The notes below the pieces were generated by a model, which saw only the letters and a program-made list of their open reading frames with translations, had not been told where the DNA came from and did no database searches. Below are positions 1 through 64,000 of a stretch of 64,000 nt of DNA, piece after piece. The stretch's first letter is position 1. Each line of letters begins with the position of its first letter. The stretch is taken from positions 1 through 64,000 of the forward strand of contig JACRHT010000011.1 in the NCBI GenBank assembly GCA_016217545.1. The letters run 5' to 3'. The position numbers and the translations under genes are program-made. This DNA is from Opitutia bacterium (lineage in GTDB: Bacteria > Verrucomicrobiota > Verrucomicrobiia > Opitutales > Opitutaceae).

Positions 1-70
1 GCAACGGTTTGCCCAGCTCCGCTTCCTTCAAGATCCCGAGGATCTGCTCCTCGGTGTGGTGCTTCTTCAT
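1..70 (-). mobile_element. IS3-family transposase OrfA, N-terminus only (cut by window edge)
   Basis: The complement of bases 70 to 1 encodes 23 residues beginning MKKHHTEEQILGILKEAELG. This is the typical start of an IS3-family OrfA, the helix-turn-helix protein that binds the element ends. The start ATG is at 70 on the minus strand and the rest lies beyond the left edge. The element boundary on this side should be within about 50 bp upstream of the start. A plausible terminus is near base 107, where the minus strand would begin TGAGAAATCCGGGTGTAA, but the opposite end is not visible, so the inverted repeat cannot be confirmed. Confidence 0.75.
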
Positions 71-166
71 GTCGGGTGTCGGTTTGGTATTACACCCGGA
101 TTTCTCACTCAAACCACTTCAGCGGGAGGGGAGCAGGTCAGCGGCAAGTGCGAGGCTTGCCAGTAA

Positions 167-197
167 AGGTAGAGGCGGTTGCCCTCAACCGCCCTTG
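167..197. repeat. Dispersed GC-rich palindrome, copy 1
   Basis: An imperfect inverted repeat, with arms of about 11 bases (AGAGGCGGTTG and CAACCGCCCTT) around a short loop. The same sequence, inverted and slightly diverged, recurs near 12935-12966, and a relative lies at 12884-12910. The copies resemble REP-like intergenic palindromes. Confidence 0.6.
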
Positions 198-212
198 TCC
201 CCTTCCTATTCG

Positions 213-243
213 AAGGCACCCTACGGGGTGCCTTTTGTTTTTG
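213..243 (+). terminator. Rho-independent terminator hairpin
   Basis: A nine-base perfect stem (AAGGCACCC / GGGTGCCTT) closes a TACG loop and is followed by a T-rich run. It would terminate transcription coming rightward. No rightward gene is clear upstream of it inside the window. Confidence 0.7.
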
Positions 244-390
244 GCTTTCGTGAGGGTCACCATTCCTAGCGCAGCAAGAGTCCACAGACCCGACTGGGCG
301 AAGGCAGGGAACGCCTACTTCATCAAGGCCAAGCGCAATGGCGACATGTGCCAAGCGTGCCAGTGATTCCGAGTCGCTGCTTGAGTATCA

Positions 391-416
391 AATGCACCCT
401 GCGGGGTGTCTTTTCA
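391..416 (+). terminator. Second terminator-like hairpin
   Basis: The stem GCACCC/GGGTGT encloses a TGCG loop and is followed by CTTTT. It closely resembles the hairpin at 213-243 and is probably a diverged duplicate. No convincing gene lies between the two. The rest of 71-586 holds only the IS flank, a palindrome and the upstream region of the next gene. Confidence 0.5.
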
Positions 417-586
417 TGTGATTTTCTACGCGCCCCCGACGCACGCACCTTGAGAATAAGGCGAAGGAGAAGGCGGCTTCTCGAGATCATCGCTTAAAAA
501 TAGAACCTCGCATAACGGCCAAAATAATAGTCTGCTGTCTGTGGGCCGAAGGTGACCGAAAGTCGCCGTGATCGATTTTAAGCCCC

Positions 587-1996
587 ATGAAAACACCACT
601 CAGCCCCGAGGTATTCGAGCAGACAATCCGGCAAACGTTGCCTATTCTGAAGCCACACGCCTTCCCTGCTGACCTAAAAGAAACACTTAAACTGATCTTT
701 CGCTCGAAAGACAAAGTAGTCGATCGGGAGCGATTCAACATCATCCTGAGTTCCTTTCACTTGCCGCCAACGCGAGCGGCTTTTTTTAGGCACTATTTTG
801 GAGATAAAATCGAAGACGCAGAATCGCTCAAAGCGAGCTTGCTGCGTCTCGCAAAAGATTGCCTGTGGCATTTCGGCGACATCCGCAGAGGGTATTTGAT
901 ACTAAATGAATCAGACGACATCGCCGGATTCATCGCATCGCATCAATTTAACGTAGCGGAATTTCGGGATCGCCTAGAATGGGCGGTCATTGAAGACATT
1001 CCTCCCAGCGATCGCGGATACTTAGGATATGTTTCTGGCGAACGCCCCTATCAGCAAAGAAAGTTACTTAGTATCGCTGATAAGGTGATACATGAATTAG
1101 AGCAGAACGCCCAGGAATACGCCGCTCTAAACGCATCGGAAGTCACATCGCGAATACTGAAGAAGCTTGCTGACAAAGAGCGTGAACAACTCATGGGCGG
1201 GATGAAAGAGCTGCACGATCTAGAGTTATTCGAATCGGTCTCGCTGGAAAAAAACAAAGCCGAACTAGCACGCCTCAGAAAGGAAGTCGATGAAACGATC
1301 AAAAAGGTCGAACTGCTCAAGGAGACCGCCAAGAGAAACCAGATGCACTATCTTCGTAACGTAGAGATGATTGACGTTTATGTTGCGACCTCTATGCGCG
1401 ACGACAAGGAGTATTTAGAAATGTATTCTTTTGTCGATGCAACTTTTTCAGATCACGACATTCGTCCGCTAAACCTTCGCTATTTTGATCCTACACTTTG
1501 CTACTGCGACAGCAGAATCGATAAGGGCATCATCGAGTGCCTTTTGGTGCGATGCGCCAAAGTAACTATCTATTGCGCACAGGATGGTGACACTTTCGGT
1601 AAAGACTCGGAGCTAGCCGCTACGCTTTGCCAAGGGAAACCAGTCATCGTCTTCGTCCCGACCGAAAACAACGATCTCGAGAGAAAACGGAAACTCGAGA
1701 AGCGCGCTCAAACGTTTCGCGAATTCCATCCTCTCGGATTGCAGGTAGGGCTCTACGACGGTGTTGCGCGTGGCGTGATCGTGGTTCGTTCCCCACAGGA
1801 ATGCGCTAGAATGCTAAAACGCATTCTAACAAACTCCTTGGAAGTAGAATTCACATTCGAGCAACACGGCATTGTTCTCCGTGAAAAGGAAACTCAAAGC
1901 GTTCTCCGCGTTATGACCGGATGGCGCGAACTTGCATCATCCTTTTGGCATAATTTCGGAATCTCCGAAGATCCAAAGTCAGGTCGCCCATCTTAA
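587..1996 (+). CDS. Unknown protein with C-terminal deoxyribosyltransferase/TIR-like domain; possible defence effector
   Basis: A 469-residue cytoplasmic protein with no signal peptide or membrane segment. Residues 1-190 are mixed helical and unrecognised. About 200-260 is charged, coiled-coil-like sequence. From about 260 a Rossmann-like domain follows: strand VYVATSM, then D-x-GI near 312, strand KVTIYCA, and GKDSELAATLCQGKPVIVFVP with a conserved-looking Glu at 342. That order (strand, DxGI, strand, S-E-x-A, GKPVI) matches the nucleoside 2-deoxyribosyltransferase/TIR-like NAD-cleaving superfamily as I know it; assignment is inference. The gene is visibly less GC-rich than its neighbours, with codons such as TTA and AGA, and lies beside an IS end, suggesting transfer. 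A role in phage defence or nucleotide sensing is possible but unproven. Confidence 0.6.
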   Translation: MKTPLSPEVFEQTIRQTLPILKPHAFPADLKETLKLIFRSKDKVVDRERFNIILSSFHLPPTRAAFFRHYFGDKIEDAESLKASLLRLAKDCLWHFGDIRRGYLILNESDDIAGFIASHQFNVAEFRDRLEWAVIEDIPPSDRGYLGYVSGERPYQQRKLLSIADKVIHELEQNAQEYAALNASEVTSRILKKLADKEREQLMGGMKELHDLELFESVSLEKNKAELARLRKEVDETIKKVELLKETAKRNQMHYLRNVEMIDVYVATSMRDDKEYLEMYSFVDATFSDHDIRPLNLRYFDPTLCYCDSRIDKGIIECLLVRCAKVTIYCAQDGDTFGKDSELAATLCQGKPVIVFVPTENNDLERKRKLEKRAQTFREFHPLGLQVGLYDGVARGVIVVRSPQECARMLKRILTNSLEVEFTFEQHGIVLREKETQSVLRVMTGWRELASSFWHNFGISEDPKSGRPS

Positions 1997-2068
1997 GGTA
2001 GGGTAGACGAGCAGACGGGGCATGGTTTGACCCTTGACTGACGCCGCCGTCACAAACCGAGTCTCTCA

Positions 2069-2407
2069 ATGTATCGGCACTGTCAGTGCTGCGAGGCGAA
2101 ATTCAGTTTGGGTGAGTTCGTTACCCTCCCGGAAGTCTGCAACCAATGCCACATCGCGGGACGCAAGGTCTCGGACCACATGAGGGCGGTCATCAACGCC
2201 CGCGGCGAGCGCAATGTCGGACGCCTGAGGGTGGTCACCGGATTGGCGCTGTGTGGCATCGCGATATTGGTGGAAAGCCGTGTAGTCGCCGCACCCACGT
2301 CTCAATGGAAGTTCGTCGCCGCCGGCCTCGGTATCTTGGCCGCCGGCTTCGCGCGCGTTAGGACCACCAGTCGCCGCTTGAAGAAGCTCGAACGCGAAAT
2401 CCGCTAA
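2069..2407 (+). CDS. Small zinc-ribbon membrane protein, function unknown
   Basis: A 112-residue protein. The N-terminus carries C-x-C-C at residues 5-8 and C-x-x-C at about 23-26, which could bind zinc. Two hydrophobic stretches follow (about 54-69 and 79-93), then a basic, charged C-terminus that would face the cytoplasm. The start is the ATG at 2069; no strong Shine-Dalgarno is visible. It is followed 30 bp later by another small gene on the same strand and may be co-transcribed. I do not recognise the family. GC content is back to the genomic level here, unlike the preceding gene. Confidence 0.55.
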   Translation: MYRHCQCCEAKFSLGEFVTLPEVCNQCHIAGRKVSDHMRAVINARGERNVGRLRVVTGLALCGIAILVESRVVAAPTSQWKFVAAGLGILAAGFARVRTTSRRLKKLEREIR

Positions 2408-2437
2408 GAAGGCGCCGGCTGATCCGTCGTAGAGGAC

Positions 2438-2887
2438 ATGCGCCGCCTCTATTTTTTCGCTCCACTGCTCTGCCTCACGGCTTTCGCTGGCTACTACGCC
2501 TATTGGAACAGCACGAACGACGCAGCGATCGTCTGCAGAATCCCCCGACCTACCCCGTGGTGGCCCGGCGAGCACAGCGACGGTGCACGCGACGCCGAGG
2601 AAGCGCTCCGCCGCGGCAACCACATCCTTCTCACCTACGGCCTGCCCGTCGCTTCCATTGGGGAATACCGGGCGGTTCTCGAAGAAGACTACGGCGTCAC
2701 CTTGCGGACGGTCGCCGGCTGCATGGTGGACGACAACTTGGTGCGCTACACCGACGCCTACAACGCGGTGATGAGTCGCGATCTCGAACAACGGTTCGGT
2801 CGCAACGTCTTCGATGTCGCGCGGACCAAAGCCGAAGCTCGCTATGCCGCCCGGAGCGCGGCAGCGACTCAGCCCGAATCCCCCTAG
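2438..2887 (+). CDS. Hypothetical membrane-anchored or secreted protein
   Basis: A 149-residue protein with an N-terminal hydrophobic segment (residues 4-21) preceded by MRR, so it is exported or anchored. The remainder is a soluble domain of about 110 residues with two cysteines (33 and 101). It carries the stretch AEEALRRGNHILLTYGLP followed by EEDYGVTLRTVAGCMVDD. It follows the previous small gene by 30 bp on the same strand. No family was recognised, but codon use is consistent with a real high-GC gene. Confidence 0.5.
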   Translation: MRRLYFFAPLLCLTAFAGYYAYWNSTNDAAIVCRIPRPTPWWPGEHSDGARDAEEALRRGNHILLTYGLPVASIGEYRAVLEEDYGVTLRTVAGCMVDDNLVRYTDAYNAVMSRDLEQRFGRNVFDVARTKAEARYAARSAAATQPESP

Positions 2888-2942
2888 CCACCCCGGAAAC
2901 GAACCCGCACGACCGTTCGCGCGGGTTCGTGGATTTCGACCG

Positions 2943-3131
2943 CTACTCCGAATACACCGGCGCAGTGCCGGAGTTCTTCACAAGGGCGATCGAATGCTCA
3001 CAGTCGGCCTTCGTCCCGTAGCTTTCACTGCTGCGGGCGAGCGGCTCGTAGTTCGACGCGTAGTAAATCCAATACCACTTTCCTCCCGCGTCTTTCTTCA
3101 TCACGTAGCAGGGATATTTCTTGTCGGACAT
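2943..3131 (-). CDS. DUF1508 (YegP-like) protein
   Basis: A 62-residue single-domain protein with the DUF1508 layout: a beta strand (YPCYVMKKDAGGKWYWIYYA), then a strand with S-E-S-Y-G, then A-D-C-E-H-S-I-x-x-V-K near the end. In this family a single or duplicated beta-beta-beta-alpha unit of about 55 residues is usual; its biochemical role is unknown. The start codon lies 22 bp downstream of the stop of the preceding minus-strand gene, so the two are probably one transcription unit. Confidence 0.8.
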   Translation of the reverse strand: MSDKKYPCYVMKKDAGGKWYWIYYASNYEPLARSSESYGTKADCEHSIALVKNSGTAPVYSE

Positions 3132-3153
3132 GCTTCACCTGTGGGTTGGTGGT

Positions 3154-3543
3154 TCAGCCGGTCGCTTTGGCCGGCTCTTCCGGCGTTTCCTTCGCCGCGC
3201 GGCTCGCCGTGGCGCTCACGGTGAAACCGTAGTCGCCCAGCTTCCGCATCTCGTCGGCGTGCACGCCGCTCAGAACATCCCGCGACGCCCGCAAGAACGT
3301 CACGATCGTCTCCAGCGCCGCGTCGCGCGTCTGCGTGGCCGCTTCCGCCTGCGCCTGCAGGCGCTTCGACTCGCGATGCGCCGTCTCCGCCGCCGTGACG
3401 GCCGGTGTGATCTTGTCCCACTTCAACTGTCCGAGCGGCGAAGCATTGCCGAGTTCGGCATGCTTCCCCGCGATGGCTTTCGCCAGGTTGATCCTGTCCT
3501 CCGCATTGGTCGGGAGGTCGATGCGCACTCTGTTTGCGCTCAT
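3154..3543 (-). CDS. Hypothetical helical protein, first gene of a two-gene unit
   Basis: 129 residues starting MSANRVRIDLPTNAEDRINL. The ATG at 3543 is preceded on the minus strand by AGGAAAAAC, an acceptable ribosome site, whereas longer in-frame starts would add low-complexity sequence. The protein is alpha-helical, with a likely coiled coil at about 45-75 rich in Ala, Glu, Gln and Arg, and a short unstructured Glu/Pro/Lys tail. No membrane segment or signal is present. It leads the DUF1508 gene by 22 bp. I do not recognise the family. Confidence 0.6.
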   Translation of the reverse strand: MSANRVRIDLPTNAEDRINLAKAIAGKHAELGNASPLGQLKWDKITPAVTAAETAHRESKRLQAQAEAATQTRDAALETIVTFLRASRDVLSGVHADEMRKLGDYGFTVSATASRAAKETPEEPAKATG

Positions 3544-4100
3544 GTTTTTCCTATCTGGGGGTTCAACAGGAGCCTGTAGGGCCCCACTCCTGTGCGCCGA
3601 GGGCCCTTTGCGCGCCGGTGATATTACCCGAGACGGCGCCATTCAACAATCAGGACAATTCCCCGGTTGTCTCGGCTCGCCGCGACAGTTCAATATTCAG
3701 CCCGCGAAGCGCGAATACTCACTATTGTAAATGCGCGACCGGCTTTGCGACTTCCGGGATTGGCTTTTCTATTTTCATCTTCGGCCTCCGAATCTCGTAG
3801 ACTGAGTTTTTCATCCGCGAGACTGACTTTCTCGGCCCTGCCAGCTTCCGTCGCCGCAGGGCGACCTGCTTTTCGACCCGCCAAGGGGTCTCCCCTATTT
3901 TCGCCGGCCCGCCGTGCGACTTCGCAAGACGCCAACGCGTCCCGCGGCCCTCCCACAACCGCCACCCTGGCACGATCCGGATTCACTGTGTCCTCCGTGG
4001 CCTCCGCGTTTACCCCTCCGATCCTCCGGTCCATTCCGGCACAGAGGACGCAGAGACGATCCCCGACGCCAATTTCACCCGCCCACCCGCAGCACCAGGC
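3544..4100. other. 557-bp intergenic region with inverted short repeats
   Basis: No credible gene was found; the open frames here lack ribosome sites and any recognisable content. At 3985-4009 and 4039-4060 there are two short arms built from GTCCTCCGTGGCCTCCG-like units and their inverted counterpart (CACAGAGGACGCAGAGACG). They could form a loose hairpin and belong to the tandem-repeat class seen elsewhere in this window. Upstream of 3543 the region should contain the promoter of the minus-strand pair. Confidence 0.5.
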
Positions 4101-4496
4101 TCAACGCGGAAAGCCCGCCCATTTCAAGGCGTCTCCACGCTCCGCGAACGAGTGAAACTCCACCATCTTGCCGCCGCGAAACGCGAAACCGTCCGCGATT
4201 CGCCCCTCCACCCATTGCCCGGAGTCCTTCAGGCGCACGCGGACGTGGACGTAGGCGACCACCTTGTCCCCGTGCTCGAACAATTCCTCCGGCTCGCACG
4301 CACCCTCCGCCCAGGTCCCCCGCCCTTTCGCGACGTGCGTCTGCACCTCCGCCAAGCCACGATAAGTGCCGCCAGTCGGAGTCCCCTCGAACTCGACGCG
4401 CACGATCTCGGGACCGAAATGCCCCATGACGCCCGGCACATCGCCGCGATTGAGGGCCGCGTAAAATTGTCGAACTGCCGCTTGAGGAGTGTTCAT
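4101..4496 (-). CDS. SnoaL-like / NTF2-fold protein
   Basis: 131 residues from the ATG at 4496 (MNTPQAAVRQFYAALNRGD); an alternative ATG at 4523 would add nine residues. The sequence has the NTF2-like pattern: N-terminal helix ending in YAALNRGD, a strand with VEFEGTPTGGTYRG, then a G-D-K-V-V-A-Y-V-H-V-R-V strand and the final FRGGKMVEFHSF strand pair. SnoaL-like proteins are small cone-shaped dimers that act as isomerases, hydrolases or binding proteins; the substrate cannot be told from sequence. It is 45 bp upstream of the DHFR-like gene and on the same strand. Confidence 0.8.
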   Translation of the reverse strand: MNTPQAAVRQFYAALNRGDVPGVMGHFGPEIVRVEFEGTPTGGTYRGLAEVQTHVAKGRGTWAEGACEPEELFEHGDKVVAYVHVRVRLKDSGQWVEGRIADGFAFRGGKMVEFHSFAERGDALKWAGFPR

Positions 4497-4541
4497 GGCG
4501 TGGAATTCAGGTGGAGTCGTCAACGGGGTCGCGTTTTCCGC

Positions 4542-5183
4542 TCACCGCGTCAGGATGATGTGGGTGACCGCGGAAGTCGTCACATGCTGGGTGACCTTGT
4601 AGCCGAGTTGCACCAGATCAAGGCCCGCCCAAAGGCTTTCGCCGCCGCCGAGCACGACCGGCGAGATCGCCAGGTGCAGCTCGTCGATCAAACCGGCTTG
4701 AAGGTATTGCCGCACCGTCGCGACGCCGCCGCCGACCCGCACATCCAACCCGCCCGCGGCTTCCCGCGCGCGCGTCAGAGCGTCGTGGATTCCGCCCGTG
4801 ACAAAATGAAAGGTCGTGCCGCCCGCCATCGCGAGCGGCGGACGCGCGTGGTGTGTCAGGACGAAAACCGGGACATGATACGGCGGATTGTCGCCCCACC
4901 AGCCTCTCCATTGATCGTCCGTCCACGCGCCGCGTGAGGGCGCGAACATGTTCCGTCCCAGAATCCACGCGCCGATCCCGGCGAATCCCCGCTCCGCGAA
5001 ATCGTTGTCCACGCCGGCGGCGCCTTCCCCGCCGCCCACCATCTGCTGAAAGACCCGCGTGGGGAAGAACCACCGATGCAAATTCTCCCCGCCGATCCCG
5101 AGCGGTTGCTCGAGACTCTGATTCGGCCCCGCGCCGAAGCCGTCGATCGACACGCTGAAGCAATGCACGCGTAGTTTGGACAT
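4542..5183 (-). CDS. RibD C-terminal / dihydrofolate-reductase-like protein
   Basis: 213 residues from the ATG at 5183 (MSKLRVHCFSVSIDGFGAGP). The family pattern is clear: the N-terminal strand with SxDGF, a G-A-W-I-L-G-R-x-M-F segment near 75, PVFVLTHHARP, and the C-terminal GGG-x-x-V-R-Q-Y-L-Q-A-G-L-I-D-E-L-H-L followed by PVVLGGGESL. Members share the NADPH-binding fold of RibD and DHFR but most are uncharacterised reductases. A second, shorter member is at 15076-15672. No riboflavin genes are adjacent, so a role in riboflavin synthesis is unlikely. Confidence 0.85.
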   Translation of the reverse strand: MSKLRVHCFSVSIDGFGAGPNQSLEQPLGIGGENLHRWFFPTRVFQQMVGGGEGAAGVDNDFAERGFAGIGAWILGRNMFAPSRGAWTDDQWRGWWGDNPPYHVPVFVLTHHARPPLAMAGGTTFHFVTGGIHDALTRAREAAGGLDVRVGGGVATVRQYLQAGLIDELHLAISPVVLGGGESLWAGLDLVQLGYKVTQHVTTSAVTHIILTR

Positions 5184-5520
5184 GAGGATATCGTTGGGGG
5201 GGTTACGGCAGGAGTGGCGGCAGCAACTGCCGTTGTTCTCTTCTCTAACGAACGAAGGAACGCGCACCGGACAAGCCCCGGCTTCGAGCGCGCTGGTTGC
5301 TCGAAAACGGGGGACACTGCGGGAGCCACGGCTCGCATCGGGAGCGGCGCGAGCGTTCGCGTGCGGCGACGAATCTCCGGCCATGCCGCTCCAACCCGCA
5401 TCGGTGGCAGCGGCCTTCTTGCGGAGCGCGTCAGCTACGCTTGTCGCGACGCGCTGACAGGCGACGTCCGGGCGAGCCGGCTGTCCGCTCCCGCGACGCT
5501 GTGACTCCGCCAGCCGGGTG
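5184..5520. other. Intergenic region, no gene seen
   Basis: This 337-bp gap lies between two minus-strand genes. Open frames here are GC-driven and have no recognisable content. The base composition is high-GC throughout. The promoter for the gene at 4542-5183 should lie near 5190-5260 on the minus strand, but no convincing -10/-35 pair was seen. Confidence 0.4.
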
Positions 5521-5910
5521 TCAGCTCGGGGCGCCTTCGTATTTCACGCCCTGCTTGCTGCCTTTCACCGGCATGATGATGTCGTAGCTCGATTGATAGA
5601 GTTCGACGCGCACGAGGCCTCCGTCGTTTTCGGCCACGAAATCGCAGTTCACGTTGCCGAGGAAGAGACCCGCGGGCTGGCCGTCGGCTCCGAGGGTAAT
5701 GAAGCTCAGCTTCCAATTGTCGGTGTTGTCGGTGGTGCCTTCGAACGGCACCGGCGGGAGCCCGTAGATGGTGTCGCCGGTGTCTTTGCTGAGGGTCGCG
5801 GCGCTGGAGATGGCGACGCTGACCTTGGAGGAGAACTGCACGGAGACGTTGGCGAGGTTGCTGTTCGTTTGGTTAACGACGACGAAGCTGCCTTTGTAGG
5901 TTTGAGACAT
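5521..5910 (-). CDS. Small beta-rich protein, possibly of the PUD1/2 (Up-regulated in Daf-2) type
   Basis: 129 residues from the ATG at 5910. There is no signal peptide. The pattern is all beta: GSFVVVNQTNSNLANVSVQF at the N-terminus, a central DNWKLSFITL strand, then NVNCDFVAENDGGLVRVELY and a C-terminal YDIIMPV. An N-terminal F-x-V-x-N-x-T with a late C-x-F-x-x-x-D-x-G is reminiscent of the PUD1/2-like beta-sandwich family found in some bacteria and nematodes. I put this forward only as a weak family suggestion. It is an isolated gene with large gaps on both sides. Confidence 0.6.
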   Translation of the reverse strand: MSQTYKGSFVVVNQTNSNLANVSVQFSSKVSVAISSAATLSKDTGDTIYGLPPVPFEGTTDNTDNWKLSFITLGADGQPAGLFLGNVNCDFVAENDGGLVRVELYQSSYDIIMPVKGSKQGVKYEGAPS

Positions 5911-6274
5911 GACGGTGGGGGTTGGGGGTAACGGTTTCGGGAGGACAGTTGGCTGAGGGAAAGGGTCGGTCTCGTGACCGCGTGGCGGTATCGGACGCCG
6001 CGGAGTGCCGGGAACGGCTCGCCTGCTCGAAGGCCCGGAGCAGCGGGGTGCGTGGAATGGATCGCTGGGGGGCGTGAAGAGAGATCGGTCGTCGACCTCA
6101 GGGGCTGGGCAGCAATGCGCAGCCACCCGGCCAGAAGGGCCATGCCACGAAAATATTCTCCCTGGAGCGCGGCGTTCGGTTCGGCGGATGAGGTCCGCCG
6201 GCGGAGTCTGCTGGAACCAGTCCGAACGCAGAGTCGACCGCATACCCTTACCTGTGCTCAATCGGTCGCGATCA
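5911..6274. other. Intergenic region between divergent genes
   Basis: A 364-bp gap between the divergent gene at 5521-5910 and rsmH. It must hold both promoters. A G-rich tract (GGTGGGGGTTGGGGGTAACGG) lies at about 5914-5933, close to the minus-strand start. No RNA structure or gene was identified. Confidence 0.4.
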
Positions 6275-7378
6275 ATGTCCGACCTCCCTCCCGAATCCCC
6301 CGCTTCCGCCGAGTCCGCCGCTCCCGCGCCGCACCGCCGCCGTCCACGTTACTCCGGTAAGAACCCGCGCCGCTTCGAGGATAAATACAAGGAGCACAAC
6401 CCGACGCGCTATGCCGCCGACGTGGCCAAGGTCCTCGCCTCCGGCAAGACGCCCGCCGGCATGCATCGTCCGATCATGGTGGCCGAAATTCTTTCCGTGC
6501 TCGCGCTCCAGCCCGGCGAGATCGCGGTGGACTGCACGCTCGGCTACGGCGGCCACACGCAGGAAATGCTGGCGCGTCTCGCGCCGCCCGCCGCCGCGAC
6601 GCGCGGCCGCTTGATCGGCCTCGACGTCGATCCCATCGAGCAACCCAAGACCATCGCCCGCCTCCGCGCCGCCGGTTGGGGCGAGGATGTCTTCACGCCC
6701 ATCCGCAGCAATTTCGCGGGCCTGCCCAAGGTGCTCGCGCAACTCGGCCTCGCCGGCGTCGACGCGATCCTCGCCGACCTCGGCGTCTCCTCGATGCAGA
6801 TCGACGACCCGTCGCGCGGTTTCACCTTCAAGGCCGACGGCCCGCTCGACCTCCGCCTCAACCCACAACGTGCTCCGAGCGCCGCCGAATGGCTCGCGCG
6901 CGTCTCCGCCGCCGATCTCACCGAAGCGCTCACGGAATACGCCGACGAACCCCATGCGGCGGTCCTCGCGCGCGAACTCACGACGCGCCGCGCCCTGACG
7001 CCGTTCACGCGCACGCAGCAACTCGCCGACGCCCTCCGCGAAATCCTCGCCGCACACCACCTCGCACGCGACCCGGAGGTAGTCACCAGCTGCATCCGCC
7101 GCGTTTTCCAAGCACTGCGCATCGCGGTGAACGACGAATTCAGCGCGCTCGACAACCTGCTCCGTCATCTGCCCGCCGCGCTGAACCCCGGCGGCCGCGT
7201 GGCGATCCTCACGTTTCATTCCGGCGAAGACCGCCGCGTGAAACACGCCTTCCGCGACGGCGTGCGCAACGGCATCTATTCCTCCACGAACGAAGACGTC
7301 GTGCGCGCCAGTCCCGAGGAGCAGCGCGCCAACCCCCGCAGCAGCTCCGCCAAACTCCGCTGGGCCATCCGCGCCTGA
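6275..7378 (+). CDS. rsmH: 16S rRNA (cytosine1402-N4)-methyltransferase RsmH, long-form
   Basis: A 367-residue protein that transfers a methyl group from S-adenosylmethionine to N4 of C1402 in 16S rRNA. Visible motifs are VDCTLGYGGHTQEML (SAM motif I), LIGLDVDP, ILADLGVSSMQIDDPSRGF, DGPLDLRLN and LTFHSGEDRRVKHAF near the C-terminus. About 60 extra residues precede the usual start (HRPIMVAEIL), including a K-Y-K-E-H-N-P-x-R-Y-A block, making it longer than the roughly 310 residues of classic RsmH. It is not beside mraZ, ftsL or other division genes, which is where rsmH normally lies. It may therefore be a second, long-form paralogue. The ATG at 6275 was chosen because upstream in-frame sequence is not protein-like. 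Confidence 0.88.
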   Translation: MSDLPPESPASAESAAPAPHRRRPRYSGKNPRRFEDKYKEHNPTRYAADVAKVLASGKTPAGMHRPIMVAEILSVLALQPGEIAVDCTLGYGGHTQEMLARLAPPAAATRGRLIGLDVDPIEQPKTIARLRAAGWGEDVFTPIRSNFAGLPKVLAQLGLAGVDAILADLGVSSMQIDDPSRGFTFKADGPLDLRLNPQRAPSAAEWLARVSAADLTEALTEYADEPHAAVLARELTTRRALTPFTRTQQLADALREILAAHHLARDPEVVTSCIRRVFQALRIAVNDEFSALDNLLRHLPAALNPGGRVAILTFHSGEDRRVKHAFRDGVRNGIYSSTNEDVVRASPEEQRANPRSSSAKLRWAIRA

Positions 7379-7537
7379 GCGCTCCACACCGTTCGCTGCA
7401 TCGGTCGGTTGCGCCATGATTTTCAACTAGCGCGAGCAGCACCACGCTCCGCGACGCGCGGATACGACGTCTTGCTCCCGCCAACGGTATTCCGCGGCTT
7501 GCCCGTGTCCCACGCGTTGTCGTATCCCATTCTCGCT

Positions 7538-8224
7538 ATGCCCAGAATCCTCTCCGCCCTCGTTCTTGCGATAACCCTCGCTCTGCTTTCCGGCTGCGCG
7601 ACCTATAGTCCCGTCGGCCTCGCGCCCCAAATCGAGTCAGCGCTACCGGGCGCCTCGATCGCGAACACGGATCGGCCCGCCGTGGATCTGTTCGTCTACT
7701 CCACCAGCGACGCAACTTTCGGCATTCTGGGCGGCGCCATCGGCGGCGCGTTGTCCGCGGGCATGGGCGACAAGGCCGTGAATGATGAACTGCGCGCGGC
7801 CGGAGTCGTCTTCCCCAACGAACTGCTCCGCACCCGCCTGCTCGAGCGGTTGCGCACCAAACACCAAGTCACGGCGCTCGGCAGCGAGGGCGTTGCGCTC
7901 GATGCCGAGAAACGCGGCTTCGCGCCGGCGGCTTCGACCACCTCCGCCCGCTACATTCTGGATACTGACGCCGGCTGGATGTGCTCCTACCTGCCGTTGA
8001 ACTGGGGACGCTATCAGTTCCAAATTTTCTTCTCCGTCCGCCTGCTCGACCGCGCGACCGGTAAGGTCCTCTTCGACGAGCGCTATCTCTGGCGGACACC
8101 GAAGGAACTCGGTTATCCCTCGCGCAAGGAATTCACGACCGACGAGCAAAAGGGCGTCAAAGCCCAGCTCGCCGCCGCCGTGGCGGCCGCCGAAGCTCAC
8201 TTCGCCGAGAAACTAAAACTCTGA
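7538..8224 (+). CDS. Outer-membrane lipoprotein, unknown function
   Basis: 228 residues with a lipoprotein signal: MPRI, a hydrophobic stretch and the lipobox LLSGC with Cys20. Residues just after the Cys are Ala-Thr, compatible with outer-membrane sorting. A glycine-rich hydrophobic patch (FGILGGAIGGALSAGMGD) lies near 65-82, reminiscent of glycine-zipper segments. The remainder has a charged helix and a C-terminal domain with a GRYQFQIFFSVRLLDRATGK strand region. The family was not recognised. It lies 159 bp after rsmH on the same strand. Confidence 0.7.
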   Translation: MPRILSALVLAITLALLSGCATYSPVGLAPQIESALPGASIANTDRPAVDLFVYSTSDATFGILGGAIGGALSAGMGDKAVNDELRAAGVVFPNELLRTRLLERLRTKHQVTALGSEGVALDAEKRGFAPAASTTSARYILDTDAGWMCSYLPLNWGRYQFQIFFSVRLLDRATGKVLFDERYLWRTPKELGYPSRKEFTTDEQKGVKAQLAAAVAAAEAHFAEKLKL

Positions 8225-8371
8225 CGCGAGCGCCAAAACTCACACCGCCTCGGCACGCGCCCCGCGTCTGTCGCCGTCTCTGCAACGACTGACCCAAGTC
8301 GCGGCAGTTTTCATCTGAAACACATCGCCGCTTCACGCGGGCTTCACTCGCCTGAGCCACCGTCGGCTCCC

Positions 8372-8845
8372 ATGAAAGCACCCGGCATGAAACGCCACAC
8401 CGCCCTGCTCGCCCAGATATTCATCGTGCTGTGGGGCGTCGCTACGCTGGCCTTCCTGCTCGGCGAGCCGCATCTCGAAGGACGCAACGCGCACGCGACG
8501 ACGTTTCAGATCTACTTCCACGACCCGTTCCTCGCCTATGTCTACGTCGGTTCGCTGCCGTTCTTCGTGGCGCTCCACCGCGCGTTTAGGCTCTTCGGCG
8601 AAGTCAGGCGCTCCGGCGCTTTCTCTTCCGCGACCGTGGACGCCCTGCGCACCATCCAGCGTTGCGCGCTGATCCTCCTCGGCTTCGTTGCCGGAGGAGT
8701 GATCATCATCTTCCTCAGCGGCGATCCTGACGACCGCCCCGCGGGCTTCTTCCTCGCTCTGCTCGTCGCGTCGGCCACCAGCGCCGTCGCCGCCGCTTCC
8801 TCCCGGTTCGCACGTCATCTACAACGCGCTTTGGCTGACCGCTGA
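8372..8845 (+). CDS. DUF2975-type integral membrane protein
   Basis: 157 residues with four predicted membrane segments (about 10-30, 48-67, 95-117 and 124-145). The segment order, with AYVYVGSLPFFVALHRAFRLF and FSSATVDALRTIQRCAL between helices 2 and 3, matches the DUF2975 pattern. Members are often found with small Xre-type regulators, but none is next to this copy. The last codons and the stop fall inside a run of heptamer repeats at 8834-8868, so the true original C-terminus may have been altered by repeat growth. An alternative start is the second Met at 8387. Confidence 0.75.
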   Translation: MKAPGMKRHTALLAQIFIVLWGVATLAFLLGEPHLEGRNAHATTFQIYFHDPFLAYVYVGSLPFFVALHRAFRLFGEVRRSGAFSSATVDALRTIQRCALILLGFVAGGVIIIFLSGDPDDRPAGFFLALLVASATSAVAAASSRFARHLQRALADR

Positions 8846-8868
8846 CAGCTGAGCGCTGAACGCTCCCT
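8834..8868. repeat. Heptamer tandem repeat overlapping a stop codon
   Basis: Five consecutive seven-base units of consensus GCTGANC. The stop codon of the DUF2975 gene is inside the second unit. The inverse of the unit (GNTCAGC) matches the repeats at 60457-60484. Confidence 0.7.
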
Positions 8869-8918
8869 GCCATTGATATCGCTTTTCGCGCGGGGCCTGC
8901 GACACCTCAAAGCAGCAC

Positions 8919-9674
8919 ATGCCCGCCCGCACTTCCGTTGACCAGCGCTTCGAACTCTTCGACCACGCCATTGCGCAGATGGGGAAGCGTCTCGAGCGCG
9001 TGCGGCACCCGGAGCAGATGATGGAAGCGCTCGGCTGGGGCATGGCGGAACTCGAACGCACTTACGCCGAGACCCGCCGCAGCGTGCTGGCCAAGGTCGC
9101 GTGTCACTCCGGCTGCGATGCGTGCTGCCACGTGCCCATCGACGTGCAGGCGCATGAGGTCTTCTTCGCCGCGAACCACATCCAGCTCCACTTCCCGGCC
9201 GATGCCCTCGCGGCGCTCTTGGAACGCCTCGCCGTGCACCGCGCCAACATCGCCGCGCTGGCTCCCGGCGATCGCGATCTCATCCGCCAGCCGTGCGCGC
9301 TGCTGCGCGACGGCGCGTGCTCGATCTACGCCGGCCGCCCGCAGGCCTGCCGCACGCACCACAGCAGCGACGCGACTCTGTGCGCCGCCTACAACGACGA
9401 GGCGGGTGTCGAGATCGAGAAAGCCTACATCCCCGCCCTGCGCGCCCGCATGTTCGCGGTCATGCTCGGCGTCGACGAAGCGCTCGAGTCCGCCGGCTAC
9501 GACGAACGCTGCTACGACTACGGCTCCGCGCTGCACGAGGCTCTCACCAACAGCCTCTGCCTCTTGAATTGGATGCGCCGGCAAAACGCCTTTCCCGACT
9601 CCTGTCTCGCCTACCCCGACGAGCCGGCCGGGGGAGCGACGCTTCACGCGCGCGAGCCGCGGGATCTCCGGTAA
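8919..9674 (+). CDS. YkgJ-family cysteine cluster protein (zinc/iron-chelating domain), paralogue 1
   Basis: 251 residues, cytoplasmic. Residues 62-70 have C-x-x-x-C-x-x-C-C, and a second group is C-A-L-L-x-x-G-A-C-x-I-Y-x-x-R-P-x-A-C-R near 127-147. This is the signature of the YkgJ (CxxCxxCC) family, proposed to bind Zn or an Fe-S cluster. The function of the family is poorly known. A paralogue follows 42 bp downstream on the same strand, with the same motif spacing and the same C-terminal FPDSCLA stretch, so the pair arose by tandem duplication. Confidence 0.85.
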   Translation: MPARTSVDQRFELFDHAIAQMGKRLERVRHPEQMMEALGWGMAELERTYAETRRSVLAKVACHSGCDACCHVPIDVQAHEVFFAANHIQLHFPADALAALLERLAVHRANIAALAPGDRDLIRQPCALLRDGACSIYAGRPQACRTHHSSDATLCAAYNDEAGVEIEKAYIPALRARMFAVMLGVDEALESAGYDERCYDYGSALHEALTNSLCLLNWMRRQNAFPDSCLAYPDEPAGGATLHAREPRDLR

Positions 9675-9716
9675 TTGCATCGCTATCCGCCGCGCGCCTG
9701 CGACGCTAGGCGTCAC

Positions 9717-10424
9717 ATGCCCCCTCGTTCTCCCGTCGACCCACGCGTCGAGCTGTTCGACGGCACCGTCGCGGGGCTCACACCGCGCCTGCGCCGCCTG
9801 CGTTCACCCCACCAACTGATGGCGGCCCTGCGTTGGGGCATGGATGAACTGGATCGCGCCTTGAACGAGAGCCCCGCGGACGTCCGCGCCTCCATTGCGT
9901 GCCGCTCGGGCTGCGACTCCTGCTGCCGTGTGCCCGTCGACGTGCAGGCGCACGAAGTGTTGTTCGCGGCCGATCACATTCTCACCCATTTGGGAGCCGG
10001 CGCCGTCGAGCCTCTCATCGCCGCTCTCGCCGTGCACCGCGCGCGCGTGAGCGGGTTCGCCGTCGGCGAGCGCGATGCCAGCCGCCAACCCTGCGCGCTG
10101 CTGCATGACGGCTCGTGCACCATCTACGAGGGTCGGCCGCAACCCTGTCGCGCGCACCACACCAGCGACGCCGCCGTCTGCGCCGCCTCGCTCACCGACC
10201 CGGCCATCGACATCACCCAAGTCTACATTCCCGCCCTGCGCGCGCGGATGTTCGCCGTGATGCAGGGCGTCGATGAAGCCGTGGAGGCCGCCGGCTACGA
10301 CGACCGTTCCTACGACTTCGGCTCCGCCCTGCACGAGGCGCTCACCAACAGCGAGTGCCTCGACGTTTGGCTCCGTCATCAAAGCGCCTTCCCCGATTCC
10401 TGCCTCGCCAACCCGGGCGCGTGA
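9717..10424 (+). CDS. YkgJ-family cysteine cluster protein, paralogue 2
   Basis: 235 residues from the ATG at 9717 (MPPRSPVDPRVELFDGTVAG). It aligns with the preceding gene over its whole length: CRSGCDSCCRVPVDVQAHEV, then CALLHDGSCTIYEGRPQPCR, YIPALRARMFAVMQGVDEA and FPDSCLA are shared with few changes. All cluster cysteines are kept in both copies, so both are probably functional. The intergenic space is 42 bp, suggesting one transcript. The gene ends 26 bp from the convergent gene at 10451. Confidence 0.85.
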   Translation: MPPRSPVDPRVELFDGTVAGLTPRLRRLRSPHQLMAALRWGMDELDRALNESPADVRASIACRSGCDSCCRVPVDVQAHEVLFAADHILTHLGAGAVEPLIAALAVHRARVSGFAVGERDASRQPCALLHDGSCTIYEGRPQPCRAHHTSDAAVCAASLTDPAIDITQVYIPALRARMFAVMQGVDEAVEAAGYDDRSYDFGSALHEALTNSECLDVWLRHQSAFPDSCLANPGA

Positions 10425-10450
10425 TTCTCGGCCCGGGTCGGCGACGCGCC

Positions 10451-10873
10451 TCACGCCGTCTCGCGATTCGAATCCTCCGGTCGCGGCGCGTCCGCCGGCA
10501 GGGCGACGCCGGCTTTCTCCAATTCGCGGCGCAGCGCCGGCAGGTAGCGGTGCGGCAGGTCCTCGAGGTCGAACGTGAAATCCACTTCCACGCCCTCGTC
10601 CTCGAGGAAGAGCAGGATTTCGTCGAGTTCGTCGATGTCCTCGTCGAGGAAATGCTCGTCGATCACCGACTGGTTGCCCCGGTGCGGCACGAGGGTCGGC
10701 CAGAAACGGTCCGCCTCCGGCTCAGCCGCGTGGAGCGTCACCGGACCGTGCAGCCCGGCGCGCTCGATGCGCGCGGCGTAGTCGCTCAAGCGCGCGAACG
10801 CGAAGGCGAGATTCGCGAGCCGCGCCTGACGCAGCAGGGCTTCGCGTTGTTGGAGAAGATGGGAAAGGTTCAT
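10451..10873 (-). CDS. Hypothetical acidic protein
   Basis: 140 residues from the ATG at 10873 (MNLSHLLQQREALLRQARLA). It has an Ala/Leu/Arg-rich helical N-terminus and then a very acidic centre (EHFLDEDIDELDEILLFLED). A helix (LPALRRELEKAGVALP) lies near the end. No signal, membrane segment or known motif is visible. It is convergent with the YkgJ pair. The family is unknown to me, though coding potential is good on this strand. Confidence 0.6.
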   Translation of the reverse strand: MNLSHLLQQREALLRQARLANLAFAFARLSDYAARIERAGLHGPVTLHAAEPEADRFWPTLVPHRGNQSVIDEHFLDEDIDELDEILLFLEDEGVEVDFTFDLEDLPHRYLPALRRELEKAGVALPADAPRPEDSNRETA

Positions 10874-11261
10874 GGTGTATGGGTGCGGCCGAAGCCGCGG
10901 TTGAGGGTTTACGGTGTTGTCCATCGCACGGCCGAAACCAGTCACGCTCACGCCCAACGCCGCTGCCGGCATCTCTTTGGGCCTCTCGCTGTCCCGTCCT
11001 GTCGTTGCCTGACCTGCTATCTCGTAGAAGTCGCTAACGCAGAAACCTGAAACTCGTTGCCTGACTCAAATCACAGTCACGACCGTGCATCTGACCCGAC
11101 ATCGAACGTCCCTCTGATTCGGCACATTCGCGGATTCCGCAAGCGAATTCTCCTCTATGTCCGGATGCGCGCCGCGATTAACCGTCCAACTCGTTGGCCC
11201 AGCCGCCTCGCGGTCGCACGCGGCGGATTGCTCATCGTGATTGTCGCGCGGGCATGATGGG
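10874..11261. other. Intergenic region between divergent genes
   Basis: 388 bp with no supported gene. A CGTTGCCTGAC undecamer occurs twice, near 11002 and 11054, about 50 bp apart. The region should hold the promoters of the divergent genes at 10873 and 11262. The GC content dips in 11050-11180. Confidence 0.4.
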
Positions 11262-12017
11262 ATGCTCGCGATGATTTTTCTTCGCGCCGGTTTTGTCTCC
11301 CTCCTTGCGTTGCTCGCGACGCCTTCGCCCCTTTGCGCGGGCATTCTGGAGGACCGCGGCATCGAGGACGCCATCAACCGCTCGATCGTTTTCCGCGAAG
11401 TGTTGATCGACCGCAGCATGGTCCAGCTCTACGTGCGCTACGGACTCGTGGAAATGCGCGGGCAAGTCGCCGACGAGCGCGAGCGCGACCTGCTGACCTA
11501 TTTCGTCACCGCCCTCCCCGACGTGAAGCAGGTCGACAACCGCTTGTTCGTCGATTCACCGGACCGCCGGGCAACGGAGCGCTGGCGCGCCATCCGGCTG
11601 CGTTCGCTTCTCACCATGCAGGCGGGCATCGACGTCAGCCGCACCGAGATCGCCTTCGCCGGCGGCCGCTGGCAGCTCGTGGGCGAGGTCCATGACGACG
11701 CCGCTCGCGCGCTCATCGCCCAGCGCCTGCACGAAATCGCTCCCCAGGAAACACTCGCCACCGCCCTGATCCTCTCCACCGCCGCACCGACCAAAAGCGT
11801 GCGCGTCGACGATGCCTCGATCGGCGCGATCGTGCGCAGCACGCTCGAATCCGCCAGCGGGCTCGTCATCTCCGATCCGCAGGTCAGGTCCCAGAACGGC
11901 ATGGTCCTCATCCTCGGCACCGTCCCGACCGCGGCCGACAAGGCCCGCGCCAGTCAACTCGCCGCCGCCGCGCGCGGTGTGGTGTCGGTCGAGAACCGCC
12001 TCGAGTTGCGACCGTAG
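11262..12017 (+). CDS. Secreted BON-domain protein
   Basis: 251 residues with an N-terminal signal peptide (cleavage likely after LCA near residue 26). Three BON-like units follow: the first around GLVEMRGQVADERERDLLTY, the second around RWQLVGEVHDDAARALIAQR, and the third around MVLILGTVPTAADKARASQL and ending VVSVENRLEL. BON domains bind phospholipid surfaces and are found in periplasmic envelope-maintenance proteins such as OsmY. ATG codons at 11262 and 11271 are both possible; the downstream one has a GATGGGA sequence at a fair distance. Confidence 0.75.
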   Translation: MLAMIFLRAGFVSLLALLATPSPLCAGILEDRGIEDAINRSIVFREVLIDRSMVQLYVRYGLVEMRGQVADERERDLLTYFVTALPDVKQVDNRLFVDSPDRRATERWRAIRLRSLLTMQAGIDVSRTEIAFAGGRWQLVGEVHDDAARALIAQRLHEIAPQETLATALILSTAAPTKSVRVDDASIGAIVRSTLESASGLVISDPQVRSQNGMVLILGTVPTAADKARASQLAAAARGVVSVENRLELRP

Positions 12018-12129
12018 CGCGAGCGCGGCGCGGATTTTTCCGCCGGCGGCGAACGATATTGTCATACGCTCTTTTGCGTTCGATCTCACCGGCGCTGCCG
12101 CCAACTTGGCCCGTTCAATTTCGGGCCAC

Positions 12130-12825
12130 ATGGACACCTCCTTCCGCCTTTCACGGCGTGTTTTCATCTCCGCACTCGGGTTGATTCTCGCGCTCGCCGC
12201 GCCGCGAAACGCGCTGGCGCAGAACGTTCTCACCTGGGGCACGCCACAGCTCATCACCGGGAGCAGCGACGTCGTGAACACCGGCACGGAGTTCGGCGCG
12301 TTCACGGCGTATTCGTCGAACCTCGTCGTCAATGGCGTGACGTTCTACACGCTCGCCAACGCCACGAACTTCTCCGCGACATCTGCCGGCAACGTGTCGG
12401 ACTTCGGGGGATTCTCCAGCGGAGACGCCACCTACGATCATCTCGTCAACTCCGCCGTGTTCACGCCCGCCGACGGCTCGGCGCGATCGCTCACGATCGA
12501 CAATCTCGTCGTCGGCCACTCCTACACCGTGCAACTCTTCACGCCCGCATGGGACACGGATTGGCCCACGAAATACACCTCCGGCGCCAACACCGTCGAC
12601 ATGGGGAACACGGCGTCTGCTCCGACCTACGTGAGCGGCACCTTCACCGCCACCAGCACGAGCCTCACCATCGCCTATCAATCCACCACCGGATTCTACG
12701 GCATGCTCGCCGCCGCTTCGGTCCGTGACGTGTCCGCGGTCCCCGAGCCCTCCACTTACGCGGCGCTCGCCGGCGCGGCAGGCTTGATCGCCACCGCCGT
12801 CGTGCGCCGTCGCCGCCAGGCCTGA
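12130..12825 (+). CDS. PEP-CTERM sorted exported protein
   Basis: 231 residues. A signal peptide with MDTSFRLSRRVF and a hydrophobic core ends near ALAQ (residue 30). The mature part is Thr/Ser/Asn-rich and beta-type. The tail reads VPEPSTYAALAGAAGLIATA followed by V-V-R-R-R-R, the canonical PEP-CTERM signal: a VPEP motif, a transmembrane helix and an arginine cluster. Such proteins are processed by exosortase (EpsH/XrtA-type) and usually reach the surface or matrix. No exosortase gene is present in the window. Confidence 0.9.
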   Translation: MDTSFRLSRRVFISALGLILALAAPRNALAQNVLTWGTPQLITGSSDVVNTGTEFGAFTAYSSNLVVNGVTFYTLANATNFSATSAGNVSDFGGFSSGDATYDHLVNSAVFTPADGSARSLTIDNLVVGHSYTVQLFTPAWDTDWPTKYTSGANTVDMGNTASAPTYVSGTFTATSTSLTIAYQSTTGFYGMLAAASVRDVSAVPEPSTYAALAGAAGLIATAVVRRRRQA

Positions 12826-12883
12826 GCTTCGCGGCGGGAATCAACGCGCACTCTTGCCGCGCATTCCCGCTCCGATCCCTTGG

Positions 12884-12966
12884 TAGGGGCGCTTGCCCTC
12901 AAGCGCCCTATCGTGCGCGCGCGGCAAAATCGCAAAGGGCGGTCGCGGGCAACCGCCTCTGCCAGG
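12884..12966. repeat. Two dispersed GC-rich palindromes, copies 2 and 3
   Basis: The first (12884-12910) has arms TAGGGGCGCTTG and CAAGCGCCCTA with one bulged base. The second (about 12935-12966) is, on the opposite strand, nearly identical to copy 1 at 167-197 (AGAGGCGGTTGCCC shared). The two lie in opposite orientation in the gap between convergent genes, an arrangement typical of REP/BIME elements; they may also act as terminators. Confidence 0.6.
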
Positions 12967-12992
12967 CGAGAGCCGCCCGCGGCCGCGCCGGC

Positions 12993-14855
12993 TCACTTGT
13001 GCTCCTCGTAGTCGATCTCGATCTTGGCCGCGAACGCTTTCTTCTTCGCCGCGCCGTTGAAGCGGACGCTGTGCGAGAGTTCGTCGTAGACGAAACCGTT
13101 CTGCGCATCGGCTGACACAGGCTCGCCATCGACGAACACCCGCAGGCTCTTTCTCGCGAGCGTCGCACCTGGGTCGACCGGATCGAGCGCCACCGCCACG
13201 GTGTCCGCGATGCGGTCGCCGAGTGCGGCCAGCGGCGCCGAGAAATCGCTGTCGATGTTCAGCACCGTGCCGCCCGTGAGCTCCGCGGCACGGCGATGCG
13301 AGAGATTGGTGGACGAGACGACGGCGTGCATCTCGATTTTCCCGCGCTGATTACCCTTCACGATGATGAAGGGACGCACGACCCAGTAATTGATGTAGCT
13401 GTCGAGCGTCTGCCGCTGGTCGGGATGCTTCGCGTTGAAGGCCTGGATCAGCTCGGGGAGTTTTCCGTTCTCGACCCACTCGGCCTTGCGCGTGCCGTCG
13501 CGCTGCGGCTGCCAGGTGGCCATGCGCGTTTCCTCCTCATCCATGAAATAGACCACGATCGTCGTCGCTTCCGGGCGCAGCAGCGTGTGCCGGCCGGCCT
13601 GGTAGTCCGCCACGAAGTTATACACGGCGGTGAATGCGGTGCGATTATCGTCGCCGTTCGTGCCGACCTTCACGAGCTCCGCGAAAACCGCGTCCGGCGT
13701 CTGCGGCGTCACCCACGGCTGCGAGAGCGCCGGCAGCGTCACGAGCTGGCCGTTGCTGGCGACATCCTTCGACGTCCGCTTGGGCTGTTGTTTGCGATCC
13801 AGGACGAGCTGGCCCGTCGCGTCGAACTGCACGGAGTCGACGCGCTTGGCTTTGCGCTCTCCTTCGTTGACGAAATCCGTCGTGAGCACGCCGATGCGGT
13901 AATCGAGCTTCTTCTCGTCGAACAGCCGGCGGAAACGGCGGAGATTTTCCGCGATGCGCTGCTGATGCGGCGCCATCGAGCGCGAGCTGTTGATCACGAA
14001 GATGAGGTCGACTTCGCGACTGCGGCTGCGATCCGCAACCTTGTGCTTCGGGATGCGAACCGGCTCCACCGTCACGATCACCGAGTTCTCCACGCCGAGT
14101 TCGGGGTTGTTCTCATCGGTCGTGTAGTAATTGAAACGATCCTCGCCAACAAAACCGGGATTCGGCGCGTAGCTCAATTCCCCGGTGCGGGCGTCGAGCT
14201 TGGCCGTGCCGTGCTGCGCGTGGATTTTCGCGTCGAGCGCATACACGACTTTCGGATTCGCGACGGCGGCACGGTCGGCCTCGCGCATGAAATCCTGGTG
14301 ACTCGGAATCTTCTGCGTGACCGGCGTGTTCGGCCGCGTGGTGAGCGCGACGGCCGCGGCCGTCAGCGTGCGTTCGCGCGAACCCTTCACTGTGAATTGC
14401 TCGAGCTGCACCGGCGGCGGCGGGCGCACCTGGATGACGACGCGGTTCTCGTAGACGAGCCCGGACGTCGTGTTGCGCACGTTGTAGGTGAACGAATCCT
14501 CGCCCGTGAAATCCTCGTTCGCCTCGTAGGCAAAATAGCCGAAGCGCGAAGTCTTGTTGGCGAACAGGTCCGTGTCGTCGCCCTCGCCCGCCAGTCCCAC
14601 GCGCCCGAAGCGCGGCTCGGCGGTGATGGTGTAGACCAGATCGGCCGACGTGTCCGCCGTGAGGATCTCGGGCGCGACAACCAAACGACCGGACAAACGC
14701 CGCCCTTCGACTTCGAGCGTCGTCGGGCGCGGCGAAACGATTTTCTCCGCGCCGCCCGCATCGGACTGCGTCGCGCCATGCACGCACAGCGTCGCCGCGA
14801 GGAAAAAGAAGAACATCCGCACCGCGCCAGGCAGATTGGTCAGGCAGGTCGTCAT
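12993..14855 (-). CDS. Secreted von Willebrand factor A protein with Ig/cadherin-like repeats
   Basis: 620 residues. An N-terminal signal peptide (residues 10-27) is followed by two tandem Ig-like units. Both contain the F-x-G-E-D-x-F-x-Y signature of bacterial cadherin/Ig-like repeats: 116-124 reads FTGEDSFTY and 236-243 reads FVGEDRFNY. A vWA domain spans about 282-500, starting EVDLIFVINSSRSM. The usual MIDAS sequence DxSxS is NSSRS here, so metal binding may be altered. A downstream VYFMDEEETR strand is in the right place for the second MIDAS loop. The C-terminus has a short beta domain. The protein is probably periplasmic or surface-exposed and binds an unknown ligand. Confidence 0.8.
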   Translation of the reverse strand: MTTCLTNLPGAVRMFFFFLAATLCVHGATQSDAGGAEKIVSPRPTTLEVEGRRLSGRLVVAPEILTADTSADLVYTITAEPRFGRVGLAGEGDDTDLFANKTSRFGYFAYEANEDFTGEDSFTYNVRNTTSGLVYENRVVIQVRPPPPVQLEQFTVKGSRERTLTAAAVALTTRPNTPVTQKIPSHQDFMREADRAAVANPKVVYALDAKIHAQHGTAKLDARTGELSYAPNPGFVGEDRFNYYTTDENNPELGVENSVIVTVEPVRIPKHKVADRSRSREVDLIFVINSSRSMAPHQQRIAENLRRFRRLFDEKKLDYRIGVLTTDFVNEGERKAKRVDSVQFDATGQLVLDRKQQPKRTSKDVASNGQLVTLPALSQPWVTPQTPDAVFAELVKVGTNGDDNRTAFTAVYNFVADYQAGRHTLLRPEATTIVVYFMDEEETRMATWQPQRDGTRKAEWVENGKLPELIQAFNAKHPDQRQTLDSYINYWVVRPFIIVKGNQRGKIEMHAVVSSTNLSHRRAAELTGGTVLNIDSDFSAPLAALGDRIADTVAVALDPVDPGATLARKSLRVFVDGEPVSADAQNGFVYDELSHSVRFNGAAKKKAFAAKIEIDYEEHK

Positions 14856-15075
14856 GGTTGGAGGATAGTCTCCCTTAGTCTCAGACAGCCAGAACTAGTT
14901 CCGCGCCGCCACGAGTCCCCGCGTCGATTTTGTTCGGGACCACGTGCGCTTCCATCGCGGCGACCGGCGCAACGACGGCTACCCACTCATCGCCAATCGC
15001 ACCGGCGCGAAAAAACTCATGAGACGGGCGCGACTCCTGACACTACGCTGTCAGCGGTTCGTGCGACAAACAGTC

Positions 15076-15672
15076 ATGCGCGTCGCCAAGACCCTTTTCT
15101 ACGGAGCCTCCAGCCTCGATGGCTTTCTCGCCACAGCCGACGACAATATCGATTGGCTGCTGCAGTTCGGCAACGAGGCGACGACCTACACCGCGTTCAT
15201 CGCTGAAGTCGGCGCGCTCGCAATGGGCGCCGCGACCTACGAATGGCTGCTCCGCCATCACGTGCGCCCGAACACGCCCGAGGCGCAGCCGTGGCCCTAC
15301 GCGCAACCCACGTGGGTTTTCACGCACCGCGCCCTGCCGATCATGCCCGGTGCCGACGTGCGTTTCGCACGAGGCGACGTCGCTCCAATTCACGCCGCGA
15401 TGCGCGCCGCCGCGGGCGACCGGAACATCTGGATCGTCGGGGGCGGCGAGCTGCTCGGGCAATTCCTCGACGCCGGCTTGCTGGACGAATTGATCGTCCA
15501 GATCGCGCCCGTCACTCTCGGCGCCGGCAAGCCGCTGCTGCCGCGCGCGGTTCACACGCCGCCATTGCATCTGCTCTCGGTCGAGCGACTCGGCGACACC
15601 TTCGTCGAGATCCGCTACGCGGTGCCGCGCGGCCGGTCAGGATCGCCCTCGGTAGGCAACCGGCACCCATGA
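15076..15672 (+). CDS. RibD C-terminal / dihydrofolate-reductase-like protein, second copy
   Basis: 198 residues from the ATG at 15076 (MRVAKTLFYGASSLDGFLAT). Family landmarks are S-x-D-G-F, A-L-A-M-G-A-x-T-Y near 55, PTWVFTHR, the NIWIVGGGELLGQFLDAGLL stretch, and PVTLGAGKPLLP. These fit a NAD(P)H-dependent reductase of the RibD-C fold, related to but clearly diverged from the gene at 4542-5183. The longer frame upstream of 15076 does not look coding. Its stop overlaps the start of a 22-codon frame at 15669. Confidence 0.85.
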   Translation: MRVAKTLFYGASSLDGFLATADDNIDWLLQFGNEATTYTAFIAEVGALAMGAATYEWLLRHHVRPNTPEAQPWPYAQPTWVFTHRALPIMPGADVRFARGDVAPIHAAMRAAAGDRNIWIVGGGELLGQFLDAGLLDELIVQIAPVTLGAGKPLLPRAVHTPPLHLLSVERLGDTFVEIRYAVPRGRSGSPSVGNRHP

Positions 15673-15737
15673 TCGCTGCACTCATCGTCCTCGCCGCCTT
15701 GGTCTGCCTCGTCACGCTCGACAGCGGCGGCGACTAG
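15669..15737 (+). CDS. Possible 22-residue membrane peptide coupled to the upstream gene
   Basis: The sequence ATGA at 15669-15672 provides both the stop of the DHFR-like gene and a start codon. The frame encodes MIAALIVLAALVCLVTLDSG plus two residues: one hydrophobic helix and a short polar tail. The ATGA overlap is typical of translational coupling. There is no independent evidence of expression, so this is a candidate only. Confidence 0.3.
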   Translation: MIAALIVLAALVCLVTLDSGGD

Positions 15738-15779
15738 TCGGGCATTGCGAATGCGATCGATCGGTCTGCGGCCCCGGCC

Positions 15780-16127
15780 TCACTCCACCGTCGCGCCGAT
15801 CGCGATCGTCTCTTCGCGGTGCTCCTCGGCGTGCTCTTCCTCGACCTCGCGAAACCGCTCGGCGTTGAAGCCCAACTCCGCGCGGTTGCCGTTGAAGGGA
15901 TCGAGCGGATTGACGAGTTCGTGCAGGAGGATGCGCACCGTGACGCTCTCCTCCGAGGCGCCGTTGGGGACGATCTTTCCGTCCTTCACGATCGCGAGCT
16001 TCTCGCGGCCGAGCGAGACCTCGCGCACCGTGTAGATCGCGCCCTTCACGGGCAGCGCCATGTAGAATTCCTTGATCGCCGCCGGGAAGACGTCGTCCAC
16101 GCAGACCACTTTCGCACCAACTTTCAT
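15780..16127 (-). CDS. Hypothetical small acidic protein
   Basis: 115 residues from the ATG at 16127 (MKVGAKVVCVDDVFPAAIKE). Pattern: an N-terminal beta segment (GAKVVCVDD), a second beta segment (GAIYTVREVSLGREK), and a C-terminal helix very rich in Glu and His (EVEEEHAEEHREE) that could bind metal. The layout, with K-V-V-C-V-D-D then G-x-x-Y-T-V-R-E-V, resembles small SH3-like phage or plasmid proteins, but I cannot assign a family. It follows the membrane gene at 16238 by 110 bp on the same strand. Confidence 0.6.
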   Translation of the reverse strand: MKVGAKVVCVDDVFPAAIKEFYMALPVKGAIYTVREVSLGREKLAIVKDGKIVPNGASEESVTVRILLHELVNPLDPFNGNRAELGFNAERFREVEEEHAEEHREETIAIGATVE

Positions 16128-16237
16128 TCGCTCCACGGGATACACCCGCGGCGGAAAGGCAACCCTCCGAAAGCCCCGCCGCGCCGCGCGCCGGGAACAC
16201 CGGCGACCTTCGCCCGCGGCGCACGAGGTTCCGGCGC

Positions 16238-17071
16238 CTACACGCGCTTGCACTCCGGCCCGCCCACGAGCTTCGCCTGACAATCGGGGCAAATGCCGTG
16301 CGTGAATGTCGCGTCGGTGTGCTTCGCGACGTAGCTCTCCAACGCGCTCCAATATCCTTCGTCCGACCGCACCTTGCGGCACCACGCACAGAGTGGCAGC
16401 AGGCCTTTGAGCGTCTTCACGTTGTTCAACGCCTCCTCCAGCCGGCGATTTGCCTCGACGAGCTCCCTCTCCTTGCGCCGGCGCTCCTCCACTTCCGTCT
16501 TCGCCTCCGCCAACGAGGCCTGCATCTGCCGCGTCGCCGCCAGCGTCAAGCCACCCACGCAGGCGAAAAACGCCGAGGCGGTGATCCACTGCGCGACGGT
16601 CACCCGGTAATCCGGCGCAGGCAACCACCCGCGATTCTCCGCCCAAATCAATCCGGCCACGGCGAGCGAACTCGCCACGACCGAAGCGACCATGCCGCGC
16701 GCGCCGAACACCAAACCAGTGCACAAAACGATGATCAGATAGAACCCGAGCACGGGAGCGCGGACCGTTCCCATCATCGCCAATCCAAGCGTCGTGGCGA
16801 CGAGGGAACCACCCAGCCACAGCATGGCTCCGAGGTCCAGGTGCCCCCGCTTCACCAGTTGATACGGAATCGTCCCGAGCCCGATCATCGCAAGCAACGC
16901 GTAGGCGGCGAAGGTCGAAATGAAACCGCCGACAAAATTACCGGCCACCGTGATCAGGATCCACGCCGTGCTGAACCAGTAGCAGATGCGGAACAGGCGC
17001 GCGCGCGCCGCGCGTTCCTTGTCCTCGGCCGGACTCGGCGCTTTGAGGATATCGTGCGACGGCGTCGTCAT
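16238..17071 (-). CDS. Membrane sensor-like protein with C-terminal CAWCxKVR zinc-binding module
   Basis: 277 residues from the ATG at 17071. Residues 25-200 hold six likely membrane helices, followed by a coiled coil (QMQASLAEAKTEVEERRRK). A compact C-terminal module reads LLPLCAWCRKVRSDEGYW, then F-T-H-G-I-C-P-D-C. Two CxxC pairs and the H-G-I-C-x-x-C block suggest a zinc site. The same module ends many PAS and response-regulator proteins, usually without an identified output domain. A paralogue with a different membrane part is at 31136-31993. The role is probably signalling. Confidence 0.75.
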   Translation of the reverse strand: MTTPSHDILKAPSPAEDKERAARARLFRICYWFSTAWILITVAGNFVGGFISTFAAYALLAMIGLGTIPYQLVKRGHLDLGAMLWLGGSLVATTLGLAMMGTVRAPVLGFYLIIVLCTGLVFGARGMVASVVASSLAVAGLIWAENRGWLPAPDYRVTVAQWITASAFFACVGGLTLAATRQMQASLAEAKTEVEERRRKERELVEANRRLEEALNNVKTLKGLLPLCAWCRKVRSDEGYWSALESYVAKHTDATFTHGICPDCQAKLVGGPECKRV

Positions 17072-17285
17072 GGGACGGACACGCCTCCTGCGCCGGGTTC
17101 CGTGGAGTCCGTTGAGCTGTGACCCAAATCTCGACGTGCGTTGGGGGACGTCACGAGCGGAGAGGTGATGAGGTAGGATACGAAAAACTCCCCCAGCCGT
17201 CTGCGCAGCTTTTGTCCATTTGCGGCGCGTCCATCCACGCACCATCGCTCTTCTCTCTCCGGCGAAAAACCGCTACGCCTTCGCC

Positions 17286-17798
17286 ATGATCCGCCTGTTC
17301 CTGCTCGCACTGTGCGCGCTCTCCCTGTCCGGCTGCGGCAAAACCGATCTCGCCAGCACGATCGTCCACGCCGCTTCGGAAGATGAACTCGCCAGCGGCC
17401 GCGCCGAGCTCGCCGCGCGCTTCGGCAACGACGCGCTCGCCTCCTACGACGTGGCCATCCAGGAGCTGCAACTCGCCGGCATGGACCGCGGGGTGGCTGC
17501 AGCCGCCGATCGCGCCACGGCGATGCGCGCGACCGTCAATGGCAAAACCGTCCGCACCGTCGAGATCCTCGGCTGGCAGGCGCGCCGCACTCGCCTGCAG
17601 GGCGAGATCAAGGAATTCGCCGCCATGCTCGAGCGCGACCTCGCGCTGCGCGAAAAAACCGCCGCCACCGGCACGTCGCAAACGGTGATTCATCGCATCG
17701 AGAACGAGCAGGACATCCTCGCCAAACTCCGCCGCCTGCTCGACGAAGCGGACGCGAAAATCCGCGGCTGGCAGGCCGCTCCTGGCCCCCAGCCGTAA
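17286..17798 (+). CDS. Small lipoprotein, coiled-coil rich
   Basis: 170 residues with a lipoprotein signal ending LSLSGC (Cys17). The mature part is almost all alpha-helical with regular Leu/Ala heptads (RAELAARFGNDALASYDVAI, then EIKEFAAMLERDLALREKTA and a last DILAKLRRLLDEADAK). It is probably a periplasm-facing lipoprotein. The gene converges with the ABC permease gene, leaving 21 bp between the stops. No family was recognised. Confidence 0.7.
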   Translation: MIRLFLLALCALSLSGCGKTDLASTIVHAASEDELASGRAELAARFGNDALASYDVAIQELQLAGMDRGVAAAADRATAMRATVNGKTVRTVEILGWQARRTRLQGEIKEFAAMLERDLALREKTAATGTSQTVIHRIENEQDILAKLRRLLDEADAKIRGWQAAPGPQP

Positions 17799-17819
17799 GC
17801 CGGTTCCGCTTCCGCGCGA

Positions 17820-20258
17820 CTATTCCGCGGTCATGGCCACCAGCGGACTGACCTTCGCCGCCCGCCGGGCGGGAATCCAACAGGCGAAAAGTCCCACGAC
17901 CAACAGGAGCGCGACCGCTGCGGCCAGCGTCAGCGGATCGTGGGGGCTCGTCTTGTAGAGTTGCGCCGCGATGAGGCGGGACAGTGCCAGCGCGACCAGC
18001 ACGCCCAGCCCCGCACCGCGCATCATCAGGCCCATCCCCTCGCCCAGCACCTGTCGCAGGATCGTCCCGATTTCCGCGCCGAGCGCCATCCTCACGCCGA
18101 TCTCGCGGGTTCGTTGCGCGACCCCGTAAGCCATCACCGAGTAGATGCCCGCCATCGTCAGCAGGAGCGCCGTGCCGGTCAGCACGCCGACGATCACGAG
18201 CGTGAAACGCCGCACGGACAGCGAGCGATCCGCCACCTGCTCCAGGGTGAGCACCGAAGCGACGGGAATCGACGCGTCCATCGCCTTCAGCTCGCGGCGG
18301 AACGCCGCCTCGAGCGTCGACGCCGGCAACGAGCCGCGCAGCAGCCAGTAGGTGCGCAACCGGATCCACGGCACGGCCGGCGGCTCCATCTGATGAAAGG
18401 GCACGTAGAGGTCGAACGTCGGCTCGTCGTCGAGCTTCCCCTGTTTCACGTCATCCACGACGCCCACGATCTCGAACTTCCGCCGCCCGTCCGCCCGGTC
18501 CTCGATCTCCAACACCTGGCCCACCGCCTCCTGATCCGGGAAGTGCTTTCGCGCCAGCGTCGCTCCGATCACGACGACGAGCGGATGAGCGAGGTCGTCG
18601 GTCTCGGCCAGAAACCGCCCGGAACGCAAGCGCACGCCCAGCGCCTCGAAGAAGCCCGGCGTCACGAGACGATAGTTCGCATTCGGCAGCTCCACGCCTG
18701 CACGCTCCTCGTCCGTCGCGCGTTTGAAGCGTGTCGTCGCGAGCCCGGGCGCCAGCGGCAGCAGCGAGGTGGCGCCCACCGCCTCGACTCCGGGAAGGGC
18801 CGCAAGTCGCGAGCGGAACTCGCGTTCGAACCGCCACAGCGCCTCGCGATCGGGGTAACCCACCTCCGGTTGCGAGACACGCGCGGTGAGCGTGCGCGCC
18901 GGATCGGCGCCCGGCCGTTCGAGTCCGACGGCGAGGAAGCTGCGCAGAAACAGCCCGCTGCACGCCAGCAGGGCGACGGCCAACGCGATTTGCACCGTCA
19001 CCAGCCAGCGCCGCGAGCGATTCAGGCCCGGCCCTCCGGTGCTGCCCCGCGTCGAGGTCTGGATCGCATCGCGCAAATCGGTCCGCGAAAACGACCACAA
19101 CGGCAGCAGCGCCGGCAGCGTCCCGGCCGCCAGCGACACCAGCAGCGTGAACGCGAGCACCGGGCCGTTGAAACCGATCTCCGTCGCGCGGGGCACGCCC
19201 GCCGGCAGCAACGCCAGCAGCTTCGCCAGCCCGACATGGGCGAGCAACCCGCCGGCCGCGCCGCCCGCCACCGTGAGCACGAGGCATTCCGCGAAGAGCA
19301 ACCGCAGCAGCTGGAAGCGCGAGCTCCCGAGCGCCGCACGGATCGCCAGCTCGCGCCGCCGCCCGATGCCCCGCACGAGCAGCAGGCCGGCGAGGTTCGC
19401 GCACGCGAGCAGAAGCAGCGACGCCACCAACCCCCACAGCGTGCCGAGCACCGGGCGCACATCCCCCGAAATCTGGGTCCCCAGCGGCACCAGCACATTC
19501 GCGCCGAAGCGGCCGTAGGTTCCGGGCAGTTCCCGGCGCAACGCGGCCAACACGCCACCGAGATCGGCCAGCGCCTGTTCCGGCCGCACCGCGGGCAACA
19601 GGCGCCCGACGACCACGAGCGAATGCACGCCGTTGTGATTGCGCCGCGTCGCGTCGAGTTCGGGCTGCAGCGGCACGACGACGTCCTTGTTGAAGCCGTT
19701 CAGCGGCATCACGAACCCCGCGGGAAAAACGCCGACGATCGTGCGCAGTTCCCCGCTGAGCCGCACCACGCGACCGATCGCCTCGTCGCGCCCGCCGAAG
19801 CGCGCCTGCCAGAACTCATGGCTCACCACCGCGACCTTCGGCGCTCCCGCCGCCTCGTCGTCCGCGTTCAGCAGGCGACCGCGGACCGGCTTGACGCCGA
19901 GGAGGTCGAAAAGACCCGGCGACACGCGGAGACCCTGCACCAGCTGCGCCTCGCCCCCATCGACCAGGTTGGTGTTGAACGAGCCCAAGGCGACCAAGCC
20001 CGCAAACGAGCGCGCGCGATCGCGGTATTCGCAGAACTCCGCGAGATTGAACAAGCCGACCTCGCTGGCGGCCCCGGATCGGACCGTGACGAGTTCCTGC
20101 GGGCGGTCGTAGGGCAGCTCACGCAACAGCACCGCTTCCACGACGGAAAACACCGCCGTGTTGGCACCGATGGCGAGCGCGAGAATGAGGATGAAGGCGA
20201 GCGAAGTCCCGGGTGTCTTGGCCAGGCTGCGAAGGGCAAACTTGAGGTCGTGGATCAT
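17820..20258 (-). CDS. ADOP-type ABC transporter permease (duplicated FtsX/MacB domains)
   Basis: 812 residues with two repeats of the MacB_PCD-periplasmic domain plus FtsX permease unit. It starts MIHDLKFALRSLAKTPGTSL with the first membrane helix near residue 20. A second MacB-like start occurs near 415 (RRWLVTVQIALAVALLACSG). Each FtsX part has three helices, so about eight helices in all. The C-terminal half contains the conserved E-I-G-V-R-M-A-L-G-A loop that couples to the ATPase. The size and duplication match the ADOP permeases of Acidobacteria and Verrucomicrobia. No ATPase is adjacent, as is usual for this group. The substrate is unknown; drug, lipoprotein or peptide export are possible. 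Confidence 0.9.
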   Translation of the reverse strand: MIHDLKFALRSLAKTPGTSLAFILILALAIGANTAVFSVVEAVLLRELPYDRPQELVTVRSGAASEVGLFNLAEFCEYRDRARSFAGLVALGSFNTNLVDGGEAQLVQGLRVSPGLFDLLGVKPVRGRLLNADDEAAGAPKVAVVSHEFWQARFGGRDEAIGRVVRLSGELRTIVGVFPAGFVMPLNGFNKDVVVPLQPELDATRRNHNGVHSLVVVGRLLPAVRPEQALADLGGVLAALRRELPGTYGRFGANVLVPLGTQISGDVRPVLGTLWGLVASLLLLACANLAGLLLVRGIGRRRELAIRAALGSSRFQLLRLLFAECLVLTVAGGAAGGLLAHVGLAKLLALLPAGVPRATEIGFNGPVLAFTLLVSLAAGTLPALLPLWSFSRTDLRDAIQTSTRGSTGGPGLNRSRRWLVTVQIALAVALLACSGLFLRSFLAVGLERPGADPARTLTARVSQPEVGYPDREALWRFEREFRSRLAALPGVEAVGATSLLPLAPGLATTRFKRATDEERAGVELPNANYRLVTPGFFEALGVRLRSGRFLAETDDLAHPLVVVIGATLARKHFPDQEAVGQVLEIEDRADGRRKFEIVGVVDDVKQGKLDDEPTFDLYVPFHQMEPPAVPWIRLRTYWLLRGSLPASTLEAAFRRELKAMDASIPVASVLTLEQVADRSLSVRRFTLVIVGVLTGTALLLTMAGIYSVMAYGVAQRTREIGVRMALGAEIGTILRQVLGEGMGLMMRGAGLGVLVALALSRLIAAQLYKTSPHDPLTLAAAVALLLVVGLFACWIPARRAAKVSPLVAMTAE

Positions 20259-20560
20259 GGTGCGGGGAGACGGAGGAAAAAATCGGACGGGGCGCGACGA
20301 CGTTCAGCGGGCACTGAAATCCGCGCCCGCGCCGGCGAAAGCGCATTCCGCCCCGCCTCCGGACAGGACCCGACGCCGATGCACCATACAGTGCGACGGG
20401 AAGACGGCGGCGTTCGCGGACGCGGGCCGCCGCGCGGGCGTGGACGTAATCGAAGGGCACGCGCCGACCTTAGCAGGCCGCGCCGACAGCGTCCTGTCAG
20501 GAGCGAGGAGAAACCGGTGGCGAACGCCGCTGGGCAAACGGCGCCGCGCCCGGCGGCCCG
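20259..20560. other. Intergenic region between two minus-strand genes
   Basis: 302 bp, no supported gene. It should carry the promoter of the ADOP permease gene and perhaps a terminator for the beta-helix gene, but no hairpin with a T-run was seen. Confidence 0.35.
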
Positions 20561-22378
20561 TCAGCGCGGCACCAATGCGCCGGGAAAGCGCGGCAATCCG
20601 GCCTCCCATCCCAACGCGGCTCGCGCTTCCTCGGGCAGCGGCACGCCCGTGCCCCGCAGCGGGAAATCGGCGCGCAGACTGAAGTTCTTCAGCTCCGGAC
20701 TCGTGAAAAGCGGGCCGTGAAAGTCCGCCAGTGCCCGGGTATTCGTTTCGAACGCGAGCTGCAGCTTCTGGAAATCGGCGAGTGCGAAAAGCTCGACCGT
20801 GTCGTTCCTCGGCGGCACCGGCGCCCAGCTGATCAGCGGCTGCGGCTTCGTCGCGCTGCGGCGCACGTAGACGTTGCCGTCGAGCGCGGTTAGCTGCGAG
20901 TCGCCCAACCGGTCGCGGACCTTTTCGCTCTGCGTGACGAGCAGCAGCGGGCCGCGGAAGGTCGCGTCGGATGCGAGGAGGTTGTTGAGGAACACATGGC
21001 CGTGGCGCGCCGTGACGTCCGGCCCCGCGCTCGGATGCCAGCCGAAGTGATCGCCCACCGCGCTGCGCTCCGTGCGCTCGATCTTCACCACGCTGTTCCA
21101 AAGCGTGTTCTGGTAGATGCGCACGTTCGAGCTGTTGAGCACATGGATGCCGCGATCGCAGTCGACGAAGACATTGCCGGCGCAGATCGCGCCCTTCGAA
21201 ATTTCGAAGAAGAAGCCGTCGTTCGTGCGCTCGACCCAGTTGTTCACGAACAGGCCGTCGACGTTGCCGACGTCCCACCACACTCCGCTCGCGTTCGGGT
21301 TGTCGATGATCAGGTTGTCGCGCACCACCGCGCGATAGCTCTGGTTGAAGATCTTGATCGCCGACGCGAAGTAGCCGGTGATCTTCTCCGCGCTGTTCGT
21401 GCGCGTGACGATCGTCTTCTCGATGCGGATGTCCGCGGAATTGACGACGTAGATGCCCTCCGTGCCGCAATCGGCGATGAGGCAATGACGGAACACGATC
21501 CCGTCCCCGTGAAAATAGCCCGCGACGCGCGAGCAGAACGAGATCGTGACGTTCTCGAACACGGAGCCGACCACCTCCTTGCCGAACTCGTCGGGGCTCA
21601 TCTTCCGGCTCGGCTCCACGCCCTCGATTTCGAGAGCGCGGTAGGCGTATTGCGTGAAGGTCAGGCCGCGAATCGCAGCGCCGCGACGGTCGTTCGCTTT
21701 GCCGTGCGCCACGCCCATCGTGCGAATGAGGGCGCTGTCGTGCGCCGTGATCTCGACGGTCCTGCCGGCCGGATCGGTGCCGACGTAGACCCACGCGTTT
21801 TCGTAATCGACGAAGAACGTTCCCGGCGTGAGTTCATCGGCTTTCCCGACCGAGGCGAACAGCTCGCCGTCGACGAACACCATGTCGTTGTTGAAGCGAT
21901 GGAGCGGCGTCTGCTTCTCGTGGCGCTCGCGCCGCCACCAGTCCGCTGGCGCGGCGGGAAACAGCTTCGTCCATTTCGTGCGCCAGCGGCCCTCCGCCAC
22001 CTTCTCCCAGTTCATCGCAACCTCCGTGCCCTTGAGCACCGGCCGCTCGTCAGCATAGGGCTGCAACGTCACGCCCTGACTGAGCAGCAGTGCGCCCGTG
22101 CGATACGTGCCGCCGCGCAACACCACCGTGTCGCCCGTCACGACGCGTTCGATCGCCGCAGCGAGCGTCGTGGGCCGCTCGAGCGCGACGCCATCGGCTG
22201 CGACGCTGCCATCGGGCGCGACGAAAATGACGCGCCCCTGCGCCGGCACTTCGTAACGCCCCTCCTGCGGGCCGTAGGGACCGCCCGACGGTTGCGCGCG
22301 TCCTCCATTCGCAAGGAACGCCAGGGAAAGCGTCGCCAGCAACGCAACGCGCAGGAACGGCACGCAAGACTGCTTCAT
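20561..22378 (-). CDS. Secreted right-handed beta-helix (pectate-lyase-like) protein
   Basis: 605 residues. An N-terminal signal peptide ends near GGRAQ (residue 29). A DUF1565-like start follows (RVIFVAPDGS, then RPTTLAAAIERVVTGDTVVL and GGTYRTG), as in carbohydrate-acting beta-helix enzymes. Residues about 225-460 contain repeated turns with Asn and hydrophobic ladders (ENVTISFCSRVAGYFHGDGI; NSADIRIEKTIV; VVRDNLIIDNPNASGV; NSSNVRIYQNTLWNS). This supports a parallel beta-helix. The family includes alginate lyases, pectate lyases and other polysaccharide-active proteins, but no catalytic residues can be assigned here. It probably acts in the periplasm or outside the cell. Confidence 0.85.
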   Translation of the reverse strand: MKQSCVPFLRVALLATLSLAFLANGGRAQPSGGPYGPQEGRYEVPAQGRVIFVAPDGSVAADGVALERPTTLAAAIERVVTGDTVVLRGGTYRTGALLLSQGVTLQPYADERPVLKGTEVAMNWEKVAEGRWRTKWTKLFPAAPADWWRRERHEKQTPLHRFNNDMVFVDGELFASVGKADELTPGTFFVDYENAWVYVGTDPAGRTVEITAHDSALIRTMGVAHGKANDRRGAAIRGLTFTQYAYRALEIEGVEPSRKMSPDEFGKEVVGSVFENVTISFCSRVAGYFHGDGIVFRHCLIADCGTEGIYVVNSADIRIEKTIVTRTNSAEKITGYFASAIKIFNQSYRAVVRDNLIIDNPNASGVWWDVGNVDGLFVNNWVERTNDGFFFEISKGAICAGNVFVDCDRGIHVLNSSNVRIYQNTLWNSVVKIERTERSAVGDHFGWHPSAGPDVTARHGHVFLNNLLASDATFRGPLLLVTQSEKVRDRLGDSQLTALDGNVYVRRSATKPQPLISWAPVPPRNDTVELFALADFQKLQLAFETNTRALADFHGPLFTSPELKNFSLRADFPLRGTGVPLPEEARAALGWEAGLPRFPGALVPR

Positions 22379-22487
22379 GGGGTGAGGGGTTGAGGCAAAG
22401 ACATCCGGGGCGCGCGCCGAAACCAGCGTCGCGCTGCTCGAACACTAGCACAACCGCACCGTTGACCAGACGGCAAGTCGCGGCTCC

Positions 22488-23210
22488 ATGAGCGCCATGC
22501 TGTTGCTCCGCCCCCTTATGCTCCTTTTCGCGGGCTTGCTGACCCACGGAATCGCGGCGGCAGCATCGACCCCCGAATTCGCCGATCGCGGCGCCGTCGC
22601 GCAACTCATCGCGTTCGGCCGCCTGCCGGCCAGCGAGCTCGCGCCCTCGAGCGATGCGCCGCTGGCGGACCAAGTGAAGCTCCTCCGCGACCAGCTGCAG
22701 CGCGACGCCTCCGCCCGCGCCCGCACCGCGCGCGCCGCTTGGTTCGACGCGTTCGGTCGTCCGCCCACGGACGCCGAGCTGCGTGCCGAGTCCGATCTCG
22801 CTCTCACCTACACGGAACGCCTCCCGCGCCACCTCGCCCGGTTGGCCGCGCAACCGACCGAATACCGCGCAATCCTCCACCGCGCCTACCAGCTTGTCGT
22901 TCACCGCGACGCCTACGCCGAGGAGTTCGACTACTGGCGTCCGCACGGCACGCTGTCCTTCGTCGCACTGGTGGCATGCCTCGAGGATTGGGCGCGGCGC
23001 AATCAGCCCGGCCTCATGGTCACCGCCGGCACACCGACGGTGCCAGCGCGCAGCCGCTTGGTGTGCCTCGTGTCGCTCACGCCCGCGTTGGCCGCCGAGG
23101 CGCAAGCCTTGTCCGGTCCCGCCGTCGTCGACGCGCGCGTCCTCGCCGTCGGCGCCGCCTCGCTCCGCACGCCCGGCAACATGCACCTCGCGCTCGTCGG
23201 CCGCGACTGA
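22488..23210 (+). CDS. Hypothetical secreted protein
   Basis: 240 residues with a signal peptide (residues 4-26; cleavage near IAAAAS). The mature domain has a long helical part with many Arg and Ala (RDQLQRDASARARTARAAWF), then a Tyr-rich segment (YRAILHRAYQLVVHRDAYAE) ending in FDYWRPHGTLSF. The last 50 residues are beta-type. An internal Met at 22497 is an alternative start. I could not assign a family. It is divergent from the beta-helix gene and is followed on the same strand by the HD-domain gene. Confidence 0.65.
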   Translation: MSAMLLLRPLMLLFAGLLTHGIAAAASTPEFADRGAVAQLIAFGRLPASELAPSSDAPLADQVKLLRDQLQRDASARARTARAAWFDAFGRPPTDAELRAESDLALTYTERLPRHLARLAAQPTEYRAILHRAYQLVVHRDAYAEEFDYWRPHGTLSFVALVACLEDWARRNQPGLMVTAGTPTVPARSRLVCLVSLTPALAAEAQALSGPAVVDARVLAVGAASLRTPGNMHLALVGRD

Positions 23211-23268
23211 GCGCACCGCCGAGAAATCCGGTCTGGCTTCGACACGCGCGCTCACGCACGTTTCCGCC

Positions 23269-23814
23269 ATGCCGCTCCCGACGCGCGACGCCGCCACCGG
23301 CCTGCTCCATCAGCACGTGCAGGACGCCTATCAACGCACGCACGCCGTCATGGTGGCCACGGCGCTCGAAGGCTACGCCGTGCACTTGAACGAGCCGGTC
23401 AACCTGTGGTTCGTCACGGGGCTCCTGCACGATCTCGATTTCGAAAAGCACCCCGCGGAGCATCCCGGCCCGTCGCTGCAATGGTTCAAGGAGTGGGACT
23501 ATCCGCCGGATCTGCTCCACGCCGTCGAAGCGCACGCCTACGGCTACAACGCCTTCAAGACGCTCCCGCAGACGAAGCTCGCCGCCGCTCTCCTCGCGAC
23601 GGACGAACTCTGCGGACTGTTCTACGCCTACCGGAAGATGAACCCCGTGCCCTACGCGGACATGAAGCCGTCCTCGATCCGCAAGAAGTTCAAGGAGCCC
23701 GCATTCGCCGCGAAGATCGACCGCAGCGTGATCGAGCTCGGTGTGCAGCACCTCGGAATTCCGCTCGAAGAACACATCGCCAACGTCGGCCGCTTCCTCG
23801 CGCCGCTGGGCTGA
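23269..23814 (+). CDS. HD-domain (HDIG-like) protein
   Basis: 181 residues from the ATG at 23269. The HD fold is shown by His25 (RTHAVMVATALEGYA) and the HD pair His54-Asp55 in GLLHDLDFEKHP. A following HAVEAHAYGYN stretch supplies a third His set, and LAAALLATDELCGLFYAY supplies a final Asp. Such metal-dependent phosphohydrolases act on nucleotides or related phosphate esters; the usual annotation is 'HDIG domain protein'. Neither a substrate nor a partner is visible. It lies between the secreted protein and the broken exbD-like gene. Confidence 0.85.
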   Translation: MPLPTRDAATGLLHQHVQDAYQRTHAVMVATALEGYAVHLNEPVNLWFVTGLLHDLDFEKHPAEHPGPSLQWFKEWDYPPDLLHAVEAHAYGYNAFKTLPQTKLAAALLATDELCGLFYAYRKMNPVPYADMKPSSIRKKFKEPAFAAKIDRSVIELGVQHLGIPLEEHIANVGRFLAPLG

Positions 23815-23827
23815 GCGGCGCGTTGCC

Positions 23828-24259
23828 ATGCACTTCACTCGCCCGTCCTGGACTCGGGGCTCGTCACGGCGCCAACTCTTCGCGGCACCGTTCACGAACA
23901 TCCTCTTCGTTTTTCTCGGGCTCGTCGCGCTCTTGGTCATCGCGACTCCGCTTCGTCAATTCGTGGAACACGACATCGCGGGTGGAGACTGATGGGGCCC
24001 GCCTCCGGAGCAGACGGCCGTCATCATCACCGCGACGGACAACGACTGCTATTACTGGGGCACCGAAGGGCCTTTTGCCCTCGACTCGTTCGATCAACGG
24101 CTCGCGAACTGGATGAAAGCCGCGAGCGACCCTGGCGTGGTCATCGCGGCCGATGACACGGCTCGGATGGGCACGGCGATCAGCCTGCTCGATGTCGTGC
24201 GCCGTCACGGCATTGGTCGCGTCACCGTGGAAACACGAACTCGCTCCACGCCGAAGTGA
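23828..24259 (+). pseudogene. ExbD/TolR-like gene interrupted by an in-frame TGA
   Basis: Translating 23828-24259 in one frame gives an ExbD-like protein of about 143 codons with a single internal stop, TGA at 23990-23992 (codon 55). Before it are a short basic N-terminus and one membrane helix (LFVFLGLVALLVIATPL). After it comes the periplasmic domain, ending GVVIAADDTARMGTAISLLD then VVRRHGIGRVTVETR, the classic ExbD/TolR ending. No frameshift is needed, only TGA in place of a sense codon. No exbB or tonB is adjacent. It is either a recent pseudogene, a sequencing error, or (unlikely) recoded. The first 54 residues alone would be a membrane stub. Confidence 0.75.
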
Positions 24260-24466
24260 CGAACATCCGCGGCCTCGTTTCGTTCTCGCCGGGCCACAAG
24301 CGAAGGAGTCGCAGCGGGCGAACCGAACGTGTTCCCCCGATCCCTGAACGACCGGCACGGCCGCACCGCGATCAGGCGCCCCGTGCATCTACGCCAGGAG
24401 CTTGCTTGGTTTCCCTGCGCACGCTTCATTTCGTTTGGCCGCGCTTGGGCCGGCGGGCCGTTCACA

Positions 24467-25492
24467 ATGCGCATCTTGGCGTTAATCCTCCTCTCACTCT
24501 CCCCCGCGATTGCTGCCGCCGTCACCTTTCGGACACAACTCGGACAATCCTTCGATGCCGAGGTCACGGGCGTCTACGGCGACATCGTCCACCTAAAGAG
24601 CAAGCGAGGCACGACCACGCTGGACATCGACAGTCTTGACGATGCCTCGCTGGCCCACCTCGCCACTTTTTTGGCGAAGCAGACCCCGCCCAAACCGTGG
24701 GCGACCTCCGACAGCCGTCTGGCCAAAGCTCTCGGCAAGCGCCTCCAAGTGCTCCGCGACGGCAAGCTCGTGCCGTTCGACCGCGGCTCGCGGCCAGAGC
24801 CGGAATTCTACCTCATCTATTTCAGCGCGCACTGGTGCGGCCCCTGCCGCCGCTTCAGCCCCGAGCTGCTCAAAACCTATCACACCCTCAAGGCCGTCGC
24901 GCCGGATCGTTTTGAAATCATTTTTGTCAGCGACGATCGCGACAGCGCCGAACAGCTTACCTATGTTCGCGAGCTGCCGATGCCGTGGCCGGTCGTGCCG
25001 CTGGGCGCCAGCATCCCCGCCGTCGAGCAGTGGAGCGGAAACGGCATCCCGTGCCTCGTGGTTCTGACGCGCGAAAACAACCTGCTCTTCCACTCCTATG
25101 CCGGCGCCGAGTATCTCGGTCCCGACAATCCGCTGCGGAAGTTCGAGGCGCTTCTCAACCACCTCGTGGAAAACCGGCCCTCACGCGGACGGCACCGGCT
25201 CGCGGTGGCCGCGCATGTGCTCGGCGCGTCCGCGGGCCAACGCGCGCCGCTCCCGTATCTCGTTTCAATCGACCCACGCCGCAATCGCACGCTCCCCGAC
25301 ACCCCGATCCAAGCGCGCGTCCGGATCAACGAGAAAGGCCGCGTGCTCAGCGCGGAATTCACGCCGGCCCTCGAACTCGTGGCGGAAAATCAGTTGCAGG
25401 CGGAAACGGAGGAATGGCTGTTCCTGCCCGCCGTAAAGGACGGCCGGCCCATCGACTCGGTGGTCGAGTTTCCGATCCAGCGAAACAAGTAA
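24467..25492 (+). CDS. Thioredoxin-like protein with TonB-like C-terminal domain
   Basis: 341 residues. A signal peptide (1-17) is followed by a short beta domain (about 20-60) and a nucleoredoxin/tryparedoxin-like thioredoxin domain. Its active site is SAHWCGPCRRFSPEL, with Cys124 and Cys127, and VSDDRD and GIPCLVVL lie later in the fold. From about 275 the sequence PIQARVRINEKGRVLSAEF then ending VVEFPI resembles the TonB C-terminal fold. The redox domain could reduce or oxidise periplasmic thiols, and the C-terminal domain may anchor or bind an outer-membrane partner. This combination is unusual. Mature placement in the periplasm is inferred from the signal peptide. Confidence 0.8.
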   Translation: MRILALILLSLSPAIAAAVTFRTQLGQSFDAEVTGVYGDIVHLKSKRGTTTLDIDSLDDASLAHLATFLAKQTPPKPWATSDSRLAKALGKRLQVLRDGKLVPFDRGSRPEPEFYLIYFSAHWCGPCRRFSPELLKTYHTLKAVAPDRFEIIFVSDDRDSAEQLTYVRELPMPWPVVPLGASIPAVEQWSGNGIPCLVVLTRENNLLFHSYAGAEYLGPDNPLRKFEALLNHLVENRPSRGRHRLAVAAHVLGASAGQRAPLPYLVSIDPRRNRTLPDTPIQARVRINEKGRVLSAEFTPALELVAENQLQAETEEWLFLPAVKDGRPIDSVVEFPIQRNK

Positions 25493-25508
25493 CCGCGCCT
25501 GCGCCGCG

Positions 25509-26948
25509 TCAGGGTGCGGCCGCGGCAGTCCCCCGCGGATCGAGCAACCGCCCGGCCGTGCGCGCCGCGAGCAGCATCACCACGCACGCGCCGCCGACCA
25601 GCGCCGCGTGCAGCAGCCAGAATTGGGTGCCGCTCATCTTTTCGAGCAATCCGCCCAGCCAGCCGACGAGACTGTTGCAGGCGAAGAGGTGCAGGTAATA
25701 CACGCCCATGATCGTGCCCGAGACGCTCTTCGGCGCGGCGCGCGCATACATCGCGAGGCCCACCGGAAACACGTTCGCGAAGCCGATGCTGTTGAGCACC
25801 TCGAAGCCCAGCACCCAGCCGATGCTCGCCTTCTGTCCGCCCGCCGCGGCCATCGCCGCGCCCGCCAGACACAGCGCGCCGCACGCACTGATGCCGAGCC
25901 CGAGCGTGATCTTCACCACCTCGCTCGGCTCCGGGAAACGCTTCGCCCACCAGCGCCAGAACGCCACCGCGCCCACGAGCGATGACACGCTGACGATCGC
26001 ATCGAGCGTCACGAGCCAGGTCGTCGGCATCGTCTTGCCGAAGAAGACGAGGCTCACGTGCTCGGGCACCCAGACGAGGTAGGAGTTAAAAATTTGTTGG
26101 TTCGTGACCGCACCGGCCGCGAGCACCGGCAGCAACCCGATCAGCACCGCCGTCACGATCCAATCATCGCGCGTCATCGTGCGGCGCTCCGCAGCGCGCG
26201 CGACAGCCGGCGTCTTGCGCTCTTCCGGCGGCAGCCACTTGCGGCCGGCCAAATAGATCACGAGCCCGATCACCATGCCGACGCCCGCCGCGCCGAAGCC
26301 GTAGTGCCAGCCCCAAACTTCGCCCAACGTGCCCGTCACGAGCGGCGCGACGATCACCGCGCCATTGATGAAGAGGTAATAGATTTGGTAAGCGTCCGCG
26401 CGGCGCAGGTCCTCCGGTTTATAAAGCGCTCCGACCTGGCTCGCGAGGTTGCCTTTGAAACAGCCGACGCCGAGGAGCAGGCACAGCAGCGCCAGCAGGA
26501 ACGTGTAGTCGAACGCCATCAGAAAGTGGCCCGTCGCCATCAGCAACGCGCCGATCGTCACTGTGCGCGTGCGGCCGAGCCAACGATCCGCGATGAACCC
26601 GCCCGCGATCGGCGTCAGGTAGACGAGGCCCGCATACAACCCGAAGATCGCCGAAGCCGTCGCCACCACGCTCATCGCGCTGCCGCCGCCGTAAGTGTTT
26701 TCCAGCCAGACCCGGAATTTGGCGAAACCGCCCACGCCCTCCACGCGACCGGGCAGGAGCAGCTGCCGGGTCATGTAGAGCACCAGCAGCGTCTGCATGC
26801 CGTAGTAGGAGAAGCGCTCCCACGCCTCCGCGAAGGCGATGTAGCCGAGGCCGCGCGGATGACCGAGGAAGGCACGGTCATGATCGGAACCGACGCCGGG
26901 GGTAACAGGACTCGTGTTCAAGCCCGCACGCTCGCCTTGCCCCGCCAT
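25509..26948 (-). CDS. POT/PTR2-family peptide transporter
   Basis: 479 residues, about 12-14 membrane helices. Helix 1 contains FAEAWERFSYYGMQTLLVLY, the ExxERxxYYG signature of proton-coupled oligopeptide transporters. Helix 2-4 include TPIAGGFIADRWLGRTRTVT and CFKGNLASQVGALY, also typical (GGxxAD and FKGN). Members import di- and tripeptides with protons. The start at 26948 gives a short unstructured N-terminus. It is convergent with the thioredoxin-like gene (16 bp between ends). Confidence 0.92.
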   Translation of the reverse strand: MAGQGERAGLNTSPVTPGVGSDHDRAFLGHPRGLGYIAFAEAWERFSYYGMQTLLVLYMTRQLLLPGRVEGVGGFAKFRVWLENTYGGGSAMSVVATASAIFGLYAGLVYLTPIAGGFIADRWLGRTRTVTIGALLMATGHFLMAFDYTFLLALLCLLLGVGCFKGNLASQVGALYKPEDLRRADAYQIYYLFINGAVIVAPLVTGTLGEVWGWHYGFGAAGVGMVIGLVIYLAGRKWLPPEERKTPAVARAAERRTMTRDDWIVTAVLIGLLPVLAAGAVTNQQIFNSYLVWVPEHVSLVFFGKTMPTTWLVTLDAIVSVSSLVGAVAFWRWWAKRFPEPSEVVKITLGLGISACGALCLAGAAMAAAGGQKASIGWVLGFEVLNSIGFANVFPVGLAMYARAAPKSVSGTIMGVYYLHLFACNSLVGWLGGLLEKMSGTQFWLLHAALVGGACVVMLLAARTAGRLLDPRGTAAAAP

Positions 26949-27044
26949 CGACGCAAGCCGCCAGTCGCCGCTGATGGCGGGCGCGAATTCCTTGCCCGTT
27001 TTTCCGCGTCCGCCGGCGGCAAGTCACGCGGGCAACGTCGCGAC

Positions 27045-27548
27045 ATGTTCACGCTCTCCCCGCCCACCCTGCTATCCTTCGCGATCACGCCGATCTCCGC
27101 CGCGTTTGTCGAACGCGTGCGGGCCACGTTGCGCGACGATTTCGGCCGCACTGTTGCCGTGACGCTCGCCGCCGGCGGCGAGCCGATGCGGGACCAGCTC
27201 CGGCGCGCCTCGCCCGGCGAGCGACTCATCCTGTGCAGCTACCAAGCCATAGCGCTGCCGAGCCCGTTCGCCGAGATCGGGCCCGTCTACGTCAGCGCCG
27301 ACGCGCCGGCGCCGGTGCCATTCCGCGGCGCGCTGCCGCCCGGCTATTTCAACCGCACCTTCGCGTTGCGCGCTTACGACCACCGCGACTGCATCGTCGA
27401 GTCCACGCTGGTCGAGCCAGCGGCCTCGCTGGACAAGTTCGCCGAATTTCTCGCGCGCGACGACGTGGCCTACCTGCACGCGCGCTTCGCGAGCCACGGG
27501 TGCTTCGCTGCCCGGATCGAGCGCGCCCCGAGCGGCGACACGCTCTAG
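27045..27548 (+). CDS. DUF1203 protein
   Basis: 167 residues from the ATG at 27045. The layout fits DUF1203: an N-terminal segment F-x-I-x-x-L followed by a basic region, a central SPGERLILCSYQAIALPSPF, G-P-V-Y-V-S, and a C-terminal YLHARFASHGCFAARIER. Many members have this H-x-R-x-x-x-x-G-C-F ending. Function is unknown. It is divergent from the peptide transporter gene (96 bp between starts). Confidence 0.8.
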   Translation: MFTLSPPTLLSFAITPISAAFVERVRATLRDDFGRTVAVTLAAGGEPMRDQLRRASPGERLILCSYQAIALPSPFAEIGPVYVSADAPAPVPFRGALPPGYFNRTFALRAYDHRDCIVESTLVEPAASLDKFAEFLARDDVAYLHARFASHGCFAARIERAPSGDTL

Positions 27549-27572
27549 GCTGCGCTTGGCGCTGCGCGACAT

Positions 27573-27791
27573 TCAGTCCTCTTTGCGGGCGAACACCCAG
27601 ATCCAAGTCGCCAGGATCGCGATCATCAGCGTCGGCACCACCACCCAAGCCGGCCGGATCGGCACGTGCCATCGATCGATCGCCCAACAGACGGTCGCGC
27701 ATTTCGCCAGAATGAGCAGCCACGCCGCCGCAAGAAACCAGCGCATGCGCAGCGGATAACGATGTTCGTCCACGTGGTAGGAGAGGTTCAT
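27573..27791 (-). CDS. Small two-helix membrane protein
   Basis: 72 residues with two hydrophobic helices (about 18-38 and 47-67), a Tyr/His-rich N-terminus (MNLSYHVDEHRYPLRMRW) and a charged end. It has no recognised family. It is convergent with the DUF1203 gene and divergent from the DUF3300 gene at 27954. Confidence 0.55.
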   Translation of the reverse strand: MNLSYHVDEHRYPLRMRWFLAAAWLLILAKCATVCWAIDRWHVPIRPAWVVVPTLMIAILATWIWVFARKED

Positions 27792-27953
27792 GGGACCAAT
27801 CCTACTCCCGCCCGATTGCGCCTGCTCCGCACGGGTTGCTGCGCCCGCCGACCACGATGAAGCCGGGAACTACTCCCGAAACAGCGATCTCGCGCAGTTT
27901 TTTCAAATAAACCAACATGGGCGCACGTCAGATCAGGAACCACCCGGCCTACC

Positions 27954-29309
27954 ATGAAAACACCCCTGCTAGTGGCCACCTGCATCCTCGCCCTCATCGG
28001 CACGAATCGCGCCATCGCCGAGGACGCGACGATTCTCCTCCCGTCCGATCAGATCGAAACCCTCGTCGCGCCCATCGCGCTCTATCCCGATCCGCTCGTC
28101 GCGTTGATCCTGCCGGCGTCGACCCACCCGTCCGACGTCGTCCTCGCCGCCCGCTATCTCGCCGGCGGCGGTTCACCCGAGACCGTCCTCGACCAACCGT
28201 GGGACGAAACCGTCAAGGCGCTCACGCGTTACCGCGAAGTCGTCGAATACCTCGACCGCAACCTCGAGTGGACCCGCCGTCTCGGTGACTGCTTCGCCGC
28301 ACAGCCCGACGACGTGATGGACGCCATCCAATCGCTCCGCGCCCGCGCGCGCAGCCAAGGCCTGCTCGCCGACAACGCCCAACAACAAGTCATCATCGAA
28401 TCCGACGAGATCTCCATCGTCCCGACGAACCCCACCATCATCTACATCCCGCGCTACGACCCCGTCGTGCTCTGCGGACCGATCGTCACGACCTACTACG
28501 CGAGCAGCTGGCTCTCCTTCGGCGTCGCCTACAGCGTCGGCCCTTGGCTGAGCTACGACTGCGATTGGCGCTCCCGCTACGTGCGCGTGAATCACCGCCC
28601 GGCCAGCTGGTATTACCAACCCGACTGGCGCCGCCGGCGCGAGTCCGTCACTTGGACGCGCTGGACTCCGCCGCCCCGCCACGAGCGCCGCTGGAACCGC
28701 GACGGCGATTCCCCGCGCGACAACGACCGCCGCTGGATCGGCGCCGGCCAGACCGTTTGGAACAAGCCCTCCGAAGCGCCGCGCCGCGACTCGCCCGGCC
28801 GCAATCGCGACCACCCGCGCGACCCGCGCCCGCCCACCGAGCGCCACCGCCCCGAGGCCGGCACGGAAGTCGCCACCGCCCCGAGCGTCGTCGCCAACGC
28901 TCCCGACGTCCCGACCGCACCGGTTGTCTCCTCGCAGGCTCCGGGCCGCAGCTTTCAACCGACTCCCGATCGCAACCGCGAGCCGCGCCGCTTTCCGCGC
29001 CCCGACGGTGATTCGCCGCGCCACGATCGCGGCCCGCGCCCCGAGCCGCGTCCCCTCGGCGTCACGGGACCGATGACGAATCCGACCCCGATGACCTCCT
29101 CGCCGGTCGGCGCCCCCGTGCAACCACCCGCACCGATGACATCGTCTCCCGTCGGCCCGCCCGTCCAACCGCCGGCACCGATGACGCGCAGCTACGCACC
29201 GGCGAATCCGCCCGTCCGCACCGAACGCAACGACCGTCCCGACCGCGGCGATCGCGACGCCCGCAGCGGACGCTGGGACCGCAACAACGACCGCGAACAG
29301 CCACGCTGA
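27954..29309 (+). CDS. DUF3300 exported protein with disordered C-terminal half
   Basis: 451 residues. A signal peptide (1-22) is followed by the DUF3300 domain (about 25-200): LLPSDQIETLVAPIALYPDP, LILPASTHPSDVVLAARYL, and a later IYIPRYDPVVLCGP strand. About half of the protein after residue 230 is low complexity and rich in Arg, Pro and Asp (HERRWNRDGDSPRDNDRRWI), with a repeated PMTSSPVG-P-PVQPPA block near 380-420. DUF3300 is widespread in envelopes of Gram-negative bacteria but has no known function. The Arg-Pro tail may bind polyanions. Confidence 0.85.
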   Translation: MKTPLLVATCILALIGTNRAIAEDATILLPSDQIETLVAPIALYPDPLVALILPASTHPSDVVLAARYLAGGGSPETVLDQPWDETVKALTRYREVVEYLDRNLEWTRRLGDCFAAQPDDVMDAIQSLRARARSQGLLADNAQQQVIIESDEISIVPTNPTIIYIPRYDPVVLCGPIVTTYYASSWLSFGVAYSVGPWLSYDCDWRSRYVRVNHRPASWYYQPDWRRRRESVTWTRWTPPPRHERRWNRDGDSPRDNDRRWIGAGQTVWNKPSEAPRRDSPGRNRDHPRDPRPPTERHRPEAGTEVATAPSVVANAPDVPTAPVVSSQAPGRSFQPTPDRNREPRRFPRPDGDSPRHDRGPRPEPRPLGVTGPMTNPTPMTSSPVGAPVQPPAPMTSSPVGPPVQPPAPMTRSYAPANPPVRTERNDRPDRGDRDARSGRWDRNNDREQPR

Positions 29310-29350
29310 GCCGCGCTTGCCCCCGCCACCGCCGCGCGTAAGGTCCGGCC

Positions 29351-29815
29351 ATGCTCCGAATCCTGCTGCGCCGCCTCGCCGGTCTCGCCCTCGGTTTTTC
29401 GCTGCTCCTCCCGCTCGCTCGCGCGACCGAGGCCCCCGCACCTGACGCCACCAAGCGCGAGATCACGGCGCTGCTGAGTGAATTCCTCTCGCGCGTCGAC
29501 GATCCTGCGATGCACGCGCGCTTCTGGGCGGACGACCTGATCTACACCAGCGGCAAAGGCGAGGTGAAGACGAAGGCCGAAATCGTCGCCGGCGTCGCCG
29601 CCGCCGCCAAATCCTCCACCGCCGCCACGCCGCGCACGAGCTACGGCGCGGAGGAAGTCCGCGTGCGCCCCTACGGCGAGTTCGCCGCGCTCAATTTCCG
29701 ACTGCTCGTGAAAAACCCCGACGGCACGCAGTGGTATTCGCGCAACAGCGGCGCTTTCCTGTGGCGCAACGGCCAATGGCAGGTCGTCACGTGGCAGGCC
29801 ACGCGCGAACCGTGA
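29351..29815 (+). CDS. Secreted DUF4440 / SnoaL-like protein
   Basis: 154 residues. A signal peptide (1-25) precedes a single NTF2-like domain: DATKREITALLSEFLSRVDD, then FWADDLIYTSGKGEVKTKAE, and the paired strands FAALNFRLLVKN and GAFLWRNGQWQVVTWQATR. The W-R-x-G-x-W-Q-V-V ending is typical of DUF4440. It lies 41 bp after the DUF3300 gene and may be co-transcribed with it. Confidence 0.85.
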   Translation: MLRILLRRLAGLALGFSLLLPLARATEAPAPDATKREITALLSEFLSRVDDPAMHARFWADDLIYTSGKGEVKTKAEIVAGVAAAAKSSTAATPRTSYGAEEVRVRPYGEFAALNFRLLVKNPDGTQWYSRNSGAFLWRNGQWQVVTWQATREP

Positions 29816-29816
29816 G

Positions 29817-29959
29817 AGTCGGAGGACGGAATACGGAGAACTAAGGACAGAAGACCGCCGATATACACCGCGCCGCCATGGCGCTCGTCATCAGCTTTCC
29901 GTCCTCCGTTCTCAGTTCTCCGTCCTCAGTCCTTCGTTCTCAGTCCTCCGCCATCAGCC
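29817..29959. repeat. Inverted arrays of heptamer tandem repeats
   Basis: At 29891-29959 there are ten consecutive seven-base units of consensus TC[CA]G[TC][CT]C. The last unit contains the stop codon of the aminotransferase gene. At 29817-29851 five units of the inverse form (consensus GGACGGA) run the other way, starting two bases after the end of the preceding gene. The two arrays could form a long imperfect hairpin of about 140 bases and may act as a bidirectional terminator. Confidence 0.75.
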
Positions 29960-31081
29960 TAGCACGCGCCGCAGCGCGCGGTGGCATTTCTCCATCTCCT
30001 CGGGTAACCCGATGCTGATGCGCGCCCACTCGAGCAACGGTGGGAATGGCCGGCCCACCTCCACGCCTTCGAGGCGCATCTTCGCGATGAAATCCTGCAC
30101 CGGCATGCCGGTGCGGAAGAACACGAAATTCCCGTGCGGCACCGCGTGCGTCCGTCCGAGCGCGGTGACCTCGGCAATGAGCGCGTCGCGACCGGCCTTG
30201 ATCTTCGCCCGCGTGGCCTCGACGTAGGCGGCGTCCTTGAGCGACGCGATCGCGGCCGCGATGGTGACGATGCTGAGGCTGCCGGTCATGCGCGCCTTCA
30301 GCGACGTCGCCAGTTTCTCCGACATCACCGCGTAACCGAGCCGCATGCCGGCCAAGCCGAAGATCTTCGAAAACGTTCGCGCCACGACCACGTTGTGCCC
30401 CTCGACCGCGAGCGGCGCGCAGGTGCGGCCGGCGAAATCGTCGCTCAGCTCGAGATACGCCTCGTCGATGAACACCGTGGTCCGTTTCGACTGCTCGCGC
30501 ACGAATGCCTTGAGTTCCGCCGCGTCGCAGACGGTGCCGGTCGGGTTGTTCGGGTTGACGATGTAGATGCACTTCGTCCGCTCGGTCACGGCCGCGGCCA
30601 TCGCGGGCAGGTCGTGCTCGAAGCGCGCGTTCAACGGCACCCGCACGGCGCGTCCGCCCACGCGATCGGCCGCGAGCACCAGCTGCATGTAGCTCGGGTC
30701 GGCCGCGACGATTTCGCCGTGGTCGAATCCGAAATGAAATCCCGCCACGTCGAGGATCTCGCCGGAACCGGCGCCCATCACGATCTGTTCCGGCCGGCAG
30801 CCCTCGCGGCGCGCGATGAGTTCCAGCAGCTCGCGCTCCTCGGCGTCGGCATAACGGAAGGCCTGCTCGTTCGCCGCGTGCGTCATCGCCGCCTTGGCGG
30901 ACGCGGCCGGGCCGAACGGGTTCTCGTTGTAGTTGAGCCGGACGAGTCCGGGCGCCACGACGAAGCGGCGCGGAGCCGCGGGAGTTTGGGCGAGGAGCGA
31001 CGAACGCGAGGCAAGAGCCGTCGCGGCGAGGGTGGCGCCAGCGGCTTTGAGCCACTGGCGGCGGTTGAGGAGCGTGGTCAT
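29954..31081 (-). CDS. Tat-exported PLP aminotransferase of the histidinol-phosphate aminotransferase fold
   Basis: 375 residues. The N-terminus NRRQWLKAAGATLAATALAS is a Tat signal (twin Arg, then a hydrophobic stretch). The rest is a class I/II aminotransferase of HisC type: RLNYNENPFGP, GAGSGEILD, NPNNPTGTV, DEAYLEL, and the PLP Lys239 in ARTFSKIFGLAGMRLGY, ending with FFRTGMPV. The enzyme therefore appears to be folded with its cofactor in the cytoplasm and moved across the membrane, which is unusual for this family. The substrate is probably an aromatic or imidazole amino acid, but this is inference. The stop codon sits in a heptamer repeat. Confidence 0.85.
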   Translation of the reverse strand: MTTLLNRRQWLKAAGATLAATALASRSSLLAQTPAAPRRFVVAPGLVRLNYNENPFGPAASAKAAMTHAANEQAFRYADAEERELLELIARREGCRPEQIVMGAGSGEILDVAGFHFGFDHGEIVAADPSYMQLVLAADRVGGRAVRVPLNARFEHDLPAMAAAVTERTKCIYIVNPNNPTGTVCDAAELKAFVREQSKRTTVFIDEAYLELSDDFAGRTCAPLAVEGHNVVVARTFSKIFGLAGMRLGYAVMSEKLATSLKARMTGSLSIVTIAAAIASLKDAAYVEATRAKIKAGRDALIAEVTALGRTHAVPHGNFVFFRTGMPVQDFIAKMRLEGVEVGRPFPPLLEWARISIGLPEEMEKCHRALRRVLG

Positions 31082-31135
31082 CGTGGCGGGGGTAAAGGCG
31101 TGGCGCCGCGCGACTCGCCCTGCCGCGCGACGGAA

Positions 31136-31993
31136 TCAGTGCGGACTGACCGGCGGCAGCGGCTGGCCCTTCATCTGTTCGTTCGCGCAATCGGCGCAGA
31201 TGCCATGCGTGAAACGGATGCGGTCGCGCTTCTCGAAAAATTCCTCCACTTGCTGCCAGTAGCCGTCGTCGTCGCGCACCTTCTTGCACCAGGCGCAGAT
31301 CGGCAGCAAGCCGGAGAGCGTCTCGACCTCGGCGCGCGCGCTCGACAGCTCTTCGTGCCGCTGTTGCAGCACCGCGATGAGCAGCGCCACGAAGAGCGCC
31401 ACCATGAAGAAACTCACCTCAAGATCGCCGATAATCTGGAGCGCATCCGCGACCTGCGACCAGCCGCCCGCGGCGGAGAGCAAGGCGAGCGTCATGCGCG
31501 CGATGTGAAATGCGGCGTGAAGCAGGAACGCGTTCGCCGGTGCCACGAGCGAACGCCAGTAAACCGCCGGCCCCTGGCGCAGGATGAAAAAGCCCGCCAG
31601 CGAGAGCGACGCCCAGATGGCGCCGTTGGTGAACATGCGCCACGGCGTCTTCTGCCCGAGCCAGATGAAATAGATCAACGCCGCCGCGTGGAGCACCAGC
31701 ACGCCGCCGAGCAATCCCCACGGACGCGCGCGCCGCGCCGTGGCGCTGGCCCCGAGCACGAGAGCGGTTTGCCCGATCGTCACCATGAGTGTCGGCACGA
31801 ACCGCGCGAAAACCTCCGAGGACTGCGGCCGGGCCGCGAAGCACACGTCCGCGGCGACCATCGTCCAAGCCGCGATCGTCCACGCTCTCATCGCTTCGGT
31901 GCGGCTGTGAACCAGCCAGTAGTGGGTCATCAATCCCGACAGAATCACTCCAATGACGATGTTCGTCAGATAAATCGTTGATTCTTGATCCAT
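31136..31993 (-). CDS. Membrane sensor-like protein with CAWCxKVR module, paralogue
   Basis: 285 residues from the ATG at 31993 (MDQESTIYLTNIVIGVILSG). Seven or so membrane helices occupy residues 8-215, then comes a short coiled coil (AVLQQRHEELSSARAEVETL). The tail is LLPICAWCKKVRDDDGYW followed by RFTHGICADC. This matches the module of the gene at 16238-17071, while the membrane regions differ, suggesting modular shuffling. It lies 54 bp upstream of the Tat aminotransferase on the same strand; the two may be co-transcribed. Confidence 0.75.
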   Translation of the reverse strand: MDQESTIYLTNIVIGVILSGLMTHYWLVHSRTEAMRAWTIAAWTMVAADVCFAARPQSSEVFARFVPTLMVTIGQTALVLGASATARRARPWGLLGGVLVLHAAALIYFIWLGQKTPWRMFTNGAIWASLSLAGFFILRQGPAVYWRSLVAPANAFLLHAAFHIARMTLALLSAAGGWSQVADALQIIGDLEVSFFMVALFVALLIAVLQQRHEELSSARAEVETLSGLLPICAWCKKVRDDDGYWQQVEEFFEKRDRIRFTHGICADCANEQMKGQPLPPVSPH

Positions 31994-32212
31994 GGCCCGG
32001 GGATGAGGGTCAGCTTGCAGCCGTTCGGAGACTTGGAAAGCGGTTTTATTGTGAACTTTTGCGCCCATCAGCCGTCTGCCGGGAGGCGAGAACCAGTCCG
32101 GCTTGCCCCTGCGCGCATCCGTTTGGGAGGCCGCCAAGCCGGCGACAAGATCATGAACCTCGCGGCCGCGAAATCCTCCGGTAAAAACGGGGCCGGCCGA
32201 CGGCCACCGCCA

Positions 32213-32731
32213 TCACCGCTCCGGGCCGAGTTCGCGCGCGAAATACTGCAACGGATCGCGCGCCGGATCCGTCACGATGAGCCGCTCGAACCTCAGTCCC
32301 AGTTTTTCCAGGACGCGGATCGACGCGTGGTTCTCGGGCATCACGACCGCGCCGATGCGCCGCAATCCGTGTTGCTCCCGCGCTTCGCCCAAGACGGCGC
32401 CGCTCGCCTCGGTGGCATAGCCCTGGCCCGCGTGTTCCGAGAGGAACGCGAAGCCGATCTCGACATCCGGGGTGGTGTCACGGCGGAGCAGGCCGCACAT
32501 GCCAACGGGCGTCCCGTCGCTGCGCCGCGACACGTGATAGAGCCCGAAGCCGTTCTTCGCGTAACCCATCGAAGTCAGTCGCTCGATGTAGACGAGGGCA
32601 TCGGTCTCCGTGCGCACACCGCGATCGCCGATGAACCGCAGCCAGTCCGGCGAGGTCAGCAACGACACGACGAACGCGGCGTCGGCAGGTTCAAAACGGC
32701 GAAGGCTCAGGCGCGGGGTCTCGAGGGCCAT
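32213..32731 (-). CDS. GNAT-family N-acetyltransferase
   Basis: 172 residues from the ATG at 32731 (MALETPRLSLRRFEPADAAF). The sequence follows the RimJ/RimL-like GNAT pattern: ETPRLxLRxFxxxD, WLRFIGDRGV, EIGFAFLSEHAGQGYATEAS (acetyl-CoA-binding G-Q-G-Y-A-x-E-A), and the late NHASIRVLEKLGLRFE. It probably acetylates an amino group on a protein or small molecule. Nothing adjacent points to the substrate. Confidence 0.92.
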   Translation of the reverse strand: MALETPRLSLRRFEPADAAFVVSLLTSPDWLRFIGDRGVRTETDALVYIERLTSMGYAKNGFGLYHVSRRSDGTPVGMCGLLRRDTTPDVEIGFAFLSEHAGQGYATEASGAVLGEAREQHGLRRIGAVVMPENHASIRVLEKLGLRFERLIVTDPARDPLQYFARELGPER

Positions 32732-32793
32732 CGCCCCACGGTCTGCGCCCGCGGCTCCGTGCCAAGCCAGAATCCCGCCAACACGTCCGCTCC

Positions 32794-33021
32794 TCACTCC
32801 TCGATCTCGCCGCGCAGGCCGCGCGGAAACTTCGCGCGGTGCTCCGCCTCCAACTGGCGGCGCGTCGCCGCCATGTTGTCGACGAGGTTCGGATAACGCC
32901 GGCCCGCGGCCCGCGCGCGGGCTCGCGCCCACTCGATGCTTTCAGCGGACAGCTTCACCTTCGCCGCCGGCGCCGCCGACGAGCGTTTCTTCTCCCAAGG
33001 GGGCGTGCGGTGTGCGGGCAT
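32794..33021 (-). CDS. Hypothetical small basic protein
   Basis: 75 residues from the ATG at 33021 (MPAHRTPPWEKKRSS); an ATG nine bases upstream is an alternative. The N-terminus is basic and disordered, then a helix SAESIEWARARARAAGRRYP and NMAATRRQLEAEHRAKF. It might bind nucleic acid, but I could not assign a family. It is 63 bp upstream of the GNAT gene, same strand. Confidence 0.5.
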   Translation of the reverse strand: MPAHRTPPWEKKRSSAAPAAKVKLSAESIEWARARARAAGRRYPNLVDNMAATRRQLEAEHRAKFPRGLRGEIEE

Positions 33022-33118
33022 GCGGCGCAACGTGCCCCGCCCCGCCGCGCGCGCAAGTCCGGTTTCGCCCCGACGAACGGCGCCCGCCGCGAGGAGACGG
33101 TTCGGAGCGCCGCACCGG

Positions 33119-33802
33119 TTATTTGCCGCGCAACAACGCGCGCGTCAGCACCACGTGTCCGAACAGCGCGCCGCCCACGCACACCGGCCCGATCAGCGCA
33201 TACGGCAGATGAAACGCCAGCAGCAGCGTCGGCTGTTGCCCCCAGCCGAACGGCAGCGGCGACGACAGCACTGCGACGCGGCCCACGTTAATCAACAACG
33301 CCCAGCCGACCAAATTCACACCCCACGCTACGCCGCGTCGCCGCGCGACGAACGGCGCCGCCAGCAACGCAACCGCGCCCGTCACCACATCCCAGTTCTG
33401 CCCGGTCCACGTCATCGTCGCCGGGATCGTCCCCTGCCCCGCCCACGTATGCAGCACCAGTTCCAACGGCAGACGAAATCCCTGGAACGCCACCAACGCC
33501 GCCAACGGCACCGCGTCCGCCATGCGCCGCCCGAGCGGCGAGAATCCGGCGCCCACCGATACCGCCAGCACGCCGCCAAAGAAAAACGGCAGCCCGTGCA
33601 ACGGCAGTTCCCACATCCGCCCGCTCGCCACCGCGGCCGCCATCAGCCCGATCCACGCGCCGGCCCCGAAGACAACCACGAGAAACCTGCCGCGCTCGGC
33701 GGCATACGCGCGGCGTGCCGCGACGAGAAACGCGCAGACCACGGCCAACAAAATGCCGATGAAAACCATCACCGAGCCGGGGCTCGCAGGCGTGAAGTTC
33801 AT
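33119..33802 (-). CDS. Multi-pass membrane protein, unknown function
   Basis: 227 residues with six or seven hydrophobic helices, starting MNFTPASPGSVMVFIGILLA. Helix 1 is at about 10-27. Polar landmarks include LPFFFGG near 75, FQGFRLPLELVLH near 112, and WGQQPTLLLAFHLPYALIGP near 185. The protein resembles small uncharacterised inner-membrane proteins found in Bacteroidota and Verrucomicrobiota, but I cannot name a family. It is followed by the small gene at 32794 after an 88-bp gap. Confidence 0.65.
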   Translation of the reverse strand: MNFTPASPGSVMVFIGILLAVVCAFLVAARRAYAAERGRFLVVVFGAGAWIGLMAAAVASGRMWELPLHGLPFFFGGVLAVSVGAGFSPLGRRMADAVPLAALVAFQGFRLPLELVLHTWAGQGTIPATMTWTGQNWDVVTGAVALLAAPFVARRRGVAWGVNLVGWALLINVGRVAVLSSPLPFGWGQQPTLLLAFHLPYALIGPVCVGGALFGHVVLTRALLRGK

Positions 33803-33919
33803 GCGCGTCACTCCAGCCTCCCGTTTCCGCCGCCGCAAACCCCAAGCCGTTGCCTCCGCCTAGCCGGAAGGAGGAGCCCGCGGCTTGCCGCGGCCGCGCG
33901 GGTCTCCCAATTTACCCGC

Positions 33920-34084
33920 GTGAAACGTCCCACAGCCGAGGAGCGCCAGCGCATGTGCACCCGCAAGCGTCGCTATCGCACGCAGGCGGACGCGCTCGAC
34001 GCGGCCTTGCTCGCGGGCGTGGAACGCCGGCGGAGCGCCTACCGGTGTCCGCTCTGTGGCTTCTGGCACCTGACCTCTTCCTGA
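33920..34084 (+). CDS. Small zinc-finger-like protein
   Basis: 54 residues if the GTG at 33920 is the start, or 43 from the ATG at 33953. The ending Y-R-C-P-L-C-G-F-W-H-L-T-S, with an earlier Cys in MCTRKRRYRT, forms a single-zinc-type pattern (C, C-x-x-C, H). Similar mini-proteins with the Y-R-C-P-x-C-x-x-W-H-L-T ending are common in bacteria and are unassigned. The strongly basic N-terminus suggests nucleic-acid binding. Too short for a firm call, but the motif is distinctive. Confidence 0.6.
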   Translation: MKRPTAEERQRMCTRKRRYRTQADALDAALLAGVERRRSAYRCPLCGFWHLTSS

Positions 34085-34177
34085 ACCGGCGCGGAAACCG
34101 AGCGACCCGACCGCGCGAATTTGCGGTTCGTCGGATCACGCTTCCGCTTCCGGCCGCTTCGTCCGCTGCTCGCCGCG

Positions 34178-35074
34178 ATGTCGCCGCGATTCGCCGCCGC
34201 CATTTGTCTCCTCGTCACTGCAACCAGCGGCGCATCCGCCGGCGCCGCGACGTTGCGCGTGCTCTTCCTCGGCAACAGCCTGACCGACGGCAACGACGTG
34301 CCCGGCATTGTGCAGGCTCTCGCCGCACTGCACGATGTCACGCTCGTCGCCGACACGAGCGCGCCGGGCGGCTTCGCGCTCGAGGATCATTGGAACACCG
34401 GCCGCGCCGCGCTGGTGCGCGACGGCCGCTACGACCTCGTCGTGCTCCAGCAAGGCCCATCCACGTTGCCGGAAAGCCAGGCCAACCTCCGCCAATGGAC
34501 GCAGACGTGGACGACCTACGCTCGTTCGCAGGCGACGGAAGCGGCCCTCTTCATGGTCTGGCCCTTCGTCAACCAAACCGACGGCTTCGAGTTGGTCTCG
34601 TTGTCGTATCGCAACGCCGCCACCGCCGCAGGCATCGAAGTCTTTCCGGCCGGCGAGGCGTGGAGCGAAGCGCTCTCCTCGCGCCCGCGTCCTGCGCTCT
34701 ACAGCGACGACCTGCACGCGACACCCGAGGGTTCGCTGCTCGCGGCGATGGTGATCGGTCGGCGCCTCTTCGCCCTCGATCCGGCGCGCGTGCCGACCCT
34801 GCTATCCACCCGCAGCGGCCCGCTGCGCGTCAGCACCGAGACGTTGAACCTGTTCCGCTCGATCGTCGCGGCGATGACTCCCACTCAATTCGATCCCACC
34901 TTGCGGCCGGCACCCCCGCCGGTCGCCAACACCGCGGCTTTGCCCGCGCCGACCGGCAACATCCCGGGCGGCAGCTCGGGCACGAATCGCGGAGGCGGCG
35001 GCAGCCCGGCCGTCGCCGCCACGCTCGCGCTCGCCTTGCTCCTGCTATCGCGCCGCCACCTCGCCCGGCGCTGA
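34178..35074 (+). CDS. Exported SGNH hydrolase with Gly-rich sorting-like tail
   Basis: 298 residues. After a signal peptide (1-24) the block I motif is RVLFLGNSLTDG with catalytic Ser34, and block V is SDDLHATPEG with His180 and its Asp. Intermediate sequence (DLVVLQQGPS; MVWPF) fits the SGNH/GDSL esterase fold. The C-terminus is a Gly/Ser-rich linker, then SPAVAATLALALLLLSRRHL. A glycine run, one hydrophobic helix and an Arg cluster match the GlyGly-CTERM type of sorting signal handled by rhombosortase. The protein is probably attached to or released from the envelope and acts on acylated polysaccharide or lipid. Confidence 0.8.
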   Translation: MSPRFAAAICLLVTATSGASAGAATLRVLFLGNSLTDGNDVPGIVQALAALHDVTLVADTSAPGGFALEDHWNTGRAALVRDGRYDLVVLQQGPSTLPESQANLRQWTQTWTTYARSQATEAALFMVWPFVNQTDGFELVSLSYRNAATAAGIEVFPAGEAWSEALSSRPRPALYSDDLHATPEGSLLAAMVIGRRLFALDPARVPTLLSTRSGPLRVSTETLNLFRSIVAAMTPTQFDPTLRPAPPPVANTAALPAPTGNIPGGSSGTNRGGGGSPAVAATLALALLLLSRRHLARR

Positions 35075-35083
35075 CCCGCGTCG

Positions 35084-35509
35084 TCAGACGAGCGTCGCGT
35101 CGAGCGAGATTTCGGCGTTCAACACGCGCGAGATCGGGCAATTGGCCTTCGCCTTCGCCGCGACCTCCTGGAATTTCTCCGGCGCGATTCCGGGGACCTG
35201 CGCCTTCAAAGTCAGCCGCGACGCCGTGATCGTCCAACCCTTCGGCGGGACGTTGTCGAAGTTCACCTCCGCGCTCGCGTCGAGCTGCGTCGGCGTGAAG
35301 CCGGCCTCGCCCAACGCGGCCGACAGCGCCATCGCAAAACAGCCGGCGTGCGCCGCCGCGATCAGTTCCTCGGGATTCGTGCCGGCGCCGGAAGCGAAGC
35401 GCGAGCCGAACGAATACTCCGTGTTCTTCAACGCCCCGCCCGGGGCGGACAGCGTGCCTTTGCCTTCCTTGAGGGAACCTTGCCAGATGGCGGATGCGGA
35501 ACGTTTCAT
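35084..35509 (-). CDS. OsmC/Ohr-family peroxiredoxin
   Basis: 141 residues from the ATG at 35509 (MKRSASAIWQGSLKEGKGTL). Two catalytic cysteines are in the right places: AAHAGCFAMALSAAL and AKANCPISRVLNAEI. The N-terminal ASAIWQGSLKEGKG pattern and the FASGAGTNPEELIAAAHAGC block are typical of OsmC. OsmC-type enzymes reduce organic hydroperoxides with lipoyl or thiol donors. It is convergent with the SGNH gene (9 bp between stops). Confidence 0.92.
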   Translation of the reverse strand: MKRSASAIWQGSLKEGKGTLSAPGGALKNTEYSFGSRFASGAGTNPEELIAAAHAGCFAMALSAALGEAGFTPTQLDASAEVNFDNVPPKGWTITASRLTLKAQVPGIAPEKFQEVAAKAKANCPISRVLNAEISLDATLV

Positions 35510-35592
35510 CCGGCGGACCGTCGCCACATTTCACCGTTTCGCAAGCTGCCGCCCGCTTGCCAGCCCCGGCGCCGCGCCTCAACCTCCGCGCC

Positions 35593-36588
35593 GTGCGGGT
35601 AATCCTCTCAACGCTCCGTCCCTCCCTCGCCGCGCTGCTTCTCGCCAGCGCGGCCGCGCTCCCCCTGTCTGCCCAGGATCAACCGGCCGCGCAGGAATCG
35701 ACCGCCGAGGAAACCGCCGCCGCCTTCGAGCCGCGCCCGCCGGCGAATTTGCTCGAAGCCCAAATCGAGCTGCATCGCCGCGGCTTCTCGTGCGGCTCGA
35801 TCGATGGCGTGCGCGGCACGCAAACCGCCGGAGCGTTGCGCGCGTTCCAGCGCAGCCAGCAACTCAAGGAAACCGGCGAACTTGACCAGCTCACGCGCGA
35901 GGCGCTGCAATTGACCGAAGAGCCGCTCGGCGAACACACGCTCACCGCCGAGGAGCTCTCCTCGCTGCATCCGGTGCCCGACACCTGGGTCGGCAAGTCC
36001 GAGATGGAACGCCTCGGCTACGCCACCGCGCTCGAACTCGTCGCCGAGCGCCACCGCTCCAACCCGAAGCTGATCCGCCAGCTCAACCCCGACGTGAACT
36101 GGGATGAGCTCATGGCCGGCGCCGTGCTCAAGGTGCCGAACATCGGCACCGTCCTCCTCGAAGGCCACGCTGCCCTCCTCCACGTGCGTCTCGCCGAACG
36201 CGAACTCGAGGTGACCGACCCCGACGGGAAGCTCATCGCGCACTTTCCCGTCTCGATCGCGAAGATGGTGGAGAAGCGCCCCGTCGGACAGCTCACGATC
36301 AAGGTCATCATCCCCGATCCGAACTACACGTTCGACCCCGCGGTCTTCCCTGAGTCGGCGGAAGCGCAGACGCTCGACCACAAATTGATCCTCTCGCCCG
36401 GTCCCAACAATCCCGTCGGCGTCGCGTGGATCGGACTCGATCGCCCCGGCTACGGCATCCACGGGACGCCGGAGCCGGAAAAAGTCGGCCGCACCGAATC
36501 GCACGGCTGCTTCCGCCTCGCGAATTGGGACGCGCGCACGCTGCTCGCGCTGGTCGAAGTCGGTCTGCCGGTGATCGTCGAGCCCTGA
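35593..36588 (+). CDS. L,D-transpeptidase (YkuD) with N-terminal peptidoglycan-binding domain
   Basis: 331 residues starting at the GTG at 35593. No ATG start gives a proper signal peptide, whereas this one does (cleavage near LSAQ). Residues 45-105 are a PG_binding_1 domain (LLEAQIELHRRGFSCGSIDG, then TAGALRAFQRSQQL). A LysM-like part follows (ALELVAERHRSNPKLIRQLN and LKVPN). The YkuD domain ends with YGIHGTPEPEKVGRTESHGC, catalytic Cys306, and FRLANWDA. It cross-links peptidoglycan stem peptides or tethers lipoproteins in the periplasm. It is convergent with the PLP gene, 7 bp from its end. Confidence 0.9.
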   Translation: MRVILSTLRPSLAALLLASAAALPLSAQDQPAAQESTAEETAAAFEPRPPANLLEAQIELHRRGFSCGSIDGVRGTQTAGALRAFQRSQQLKETGELDQLTREALQLTEEPLGEHTLTAEELSSLHPVPDTWVGKSEMERLGYATALELVAERHRSNPKLIRQLNPDVNWDELMAGAVLKVPNIGTVLLEGHAALLHVRLAERELEVTDPDGKLIAHFPVSIAKMVEKRPVGQLTIKVIIPDPNYTFDPAVFPESAEAQTLDHKLILSPGPNNPVGVAWIGLDRPGYGIHGTPEPEKVGRTESHGCFRLANWDARTLLALVEVGLPVIVEP

Positions 36589-36595
36589 CCGGCGC

Positions 36596-37861
36596 TCACA
36601 TCTGGTCGAGCGCCTGTCCGAGATCCCAGATCAGGTCGTCGGCATTTTCGATGCCGATGGAGATGCGCACCAAGTCGTCGGACACGCCGCTCGCCTTCTT
36701 CGCCTCGGGCGTGAGACCGGAGTGCGTCATCGCCGCCGGATGCTGCGCCAGCGACTCGGTGGAGCCGAGCGAGACCGCGAGCTTGATGACCTTCAGCGCG
36801 TCGAGGAATCGGAACGCCTCCGCCTCGCCGCCCTTCACGAAGAGCGAGATCAGCGAACCGGGGCCGGTCTGCTGTTTCCGGTAGATCGCGTATTCCGGAT
36901 CGCTCGACTTGAGCAAACCGAGGAAACCCACGGCACGCACTTTCGGATGCGCGACGAGAAACTCCGCGCACTTCTGCGCGTTGGCGGCCGCCGCCTCGGC
37001 GCGGATCTTGAGCGTTTCGAGCGAGCGCGTGAGCAGCCACGCGGTGTGCGGATTCGGCATGCCGCCGAGGCTGTTGCGCAGACCCGCCGTGGCCTTGAGC
37101 AGCGCGAAATCATTGGCGAGCACCACGCCGCCAACGACGTCCGAGTGGCCGCCGATGTATTTCGTCGCCGAGTAGAGCACGACGTCCGCGCCGAACTTCG
37201 CCGGCTGGCAAAACACCGGACCCGCCACCGTGTTGTCGACGATGATGAGCACGCTACGCCCGTCGGCCGTGCGGTGCGTGGCCGACGCCTCGCGCATCGC
37301 GGCGAGATCGGTGAGCTTGTTGTTCGGATTGGCCGGCGTCTCGACGAAGATCGAGCGCGTCTTCGGCCCGAGCAGCGCCTTCGCCTCGTCCACGGCGGTG
37401 ATGCCCGCGTGGATGAAATGCGACTTGATGCCGAACTTCGTCAGGAACCCGCGCATGAACGTCTCCGTGCCGCCGTAGAGCGGCGCGCACACGATCATCT
37501 CGTCGCCCGGATTGTGCGTCGCGAGCAACGCCGTGGCGATCGCCGCCATGCCGCTCGAGAAACTCAGCGCGCCGCGCATGCCTTCCCACATCGCCATGCG
37601 ATCCTCGAAGATCTCGAGGTTGGGATTGTTGAAACGCGAGTAGATCAGCCCCGCCTGGTGCTTGCCCGTCGGCGCACCGCCCTCGCCGCGCATCCACGCG
37701 AAGAACTTCTTGCCGTCCTCCGACTTCTTGAACGCGAACGTCGACGTGAGGAACACCGGCGGCTTCACCGCGCCTTCACTCAGGAACGGATCGAAACCGA
37801 GGCTGAGCGCGAGAGTTTCGGGATGCAGACGGGCGGATTCTTCAGGGGTCAGCTTGGACAT
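36596..37861 (-). CDS. Cystathionine gamma-synthase/lyase-type PLP enzyme (Cys/Met metabolism)
   Basis: 421 residues. Fold type I motifs: YSRFNNPNLEIFEDRMAMWE, SFSSGMAAIATALLA, LYGGTETFMRGFL, ETPANPNNKL, VDNTVAGPVF and the PLP Lys234 in LYSATKYIGGHSDVVGG. A 30-residue extension precedes the usual start and includes LALSLGFDPFLSEGAVKPPV. The family contains cystathionine gamma-synthase, gamma-lyase, methionine gamma-lyase and O-acetylhomoserine sulfhydrylase; I cannot choose among these from sequence alone. A hairpin with a perfect seven-base stem (37938-37944 and 37952-37958) lies in its leader, but it does not look like a known SAM riboswitch. Confidence 0.88.
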   Translation of the reverse strand: MSKLTPEESARLHPETLALSLGFDPFLSEGAVKPPVFLTSTFAFKKSEDGKKFFAWMRGEGGAPTGKHQAGLIYSRFNNPNLEIFEDRMAMWEGMRGALSFSSGMAAIATALLATHNPGDEMIVCAPLYGGTETFMRGFLTKFGIKSHFIHAGITAVDEAKALLGPKTRSIFVETPANPNNKLTDLAAMREASATHRTADGRSVLIIVDNTVAGPVFCQPAKFGADVVLYSATKYIGGHSDVVGGVVLANDFALLKATAGLRNSLGGMPNPHTAWLLTRSLETLKIRAEAAAANAQKCAEFLVAHPKVRAVGFLGLLKSSDPEYAIYRKQQTGPGSLISLFVKGGEAEAFRFLDALKVIKLAVSLGSTESLAQHPAAMTHSGLTPEAKKASGVSDDLVRISIGIENADDLIWDLGQALDQM

Positions 37862-37937
37862 GCCGCGATGCCATATGACACGGCAACGCGACGCAAGAAC
37901 GTCCTTCGTTTACCCGCCCAGAGCGAAACTTCCTTCC

Positions 37938-37958
37938 CCGCCGCCCTGATCGGCGGGC
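37938..37958. other. GC hairpin in the divergent promoter region
   Basis: The inverted repeat CCCGCCG / CGGCGGG with a seven-base loop lies between the divergent PLP and SNF2 genes. It has no T-run. It may be a regulatory structure or a chance palindrome in GC-rich sequence. Confidence 0.25.
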
Positions 37959-38064
37959 CGCAACCGCACCATCGGCCGTCACTGCGGTATGACATGCCTG
38001 CGAATCGGGACGTGCGCCGAATCGCGCTTCCCACGCCGCGGGCAATTTGGTCCATTGCCCGCCC

Positions 38065-40467
38065 ATGCTCCGCCTTCTCCTGCCGCCGAATCTCCCCAGC
38101 GCCGCTCCACGCGACGCGATCCCGGTGCGGCTGGAACTCGACCTGAAGGCGGAGCCGCCGTCGGCATTCGTTCCCGCGCTGGCGATTCTCCAGCGCATCG
38201 GCGTCACACCCCAACCGGTCTCGTTCGTTCAACTGACCCGCGCGCAGCTCCGCGAACTCGTCAACGCGCTCATCGGCGAGAAAGTCTTCTTCCGCCTCGA
38301 CCGCCCGAACGACCCGCTGGCGTGGAACGGCCTCGCGCTGCCCGGGGTGAGCGAGCACCTCTCCGAAAAACCCGCCGCGCCCGCGCCGCCACCACCGCCA
38401 CCGCCCAAGCCGAAAGTCCGCCCTCCGGACTCCACCGAAAAGAAGCCGCTCGCGCCGATGACAGTCGACGGCTCGGAGCACTACCTCGCCATCACCCTGC
38501 CCGCGCGCGAATCGGTCCTCCACGCGCCCGCCCTCGAGTTTCTCCAAACCAACCGCTTCGTGCTCGATCCGCTCACGCGCAAATGGTGGCTCCGTGACCG
38601 GCACAAAGTCCTCAACCTCCTCGCCACGCACGGCGCCGAGCTGCGCGAGCGCTTCCAGGCCGAGTTCACGCCCAACTACGAGCGCAACACCGCCCACCTG
38701 AAAACCGCCGCCATCGCGGCCGAAATCACGGAAGCCGGCGAAGCCTACGACGTCGCTCTCGGCCTCAAGGCCGGCGCCGCCCCCGAAGCCCAGATCCGCG
38801 CCGCCGTCTCGACCGGTCGCGGCTACATCGAGGACAACGGCAACATCTACCTCGTCGACCGCGCCCGACTCGCACAACTCGAGCAGGCCCATCGCGCCCT
38901 CGCCCAGGAACCCGCCGCCTCGCCCCTCGGCAAGCGCCGCATCCCAAGGGCGCGCGTCGCGGAAGTCTCCGACCTCCTCGAGAAAATCGCCCCGGGCTTT
39001 GCCGCGCCCGAAACCTGGCGTGCGCGCAGCGGCGCGTTGCACAATCTCTCGACGCTCGCGCCGGCCCCGATCCCGTCGTGGTTCGCCGCCACGCTGCGTC
39101 CCTATCAACAACTCGGCGTCGCCTGGCTCTGGCATCTCTACCGGCAGCAACTCGGCGGCATCCTCGCCGACGAGATGGGCCTCGGCAAAACCCCGCAGGC
39201 ACTCGCCTTGCTCTCCGCCGCAACCGCGTCGCGCGCCGGTGCCGCGCGTCCGCACCTCGTCGTCGTTCCCGCCTCGTTGATGGAAAACTGGCGCCGCGAA
39301 GCCGCGCGCTTCGCGCCGCAACTCCGCACCTTCGTGCACCACGGCACACAACGCCTCGCGGAAAAGGACTTCGCCGCGTTCGACCTCATCCTCACCTCCT
39401 ACGGCACGCTCGCGCGCGACACGGCGCTGTTCGAGAGCGTCGACTTCGACCTCGTGCTCGCCGACGAGGCGCAGCACCTGAAGAACCGCCGCACGCAGGC
39501 CGCGCAATCGCTCCGCGCGCTGCACGGCCGCGGCCGCTTCCTGCTCACCGGCACGCCGCTCGAAAACTCGCTCGACGATCTCCGCTCGCTCTTCGAGTTC
39601 CTCATGCCCGGCTTCGTGCCGAAACTGCCGCCCGGCCTGAAACGCGACGAGCGCGCCTTCCACGACGAGCGCCTGCGCGCGCAAACCGCCCCCTACATCC
39701 TGCGCCGCACGAAAGCCGCCGTCGCGCCCGAGCTCCCGCCGAAGATCGAGCAAGTCATCTGGTGCGAACCGAGCTCCGCGCAATCGCAGCTCTACCGCCG
39801 CCTGCAGGAGGACAGCGAACGCGAGCTCATCGATCTCGCCGCCTCCGGCGCCTCCGAAAACCGCCTGCGCCTCGCCACGCTCACGCAGCTGCTGCGCCTC
39901 CGCCAGATCTGCTGCGACCCGCGGCTCGTGCAACCGGCGTTCGGCGCGGACGACTCCGCGAAACTCGACGCGTTCCGCGAACTGCTCGCGGAGTCCATCG
40001 ACGAAGGCCACCGCATGCTGGTCTTCTCGCAATTCACCTCGCTGCTCGCCCTGCTGCGCGCCGAGCTCGAGGCGCAAGGCGTCGCGCATTGCTACCTCGA
40101 CGGCTCGATGAGCGCGAAGGCGCGCCAGGCGGAGGTCGACCGGTTTCAGTCGAGCGACGACGTCCCCGTTTTCCTCATCTCGCTCAAAGCCGGCGGCACC
40201 GGTCTCAACCTCACCGCGGCCGACGTCGTGGTGCACTACGACCCGTGGTGGAACCCCGCCGCCGAGGCTCAGGCCACCGACCGCACGCACCGCATTGGCC
40301 AGACCAAGGTCGTGACGAGCTACCGCCTGATCTGCGCCGGCACGGTCGAGGAGAAAGTCATGGCGTTGCAGGACGCGAAGCGCGCGCTGCTCGCCGACGT
40401 GTTCGAGGCGAGCGACGCGGCCGCCGCCCGCCTCAACCTCGCCGACCTGCGCGACCTGCTGAAGTAG
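38065..40467 (+). CDS. SNF2-family DNA/chromatin-remodelling helicase
   Basis: 800 residues from the ATG at 38065. Residues 1-320 are an Ala/Arg/Glu-rich variable region, with a Pro-rich spacer near 105-120. The helicase core has DEMGLGKTPQAL (Walker A, K375), DEAQHLKNRRTQAAQSLRAL (motif II DEAQ), LTGTPLENSLDDLRSLFEFL, the second RecA domain with SMSAKARQAEVDRFQ, LISLKAGGTGLNLTAADVVV and DRTHRIGQTKVVTSYRLICA. These are the hallmarks of the SNF2 group. It translocates on DNA with ATP; in bacteria such proteins associate with polymerase or repair. It has no SWIM domain of its own and no linked SWIM protein. Confidence 0.92.
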   Translation: MLRLLLPPNLPSAAPRDAIPVRLELDLKAEPPSAFVPALAILQRIGVTPQPVSFVQLTRAQLRELVNALIGEKVFFRLDRPNDPLAWNGLALPGVSEHLSEKPAAPAPPPPPPPKPKVRPPDSTEKKPLAPMTVDGSEHYLAITLPARESVLHAPALEFLQTNRFVLDPLTRKWWLRDRHKVLNLLATHGAELRERFQAEFTPNYERNTAHLKTAAIAAEITEAGEAYDVALGLKAGAAPEAQIRAAVSTGRGYIEDNGNIYLVDRARLAQLEQAHRALAQEPAASPLGKRRIPRARVAEVSDLLEKIAPGFAAPETWRARSGALHNLSTLAPAPIPSWFAATLRPYQQLGVAWLWHLYRQQLGGILADEMGLGKTPQALALLSAATASRAGAARPHLVVVPASLMENWRREAARFAPQLRTFVHHGTQRLAEKDFAAFDLILTSYGTLARDTALFESVDFDLVLADEAQHLKNRRTQAAQSLRALHGRGRFLLTGTPLENSLDDLRSLFEFLMPGFVPKLPPGLKRDERAFHDERLRAQTAPYILRRTKAAVAPELPPKIEQVIWCEPSSAQSQLYRRLQEDSERELIDLAASGASENRLRLATLTQLLRLRQICCDPRLVQPAFGADDSAKLDAFRELLAESIDEGHRMLVFSQFTSLLALLRAELEAQGVAHCYLDGSMSAKARQAEVDRFQSSDDVPVFLISLKAGGTGLNLTAADVVVHYDPWWNPAAEAQATDRTHRIGQTKVVTSYRLICAGTVEEKVMALQDAKRALLADVFEASDAAAARLNLADLRDLLK

Positions 40468-40520
40468 TCGCGCGGCGCGCGGGATTTCCCGATTGAGCCA
40501 GCGGCGGCGCTCGGCAAATC

Positions 40521-41417
40521 ATGGCCGTAATGCGTCTGCCTTTCACCGTCCTTCTCGTGCCCTTGATTCTCGGCGCCGCGCCGCTGCGCGCCGATTACCC
40601 GCAGGAGATCGCGCAATGGCGCCGCGAACGCGTGGAGCGACTCACCGCGCCGGACAGCTGGCTGTCGTTGATCGGCCTGCATTGGCTGCAGGTCGGCGAC
40701 AACTCCGTCGGCTCCGCCGAGGACAACACCGTGCGCCTCACCGCCGGTGCGCCCTATCTCGGCGTCGTGCGACTCGCCGCCGACGGACGCGCCACGTTCC
40801 TCGCCGCACCCGCGTCGCGCACGGAAGTCGACGGCGTCGCTGCTGGCACGCACCCCATCGAGCTGCGTTACGGCGCGGCGAAGCCCTCGCTGGTCTCGGC
40901 GGACAGCCTCAGCTTCTTCGTGATCAAACGCGGCGAAAAGGTCGGGCTCCGCGTGCGCGACAGCGCGAGCGAGCGCCGCACGGGCTTCCTCGGCATCGAC
41001 TATTTCGAGCTCGATCCGAGCTGGCGCATCGAGGCGCAATGGATCGCGTTCGAGCAGCCGCGGATGATTCCGATCACCAATGTGCTCGGCCAGACCTCGG
41101 CGATGCCGGTGCCCGGCAAAGCGGTGTTCACGCGCGATGGCAAAACCTACGAGCTGCTCCCGGTGCTCGAGGGCGCGGGCGAGCCGCTGTTCTTCATCAT
41201 CGCCGACGAGACGAGTGGCACCGAAACGTATGCGGCCTCGCGTTTCCTCTACGCGGACGCGCCGAAGGACGGAAAAGTGGTCCTCGATTTCAACCGCGCG
41301 CAAAATCCACCGTGCGCGTTCACGCCGTTCGCCACCTGCCCGCTGCCACCGAAAGAAAACCGCCTGCCGATCCGCGTCACCGCCGGCGAAAAGGTTTATC
41401 GCGGCGAGCACCACTGA
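40521..41417 (+). CDS. Secreted DUF1684 protein
   Basis: 298 residues. A signal peptide (1-24) is followed by a DUF1684 domain: YPQEIAQWRRERVERLTAPD, SWLSLIGLHWLQVGDNSVGS, SFFVIKRGEKVGLRVRDSAS, GIDYFELDPSWRIEAQW, and the C-terminal LDFNRAQNPPCAFTPFATCP with P-P-x-E-N-R-L-P. The family is widespread, about 250-300 residues, and uncharacterised. An alternative start at the fourth residue (Met at 40530) is possible. Confidence 0.92.
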   Translation: MAVMRLPFTVLLVPLILGAAPLRADYPQEIAQWRRERVERLTAPDSWLSLIGLHWLQVGDNSVGSAEDNTVRLTAGAPYLGVVRLAADGRATFLAAPASRTEVDGVAAGTHPIELRYGAAKPSLVSADSLSFFVIKRGEKVGLRVRDSASERRTGFLGIDYFELDPSWRIEAQWIAFEQPRMIPITNVLGQTSAMPVPGKAVFTRDGKTYELLPVLEGAGEPLFFIIADETSGTETYAASRFLYADAPKDGKVVLDFNRAQNPPCAFTPFATCPLPPKENRLPIRVTAGEKVYRGEHH

Positions 41418-41499
41418 TCCGCTCCGTTTGCCCGGGTTGCGCGTCGGTTGATCATTGCCCGCTTGCCGCCGGGCGGCCGCACCGTAGCTTCGCGCCCGC

Positions 41500-42810
41500 A
41501 TGACCTCCACGTCCGCCCGCTCACCGGCGATCAGTTTCATCTTCATCACCATGGTCCTCGCGATCATGGGCATGGGGCTGCTCATTCCGGTGCTGCCGCA
41601 GCTCATCGTGAAGATGCAGGGCGGCAACGAGACCTCCGGCGCGCACGCCTACGGCGTCATCGTCGCGGTCTATGCGCTGATGCAGTTCATCGGCTCGCCG
41701 ATTCTCGGCTCGCTCTCGGACCGATTCGGGCGGCGCCGCATCATCCTCATCGCCACCGCGGGCTCGGCGATCGACTACGTCATCATGGCCAACGCCCCGA
41801 CGCTCTCATGGCTCTTCGTGGCGCGCGTCATCGCCGGCCTCACGGCGGGCATCATGGCCACAGCCAACGCCTACATCGTCGATGTGACGCCGCCGGAGAA
41901 ACGCGCGGGCGCGTTCGGCATGCTGGGCGGCGCGTTCGGCATCGGTTTCATCATCGGGCCGCTGCTCGGCGGCGTGCTGGGCGACATCGATATCCGCCTG
42001 CCGTTCTGGGTCGCGGCGGGCTGCGCGGCGGCCAACTGGGTGTTCGGCTTCTTCGTGTTGCCGGAATCGCTGAAGCCGGAGAATCGCCGCGCCTTCTCCT
42101 GGGCGCGCGCCAATCCCGTCGGTGCCCTGCTTGCGCTCCGGCAGCTGCCGGCCGTGCTGGCGCTGGCGTGGAGCTATTTCCTGCTGATGCTTGCCCAGAT
42201 GATGCTCTTCAGCACGTGGACGCTCTACACGCTCCACCGCTATGAATGGAGCATGCGCACGGTTGGGTTCTCGCTGATGTTCTCGGGGCTGCTGATGGGC
42301 ATCGTGCAGGCGACGCTGGTGCGCAAGATCGTGCCCAAGCTGGGCGATACGCGCGCGGTCGTCGTGGGCTTCTGCATTTCGTGCTGCGTGCAACTTTGCT
42401 ACGGCTTTGCCAGCCAGGGCTGGATGATCTTCGCGATCATTGTGGTTGGCTCGCTCGCAGGCATCTCGGGGCCGGCGCTGCAGTCCTACATCACCAAGCA
42501 CGTCCCCGCGAACGAGCAGGGCGCCGTGCAAGGTGTGCTCGGCGGCCTGCAGAGCCTCGCCGGCATCCCCGCGCCGCTCGTCGCGACGTGGAGTTTTGGC
42601 TGGGCGATTTCGCAGGACGGCGCCGTGCATCTGCCCTGGATTTTCTCGCGCGCGGATGGGGTCGTCACGTGGCTCGCGAACCATTTTCTGCCGCGTCATC
42701 CGGGCATCGCCTTTTTCGAGGCCGCCGCGCTGGTGCTGTGCGCGCTGCTGCTCGCGATCCGCGCGTTCCGCAAGGACCACGAACCCATTCTTCACCCGGC
42801 GCACTCTTGA
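41500..42810 (+). CDS. TetA-like major facilitator exporter
   Basis: 436 residues, 12 membrane helices. The N-terminal half shows the tetracycline-resistance-type pattern: FIFITMVLAIMGMGLLIPVL, PILGSLSDRFGRRRIILIAT (loop 2-3 motif A), ARVIAGLTAGIMATANAYIV, KRAGAFGMLGGAFGIGFIIG and PFWVAAGCAAANWVFGFFVL. The C-terminal half has a second motif A-like loop and ends in charged sequence. Family members export tetracyclines or related compounds, but many chromosomal ones have unknown substrates, so resistance cannot be concluded. It is 82 bp downstream of the DUF1684 gene. Confidence 0.88.
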   Translation: MTSTSARSPAISFIFITMVLAIMGMGLLIPVLPQLIVKMQGGNETSGAHAYGVIVAVYALMQFIGSPILGSLSDRFGRRRIILIATAGSAIDYVIMANAPTLSWLFVARVIAGLTAGIMATANAYIVDVTPPEKRAGAFGMLGGAFGIGFIIGPLLGGVLGDIDIRLPFWVAAGCAAANWVFGFFVLPESLKPENRRAFSWARANPVGALLALRQLPAVLALAWSYFLLMLAQMMLFSTWTLYTLHRYEWSMRTVGFSLMFSGLLMGIVQATLVRKIVPKLGDTRAVVVGFCISCCVQLCYGFASQGWMIFAIIVVGSLAGISGPALQSYITKHVPANEQGAVQGVLGGLQSLAGIPAPLVATWSFGWAISQDGAVHLPWIFSRADGVVTWLANHFLPRHPGIAFFEAAALVLCALLLAIRAFRKDHEPILHPAHS

Positions 42811-43001
42811 ATCGCCGCTGCGGGCAAGGCCTAGCGCGCTTCAGCCAAGTTCTGCGCAGGCACGGCTCTTGACCGGGCGGCGAAGTTGCGCAACCTCTCT
42901 CTCGCGCCCGAGACGCTTACCGGGATCGTGCGAAAGAACGCGGCCCCGGCGGACCAAGCGCCCCGTCATCGACGCAAGAGCTTCAACCCCGCTTGCCCAC
43001 C

Positions 43002-43241
43002 ATGACTTGGAAAATCGAGATCACGGAACCACACAGCGGTGAACTCGGAGAGGCGATCGAGCACGCCGATCACGAGTTCGCCATGGAAGAATACTCCTAC
43101 GAAAAGGGACAACTGCTCGAGGTGTTCGTCCACAGTGCCGATCACGGCCCGTGGCACATCTTCACCGACCTGGACTCCGGCCATCGCTTCAAGATCCCGC
43201 CGGAGCGCTATCGCAAAGTTGCCGAGGTGCAGACCGCCTGA
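43002..43241 (+). CDS. Hypothetical small acidic protein
   Basis: 79 residues from the ATG at 43002 (MTWKIEITEPHSGELGEAIE). It is acidic, with a beta-helix-beta pattern and two aromatic stretches (EEYSYEKGQLLEVFVHSADH and GPWHIFTDLDSG), ending in RFKIPPERYRKV. No signal or known motif is visible. The family was not recognised. Confidence 0.55.
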   Translation: MTWKIEITEPHSGELGEAIEHADHEFAMEEYSYEKGQLLEVFVHSADHGPWHIFTDLDSGHRFKIPPERYRKVAEVQTA

Positions 43242-43460
43242 GCGGACTGCCACAGTTCTGAGTTTCGTTCCGTTCCGCCGCCACCCGCGCCGCACCGATG
43301 TGCGGAGTCGGTGGCGGTTGGCGTTTCAGCCCATCATCTTCGAGTCGCCGCAGGGCGTGCGTTCCTTCGCAGCTTCACGGCGGGCCGCGCGGTCTCGCCG
43401 GTCCTCGGCGTGCCGGCCACGGCATTGAAAACCGCTCCGGCCCGCGCTCTCGACCCCACC

Positions 43461-43501
43461 AAACGAACAGGGCGGGCTCCACGCTGCCCGCCCTGTCGTT
43501 T
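43461..43501. terminator. Strong bidirectional terminator downstream of the OmpW gene
   Basis: The arms AAACGAACAGGGCGGG and CCCGCCCTGTCGTTT pair around a ten-base loop, with one asymmetric position in the outer stem. The stem is flanked by A-rich and T-rich bases, as for a terminator acting in either direction. It lies 38 bp beyond the OmpW stop. Confidence 0.7.
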
Positions 43502-43538
43502 GGTGCGCAGTTACACTGCGCTCAAAGGTTCCCTCCCG

Positions 43539-44183
43539 TCAAAATTTCCAGCCGTAGCCGACCGAGAAGATCCACGGATCGAGCTTGGCGGTCGTCAGGC
43601 GGGAACCGCCGGCCGACACGTCGCTGCGAAGCGCGGTCTTCTTGAGGTCGACATTAAGATAGTGGCCGTTGCCGAGGTCGTAATCGAAGCCGACCTGTCC
43701 GGAGAGGCCGATGCTGTTGTGCTCGAGCGCCAGCGGCACGTTCGCGACGGTGAGCTTGGTGTTCCAGATCAGCGTGAAGTTCACGCCGGCGCCCACGTAG
43801 GGCTTGAAGGCTTCGGTGCCGCCGAAATGATAAACCGCCATGAAGTGCGGGGGCAGATGGTAGAACGTGCCGAGCTTGCCGACACCGGCCAGCTTGACCT
43901 CGTGCTTCTGCGGGATCGTGAGCACCACATGCGCGGACCAATTCGCGTTGAACACATAGTTCACGTCGAACTCCGGGATGAGTTTGCTCTGCACGCTGAC
44001 CGCGTCGGCCGGGAAGTTGATGCTGAGCGCCGAGAAGGCGTCAGACTTGTCGGCCATACTCAGGTAGGTGGCGCCAACACGAACGTTCCAGCCCGTCTGT
44101 TGACCGGCGGCGGAAACGGTGATCAGGAGCGCCGCGAGGGCGCTGCCGAGAATGCGGGGGGTATTGATCAGTGATTTCAACAT
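43539..44183 (-). CDS. OmpW-family outer-membrane protein
   Basis: 214 residues. A signal peptide (1-27, ending SAAG) is followed by an eight-stranded beta-barrel pattern: WNVRVGATYLSM, PEFDVNYVFNANWSAHVVLT, LPPHFMAVYHFGGTEAFKPY, VGAGVNFTLIWNT, and the final ending LDPWIFSVGYGWKF with a terminal Phe. The F-K-P-Y-V-G-A-G-x-N block is characteristic of OmpW/AlkL. Such channels move small hydrophobic molecules across the outer membrane. Confidence 0.9.
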   Translation of the reverse strand: MLKSLINTPRILGSALAALLITVSAAGQQTGWNVRVGATYLSMADKSDAFSALSINFPADAVSVQSKLIPEFDVNYVFNANWSAHVVLTIPQKHEVKLAGVGKLGTFYHLPPHFMAVYHFGGTEAFKPYVGAGVNFTLIWNTKLTVANVPLALEHNSIGLSGQVGFDYDLGNGHYLNVDLKKTALRSDVSAGGSRLTTAKLDPWIFSVGYGWKF

Positions 44184-44296
44184 CCGTGTGAGAGTAGCTG
44201 AAACGCGCGCGCGCCGCCTCGCATCGGTTGGTGAACACCCCGCGCAAATTGACTATGCAATTCTTGCGTGCCCTACCCGGGACGGGAGCCCCGGAA

Positions 44297-44950
44297 TCAC
44301 ACAGGGGGCCCCGGCCGCCGCCGGCCGAACTCCGCATAGGCCGCCGCGTCGGCCAGCATCGCATCGAGCGTCGCCACGAATGGCGCGAGTCGCACGACAC
44401 CGGAAAACACCGCTCGATCGCCGATCGCGCTCTCGACCACGAAAGCCGGCCGCTGCGAGACGCCGAGTGCGTGGAACTCCGCCGTCGTCGCCCGCATGCG
44501 CTCCGCGACCTCGGGCGCCTGCGCCCGCGCGTGAAGGCGCGCGGCGTCGAGACCGCTCGCGGCGGCGGCGACCGCCACCGCCACGTCGAGCCGGCCGACA
44601 GGCCGCCCTTCGCGATACGCCGCCTGCGAGAGCGCGACGCGCACCTCGTCGCCCGTCACGCCGAGATCACGCGCGGCCTCGGCGACCGCGGAGGCCGCAG
44701 GATATCCGCCGGAAGCCGGCAACTCGTAGTAAGTGGATTTCAGCACCACCGGCGACTCCATGACGGCGCTGGAGCGCTCGAGAAACCAATCGTATTGCGC
44801 ATGGCTCGCGGGAAAATCGGCCGCATCCATCAGGGCAATTTTCCAGTCGAATTTCACCTGGCCTGCATAGCGCCGCTTCAACTCGGCCCAGGTGGGCTCC
44901 ACCCAGTGGCACCAAGACGAGGTCACTTCCAGATAGTAGGTGATTTTCAT
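44297..44950 (-). CDS. DsbA-family (thioredoxin-fold) protein with single active-site cysteine
   Basis: 217 residues without a signal peptide. The N-terminus MKITYYLEVTSSWCHWVEPT has the strand and helix of a DsbA/FrnE-like thioredoxin fold, with WCHW in place of CxxC. The core shows VAEAARDLGVTGDEVRVAL and a late cis-Pro-like SQRPAFVV before a final ALGDRAVF-type strand (IGDRAVFSG). Members act as oxidoreductases or glutathione-type isomerases in the cytoplasm. A monothiol site would restrict disulphide chemistry. The exact role is unknown. Confidence 0.75.
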   Translation of the reverse strand: MKITYYLEVTSSWCHWVEPTWAELKRRYAGQVKFDWKIALMDAADFPASHAQYDWFLERSSAVMESPVVLKSTYYELPASGGYPAASAVAEAARDLGVTGDEVRVALSQAAYREGRPVGRLDVAVAVAAAASGLDAARLHARAQAPEVAERMRATTAEFHALGVSQRPAFVVESAIGDRAVFSGVVRLAPFVATLDAMLADAAAYAEFGRRRPGPPV

Positions 44951-45075
44951 GGCGGCAGAGTTGCGCCGCGTTCTCCGCGGTCAACGCCCCGCCCGCCTCG
45001 GACCGCTACACCGCCCGCACGACTCATTGGATACATCGATTGCGCTGCGAGGCGCTTTGCCTCAAGTTGCCGTCC

Positions 45076-47964
45076 GTGCCAGCCGATAAGGGAGCATTGC
45101 CTCATTCATTCGTGCGCCGCAACCGCGTGATGCCGTGGCTATGCTCGCTGGTGGCGGGCATGGCGGGGCTGGGCATTAATCAATTCGGATTGCCGATCTT
45201 CGGCGGCACCGAACTCATCTTCGGCGGCTGGCTGCCCTTGCTCGTGACGTATGCGTTTGGCGGACTGCCCGGCACGCTGGCGGCGGCGATCGCGTTCGGC
45301 CTGACCCCGCTCTCGTGGGGACACCCGTGGGGACTGTTCTGTTTTGGACTGGAGCCTCTGTTCGTCAGCTGGCTGATGCCGCGACTGCGAGGAAGGCTCC
45401 GCGCCAGCGCCGCCTATTGGCTGTTCATCGGGATTCCGATGGTCGCCGTGGGCGTCTTCGTGCTGTCGAATTTTCCGTTCCCGAGCAACTGGGCGGTGGT
45501 TCTGAAATACCCCGCAAACAGCCTGCTGATGATCATGATCGCCGTGCCGGTCTACCACAGTCCGTGGAGCCGCCGCTGGCTGGGCACGATCACGAACGAA
45601 CCCGCCCTGCCGTTGCAGCGCGTGCTTTTCCAGCGATTCGGCGTGATCGTGGCCCTCACGATCGCCGTCCTCGCCATCCTCGTCGGCCGCAATTTCGACC
45701 AGACACTGCGCAACGTCGCGGAAACCGCGCTCGCGCGCGACGCCAAGGAGGCCGCCCGCGACATCGGCAACGACCTCACCGATCACCGGCGCGCGCTCTC
45801 TCTCGCCGTGCGTCAGACCAGCGCGAACGCGACACCCGAGGAACTCGCGCAACGCCTCGAGACGCTGCGGAGCGAATTCGGCGGCTTCCTCACGCTCCTC
45901 GCCGCCGACACACGCGGCGAGATCATCGCGGCCGCCCCCGCCACCAGCGCATCGGGCGAACCGCTCGCGCATCGCGGCATCTTCATCACGGACCGGCCCT
46001 ATTTCCGCGAGCCCATGACCAACGGGCGGCCGTTCATGAGCGAGGTATTTCAAGGACGCGGTTTCGGCGGCGACCTGATCGTCGCAGTCAGCGCGCCCGT
46101 GCTCGACGCGCGCGGCCAGCCTACCTTGCTCCTCGAAGGTTCGCTGAAACTCAGCGCGCTGCTGGAATTCAAACCACCGCCCGGCTATCTGCGCGGGCGC
46201 AGCCTCCTGTTGCTCGACCACACCGGGCGCGCCGTCGCCGGCAGCGGTGTGCTCGCACACGCTGCCTTGACCGATCTCACGAACGACCCCGTGGTCGTCG
46301 CCGGTCGGCGCGCGGGCGAACAAGCCTACGTGGTCGACCTGGCGTCGAGCCAACACGGCCGGGAACGCTACGTCGTCGCCCGCGCGGTCGTGCCCGGTTG
46401 CAACTGGCAGGTTTACCTGACGGAGCCGATTTGGAGCACGCAGCGCCTCATCGCCGCCTACTACCTGGCGACATTCGTCGCGGCCGGCGTGGCCGTGGGC
46501 ATCGCCTTGCTGCTCGCGCGCATCACCGCCGCCGACGTAACCGGACCGCTCAACCGGCTCGTCGTTTCCATCCAGGCGCTCGCGCGTCAGGAAACGGTCG
46601 CGCCGTTCCCGACCGAGAATCTGTCGGCCTCGCGCGAACTCGCGGAACTCGGCCTCGCCGCCCATGAGGCCGCGCTCTTGCTCAGCCGCGCCAACCGCGA
46701 ACTCGCCGTCTCGCTCGACGAACAAAGCAAGACCCACCAGCAGCTCCGCCAGGTCCTGCTCCACCTCGACGACAAGGTCCGCCAGCGCACCGAACAGCTC
46801 GAGGAAGCCCGCCAGCAGGCCGAGTCCGCCAACCGCGCCAAGAGCGAGTTCATCGCCAGCACCAGCCACGAACTGCGCACGCCGCTGAACGTCATCCTCG
46901 GCATGGCCGAGGTCCTCCTCGAGCGCACGCTCGGCGACCTCAACCCGCGGCAGCACGAGAGCGTCGCCGCGATCGAGGAAAGCGGCCGGCATCTCCTCTC
47001 CCTCATCAACGACATCCTCGACCTCTCCAAGATCGAGGCCGGCAAACTCGACCTCGACATCCAGGAGACCGAGGTGCGCAGCACCTGCGAGGCCAGCCTC
47101 CGCTTCGTCCGCAACGCCGCGCAACGCAAACAGCACACCCTCGAATTCGAGTGCCCGGCGGACCTCGCGCCCATCGCCGCCGATCCCCGCCGCCTGAAAC
47201 AGATTCTCGTCAACCTGCTCTCGAACGCCGTGAAGTTCACGCCCGACGGCGGCCGCGTGCGCTTCGAAGTCGTGCCCCACACCGATCCGGCCGAGGTTCA
47301 TTTCCGCGTCATCGACACCGGCATCGGCATCACGCCCGAGCAGCAAGCCCGGCTCTTCCAACCCTTCCAGCAAATCGACGGCGCGCTCAACCGCCGCCAC
47401 GGCGGCACGGGCCTCGGCCTCGTGCTCGCCCGTCGCATGGCGGAATTGCACGGCGGCCGCATCACCCTCGAAAGCGTCGCCGGCAAAGGCAGCTGCTTCT
47501 CCGTCATCCTTCCCATGCGCGCCGTCGAAAAGCCCGTGCCGCGCGCTCCCACGCTCGCCCCCTCGCCCGCCTACGCCGCCCCGGCCGGCACCCACGTGCT
47601 CATCGCCGAGGACAACGACACCAACGTCCTCATCTACCAGCGCAGCCCGATCTTCGCCGCGTGCCGCTTCAGCTTCGCCCGCAACGGCCAGGAAGCGATC
47701 ACCGCCGCGCTCGCCGACCGCCCCGACCTCATCCTCATGGACGTCCAGATGCCCGTGATGGACGGCCTCACCGCCACCCGCCGGCTCCGCGCCGATCCGC
47801 GCACTGCCGACATTCCGATCATCACCGTCACCGCCCTCGCGATGACCGAGGACCGCACCCGCTGCCTCGAAGCCGGCGCCACCTCCTATCTCAGCAAACC
47901 CGTCAACCTGCGCGAACTCGCCCGCCACGTCGCCGAGGCACTCACCCGGCCCGCCCAATCATGA
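45076..47964 (+). CDS. Hybrid sensor histidine kinase with receiver domain
   Basis: 962 residues from a GTG at 45076; an ATG at 45130 would remove 18 residues. Six hydrophobic helices occupy the first 175 residues and a further helix lies near 195. The extracytoplasmic region is Cache-like ([40 protein letters not shown]). A helix near 465-485 and a HAMP-like region follow. The kinase core has [14 protein letters not shown] with His598, and the ATPase has [20 protein letters not shown] and [20 protein letters not shown]. The receiver has Asp889 ([13 protein letters not shown]) and Lys in SYLSKPVNL. The stimulus is unknown. The next gene starts within the stop codon. Confidence 0.92.
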
Positions 47965-49421
47965 AGCCCCAATCCACCATCCTCGTCGTCGACGATGAGC
48001 CGCGCGCGCTCGCGCTGCTCCGCAACGTCATCGAGCCCGAGGGCCATCGCGTCCTCACCGCGCACGACGGCGCCAGCACCCTCGCGCTCGCCGAGAAGGA
48101 GCACCCGGACGCCATCGTGCTCGACGTCATGATGCCCGACATGGACGGCTTCGAAGTTTGCCGCCGCCTGCGCGCGACCCCCGAACTCGCCACCGTCCCC
48201 ATCCTGCTCCTCACCGCCCTCGACGATCGCGAATCGAAACTCCAAGGCCTCGAGGCCGGCGCGGACGACTTCCTCACCAAACCCTTCGACGCCGTCGAGC
48301 TGCGCATCCGCCTCCGCACCATCTCGCGCCTCAATCGCTACCGCCGCCTCTACGAGGAAACGTCCCGTTACGAGGCGGCCATCACGCACTCGGAAGAAGG
48401 CATCGTCCTCGCCGAACTCGACGGCACGATCATCCTCCGCAATTCCGCCTTCACGCACCTCGTGCAACCGACCCACGCGGCGCAACCGAACTTCTTCGAG
48501 TATTTCTCCGCCGAGAACGCCGCGGTGCTGCGCCACGACGCAGGCCCGGCCCCCACATTGCGGCCGACCGAAATGGAACTCCTCCACGGCCGGGCCGAGC
48601 CCACCATCGTCGAAGTCACCGCCGGGCTCGTGCCGTGGGAACGTCGCACCCTCGTGCAATACCACGTCCGCGATCTCACGGAGAAGAAGAGCCTCGAGGC
48701 GCAGCTGCTGCGTTCGCAACGCATCGAGCTGCTCGGCCAGCTCTCCGGCAGCGTCGTGCACGACATGAACAACGTCCTCGCCGCGATCGGCGGCAGCGCC
48801 GGCCTGATCGAGCTCGATCCATCGGGCAAGTTCGTGCCCCGGCACCTCGACAACATCAAGAAGGCCGTCCAGCGCGGCGCCGGCATGCTCCGTCAGTTGC
48901 TCCACTTCGCGCGCGGCAGCGACGGCCCGCTCGAAACCACCAGCCCGGCGGAAGTCGCCGGCGAGGTCGCCACGCTCGTGAAGGAATCGTTCGGCGGGCA
49001 CTTCGAGGTCAGCTTCACCGCCGAGCCGGACCTGCCGGCCATCCGCGCCGATTCGACCCAGATTCACCAGATCCTGATGAACCTGTGCGTGAACGCCCGC
49101 GACGCCATGCCCGACGGTGGCCCGCTGGAACTCGGCGTGTCCCGACGCACGCTGACCGCCGCCGACCTCGCCGGCCTCGGCCCCGACGTCCGCGCCGGCG
49201 ACTACGTCGTGCTCTCCGTGCGCGACCACGGCACCGGCATCCCGCCCGAGGTTCGCGCCCGCCTCTTCGATCCGTTTTTTACCACCAAGCCCAAGGGACA
49301 AGGCACCGGCCTCGGCCTCGCCACCGTCCTGCGCCTGGTCCGGCGCCACGGAGGCTACGTCCAGCTCGAGACCGAAGTCGGCAAGGGCACGGCCTTCCAC
49401 TGCGGCTTTCCCGTCGCCTAG
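47961..49421 (+). CDS. REC-PAS-histidine kinase (phosphorelay intermediate)
   Basis: 486 residues, starting in the ATGA overlap (47961-47964) with the hybrid kinase, so the two are translationally coupled. A receiver domain comes first ([20 protein letters not shown]; Asp55 in [35 protein letters not shown]). A PAS-like part follows ([20 protein letters not shown]). The kinase part has [20 protein letters not shown] with His267, then [20 protein letters not shown] and [20 protein letters not shown]. No membrane segment is present. It may receive phosphate from the hybrid kinase and pass it on. Confidence 0.92.
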
Positions 49422-49510
49422 CCGGCCGGGCAGGAGGGGACGTTTTCCCTAAAGTTCGTCCGATTTCTCCCGATGGTGGGTAACGGTATCCCTTACCTGT
49501 CCGAAGGGCC

Positions 49511-50176
49511 ATGAAATCCTCGCGTATCCTCATAGTCGATGACGACCAGCTCACTCGAGATATGCTCGAGGGCTGGTGCCTGCATTGCGGAGCCCATTGC
49601 GTGACCGCCGGTTCCACCGCCGAGGCCGACGAAGCCCTTTCGATCGGAACGTTTGACGCCATCATCTGCGACGTCCACCTGCCCGGCAACCGACAGCTCG
49701 GCTGGGTTCGCCAGATCGTCGCCCAAGAAACTTCTCCCGCGGTCATCATGATGACCGGAAATCCCGAGCTGGAATCGACGCTCAGCGCCGCCAACCTCGC
49801 CGTGGCCGGCTATCTCGTAAAGCCGCTGAATTTGGTCATGCTGCGCGAACTCGTGATCAGCATCGTCGACAACCGCCGCCAACAGCGCGCGCTGGTCAAC
49901 CTCTCTCACGCCACGGCCCAGCTGCTCGTCGCCGCCCGCAACAACGACGGCGGGCAAGACGACCAGCTGCAGGACCACCTTCTGCGACTCGCCCAGCAGC
50001 TGCAGGCGCAATCGACCGTTCCCCGCACGGGAACACTCGTCGTCCCGCTCCGCGAATCCGTCGCCGAAGCCATTGCCGTCCTCGAGCGCACGAAGCACAG
50101 CTTCCGCTCCAAGGACCTCGGCGAACTCCGCCGCCGCCTGCAACAAACGCTCGACACCGTCCGCATCTCCGCCTGA
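49511..50176 (+). CDS. Single-domain response regulator with helical C-terminus
   Basis: 221 residues. Residues 5-120 are a receiver: RILIVDDDQLTRDMLEGWC, phospho-acceptor Asp54 in AIICDVHLPGN, VIMMTGNPELESTL, and Lys in GYLVKPLNL. The C-terminal 95 residues are helical and Gln-rich (RLAQQLQAQSTVPR) with no DNA-binding motif. It follows the kinase gene by 89 bp and precedes the chemoreceptors. It could be the output of the two kinases, perhaps acting on the motility or chemotaxis machinery; that is inference. Confidence 0.88.
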   Translation: MKSSRILIVDDDQLTRDMLEGWCLHCGAHCVTAGSTAEADEALSIGTFDAIICDVHLPGNRQLGWVRQIVAQETSPAVIMMTGNPELESTLSAANLAVAGYLVKPLNLVMLRELVISIVDNRRQQRALVNLSHATAQLLVAARNNDGGQDDQLQDHLLRLAQQLQAQSTVPRTGTLVVPLRESVAEAIAVLERTKHSFRSKDLGELRRRLQQTLDTVRISA

Positions 50177-50322
50177 GCGCGACCGGAACCTCCGAGCGGG
50201 CGCGGATAAATTCCTGCGCGCATCGGGAATTTCCCTAAACCGTCCGCCCGGGCGGCCGAAATTGAGCGCGAACACATTCGCATCCTTCGCGGGTGCTTGG
50301 TCCCCCCACCAACTCACACTCC

Positions 50323-52302
50323 ATGCTCCTGTCCCGTCCTCGGGGCTTCCAAGGGAAGCTCCTGCTCGGTCTTGTCGTTGTCGGTTTGCTCCCCCTGCTT
50401 GCGATCTCCGTTTCGGCCCTTCGCTCGGTCGATAAGCTGAACAGCGCGATTGGCCGCACCCACCAAGGCTTCAGTCACGACGCGATTGCGATGATCGATC
50501 GCAATCTCTTCGAACGCTACGGCGACGTCCAAGCCTTCGCGCTCAACCACGCCCTGCGCGACCGCTCGCAGTGGCACCAGCCCGGCGCCACCCGCAACAG
50601 CATCGCCGCCGCCATGAACGGCTACGTGCGCCTCTACGGCTTCTACGCCCTCACGCTCGCCGTCGACCTCGAGGGCCGCGTCATCGCGGTCAACGACCTC
50701 GACCCCGCCGGCAAACCCATCGACACCGCGCCGCTCTACCAGCGTAATTTCAAGGACGACCCTTGGTTCGCTGCCGCTCTGCGCGGCGATTTTCTCAAGA
50801 GCCGCACCCTCGACGGCACGCACGTCATGGGACCGTGGTTCGACGACGACGTCGCGCGCCTCAACGGCAACGACGGCTTCGTGCTCGGCTTCACCGCGCC
50901 GATCAAAGACGAAACCGGCAAAGTCATCGGTCTCTGGCACAACCGCGCCAACTTCTCCTTCGTGGAGGAGATCCTGCTCGCCGGCCACGCCGAGCTCGAG
51001 CGTCGCGGCTACCAATCCGCCGACCTGCGCCTCCTCGACGGCGAGGGCCGCGTCCTCGCCCTCTACGATCCGCACGGCAGCGGCGAGAGGGAATTCCGCC
51101 GCGATCGCCAGATCGTGCTGCGCGAAAATCTCGTCGCGCAAGGCATCGAAGCCGCCCGGCGCGCCAGCCAGGGCGAGTCTGGCGTCACCCGCTTCGTCCC
51201 GCCCGGCGAAGAGGAGGAACACGTCGCCGGCTACGCTGGCTCCACCGGCGCCCTAGGTTTCCCCGGCCTGCATTGGTCCGTCATCACCGCCGTCAAAATC
51301 AGCGAAGCCGACGCCGAGATCTCCGCCACGCGCCGGGCGCTCTGGATCGTCGCCGCGATCAGCGTCGCCGTCCTCGCCGCCGCCGCGCTGCTCATCGCGC
51401 GCTCCCTGAGCCGTCCCGTCCTCGCCGCGCTCGAACAAATCCGCGGCGGCACCTCCGAGATCTCGTCCGCCGCGCATCAACTCTCCGGCTCCGCCGAATC
51501 GCTCGCCAAGGACTCCAGCTCCCAAGCCGCCGCCCTCGAGGAAACCGCCGCCGCCCTCGAGGAGATGTCCAGTCTCACCAAGCGCAACGCCGAGATCGCC
51601 CAACAGGCCCAAGCCGCCGCCACCGCCGCGCGCGCCGCCGCCGACACCGGCGCCGGCCAGATGAAATCCATGCAGGAGGCGATGCTCGAAATTCAGGGCG
51701 CGAGCGACGAAATCACGAAAATCCTCAAGACGATCGACGAGATCGCCTTCCAGACGAACATCCTCGCGCTCAACGCCGCCGTCGAAGCCGCCCGCGCGGG
51801 CGAAGCCGGCGCCGGCTTCGCCGTCGTCGCCGAGGAAGTCCGCGCCCTCGCCCAACGCTCCGCCGTCGCCGCCCGCGAAACCGCCGAGCGCATCGACGCC
51901 TCGCGCGGCAAGAGCCACCAAGGCGTCGCCATCTCCACCTCCGCCGCCACCAGCTTCTCGCGCATCCAGGACGAAATCCGCCGCCTCGACGAACTCGTCG
52001 CCGAGATGGCCACCTCCTCCCGCGAGCAAAGCCGAGGCATCGTCGAAGTGAACAGCTCCGTCACGCTCATGGACAAGGTTACCCAGGCCAACGCCGCCAC
52101 CGCCGAGGAAAACGCCGCCGGTGCCGAGGAGCTCAACTCCCAAGCGGCCACTCTGCGCCAAACCGTGAGCCAGCTTTTCGTGCTCATGGGCGGGCAGCGT
52201 TTCCGTTCCGAGCCCGCCGACGAACCGGACGCTCCCCACGCGGAACCGACCGTGTCCGCCGCCACTTCGCCCCACTCGCCGGCCGCCCTCCCAACCGTCT
52301 GA
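50323..52302 (+). CDS. Methyl-accepting chemotaxis protein with Cache-type sensor
   Basis: 659 residues. It has an N-terminal membrane helix (about 12-30), a large periplasmic sensing region (about 40-340) with [40 protein letters not shown] and [20 protein letters not shown] that fit a dCache-type fold, and a second helix near 345-365. No clear HAMP is visible. The cytoplasmic signalling hairpin tip, [20 protein letters not shown] then [20 protein letters not shown], is near residue 473. The methylation helices are Ala/Ser/Glu-rich. Its tip DNA is identical over 108 bp to that of the next chemoreceptor. It senses an unknown ligand and signals to CheA, which is not in the window. Confidence 0.9.
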
Positions 52303-52464
52303 CCTGGCGGACTTTCGCCTAAAGCTCCGCACCGCGCGGCCGATGACCGAGAGATAGCGTTGCGGTGTGCCCCAGCACGACCGCCAGATTCGGGCTCGCT
52401 TCAGGCGCGCAAGGATCGGGAGCGACGCTTGGGCACGTTCTCGTGCCGGCCCGTCGCATCCCTG

Positions 52465-54030
52465 ATGAAATCTCTGTCTCTCGCCCAACGCATCTCCCTT
52501 GGCTTCGCCGCCGTCATCGCAGTCACGCTGATTCTCGGCGCCATTTCGCTGAACCGCTTCTTCGCGGTGTCGTCCGCCGGCACCTACCTCGCCACCGACC
52601 CGGTGCCCGGCACGGTCGCCATCTTGAAGATCAACGCCGAGTTCGAAACCCAACTCGGCCTGCTGCGCGAATACATCTTCACGCCCGACCGCCCAAAGAT
52701 CGCCGGGGAATACAACGAGCAGGTCGGCCGAGTGAAGAAGGTGCTCGCCGCCTATGACGTCACCATCACCGCGGCGGACGATCGGGCGATGTTCGACGAA
52801 TTGACGAAGGACTACCGCGAATTCTCCGCCGCCGCCGCCGAAATCATGACGATGGTCGATGCGGGCCGCGCGCAGGAGACGCTCAAGACGATCGACGAAC
52901 GCCTTGAGCCGATCTTCGAGCACATGGAAGCCCAACTGGCGAAACTCATCGCGTTCAACGAATCGAATCTCTCGAACGGCGTCCGCAACATCACCGAGAC
53001 CGCGGCGAGCGGAAAGAAATTCCTCGTCGGCGGCATCCTCATCGCGATCGCCGCCGCGATCGGCATCGCGTGGTTCATCACCCGCTCCACCAACCGCGCG
53101 CTGCACTCCATTGCGGAGCGTCTCGCCGCGGGCGCAGAACAAACCGCCGCCGCCGCCGGCCAGGTCTCCAGCTCCTCCCAATCCCTCGCCGAGGGCGCCA
53201 GCGAACAAGCCGCCTCCCTCGAGGAAACCTCCGCTTCGCTCGAGGAAATGTCCTCGATGACGAAGCGCAACGCCGACAACGCCGGCCAGGCCAAGGACCT
53301 TTCCTCGCAGACTCGCGCCGCCGCCGACACCGGCGCCGCCGACATGACCGAGATGAAGTCCGCGATGGACGCCATCAAACTCTCCTCCGGCGAAATCGCG
53401 AAGATCGTGAAGACGATCGACGAAATCGCCTTCCAGACAAACATCCTCGCGCTCAACGCCGCCGTCGAAGCCGCCCGCGCGGGCGAAGCCGGCGCCGGCT
53501 TCGCCGTCGTCGCCGAGGAAGTCCGCGCCCTCGCCCAACGCTCCGCCACCGCCGCAAAGGAAAGCGCCGGCAAGATCGAGGACTCCGTCAACAAGAGCGA
53601 ACACGGCGTCCGCATCTCCGGCAAAGTCGCCGATTCGCTCCAGCAGATCGTCGATCGCGCCCGCCGCGTCGACACGCTCGTCGGCGAGATCGCCTCCGCG
53701 TCCTCCGAGCAAAGCCAGGGCATCGTGCAAGTGAACCACGCCGTGTCGCAGATGGACAAGGTCACCCAAAGCAACGCCTCCGCCGCCGAGGAATCCGCCG
53801 CCGCCGCCGAAGAGCTCAACGCCCAGTCCGCCGAGGTCCAGCACCTCGTCCACGAATTGCTCCAGCTGATCGGCGGCCAGGCTCGCGACAACGGGAAGTC
53901 GCAGACTTCACACTCCGCCGCCGCGAAACCCGCCGGCGCGCCTCACCGCGCCCAGCGCCCCGCCCACACCGCGGCGAAGCTCACCCGCCACACCGAGCCG
54001 GCGCACGCCGAGGCGTTCATCGACGGCTGA
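52465..54030 (+). CDS. Methyl-accepting chemotaxis protein with four-helix-bundle sensor
   Basis: 521 residues from the ATG at 52465 ([20 protein letters not shown]). A first helix (10-32) precedes a mostly helical 150-residue periplasmic part, as in four-helix-bundle receptors, then a second helix (about 180-202) and a cytoplasmic signalling region. The tip [20 protein letters not shown] starts near residue 319. Methylation-type stretches ([20 protein letters not shown]) flank it. A His/Ala/Thr-rich tail ends EAFIDG. It is 162 bp after the previous chemoreceptor and 48 bp before a microprotein gene. Confidence 0.9.
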
Positions 54031-54078
54031 TCTCCAATCCGTTTTCCCGCCGCCTTCGCCTCTTCCTCCACGCCTGCA

Positions 54079-54261
54079 ATGTCTCTCTCCCACTCTTCCC
54101 ACGCCCACGCCGCCCACGCAAAGCCGGCGTCTCCCGCCGGCAAGCCCATCCCCGCCGGACACGTTGCCGTGGTCTGTCCGGCCGGCTTCAACGCCACGAG
54201 CACCAAGAACGTCGACCCGAAGAAAGCCGTCTACGCGCGCGTCATCTACCGGCCGCATTGA
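54079..54261 (+). CDS. Chemoreceptor-linked microprotein, copy 1
   Basis: 60 residues. A disordered His/Ala/Ser/Pro start is followed by a short conserved part: VAVVCPAGFNATST then K-x-x-V-Y-A-R-V-I-Y. After C-P-x-G-F it aligns without gaps to the microprotein at 58178-58396 over 23 residues, with Ser, Lys, A-R-V and Y in the same positions. It is 48 bp downstream of a chemoreceptor gene, same strand. The single Cys could bind metal or form a disulphide. The family is unknown to me. Confidence 0.6.
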   Translation: MSLSHSSHAHAAHAKPASPAGKPIPAGHVAVVCPAGFNATSTKNVDPKKAVYARVIYRPH

Positions 54262-54285
54262 GCCACGCTGCGGCGCTGCGGTGCA

Positions 54286-54303
54286 CGCGAGGCCGCCCTC
54301 GCG
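54286..54303. terminator. Short hairpin between convergent genes
   Basis: A perfect seven-base stem CGCGAGG / CCTCGCG with a CCGC loop lies between the stops at 54261 and 54306. It lacks a T-run, so factor-independent termination is uncertain. Confidence 0.35.
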
Positions 54304-54305
54304 GC

Positions 54306-55046
54306 TCAGGGCTTTCCGCCGAGCAGTTTCTTGATTCCCTCGCCGGCCTTCTGCGCAGCCTCCTTCGTTTTTTCCAACGAAGTCGCGCCCGCCGTGCCGG
54401 CCACATTGCCAAGCGCCTGCGCGGTGCCGCTCACGATGCCGCCCAACACCGAGCGCATGACGGCGCCCGCCGCCTGATCCGGCGTGATGCCGCCCTCGGC
54501 TGTGCCGAGATTGTCGATCGCGATCGGCGGGAGCGGCACCGGCACCGCCGCCGGTCCCACGCCGAGGCGCGCCACGCCATTCGTCAGGCGAAATTTCTTG
54601 ATCTCAAATTTGATCGGTTTGCCGTCCTTCGCCACCGGCTCCTTCGCGTCCTTGCGGCCGGAGAACTGCTCGATGTTCTTCAGCAGGTCCTTGATGTTGC
54701 TCGAGACGATCTTCGTCTCGTAGAGAAATTCCGGACCGTCGATCGTGATTTCCTCGATGATGATGTGGTCGCCGAACAGCGACATCGGCTGGATGTCGAC
54801 GTGCACCTTGCCGAGCTTGAAGGCATCGCTGTCCGACCAGCCCTTCGGATTGCCGACCGCGAGGCCGTGGAGCGTGCCCGAGCCCGTGAGGGGCGAGATG
54901 GAGGCGCTGGCCAACTGCACCTTCGTCTGGGTGAGCCGCGGCCCGAAGGCGTTCACGCCCGCCTTGACGATGGAGCCGAGGAAGAACATCGCGCCGACAT
55001 AGAGCACGACGACGAGCAGGAGGGCGATCAGCAGGAATTTTTTCAT
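54306..55046 (-). CDS. AsmA-like / exported protein with N-terminal anchor
   Basis: 246 residues from the ATG at 55046 (MKKFLLIALLLVVVLYVGAM). One N-terminal helix anchors it. The rest is beta-rich (KVQLASASISPLTGSGTLHG; LAVGNPKGW; LGKVHVDIQPMSLFGDHIII; EEITIDGPEFLYE), like the repeat units of AsmA/DUF748-type periplasmic proteins. A Gly/Ala/Lys-rich helical tail follows (SLEKTKEAAQKAGEGIKKLL). AsmA-like proteins are linked to phospholipid transport to the outer membrane; this short version is assigned only by pattern. Confidence 0.6.
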   Translation of the reverse strand: MKKFLLIALLLVVVLYVGAMFFLGSIVKAGVNAFGPRLTQTKVQLASASISPLTGSGTLHGLAVGNPKGWSDSDAFKLGKVHVDIQPMSLFGDHIIIEEITIDGPEFLYETKIVSSNIKDLLKNIEQFSGRKDAKEPVAKDGKPIKFEIKKFRLTNGVARLGVGPAAVPVPLPPIAIDNLGTAEGGITPDQAAGAVMRSVLGGIVSGTAQALGNVAGTAGATSLEKTKEAAQKAGEGIKKLLGGKP

Positions 55047-55105
55047 GGCGGTGGAGATTGAACAAATCCCACTCACGCCCCGCCGCAAGCCGCGACGTCG
55101 GCCGC

Positions 55106-55801
55106 TCAGATCGCGTCGGCCCCGGTCGCGTCGACGAGGCGATAGCCGCCGGGGACCGTGCGGATCCAGCGCGGATTGCCGGAATCGTCGCCGATCTTCT
55201 GCCGCAGGCGCCAGATGTGCGTGTCGACCGTGCGGGTCGCCGCCGTGGACGAGTAGCCCCAAACCTTCTTCAGCAATTCATCGCGCAGCACCGCGCAGCC
55301 GTGGCTGGCCCGCAACTGCTCGATCAACTTGAACTCGATCTGCGTCAGCGCGAGCGGCTGCCCATCCTTTTCCGCGGTGCGGGCGGCCAGGTCGATGCGG
55401 ACGGAGCCAAGCTGGATCACCTCCTGTTGCTTCGTGCCGCGGGCGCGGCGCAGCACGGCATTCACCCGCGCCAGCAACTCGCGCAACGCGCACGGCTTGC
55501 TCACAAAATCGTCCGCACCGCTGCTCAGCGCGCGCACGATATCGTCGGTGCCGTCGGCGCCGGTCAGCATGATGATGCCGCCGCGAAAGCCGCGATCGCG
55601 CAACTCCTGGAGCGTGCGCCAGCCGTTCTGCCGCGGCATGTCGATGTCGAGCAGCACAAGGTCCGGCGCGATGCGGTCCGCTGCCGCGACACCTTCCTTG
55701 CCGTCGGGCGCCTCCGTCACGGTGTAGCCAGCGCAGCGCAACGCCTCGGCGGTCGTCTCGCGGAGCACCGCGTCGTCATCGATAAGAAGCAGGGAATTCA
55801 A
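55106..55801 (-). CDS. OmpR/PhoB-type response regulator
   Basis: 231 residues taken from a TTG at 55801 (LNSLLLIDDDAVLRETTAEA). No ATG precedes the receiver; a GTG at 55876 would add 25 odd residues, so the true start is uncertain. The receiver has Asp52 (APDLVLLDIDMPRQNGW) and Lys in FVSKPCAL. The C-terminal winged helix shows LTQIEFKLIEQLRASHGCAV, LLKKVWGY, RTVDTHIWRLRQKIGDDSGN and IRTVPGGYRLV. It is a DNA-binding regulator without an adjacent partner kinase. Confidence 0.92.
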   Translation of the reverse strand: MNSLLLIDDDAVLRETTAEALRCAGYTVTEAPDGKEGVAAADRIAPDLVLLDIDMPRQNGWRTLQELRDRGFRGGIIMLTGADGTDDIVRALSSGADDFVSKPCALRELLARVNAVLRRARGTKQQEVIQLGSVRIDLAARTAEKDGQPLALTQIEFKLIEQLRASHGCAVLRDELLKKVWGYSSTAATRTVDTHIWRLRQKIGDDSGNPRWIRTVPGGYRLVDATGADAI

Positions 55802-56478
55802 GGCAGCCCGATCGTTGAGGGTGAAAATCGTCGCGGGCCCACGCGAGTTAAGAGCTTTGTGACAAGCTCGTGACACAGGTTGTCCGCGAACGGGCCGCTA
55901 TTTCGAGTAGATTTTACCGCGCGCCTCTGGCGTGCGACACCCCTCCCTCTCCCGTCGCCATGAACTCCGGCCTCTTCGCCATCGCTTGCTGCGTCCTCTC
56001 CGACGCGACGCCGACCGCGGTCAGGTCCGCCGAACACGGAACGGTCTCGACTTTCACTCGCGCCGAAGGAGCGCCGCGCGCGGGCATGTTGCACGGCGAG
56101 GCGCGGGTGTCGTCCGCCACCGCGCTGGTGGACTCTCTTTTTCTCTCCGGTGCCGCATCGGCATCGGACCAATTTGCCTGACAGGGGCAATGCAGCACCC
56201 GGTCGTCGGGGGACACCGGGTGCTGCCCTCCTGTCGGGGGCAATCTCACGCGCAAAGACCGCTCGGAAAGCGCGCATCCGGACTGCGTCCGGAGAACGGC
56301 CCTGGCCCCGAGCAGAGCCGAACGACACTAGCCGCCACCCGCATTCGGAAACAGCGACGACACTATTAGTCCCGTTACAACTTCGCCACTACACTGGGCG
56401 GGAAACCGCGCCGATCAAACAGAGAGAATCGCCCGCAAACACGGGAGATCGTCTCAACCCCAACCCCACGGACCTGTC
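55802..56478. promoter_or_regulatory. Long leader / promoter region between divergent regulator and chemoreceptor
   Basis: 677 bp with no well-supported gene. A frame at 55961-56181 could encode a Cys-containing peptide with an N-terminal MNSGLFAIACCVLSDATP, but evidence is weak. A strong hairpin with arms GCAGCACCCGGT and ACCGGGTGCTGC (56192-56203, 56214-56225) lies inside the 297-bp leader before the haem chemoreceptor. It has no T-run and may be a terminator-like or regulatory RNA element. A second small hairpin (CCGGA/TCCGG) follows near 56278-56292. Confidence 0.45.
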
Positions 56479-58107
56479 ATGAAACTCGGAACCAAAATCG
56501 TGCTCGCGAGCACGGTCGCGATCCTTCTCACCGTCGCGAGCGCGCTTTTCGTTCAACGCAGCATCATCCAGAAGCAGGGCGTCGACATGACGCTTGAGAC
56601 CATGCGCGCCGCTGTGGTCGAAGCGGAGAACGTCCGCGAGAGCATTTCCAAACTCGGCGAGGGCGGAGCCTTCGATCGCGCCAAGCTCCTCGCCGAATAC
56701 AAAGCCTCCGGCGATCTTCGCGGCTCCACGCTCTATCGCACCATTCCCGTCGTCGCCGCGTGGGAAGCGGTCGCGAAGGCCGCCAAGCAGGCCGGCTTCG
56801 AATTCCGCGTGCCGAAGAACAGCGCCCGCAATCCGCAGAACAACCCCACGCCCGACGAAGCGGACATTCTCCGCCAGCTCGAGACCGGCACCCTCGCCGA
56901 ATACATCCGCGTCGATCGCGCCGCCAACGAGATCGTCTACGCCCGTCCGATCAAACTCACGCAAGACTGCCTCGCGTGCCACGGCGACCCGGCGAAGAGC
57001 GCCAGCGGCGACGGCAAGGACTTCCTCGGTTTCCGCATGGAAAACTGGAAGGCCGGCGAAGTGCACGGCGCCTTCGTGCTGAAAACCAATTTTGCCCACG
57101 TCGACGAAGTCGTTCGCGCCGGCATGCTCCACAGCCTCGCGTGGGTGCTGCCCGTCACCGGGCTCATGGGCTTGTGCTTCTACGCACTCAACCGCCGGCT
57201 CGTCGTCGCGCCGCTTTCCGCTTCGATCGCCAGCATCCGCGCCGCCTCCGAAGAAACCAATTCCGCCGCCCACCAGATCTCCGTCGCCAGCGCCGGCCTC
57301 GCCAGCGGCGCCAGCGAGCAGGCCGCCTCGCTCGAGGAAACTTCCGCGTCGCTCGAAGAGATGTCCTCGATGACCAAACGCAACGCCGACCACGCCAGCT
57401 CCGCGCGTTCCACGGCCGGCACAGCCCGGCAAGCCGCCGACGCGGGCCACGAGCGCATGCAACAGATGCAAGGTGCGATGCAGTCCATCGAACAAGCCAC
57501 GCAGGACATCACGAAAATCCTGAAAACGATCGATGAGATCGCGTTTCAAACGAACATTCTCGCGCTGAACGCCGCCGTCGAAGCCGCCCGTGCGGGCGAG
57601 GCGGGCGCCGGTTTCGCTGTCGTCGCCGAGGAAGTCCGCGCCCTGGCCCAACGCTGCGCCACCGCCGCCAAGGAAACCGCCACCAAGATCGACGACTGCG
57701 TGCAGAAGAGCCACCACGGCGTGCAGATCAGCACCGACGTCGCCGGCAGTTTCGACGAGATCCAGAAGCACGTTCGCCAACTCGAGGCGCTGATCAGCGA
57801 GATCGCCACGGCCTCGACCGAGCAAAACACCGGCATCCAACAGGTAAATTCCGCCGTGTCGGACATGGACCGCGTCACCCAAGGCAACGCCGCCCACGCC
57901 GAGGAGACCGCCGCCGCCGCCGCGGAACTCGACGCGCAAGCCCAAGCGCTCGATCGCGCCATTTCCGATGTCCGCCGCGTGATCGGCGGCGATATCGAAA
58001 CCGACGCCACCCGCCACGCGCCGCAGAAAAACCCTCCCTCCGCCCCTCGTTCCGGCGCGCCTGCGGCGCATCAGCCGCGTCCGAAGCCGGACACGCACTT
58101 TGTCTGA
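56479..58107 (+). CDS. Methyl-accepting chemotaxis protein with haem-binding DUF3365 sensor
   Basis: 542 residues. A first helix (8-27) is followed by a periplasmic sensor of about 190 residues with the haem motif C-L-A-C-H at 164-168 inside IKLTQDCLACHGDP. Flanking sequence (EFRVPKNSARNPQNNPTPDE; EIVYARPIKLTQDCLACHGD; WKAGEVHGAFVLKTN) matches the DUF3365/Tll0287-like domain. A second helix (about 218-238) is followed by the signalling region with tip [20 protein letters not shown] near 352. The haem may sense oxygen, NO or redox state. A microprotein gene follows 70 bp later. Confidence 0.92.
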   Translation: MKLGTKIVLASTVAILLTVASALFVQRSIIQKQGVDMTLETMRAAVVEAENVRESISKLGEGGAFDRAKLLAEYKASGDLRGSTLYRTIPVVAAWEAVAKAAKQAGFEFRVPKNSARNPQNNPTPDEADILRQLETGTLAEYIRVDRAANEIVYARPIKLTQDCLACHGDPAKSASGDGKDFLGFRMENWKAGEVHGAFVLKTNFAHVDEVVRAGMLHSLAWVLPVTGLMGLCFYALNRRLVVAPLSASIASIRAASEETNSAAHQISVASAGLASGASEQAASLEETSASLEEMSSMTKRNADHASSARSTAGTARQAADAGHERMQQMQGAMQSIEQATQDITKILKTIDEIAFQTNILALNAAVEAARAGEAGAGFAVVAEEVRALAQRCATAAKETATKIDDCVQKSHHGVQISTDVAGSFDEIQKHVRQLEALISEIATASTEQNTGIQQVNSAVSDMDRVTQGNAAHAEETAAAAAELDAQAQALDRAISDVRRVIGGDIETDATRHAPQKNPPSAPRSGAPAAHQPRPKPDTHFV

Positions 58108-58177
58108 GCGACCAGGGCCAATCGGCAGAATCGCTTAAACTTCCGCGCCTTTCGGCCGATGTCCTGACTGGCCCATC

Positions 58178-58396
58178 ATGCAAGATTCCGCCGCCACCTC
58201 CTCTTCGCCCTCACCGGCTCCCTCACCATTCGATGAAGAAGAGGTCGTCGCCATGAGCGCCTCGCACATCGTCATCCACGCGCCGAAAGGCCGCTACATT
58301 ACGATCATGTGCCCCGTGGGTTTCTCGCCGGGCAGCGTCGAAGGCATCGGCCTCGATAAACCGCTGTTCGCGCGCGTCCGCTACCTGGCCTGCTGA
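58178..58396 (+). CDS. Chemoreceptor-linked microprotein, copy 2
   Basis: 72 residues from the ATG at 58178, or 47 from 58253. The conserved end reads ITIMCPVGFSPGSV then K-P-L-F-A-R-V-R-Y. This aligns without gaps to the 54079 microprotein after C-P-x-G-F. It is 70 bp downstream of the haem chemoreceptor on the same strand. The N-terminus is Ser/Ala/Pro-rich and disordered. Confidence 0.55.
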   Translation: MQDSAATSSSPSPAPSPFDEEEVVAMSASHIVIHAPKGRYITIMCPVGFSPGSVEGIGLDKPLFARVRYLAC

Positions 58397-58558
58397 TTTC
58401 CGGCCCGAGCGCCGTTTTCCGTCTCGTCACGCCGTCGCTCACCCGCGGCTACCCGCGAGACCCTGCCCGACACTGACGGCTTGCCACGCCGCCGCGCGGG
58501 CTCTCTGTAGGTTGCGCAACGTCCACGCGTGCGCACTCGGCGTTCGCCTTGGCCGTCG

Positions 58559-58590
58559 CCCGTCCTCCGTCCTCCGTTTTCCGTCTCCGA
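58559..58590. repeat. Heptamer repeats just upstream of parE start
   Basis: About four units of consensus TCCGTCC/T end four bases before the parE start codon, so they occupy the Shine-Dalgarno position. The unit matches the arrays at 29891-29959. Confidence 0.65.
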
Positions 58591-58594
58591 AAAA

Positions 58595-60442
58595 ATGGCA
58601 TCCAATTACACCGAAGCCAGCATCAAGACCCTCAGCTCCCTCGAGCACATCCGCCTGCGCCCCGGCATGTATATCGGGCGCCTCGGCAACGGCACGCACG
58701 CCGAAGACGGCATCTACGTCCTGCTCAAGGAAACGATCGATAACTCGATCGACGAGTTCACGATGGGCGCAGGCAAGAAGATCGAGGTCGAGATCGACGA
58801 AGAGCGCCGCCACCTCCGCGTGCGCGACTACGGCCGCGGCATCCCGCTGGGCAAGCTCGTCGACTGCGTCTCCATCATCAACACCGGCGCGAAATACGAT
58901 TCCGAGACCTTCCAAAAAGCCGTCGGCCTCAACGGCGTCGGCCAGAAGGCCGTCAACGCCCTCGCGCTGAACTACCGCGCCCAGGCCTTCCGCGACGGCG
59001 AGACCAAGGTCGTCGAATTCGAGAAGGGCAAACTCAAGTCGCAGTCCAAGGTCACGAAATCCGACGAGCGCAACGGCACGCTGATCGAGTTCACGCCCGA
59101 CGCGCAGCTCTTCGGCGCCGACTTCCGCTTCCGCCTCGAGTTCATCGAGGACATGCTCTGGAACTACGCCTTCCTCAACCGCGGGCTCACGCTCACGCTC
59201 AACGGCAAACCGTTCCGCTCGGAAAACGGCCTCAAGGATCTCCTCACCAAGGAACTCTCCGGCGAGCCGCTCTACCCGATCATCCACCTCGAAGGCGAGG
59301 ACATCGAAGTCGCATTCACGCACGGCAACCACTACGGCGAAGAATATTGGTCCTTCGTCAACGGCCAGCACACGACCATGGGCGGCACGCACCTCGCCGC
59401 CTTCCGCGAGGCGCTGGTCGAGACCGTGCGCAACCACTTCAAGAAGGACTTCGACGCCGCCGACGTCCGCCAGTCGATCGACGCCGCCGTCGCCGTCCGC
59501 GTGCAGGAGCCCGTCTTCGAATCGCAGACGAAAACCAAACTCGGCTCCACCGACATGGGCCCGAAAGGTCCGTCGCTGAAGGAATTCGTCGGCAAGTTCA
59601 TGCAGCAGTCGCTCGACGTCTACCTGCACAAGAACCGCGAGGTCGCCGAAACCATCAAACGCAAGATCGAGGAGAACGAACACGAGCGCAAAGAGCTCGC
59701 CGGCATCCGCAACATCGCCCGCGAACGCGCGAAAAAAGCTTCGCTGCACAACCGCAAGCTCCGGGACTGCCGCCTCCACCTCGGCGACCGCAACGAGCGC
59801 GCCGAGCAAAGCACGCTCTTCATCGTCGAAGGCGACTCCGCCGCCGGCTCGCTCACCTCGTGCCGCGACGTGCAGACGCAGGCCGTCTTCGCCCTGAAGG
59901 GCAAGCCGCTCAACACCTACGGCCTCTCGAAGAAAGTCATCTACGAGAACGAGGAATTCCACCTCCTTCAATCCGCGCTGAACATCGAGGAAGGCATGGA
60001 CGGCCTCCGCTACAACCGGATCGTCATCGCCACCGACGCCGACGTCGACGGCATGCACATCCGCCTGCTGCTGATCTCGTTTTTCCTCCAGTTCTTCCCC
60101 GACCTCATCCGCAACGGCCACCTCTTCATCCTCGAGACGCCGCTCTTCCGCGTCCGCAACAAGCGCAAGACGATCTATTGCTACGACGAGCGCGAGAAGC
60201 AGAAGGCCATCGCCGAACTCGGCGCCGGCCACGAGATCACGCGCTTCAAAGGCCTCGGCGAAATCTCCTCGGGAGAGTTCAAGGACTTCATCGGCGAAAA
60301 CATCCGCCTCGAGCCCGTGAATCTCAACCACCTCTACAGCTCCGAGGAACTGCTCGCGTTCTTCATGGGCAAGAACACGCCCGAGCGGCAGGACTTCATC
60401 ATCGACAACCTCCGCGTCGAGAAGGACCTCGTCGAGGTCTGA
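58595..60442 (+). CDS. parE: DNA topoisomerase IV subunit B (ParE-type)
   Basis: 615 residues from the ATG at 58595. The GHKL ATPase has [25 protein letters not shown] and [20 protein letters not shown], with [14 protein letters not shown]. The middle part is the transducer ([33 protein letters not shown]). The TOPRIM part has [31 protein letters not shown] (catalytic Asp pair) and RFKGLGEIS. The length and lack of a large C-terminal insert suit ParE better than most GyrB proteins. It decatenates or supercoils DNA with a ParC-type A subunit. The next gene is convergent, so a parC does not follow here. Confidence 0.9.
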
Positions 60443-60456
60443 CGGACGCAAAGCTA

Positions 60457-60484
60457 TCAGCCCTCAGCTCTCAGCATAAGCTGA
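60457..60484. repeat. Heptamer repeats after parE
   Basis: Three units of TCAGCNN (60457-60477) and a fourth inverted or diverged one follow the stop of parE by 14 bp. They are the inverse of the GCTGANC units at 8834-8868. Confidence 0.6.
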
Positions 60485-60498
60485 AGCGCGGCCGCAGA

Positions 60499-60574
60499 AG
60501 GTAGGGCGGGACCGCTGGGCCCGGCGCGTGGGTGGCAACACGTTCCCGGCGGGCCCAGCGGTCCCGCCCTACCT
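60499..60574. repeat. 24-bp perfect inverted repeat between convergent genes
   Basis: Arms at 60499-60522 and 60551-60574 are exact reverse complements, beginning AGGTAGGGCGGGACCGCTGG, with a 28-base loop. The right arm touches the stop codon of the LytTR regulator. It may act as a terminator for both genes or be a mobile REP-like element related to the other GC palindromes. Confidence 0.75.
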
Positions 60575-61359
60575 CACGGCAACAACCCTTCCAGCCCCGC
60601 CGCCGCGAACTTGCTCCGCAACTCCGCGAGCGCGCGCCGACTGGCCGTGAGCGGCGACACCGGCACATCGAGGTGAAAAACCACTTCATCGTCGCCGCAG
60701 CGCTCGATCTTCTTCACCCGCGCGAGATTCACCAGCACCTGCCGGTGGATGCGCACGAACTGCGCTTCGGGCAACGTCTCCTCCCACGATTTGAGCGTCC
60801 GCAGCACGAGCAGCGTCTGCCCACCTTCGAGCACCAGCTCCGTGTAGTTCTCCGCCGAACGCACGGCGCAGATCGACGTCACCGGCACGAACCGCGTCGT
60901 GCCGTCCGTCTTCACAAAAACCCGATCTTCCATCGTGAGTCGCTGGCCGGCCGAGGCCGGCGCGGCCACCGCCGTCGGCGCGGGCGCGACCGCGAGTGTG
61001 CGCGCCTCGCCGAGCCGCTGCAGCGTCGCCTTCAGCCGCGCAGTCGTCACCGGCTTCAGCAGATAATCCAGCGCGTTCACCTCGAACGCCCGCAACGCGA
61101 ACCGATCGTAGGCCGTCACGAACACGATCTGCGCGCCGGGCTTCACGCTATCGAGCAGGTCGAAGCCGCTGCCGCCGCGCAGCTGGATGTCGAGAAACAC
61201 CAGGTCGTAGTCGGCGCGCCCGAGCAGCGCGCGCGCGTCGTTCATCGTGCCCGCCTCGCCGACCGCCTCGACGAACGGATGCGCCGCGAGCAGGCGCCGC
61301 AGCTCCAGCCGGGCCAGCGGCTCATCATCGATCAACAAAGCGCGTCGCACGTTGCTCAT
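60574..61359 (-). CDS. LytTR-family response regulator
   Basis: 261 residues. The receiver has ALLIDDEPLARLELRRLL and Asp57 (LVFLDIQLRGGSG), and the Lys is in YLLKPVTT. An Ala/Pro linker follows. The LytTR DNA-binding domain shows RVFVKTDGTTRFVPVTSICA, AENYTELVLEGGQTLLVLRT, LPEAQFVRIHRQVLVNLARV and KKIER. It pairs with the LytS-like kinase encoded upstream at 61482. In this organism group such pairs often control extracellular or carbohydrate genes. Confidence 0.93.
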   Translation of the reverse strand: MSNVRRALLIDDEPLARLELRRLLAAHPFVEAVGEAGTMNDARALLGRADYDLVFLDIQLRGGSGFDLLDSVKPGAQIVFVTAYDRFALRAFEVNALDYLLKPVTTARLKATLQRLGEARTLAVAPAPTAVAAPASAGQRLTMEDRVFVKTDGTTRFVPVTSICAVRSAENYTELVLEGGQTLLVLRTLKSWEETLPEAQFVRIHRQVLVNLARVKKIERCGDDEVVFHLDVPVSPLTASRRALAELRSKFAAAGLEGLLP

Positions 61360-61426
61360 CGTGGGTCAGCGCGCTTGCGCGCGCGCGAGGCTTCGCTCTG
61401 CGGGGCGATTTGTCGTCCGGTTCTTC

Positions 61427-61457
61427 ATTCGTGTAAATTCGTGTTCATTCGTGGTTC
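61427..61457. repeat. Ten-base-phased ATTCGTG repeat
   Basis: ATTCGTG occurs at 61427, 61437 and 61447, each followed by three variable bases, in the 122-bp gap between the regulator and kinase genes. It differs from the heptamer arrays in unit length but has the same location between genes. Confidence 0.6.
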
Positions 61458-61481
61458 AACTTCGTCGCCCCGCGCGCCCGC

Positions 61482-64000
61482 TCACACCGGCGGATTCGAT
61501 CCCACGCGCGGCTTCATCGGCAGCCGCAGCCGCACGCGCACCCAGCCGTCCTCGGTCACGATGTGCGGCCGGCACGCCGGCCCGTAGTAGCGGGACAACC
61601 GCCGCCGCAGATTCTCGAGTCCGATGTGCGTCGAATCGCCGTTCATCGCCGAGGGCGCGGTGAATTTCTCGCCGATCCACGCGCCGGTGTTGGCGATCTC
61701 GCAGACCAGAATCTCGCCTTCGACCTTCAGGGTCACGGCAACCTCGAGCACGTTCGGGCTCGTGCGCCCGCCGTATTTGATCGCGTTCTCGATCAGCGGC
61801 AAAAACAGGAATTGCGGCACCGGCACCGTGCGCGCCTCGGGCGCCACGTAGACGCGCGTGAGCAATCCCTCCTGCCAGCGCGCGCGCTCGATATCGAGGT
61901 AGGCGTGGAGCATCTCGACCTCCTCGGCCACCGTCGTCATGCCGTCGCCGCCGCGCGTGAGCGTCCAGCGGCAGAATTCCGACAAGCGCGTCACCATCTC
62001 GCCGGCCGCCTCGGCGTTGGCGTAGACGAGCGCGCGGATCGAATTGAGCGAGTTGTAGAGGAAGTGCGGGTTGAGCTGGTAACGCAGCAGCTCGAGCTGC
62101 GCCTTCTCCTCGGCCAGACGCGCCGCGAGCTTCTCGTCCTGGTCGAGCCGGTGCAACCGCTCGAGTTCCGCGTTCTTGCGCGCCAGCTCCGCCGTGCGCT
62201 GCGCGATCACGTCCTCCAGCCGCGTGCGCTCCCGCAACAGCCGACGAATGCGCCAGCGGATGTAGGCGAACAGCGCGAGCGAACCGAGCACGAGGTAAAC
62301 CGCCACCGCCCACAGCGTCTGCCACCACGGCGCGAGCACCACGAGCGGCACGCTCACGGGCACCGTCCAACGTCCGTCGCCCGTGCGACCGCGCGCCTCG
62401 AACACATAGCGCCCCGGCGGCAAATTCGTGAACACCCGCTCGCCGCGCGCCTCCACTTCCGTCGCACCGTCGCCGAAGCCGACGAGCCGCGTTTCGTAGC
62501 GCGCGTCCGTCTCTCCCGCCAGCCCCGGAGCCGCGAAACGGAATCGCACCGTCGCGCTCCCGGGACCGATTTGCAGCGGGCCGTCGCTCGCGAGCGGCGC
62601 CCTGCGTCCGTCGCCGAGCCCGATCTCGCGCAACGTCGTCGGCCCGAGCGGCGCGGGCGCGCGTTGACGCCATTCCTGCAAATCGATGCGCAGGTATTCC
62701 GCCTGGCCGAGCACCCAGAGCACCTCCCGTCCGTCGACGCGATCGAGGTAGAGCGACGCCTTGCCCGCGAGTCGCTGCATGTCGGGCAACGGCACGGGAA
62801 TGAACACTCCGTCGCGCACGCAGCCGAGTTGCAGCGCCGCCGCCGGATCGATCGGGCCGCCCGGCATCGCGAGCACCCAAAAATCCCCGCGCCCGTCCTG
62901 CGCGATCGCGCGCGCCGTCAGCGTGCCGTCGGTGAAGGCTTTGCCGAAAGCCGTCTCCGCCCGGAAGCGCTTCGTCTCCGCGTCGAAGCGATACAGCCCG
63001 CGCGGAGTGATGAACAGCGGCGCGCCGGCGACCTCCGCCACGCCGATCCCACCCTCGCCGACCGGCAGTCCGGCCTCGCGACCGTAATTCACCGCGCGCG
63101 GCTCCCCGCCGCCCGGGCCGGACGGAAACTCCACGCGCCACACACCTTGATTGTCCGTGCCGAGCCAGAGCGCGCCGTCGCGATCCTCGACGATCGAGTT
63201 GCCGCGCACGTCCCGCGTTCCGCCGATTTGCTGCCACTCCGCACCGTGCCGCTCCCAACGATACAGGCCGCGCAGCGTCGCCGTGTAGGCGATGTCGCTC
63301 GAAGCGCGCGTCACGGCGATGGCGAAAATGTTCGTGACGGACTTGATCTTGCGCGCGGTGCCTTGCGCATCGATCTCCCACAACCCGCCGAGCGCGCCCA
63401 CGAGCAGCGTGTCGCCCGCGGGCTTGAACGCCCAGATCTTGTCGTCGATCGGCGACCAGCGGGCGAAACGCGTGATGCCCCCCGGCACCGCCGCCGGCTC
63501 GAGCCGATTGAGTCCCTGCGCGCCGCTCGCGAGCAGGCGCCCGTGCCAGCGGAAAGCCGCGGACGAGGCGTGCCGCCGCAAGCCGTTGGCCGCGCCGAAC
63601 CACGTGTAGGCGGGATGCACCTCCGCGCGCGCCACGCCCCACTCCGAGCCGACCCAAAGCACGTCGCGCTGGTCGTCCGGCGTGAGGCTCGTCGCGGTGC
63701 TCGACTCCAACCCGGTGTCCTCGTTGAGCCACGCCTGGAAATTCAGCTGCGCATCGAGCAGCACCGCGCCGCCCTGCAGCAAGCCCAGCGCATAGCGACC
63801 GTCGCCGAGGCGCACGCCGCTGTAGAGGCGCTTGGACTTGAACAGCTCGTCGAGCGGGTGCGGCTCGAGCGTGAGCTTCCTGCCGTCCCAGCGGCCGAGC
63901 CCCGCCACCACGCCGTGCTCGCCTTCGAGGCCCATGAGCCAGCCGCCGCGCGGATGCGGCACAGCGAAGTGCGGAAAGTAGTTGCCGAGCTTGTCCGCCG
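61482..64000 (-). CDS. LytS-type histidine kinase with beta-propeller sensor (N-terminus off window)
   Basis: At least 839 codons are visible and the frame continues beyond the right edge, so the start is not here. The visible N-terminal part is a two-component-regulator propeller of repeated strands (GKLTLEP-like units; LWVGSEWG; ALWLGTDNQGVWRVEF). A Y_Y_Y-type beta domain follows, with LPPGRYVFEARGRTGDGRWT, then one membrane helix (WWQTLWAVAVYLVLGSLALF). A coiled coil precedes the kinase, which has YQLNPHFLYNSLNSIRALVY and PLIENAIKYGG. This is the LytS/YehU type. The ligand is probably a periplasmic sugar or metabolite, by analogy. Its cognate regulator follows at 60574. Confidence 0.9.
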   Translation of the reverse strand, partial: ADKLGNYFPHFAVPHPRGGWLMGLEGEHGVVAGLGRWDGRKLTLEPHPLDELFKSKRLYSGVRLGDGRYALGLLQGGAVLLDAQLNFQAWLNEDTGLESSTATSLTPDDQRDVLWVGSEWGVARAEVHPAYTWFGAANGLRRHASSAAFRWHGRLLASGAQGLNRLEPAAVPGGITRFARWSPIDDKIWAFKPAGDTLLVGALGGLWEIDAQGTARKIKSVTNIFAIAVTRASSDIAYTATLRGLYRWERHGAEWQQIGGTRDVRGNSIVEDRDGALWLGTDNQGVWRVEFPSGPGGGEPRAVNYGREAGLPVGEGGIGVAEVAGAPLFITPRGLYRFDAETKRFRAETAFGKAFTDGTLTARAIAQDGRGDFWVLAMPGGPIDPAAALQLGCVRDGVFIPVPLPDMQRLAGKASLYLDRVDGREVLWVLGQAEYLRIDLQEWRQRAPAPLGPTTLREIGLGDGRRAPLASDGPLQIGPGSATVRFRFAAPGLAGETDARYETRLVGFGDGATEVEARGERVFTNLPPGRYVFEARGRTGDGRWTVPVSVPLVVLAPWWQTLWAVAVYLVLGSLALFAYIRWRIRRLLRERTRLEDVIAQRTAELARKNAELERLHRLDQDEKLAARLAEEKAQLELLRYQLNPHFLYNSLNSIRALVYANAEAAGEMVTRLSEFCRWTLTRGGDGMTTVAEEVEMLHAYLDIERARWQEGLLTRVYVAPEARTVPVPQFLFLPLIENAIKYGGRTSPNVLEVAVTLKVEGEILVCEIANTGAWIGEKFTAPSAMNGDSTHIGLENLRRRLSRYYGPACRPHIVTEDGWVRVRLRLPMKPRVGSNPPV

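Follow-up and report, generated by a model that had tools for sequence, protein, structure and literature searches.

Two short open reading frames, each lying directly behind a chemoreceptor gene, were noticed in a stretch of 64,000 nucleotides from an Opitutia bacterium of the family Opitutaceae (contig JACRHT010000011.1), hereafter called the window. The arrangement raises the question of whether the encoded microproteins are genuine and whether their pairing with receptors reflects a common function or a shared position. We examined the two genes, their relatives and a structured RNA upstream of one of the receptors. The features of the locus are as follows.

45040-47964, + strand: hybrid histidine kinase (kinase and receiver named by inspection of the translation, not by family search)
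47961-49421, + strand: receiver-kinase gene (named in the same way)
49511-50176, + strand: response regulator of the island, with a receiver domain
50293-52302, + strand: chemoreceptor MCP1 (dCache_1 match below the Pfam cut-off)
52351-52431, + strand: structured leader RNA, a three-way junction of helices P1, P2 and P3; one of four founding copies of the search model; its end lies 33 nt from the MCP2 start codon
52432-52447, + strand: fourth hairpin, P4, in the interval between junction and start codon (z -1.1 here)
52465-54030, + strand: chemoreceptor MCP2 with a 4HB_MCP_1 sensor (PF12729, PF00015), directly 5′ of microprotein A
54079-54261, + strand: microprotein A, 60 aa, core HVAVVCPAGFNATSTKNVDPKKAVYARVIYRPH
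54306-55046, - strand: DUF748/AsmA-like gene, convergent with microprotein A and a frequent gyrB neighbour in the family
56479-58107, + strand: chemoreceptor MCP3 with a Tll0287-like sensor (PF11845, PF00015; CxxCH by inspection), directly 5′ of microprotein B
58178-58396, + strand: microprotein B, 72 aa, core YITIMCPVGFSPGSVEGIGLDKPLFARVRYLAC
58595-60442, + strand: gyrase-B-type topoisomerase gene, the synteny anchor

Results

Both frames begin with ATG and, in agreement with the original prediction, start 48 bp (A) and 70 bp (B) after the stop codon of the receptor gene. The predicted alignment was also reproduced: after C-P-x-G-F, each protein has exactly 23 further residues, which align without gaps and have Ser, Lys, A-R-V and Tyr in common. 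The best ungapped block of 28 residues contains 9 identities and has a BLOSUM62 score of 59; when one partner was shuffled 5000 times, no score was as high (mean 15.6, maximum 57; fitted p ~9e-5). In the window, which has 644 open stretches of 50 aa or more over six frames, microproteins A and B are mutual best non-self matches, and they are so genome-wide too, with a pairwise E of only 0.06-0.08. Independent support for their homology came from a profile of the A and B types (A2), which recovered a homologue in genome G160 that had not been used to build it (E 1.7e-13); the very low E values of the window copies against this profile arise by construction, since both types built it. Orthologues of A occur in G007 (74% identity) and of B in G007 (94%) and G006 (73%). 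Between the genome of the window (G000) and G007, dN/dS is 0.20 for A and 0.046 for B, none of the nine changes in the last 47 codons of B is non-synonymous, and the ATG and stop codons are kept between orthologues. Both frames are real, are under purifying selection and are conserved as proteins. Fusion with, or read-through from, the receptor was rejected because the frame relation differs between genomes: A shares the frame of MCP2 in the window and is out of frame in G007, and B shares that of MCP3 in G006 and is out of frame in the window and G007.

The microproteins consist of a low-complexity tail rich in S, P and A, followed by a domain of ~35-47 residues with invariant C-P-x-G-F and A-R-V-x-Y, the Cys and Pro of the first motif being invariant in all six homologues. 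They form a small new family of probably cytosolic proteins, as judged from translations in which inspection shows no obvious signal or membrane segment. The domain is probably beta-rich; a model of the 47-aa core of B, based on six sequences, has four strands at a mean pLDDT of 82.6, the other four models score between 51.7 and 72.0, and the prediction for the full-length protein is poor, at a mean pLDDT of 60.7. When the core model was compared with solved folds, the best Foldseek E was 3.0 and VIA-align returned none at Z 2. The motif had been described as belonging to no known family, and this holds for the libraries searched (Pfam, NCBIfam, PHROGs and PDB). At E 0.001 or better, the microproteins match nothing in Pfam, NCBIfam or PHROGs, the best chance matches being xylF (E 0.075) and NADH_oxidored (E 0.28); no Pfam family, and hence no CheW domain, is significant, and similarity to CheW was not seen. 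No such RNA or microprotein was found in the literature searched, which included the main texts of PMC2864571, PMC11109978, PMC8632094 and PMC7266159.

Homologues were sought with single sequences in 57 relatives and with profiles over overlapping samples of 252 family, 372 order and 387 phylum genomes. The profile search yielded six homologues in 4 of the 252 family genomes, and one homologue exists in a second genus. Two scans of genome_contigs, from which records close to the genome of the window may be excluded, gave no match and one match, respectively, the latter (L096) being the G006 contig, and a scan of viral_contigs gave none. In the 10, 5 and 4 weak profile hits that were inspected, the conserved Tyr was never reached and ARVxY was present in no printed frame; the frame is broken by a stop inside the match in three, and five overlap tRNA-Arg genes. 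Hits of the CPAGFxPTTVRLEG type in five other genomes were rejected as homologues: they have CPAGF in common with the microproteins by chance and, unlike them, have no ARVxY half and lie over tRNA-Arg genes.

All six homologues, in four genomes, adjoin a receptor gene on the same strand, as the original prediction would have it. They also lie inside one syntenic island with the order hybrid kinase, kinase, response regulator and receptors. The "two separate loci" of that prediction are thus not independent evidence, and the linkage may therefore be an inherited position. As had been claimed, the sensors of MCP2 (4HB_MCP_1) and MCP3 (Tll0287-like) are unrelated. In G160, the microprotein gene is placed between the response regulator and a receptor, 321 bp before the latter, which is a relative of MCP1 (61%). 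The island has been rearranged, with MCP1 absent at the G007 locus, MCP2 and MCP3 absent at the G160 locus, and additional kinase genes separating microprotein B from gyrB in G006. Related receptors occur without a microprotein, namely MCP3 of G159 (65% identical overall) and MCP2 of G006 (63% overall, 44% in the sensor part). The MCP3-type sensor is present in 41 of 252 genomes, and a microprotein was found at 3 of 30 fetched loci; for the MCP2 sensor the figure was 2 of 7. No similar frame was seen in the few kb inspected around the genome's 17 other MCP genes, where contig ends truncate two of the stretches. Between 52200 and 58650 we found no promoter-like site and 11 terminator-like sites vs. 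6.3 (sd 2.4) in shuffles, none of them listed between a receptor and its microprotein.

The leader RNA upstream of MCP2 is ~82 nt long. Over 22 distinct copies, in an alignment fitted to the model, 94.2% of 532 cells are paired and 15 of 25 pairs show double-sided changes; double changes fill 67 cells vs. 20.1 in shuffles, a number reached by none of 500 shuffles, and slid structures are only 26.5-56.9% paired. The basal pair of P3 is disrupted in 8 of the 22 copies, and loop lengths vary among copies. The leader RNA is conserved as a structure, and its covariation is strong. In 13 of the 22 copies, mean identity is 0.64 within the element (shuffled, 0.52) and 0.54 and 0.56 in the flanks, a slight excess over the shuffled values of 0.51 and 0.54. 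The folding energies of the four founding copies (z of -1.97, -0.89, -3.02 and +0.36) are not all unusual; the same three-way junction forms unaided in three of them, the exception being the copy before MCP1 of G160. The 30-nt P4 region has a negative z against shuffles in 21 of 22 copies (mean -1.69). No Rfam 15 family matched the element up to E 10 in the window and the two G160 copies or up to E 1 at five further loci, and a 2017 survey of 224 motifs is covered by this search as far as Rfam 15 includes it.

The search model was built from eight copies in loci fetched for nearness to receptors or the microprotein, and over 80 family genomes it gave 22 matches, its own eight rows included, distributed over 13 of them. 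Seven of these eight head an MCP unit and one heads a microprotein. The 14 copies outside the model, which form the unbiased set, head a unit with an MCP in 12 cases; the first gene is an MCP in 10, and a porin- or outer-membrane-like gene precedes the MCP in two. One of the remaining two meets a contig end, and the other is without an MCP within 4.9 kb. A whole-genome search of G000, which has 20 MCPs in total, returned no copy beyond the five known before, each of which precedes an MCP unit. At other places in this genome, a CheW-like gene (by inspection) lies 3′ of three MCP genes that the RNA heads. The RNA is common to receptors with unrelated sensors (4HB, Tll0287-like and carbonic anhydrase fusions). 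Copies before MCP1 and MCP3 were not found with filters off, nor was the RNA found before the MCP3-microprotein B pair in the window, G007 or G006, or, in other genomes, at any of 31 loci with related receptors. It ends 34 nt before the MCP2 start codon in G007 (33 nt in the window). In G160, one copy ends 32 nt before the start codon of the microprotein, the single case of a microprotein with its own copy, and another ends 41 nt before MCP1; the distance in other copies is 27 to roughly 430 nt. The presence of the RNA before many receptor genes and one microprotein gene points to shared control.

Discussion

The original prediction took the pairing of microprotein and receptor as a sign of a functional link. 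In its favour are the same-strand receptor beside each of the six homologues and the G160 gene with a receptor leader RNA; the single syntenic island, the gene order in G160 and the microprotein-free relatives weaken it. We give about an even chance to the reading that the microproteins serve some chemoreceptors, their putative partners, as co-regulated accessory proteins, and that a subset of receptors stands under a new riboswitch-like leader RNA. The microproteins would then belong to a chemoreceptor regulon. MCP2 and microprotein A may be carried on one transcript, with a gap of 48 bp and no promoter-like site found, and the RNA would be a riboswitch-like or protein-bound leader that acts on translation or transcript fate. 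Co-made with receptors, the microprotein might tune them or the array, and it could conceivably dock on the receptor or on CheW/CheA, perhaps via the invariant Cys-Pro.

Known systems offer partial parallels. The c-di-GMP-I riboswitch (GEMM; Rfam RF01051) contains a junction of helices and lies before motility genes. Our RNA is similarly a short structured leader with a helix junction before motility or chemotaxis genes, but unlike that riboswitch it matches no Rfam 15 family. CheW-type adaptors would have the same working place as the microproteins, if an adaptor reading is right; however, the microproteins are only 60-74 aa long, with no Pfam CheW match and no fold match. MgrB is described in PMC8404706 as a 47-aa membrane protein that inhibits PhoQ; the microproteins would likewise be tiny proteins that are produced together with, and may act on, a signal transduction protein. 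They are set apart by the modelled beta-rich fold and by translations in which inspection reveals no obvious membrane segment.

A passenger gene is a less probable but serious alternative: an ordinary small gene, specific to the lineage, that does unrelated work in the cytosol, was duplicated once in the island and owes its position to inheritance. This would account for a single syntenic island, close to DUF748 and gyrB, that contains all six copies, for receptors both with and without a microprotein, and for the restriction to 4 of 252 family genomes. It fits less well with adjacency to receptors that was kept despite the rearrangements in G007, G160 and G006, and with a G160 microprotein gene headed by a copy of its own of the RNA associated with receptors. 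We regard as unlikely a thiol-, metal- or haem-responsive regulator whose invariant Cys-Pro senses redox state or coordinates haem or metal and signals to the adjoining kinases or receptors. The invariance of Cys and Pro in six of six homologues and the CxxCH in the Tll0287-like sensor of MCP3 would suit such a role, as would a weak profile resemblance to the C-terminal peptide VCPAGWKPGS of peroxiredoxin-4, a peptide that carries the resolving cysteine. This match is not significant, however (E 0.69 over 12 profile positions), MCP2, beside A, is of the 4HB type with no haem motif by inspection, and there is no classic metal site because only one Cys is invariant.

That the conserved leader is a DNA element, such as a promoter or regulator site, is improbable. 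A position 32-41 nt before four start codons and modest folding energies in two of four founding copies are compatible with it, but the distance is more variable in other copies, three of four founding copies fold unaided into the same junction, and 15 of 25 pairs carry compensatory double-sided changes while loop lengths vary. Finally, the notion that the microprotein frames are chance products of G+C-rich DNA or a tRNA shadow motif is close to negligible: although 81 frames of 50 aa or more overlap a 16-kb part of this DNA and shadow hits lie over tRNA-Arg genes in five other genomes, it is already refuted by the substitution pattern, and the kept ATG and stop codons, the second-genus homologue and a window without tRNA genes (ARAGORN), because of which they are not tRNA shadow frames, stand against it as well.

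Co-regulated accessory proteins are our preferred reading, and a bolder form of it can be proposed tentatively, as something we would sooner doubt than assert. In this family, entry of receptors into the array would be under two-layer control, in which a new riboswitch-like RNA class senses a signal and sets the levels of a chosen receptor subset, along with some porin-like genes, and a new microprotein domain of ~45 residues acts on those receptors. Bacteria with 20 chemoreceptor genes must choose which receptors to make, and a shared leader RNA would be a direct and testable switch. As a small receptor-linked protein, the microprotein would be of a new kind; that it occurs behind the same RNA in G160 gives ground beyond neighbourhood for a test in chemotaxis.

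Results

The two microprotein genes of the window (A, 54079-54261, 60 aa; B, 58178-58396, 72 aa) are real, conserved protein genes. The ungapped likeness after C-P-x-G-F in the original prediction was borne out, with 9 identities over 28 aligned residues (score 59, matched by none of 5000 shuffles) and exactly 23 residues from the motif to the C-terminus in both proteins. Their position behind receptors with differing sensors was likewise correct: A lies 48 bp behind MCP2 (4HB_MCP_1) and B 70 bp behind MCP3 (Tll0287-like). The source genome, G000, is assembled as 5.09 Mb in 17 contigs, with the window at C11:1-64000. Among family genomes, orthologues of both microproteins occur in G007 and of B only in the same-genus relative G006, and G160, from another genus, has one microprotein. 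The start Met, one Pro, the motif C, P, G and F, A-R-V and Tyr are invariant across all six. B is better conserved than A, and dN/dS between G000 and G007 was 0.046 for B and 0.20 for A. Third-position G+C was 0.85 in A and 0.83-0.91 in four neighboring genes; in B it was 0.78 over the whole length, lower than the neighbors, and 0.87 in the core. The predicted core structure, derived from a shallow alignment, scattered among five models.

Profile searches matched 14 of 252 family genomes (E 0.05 or better), 9 of 372 at order level and 7 of 387 at phylum level (both E 0.01), of which 4, 4 and 3 were real, respectively; the three genome samples overlap one another. The conserved Tyr was reached by none of 19 weak matches inspected, and five overlap tRNA-Arg genes. 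CPAGFxPTTVRLEG-type frames over tRNA-Arg genes (loci L068-L071, L077) are a source of false matches to C-P-x-G-F profiles. Curated families, phage families and solved structures gave no significant match; the earlier statement that the motif belongs to no known family holds for these libraries, from which the family is absent.

On the upstream side of the gyrB-type gene, 40 family regions were compared, each up to 12 kb long except one of 19.6 kb, and several ending at contig ends. Of these, 24 carried DUF748 without a receptor, 13 neither, and three (G159, G171, G006) a receptor. A kinase/response regulator/receptor island occupies this site in G000, G007, G006 and G160. The G007 locus lacks MCP1; G006 has MCP2 (63%) without A and MCP3 (71%) with B; in G160, MCP1 is the sole receptor of MCP1-3, and the microprotein lies between the response regulator and MCP1. 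G159 has MCP3 (65%) before gyrB without a microprotein. Microproteins were present at 3/30 loci with an MCP3-type and 2/7 with an MCP2-type sensor, and the stretches fetched around 17 other MCP genes of G000 held no similar frame (best profile E 0.25, 1329 frames). Since receptors without a microprotein exist and the carriers share one island, the pairing is stable but neither general nor independent between loci, and the functional link once drawn from two loci is partly supported. The wider motif search yielded four carrier genomes, all with the receptor island; the G160 microprotein precedes its receptor. Between B and gyrB of G006 (L117, ~9000-19600) there are extra kinase and receiver genes, the DUF748 gene and a further MCP; sensory genes thus seem to accumulate at this site. 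The non-coding stretch between B and the gyrB-type gene (58397-58594) looks strongly conserved in the G000 vs. G007 alignment.

The non-coding sequence that precedes the microprotein gene in G160 is similar to those before MCP2 (window, G007) and MCP1 (G160). These four copies of a leader RNA (window copy, 52351-52431) share a three-way junction over 85 aligned columns, which the G160 MCP1 copy does not reach when folded alone; folding energies against shuffles gave z of -1.97, -0.89, -3.02 and +0.36. A four-copy model found four more copies in loci fetched around other G000 receptor genes, and both sides changed in 13 of 25 pairs among the eight. The eight-copy model was run on 80 of the 252 family genomes chosen by hand and, with a cut-off of E 0.01, matched 22 times in 13 of them (14 new; weakest G010, E 0.006), a lower bound given the strict filters. 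Across 22 distinct copies, 94.2% of cells were paired, with double changes in 15/25 pairs and 67 double-change cells vs. 20.1 in shuffles, counts that lean towards the model to which the alignment was fitted and come from related copies. Sliding the structure dropped pairing to 26.5-56.9%. A further hairpin lies directly 3′ of the element (negative z in 21/22 copies). Rfam 15 had no family matching at the leader RNA, with matches considered up to E 10 for the copies of the window and of G160 and up to E 1 for five other loci; the lone window match nearby overlaps it by a few bases (E 7.7). Mere copying of upstream DNA was rejected because, in pairwise comparisons of 13 of the 22 copies, the element was clearly more alike than shuffles and the flanks only slightly. 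We consider the leader RNA very probably a real structured cis element.

A long inverted repeat ~240 nt before MCP3 (56180-56235; GCAGCACCCGGT / ACCGGGTGCTGC inside GACAGG / CCTGTC) may form another structured element; G007 retains it, with one C-G pair replaced by T-A.

The leader RNA is associated with receptor genes. The eight founding copies, biased because their loci were chosen near receptors or a microprotein, are followed first by an MCP (6/8), an outer-membrane-like gene then an MCP (1/8) or a microprotein (1/8). The 14 new copies, some orthologous to each other, are a fair test: an MCP comes first in 10, a porin- or outer-membrane-like gene followed by an MCP in two (G004, G007), a contig end in one (G001 C171), and a receiver-domain protein with no MCP within 4.9 kb in one (G196). 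Overall, the counts are 16 MCP first, three porin/outer-membrane-like then MCP, and one each of microprotein, contig end and no MCP. A search of the whole G000 genome, with 20 MCP genes, gave five copies, all previously found and all before receptor units. Leader RNA was found neither at 31 further receptor loci in other genomes nor in front of the B units in the window, G007 and G006; G160 is the single case of a microprotein with its own copy.

Genes behind the leader RNA
L167 166-2652 (G000 C15), minus strand: carbonic-anhydrase chemoreceptor, N-terminal Pro_CA plus MCPsignal; leader RNA precedes
L244 3559-4968, minus strand: porin-like gene (Alginate_exp) between leader RNA and MCP
L256 713-2005, plus strand: outer-membrane-like gene, by inspection only, between leader RNA and MCP

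Carbonic-anhydrase-MCP fusions follow the leader RNA in G000, G007, G008, G006 and G126, as identified by Pfam in G000 and by sequence likeness in the others. The first genes in L243, L245, L246 and L253 are similar to the L167 fusion. No paper in the literature collection searched combined "carbonic anhydrase domain" with "methyl-accepting chemotaxis". The intervening gene of G004 is Alginate_exp by Pfam; the outer-membrane-like gene of G000, named by inspection, had no Pfam match.

Discussion

MCP2 and microprotein A would share a transcript, and the microprotein may act as an accessory on receptors. Because only 32-41 nt separate the leader RNA from the start codon in four cases, it may exert control at the translation or message level; for other copies the gap ranges from 27 to about 430 nt, the longest in G126. 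That receptor-accessory microproteins and leader-RNA control belong together strikes us as an evenly balanced proposition, against which we counted the missing RNA at B, the 31 loci without RNA, the single G160 case and the shallow core model. The leader RNA part is firmer than the receptor-partner part, which we hold tentatively, at somewhat less than even chances.

Literature searches, with word look-ups in some main texts, did not find the leader RNA. Since porin- and outer-membrane-like genes lie between leader RNA and MCP, the arrangement suggests that uptake and sensing are under one control. We regard the finding as a new family of leader RNAs at receptor genes, accompanied by a small, putatively co-regulated protein.
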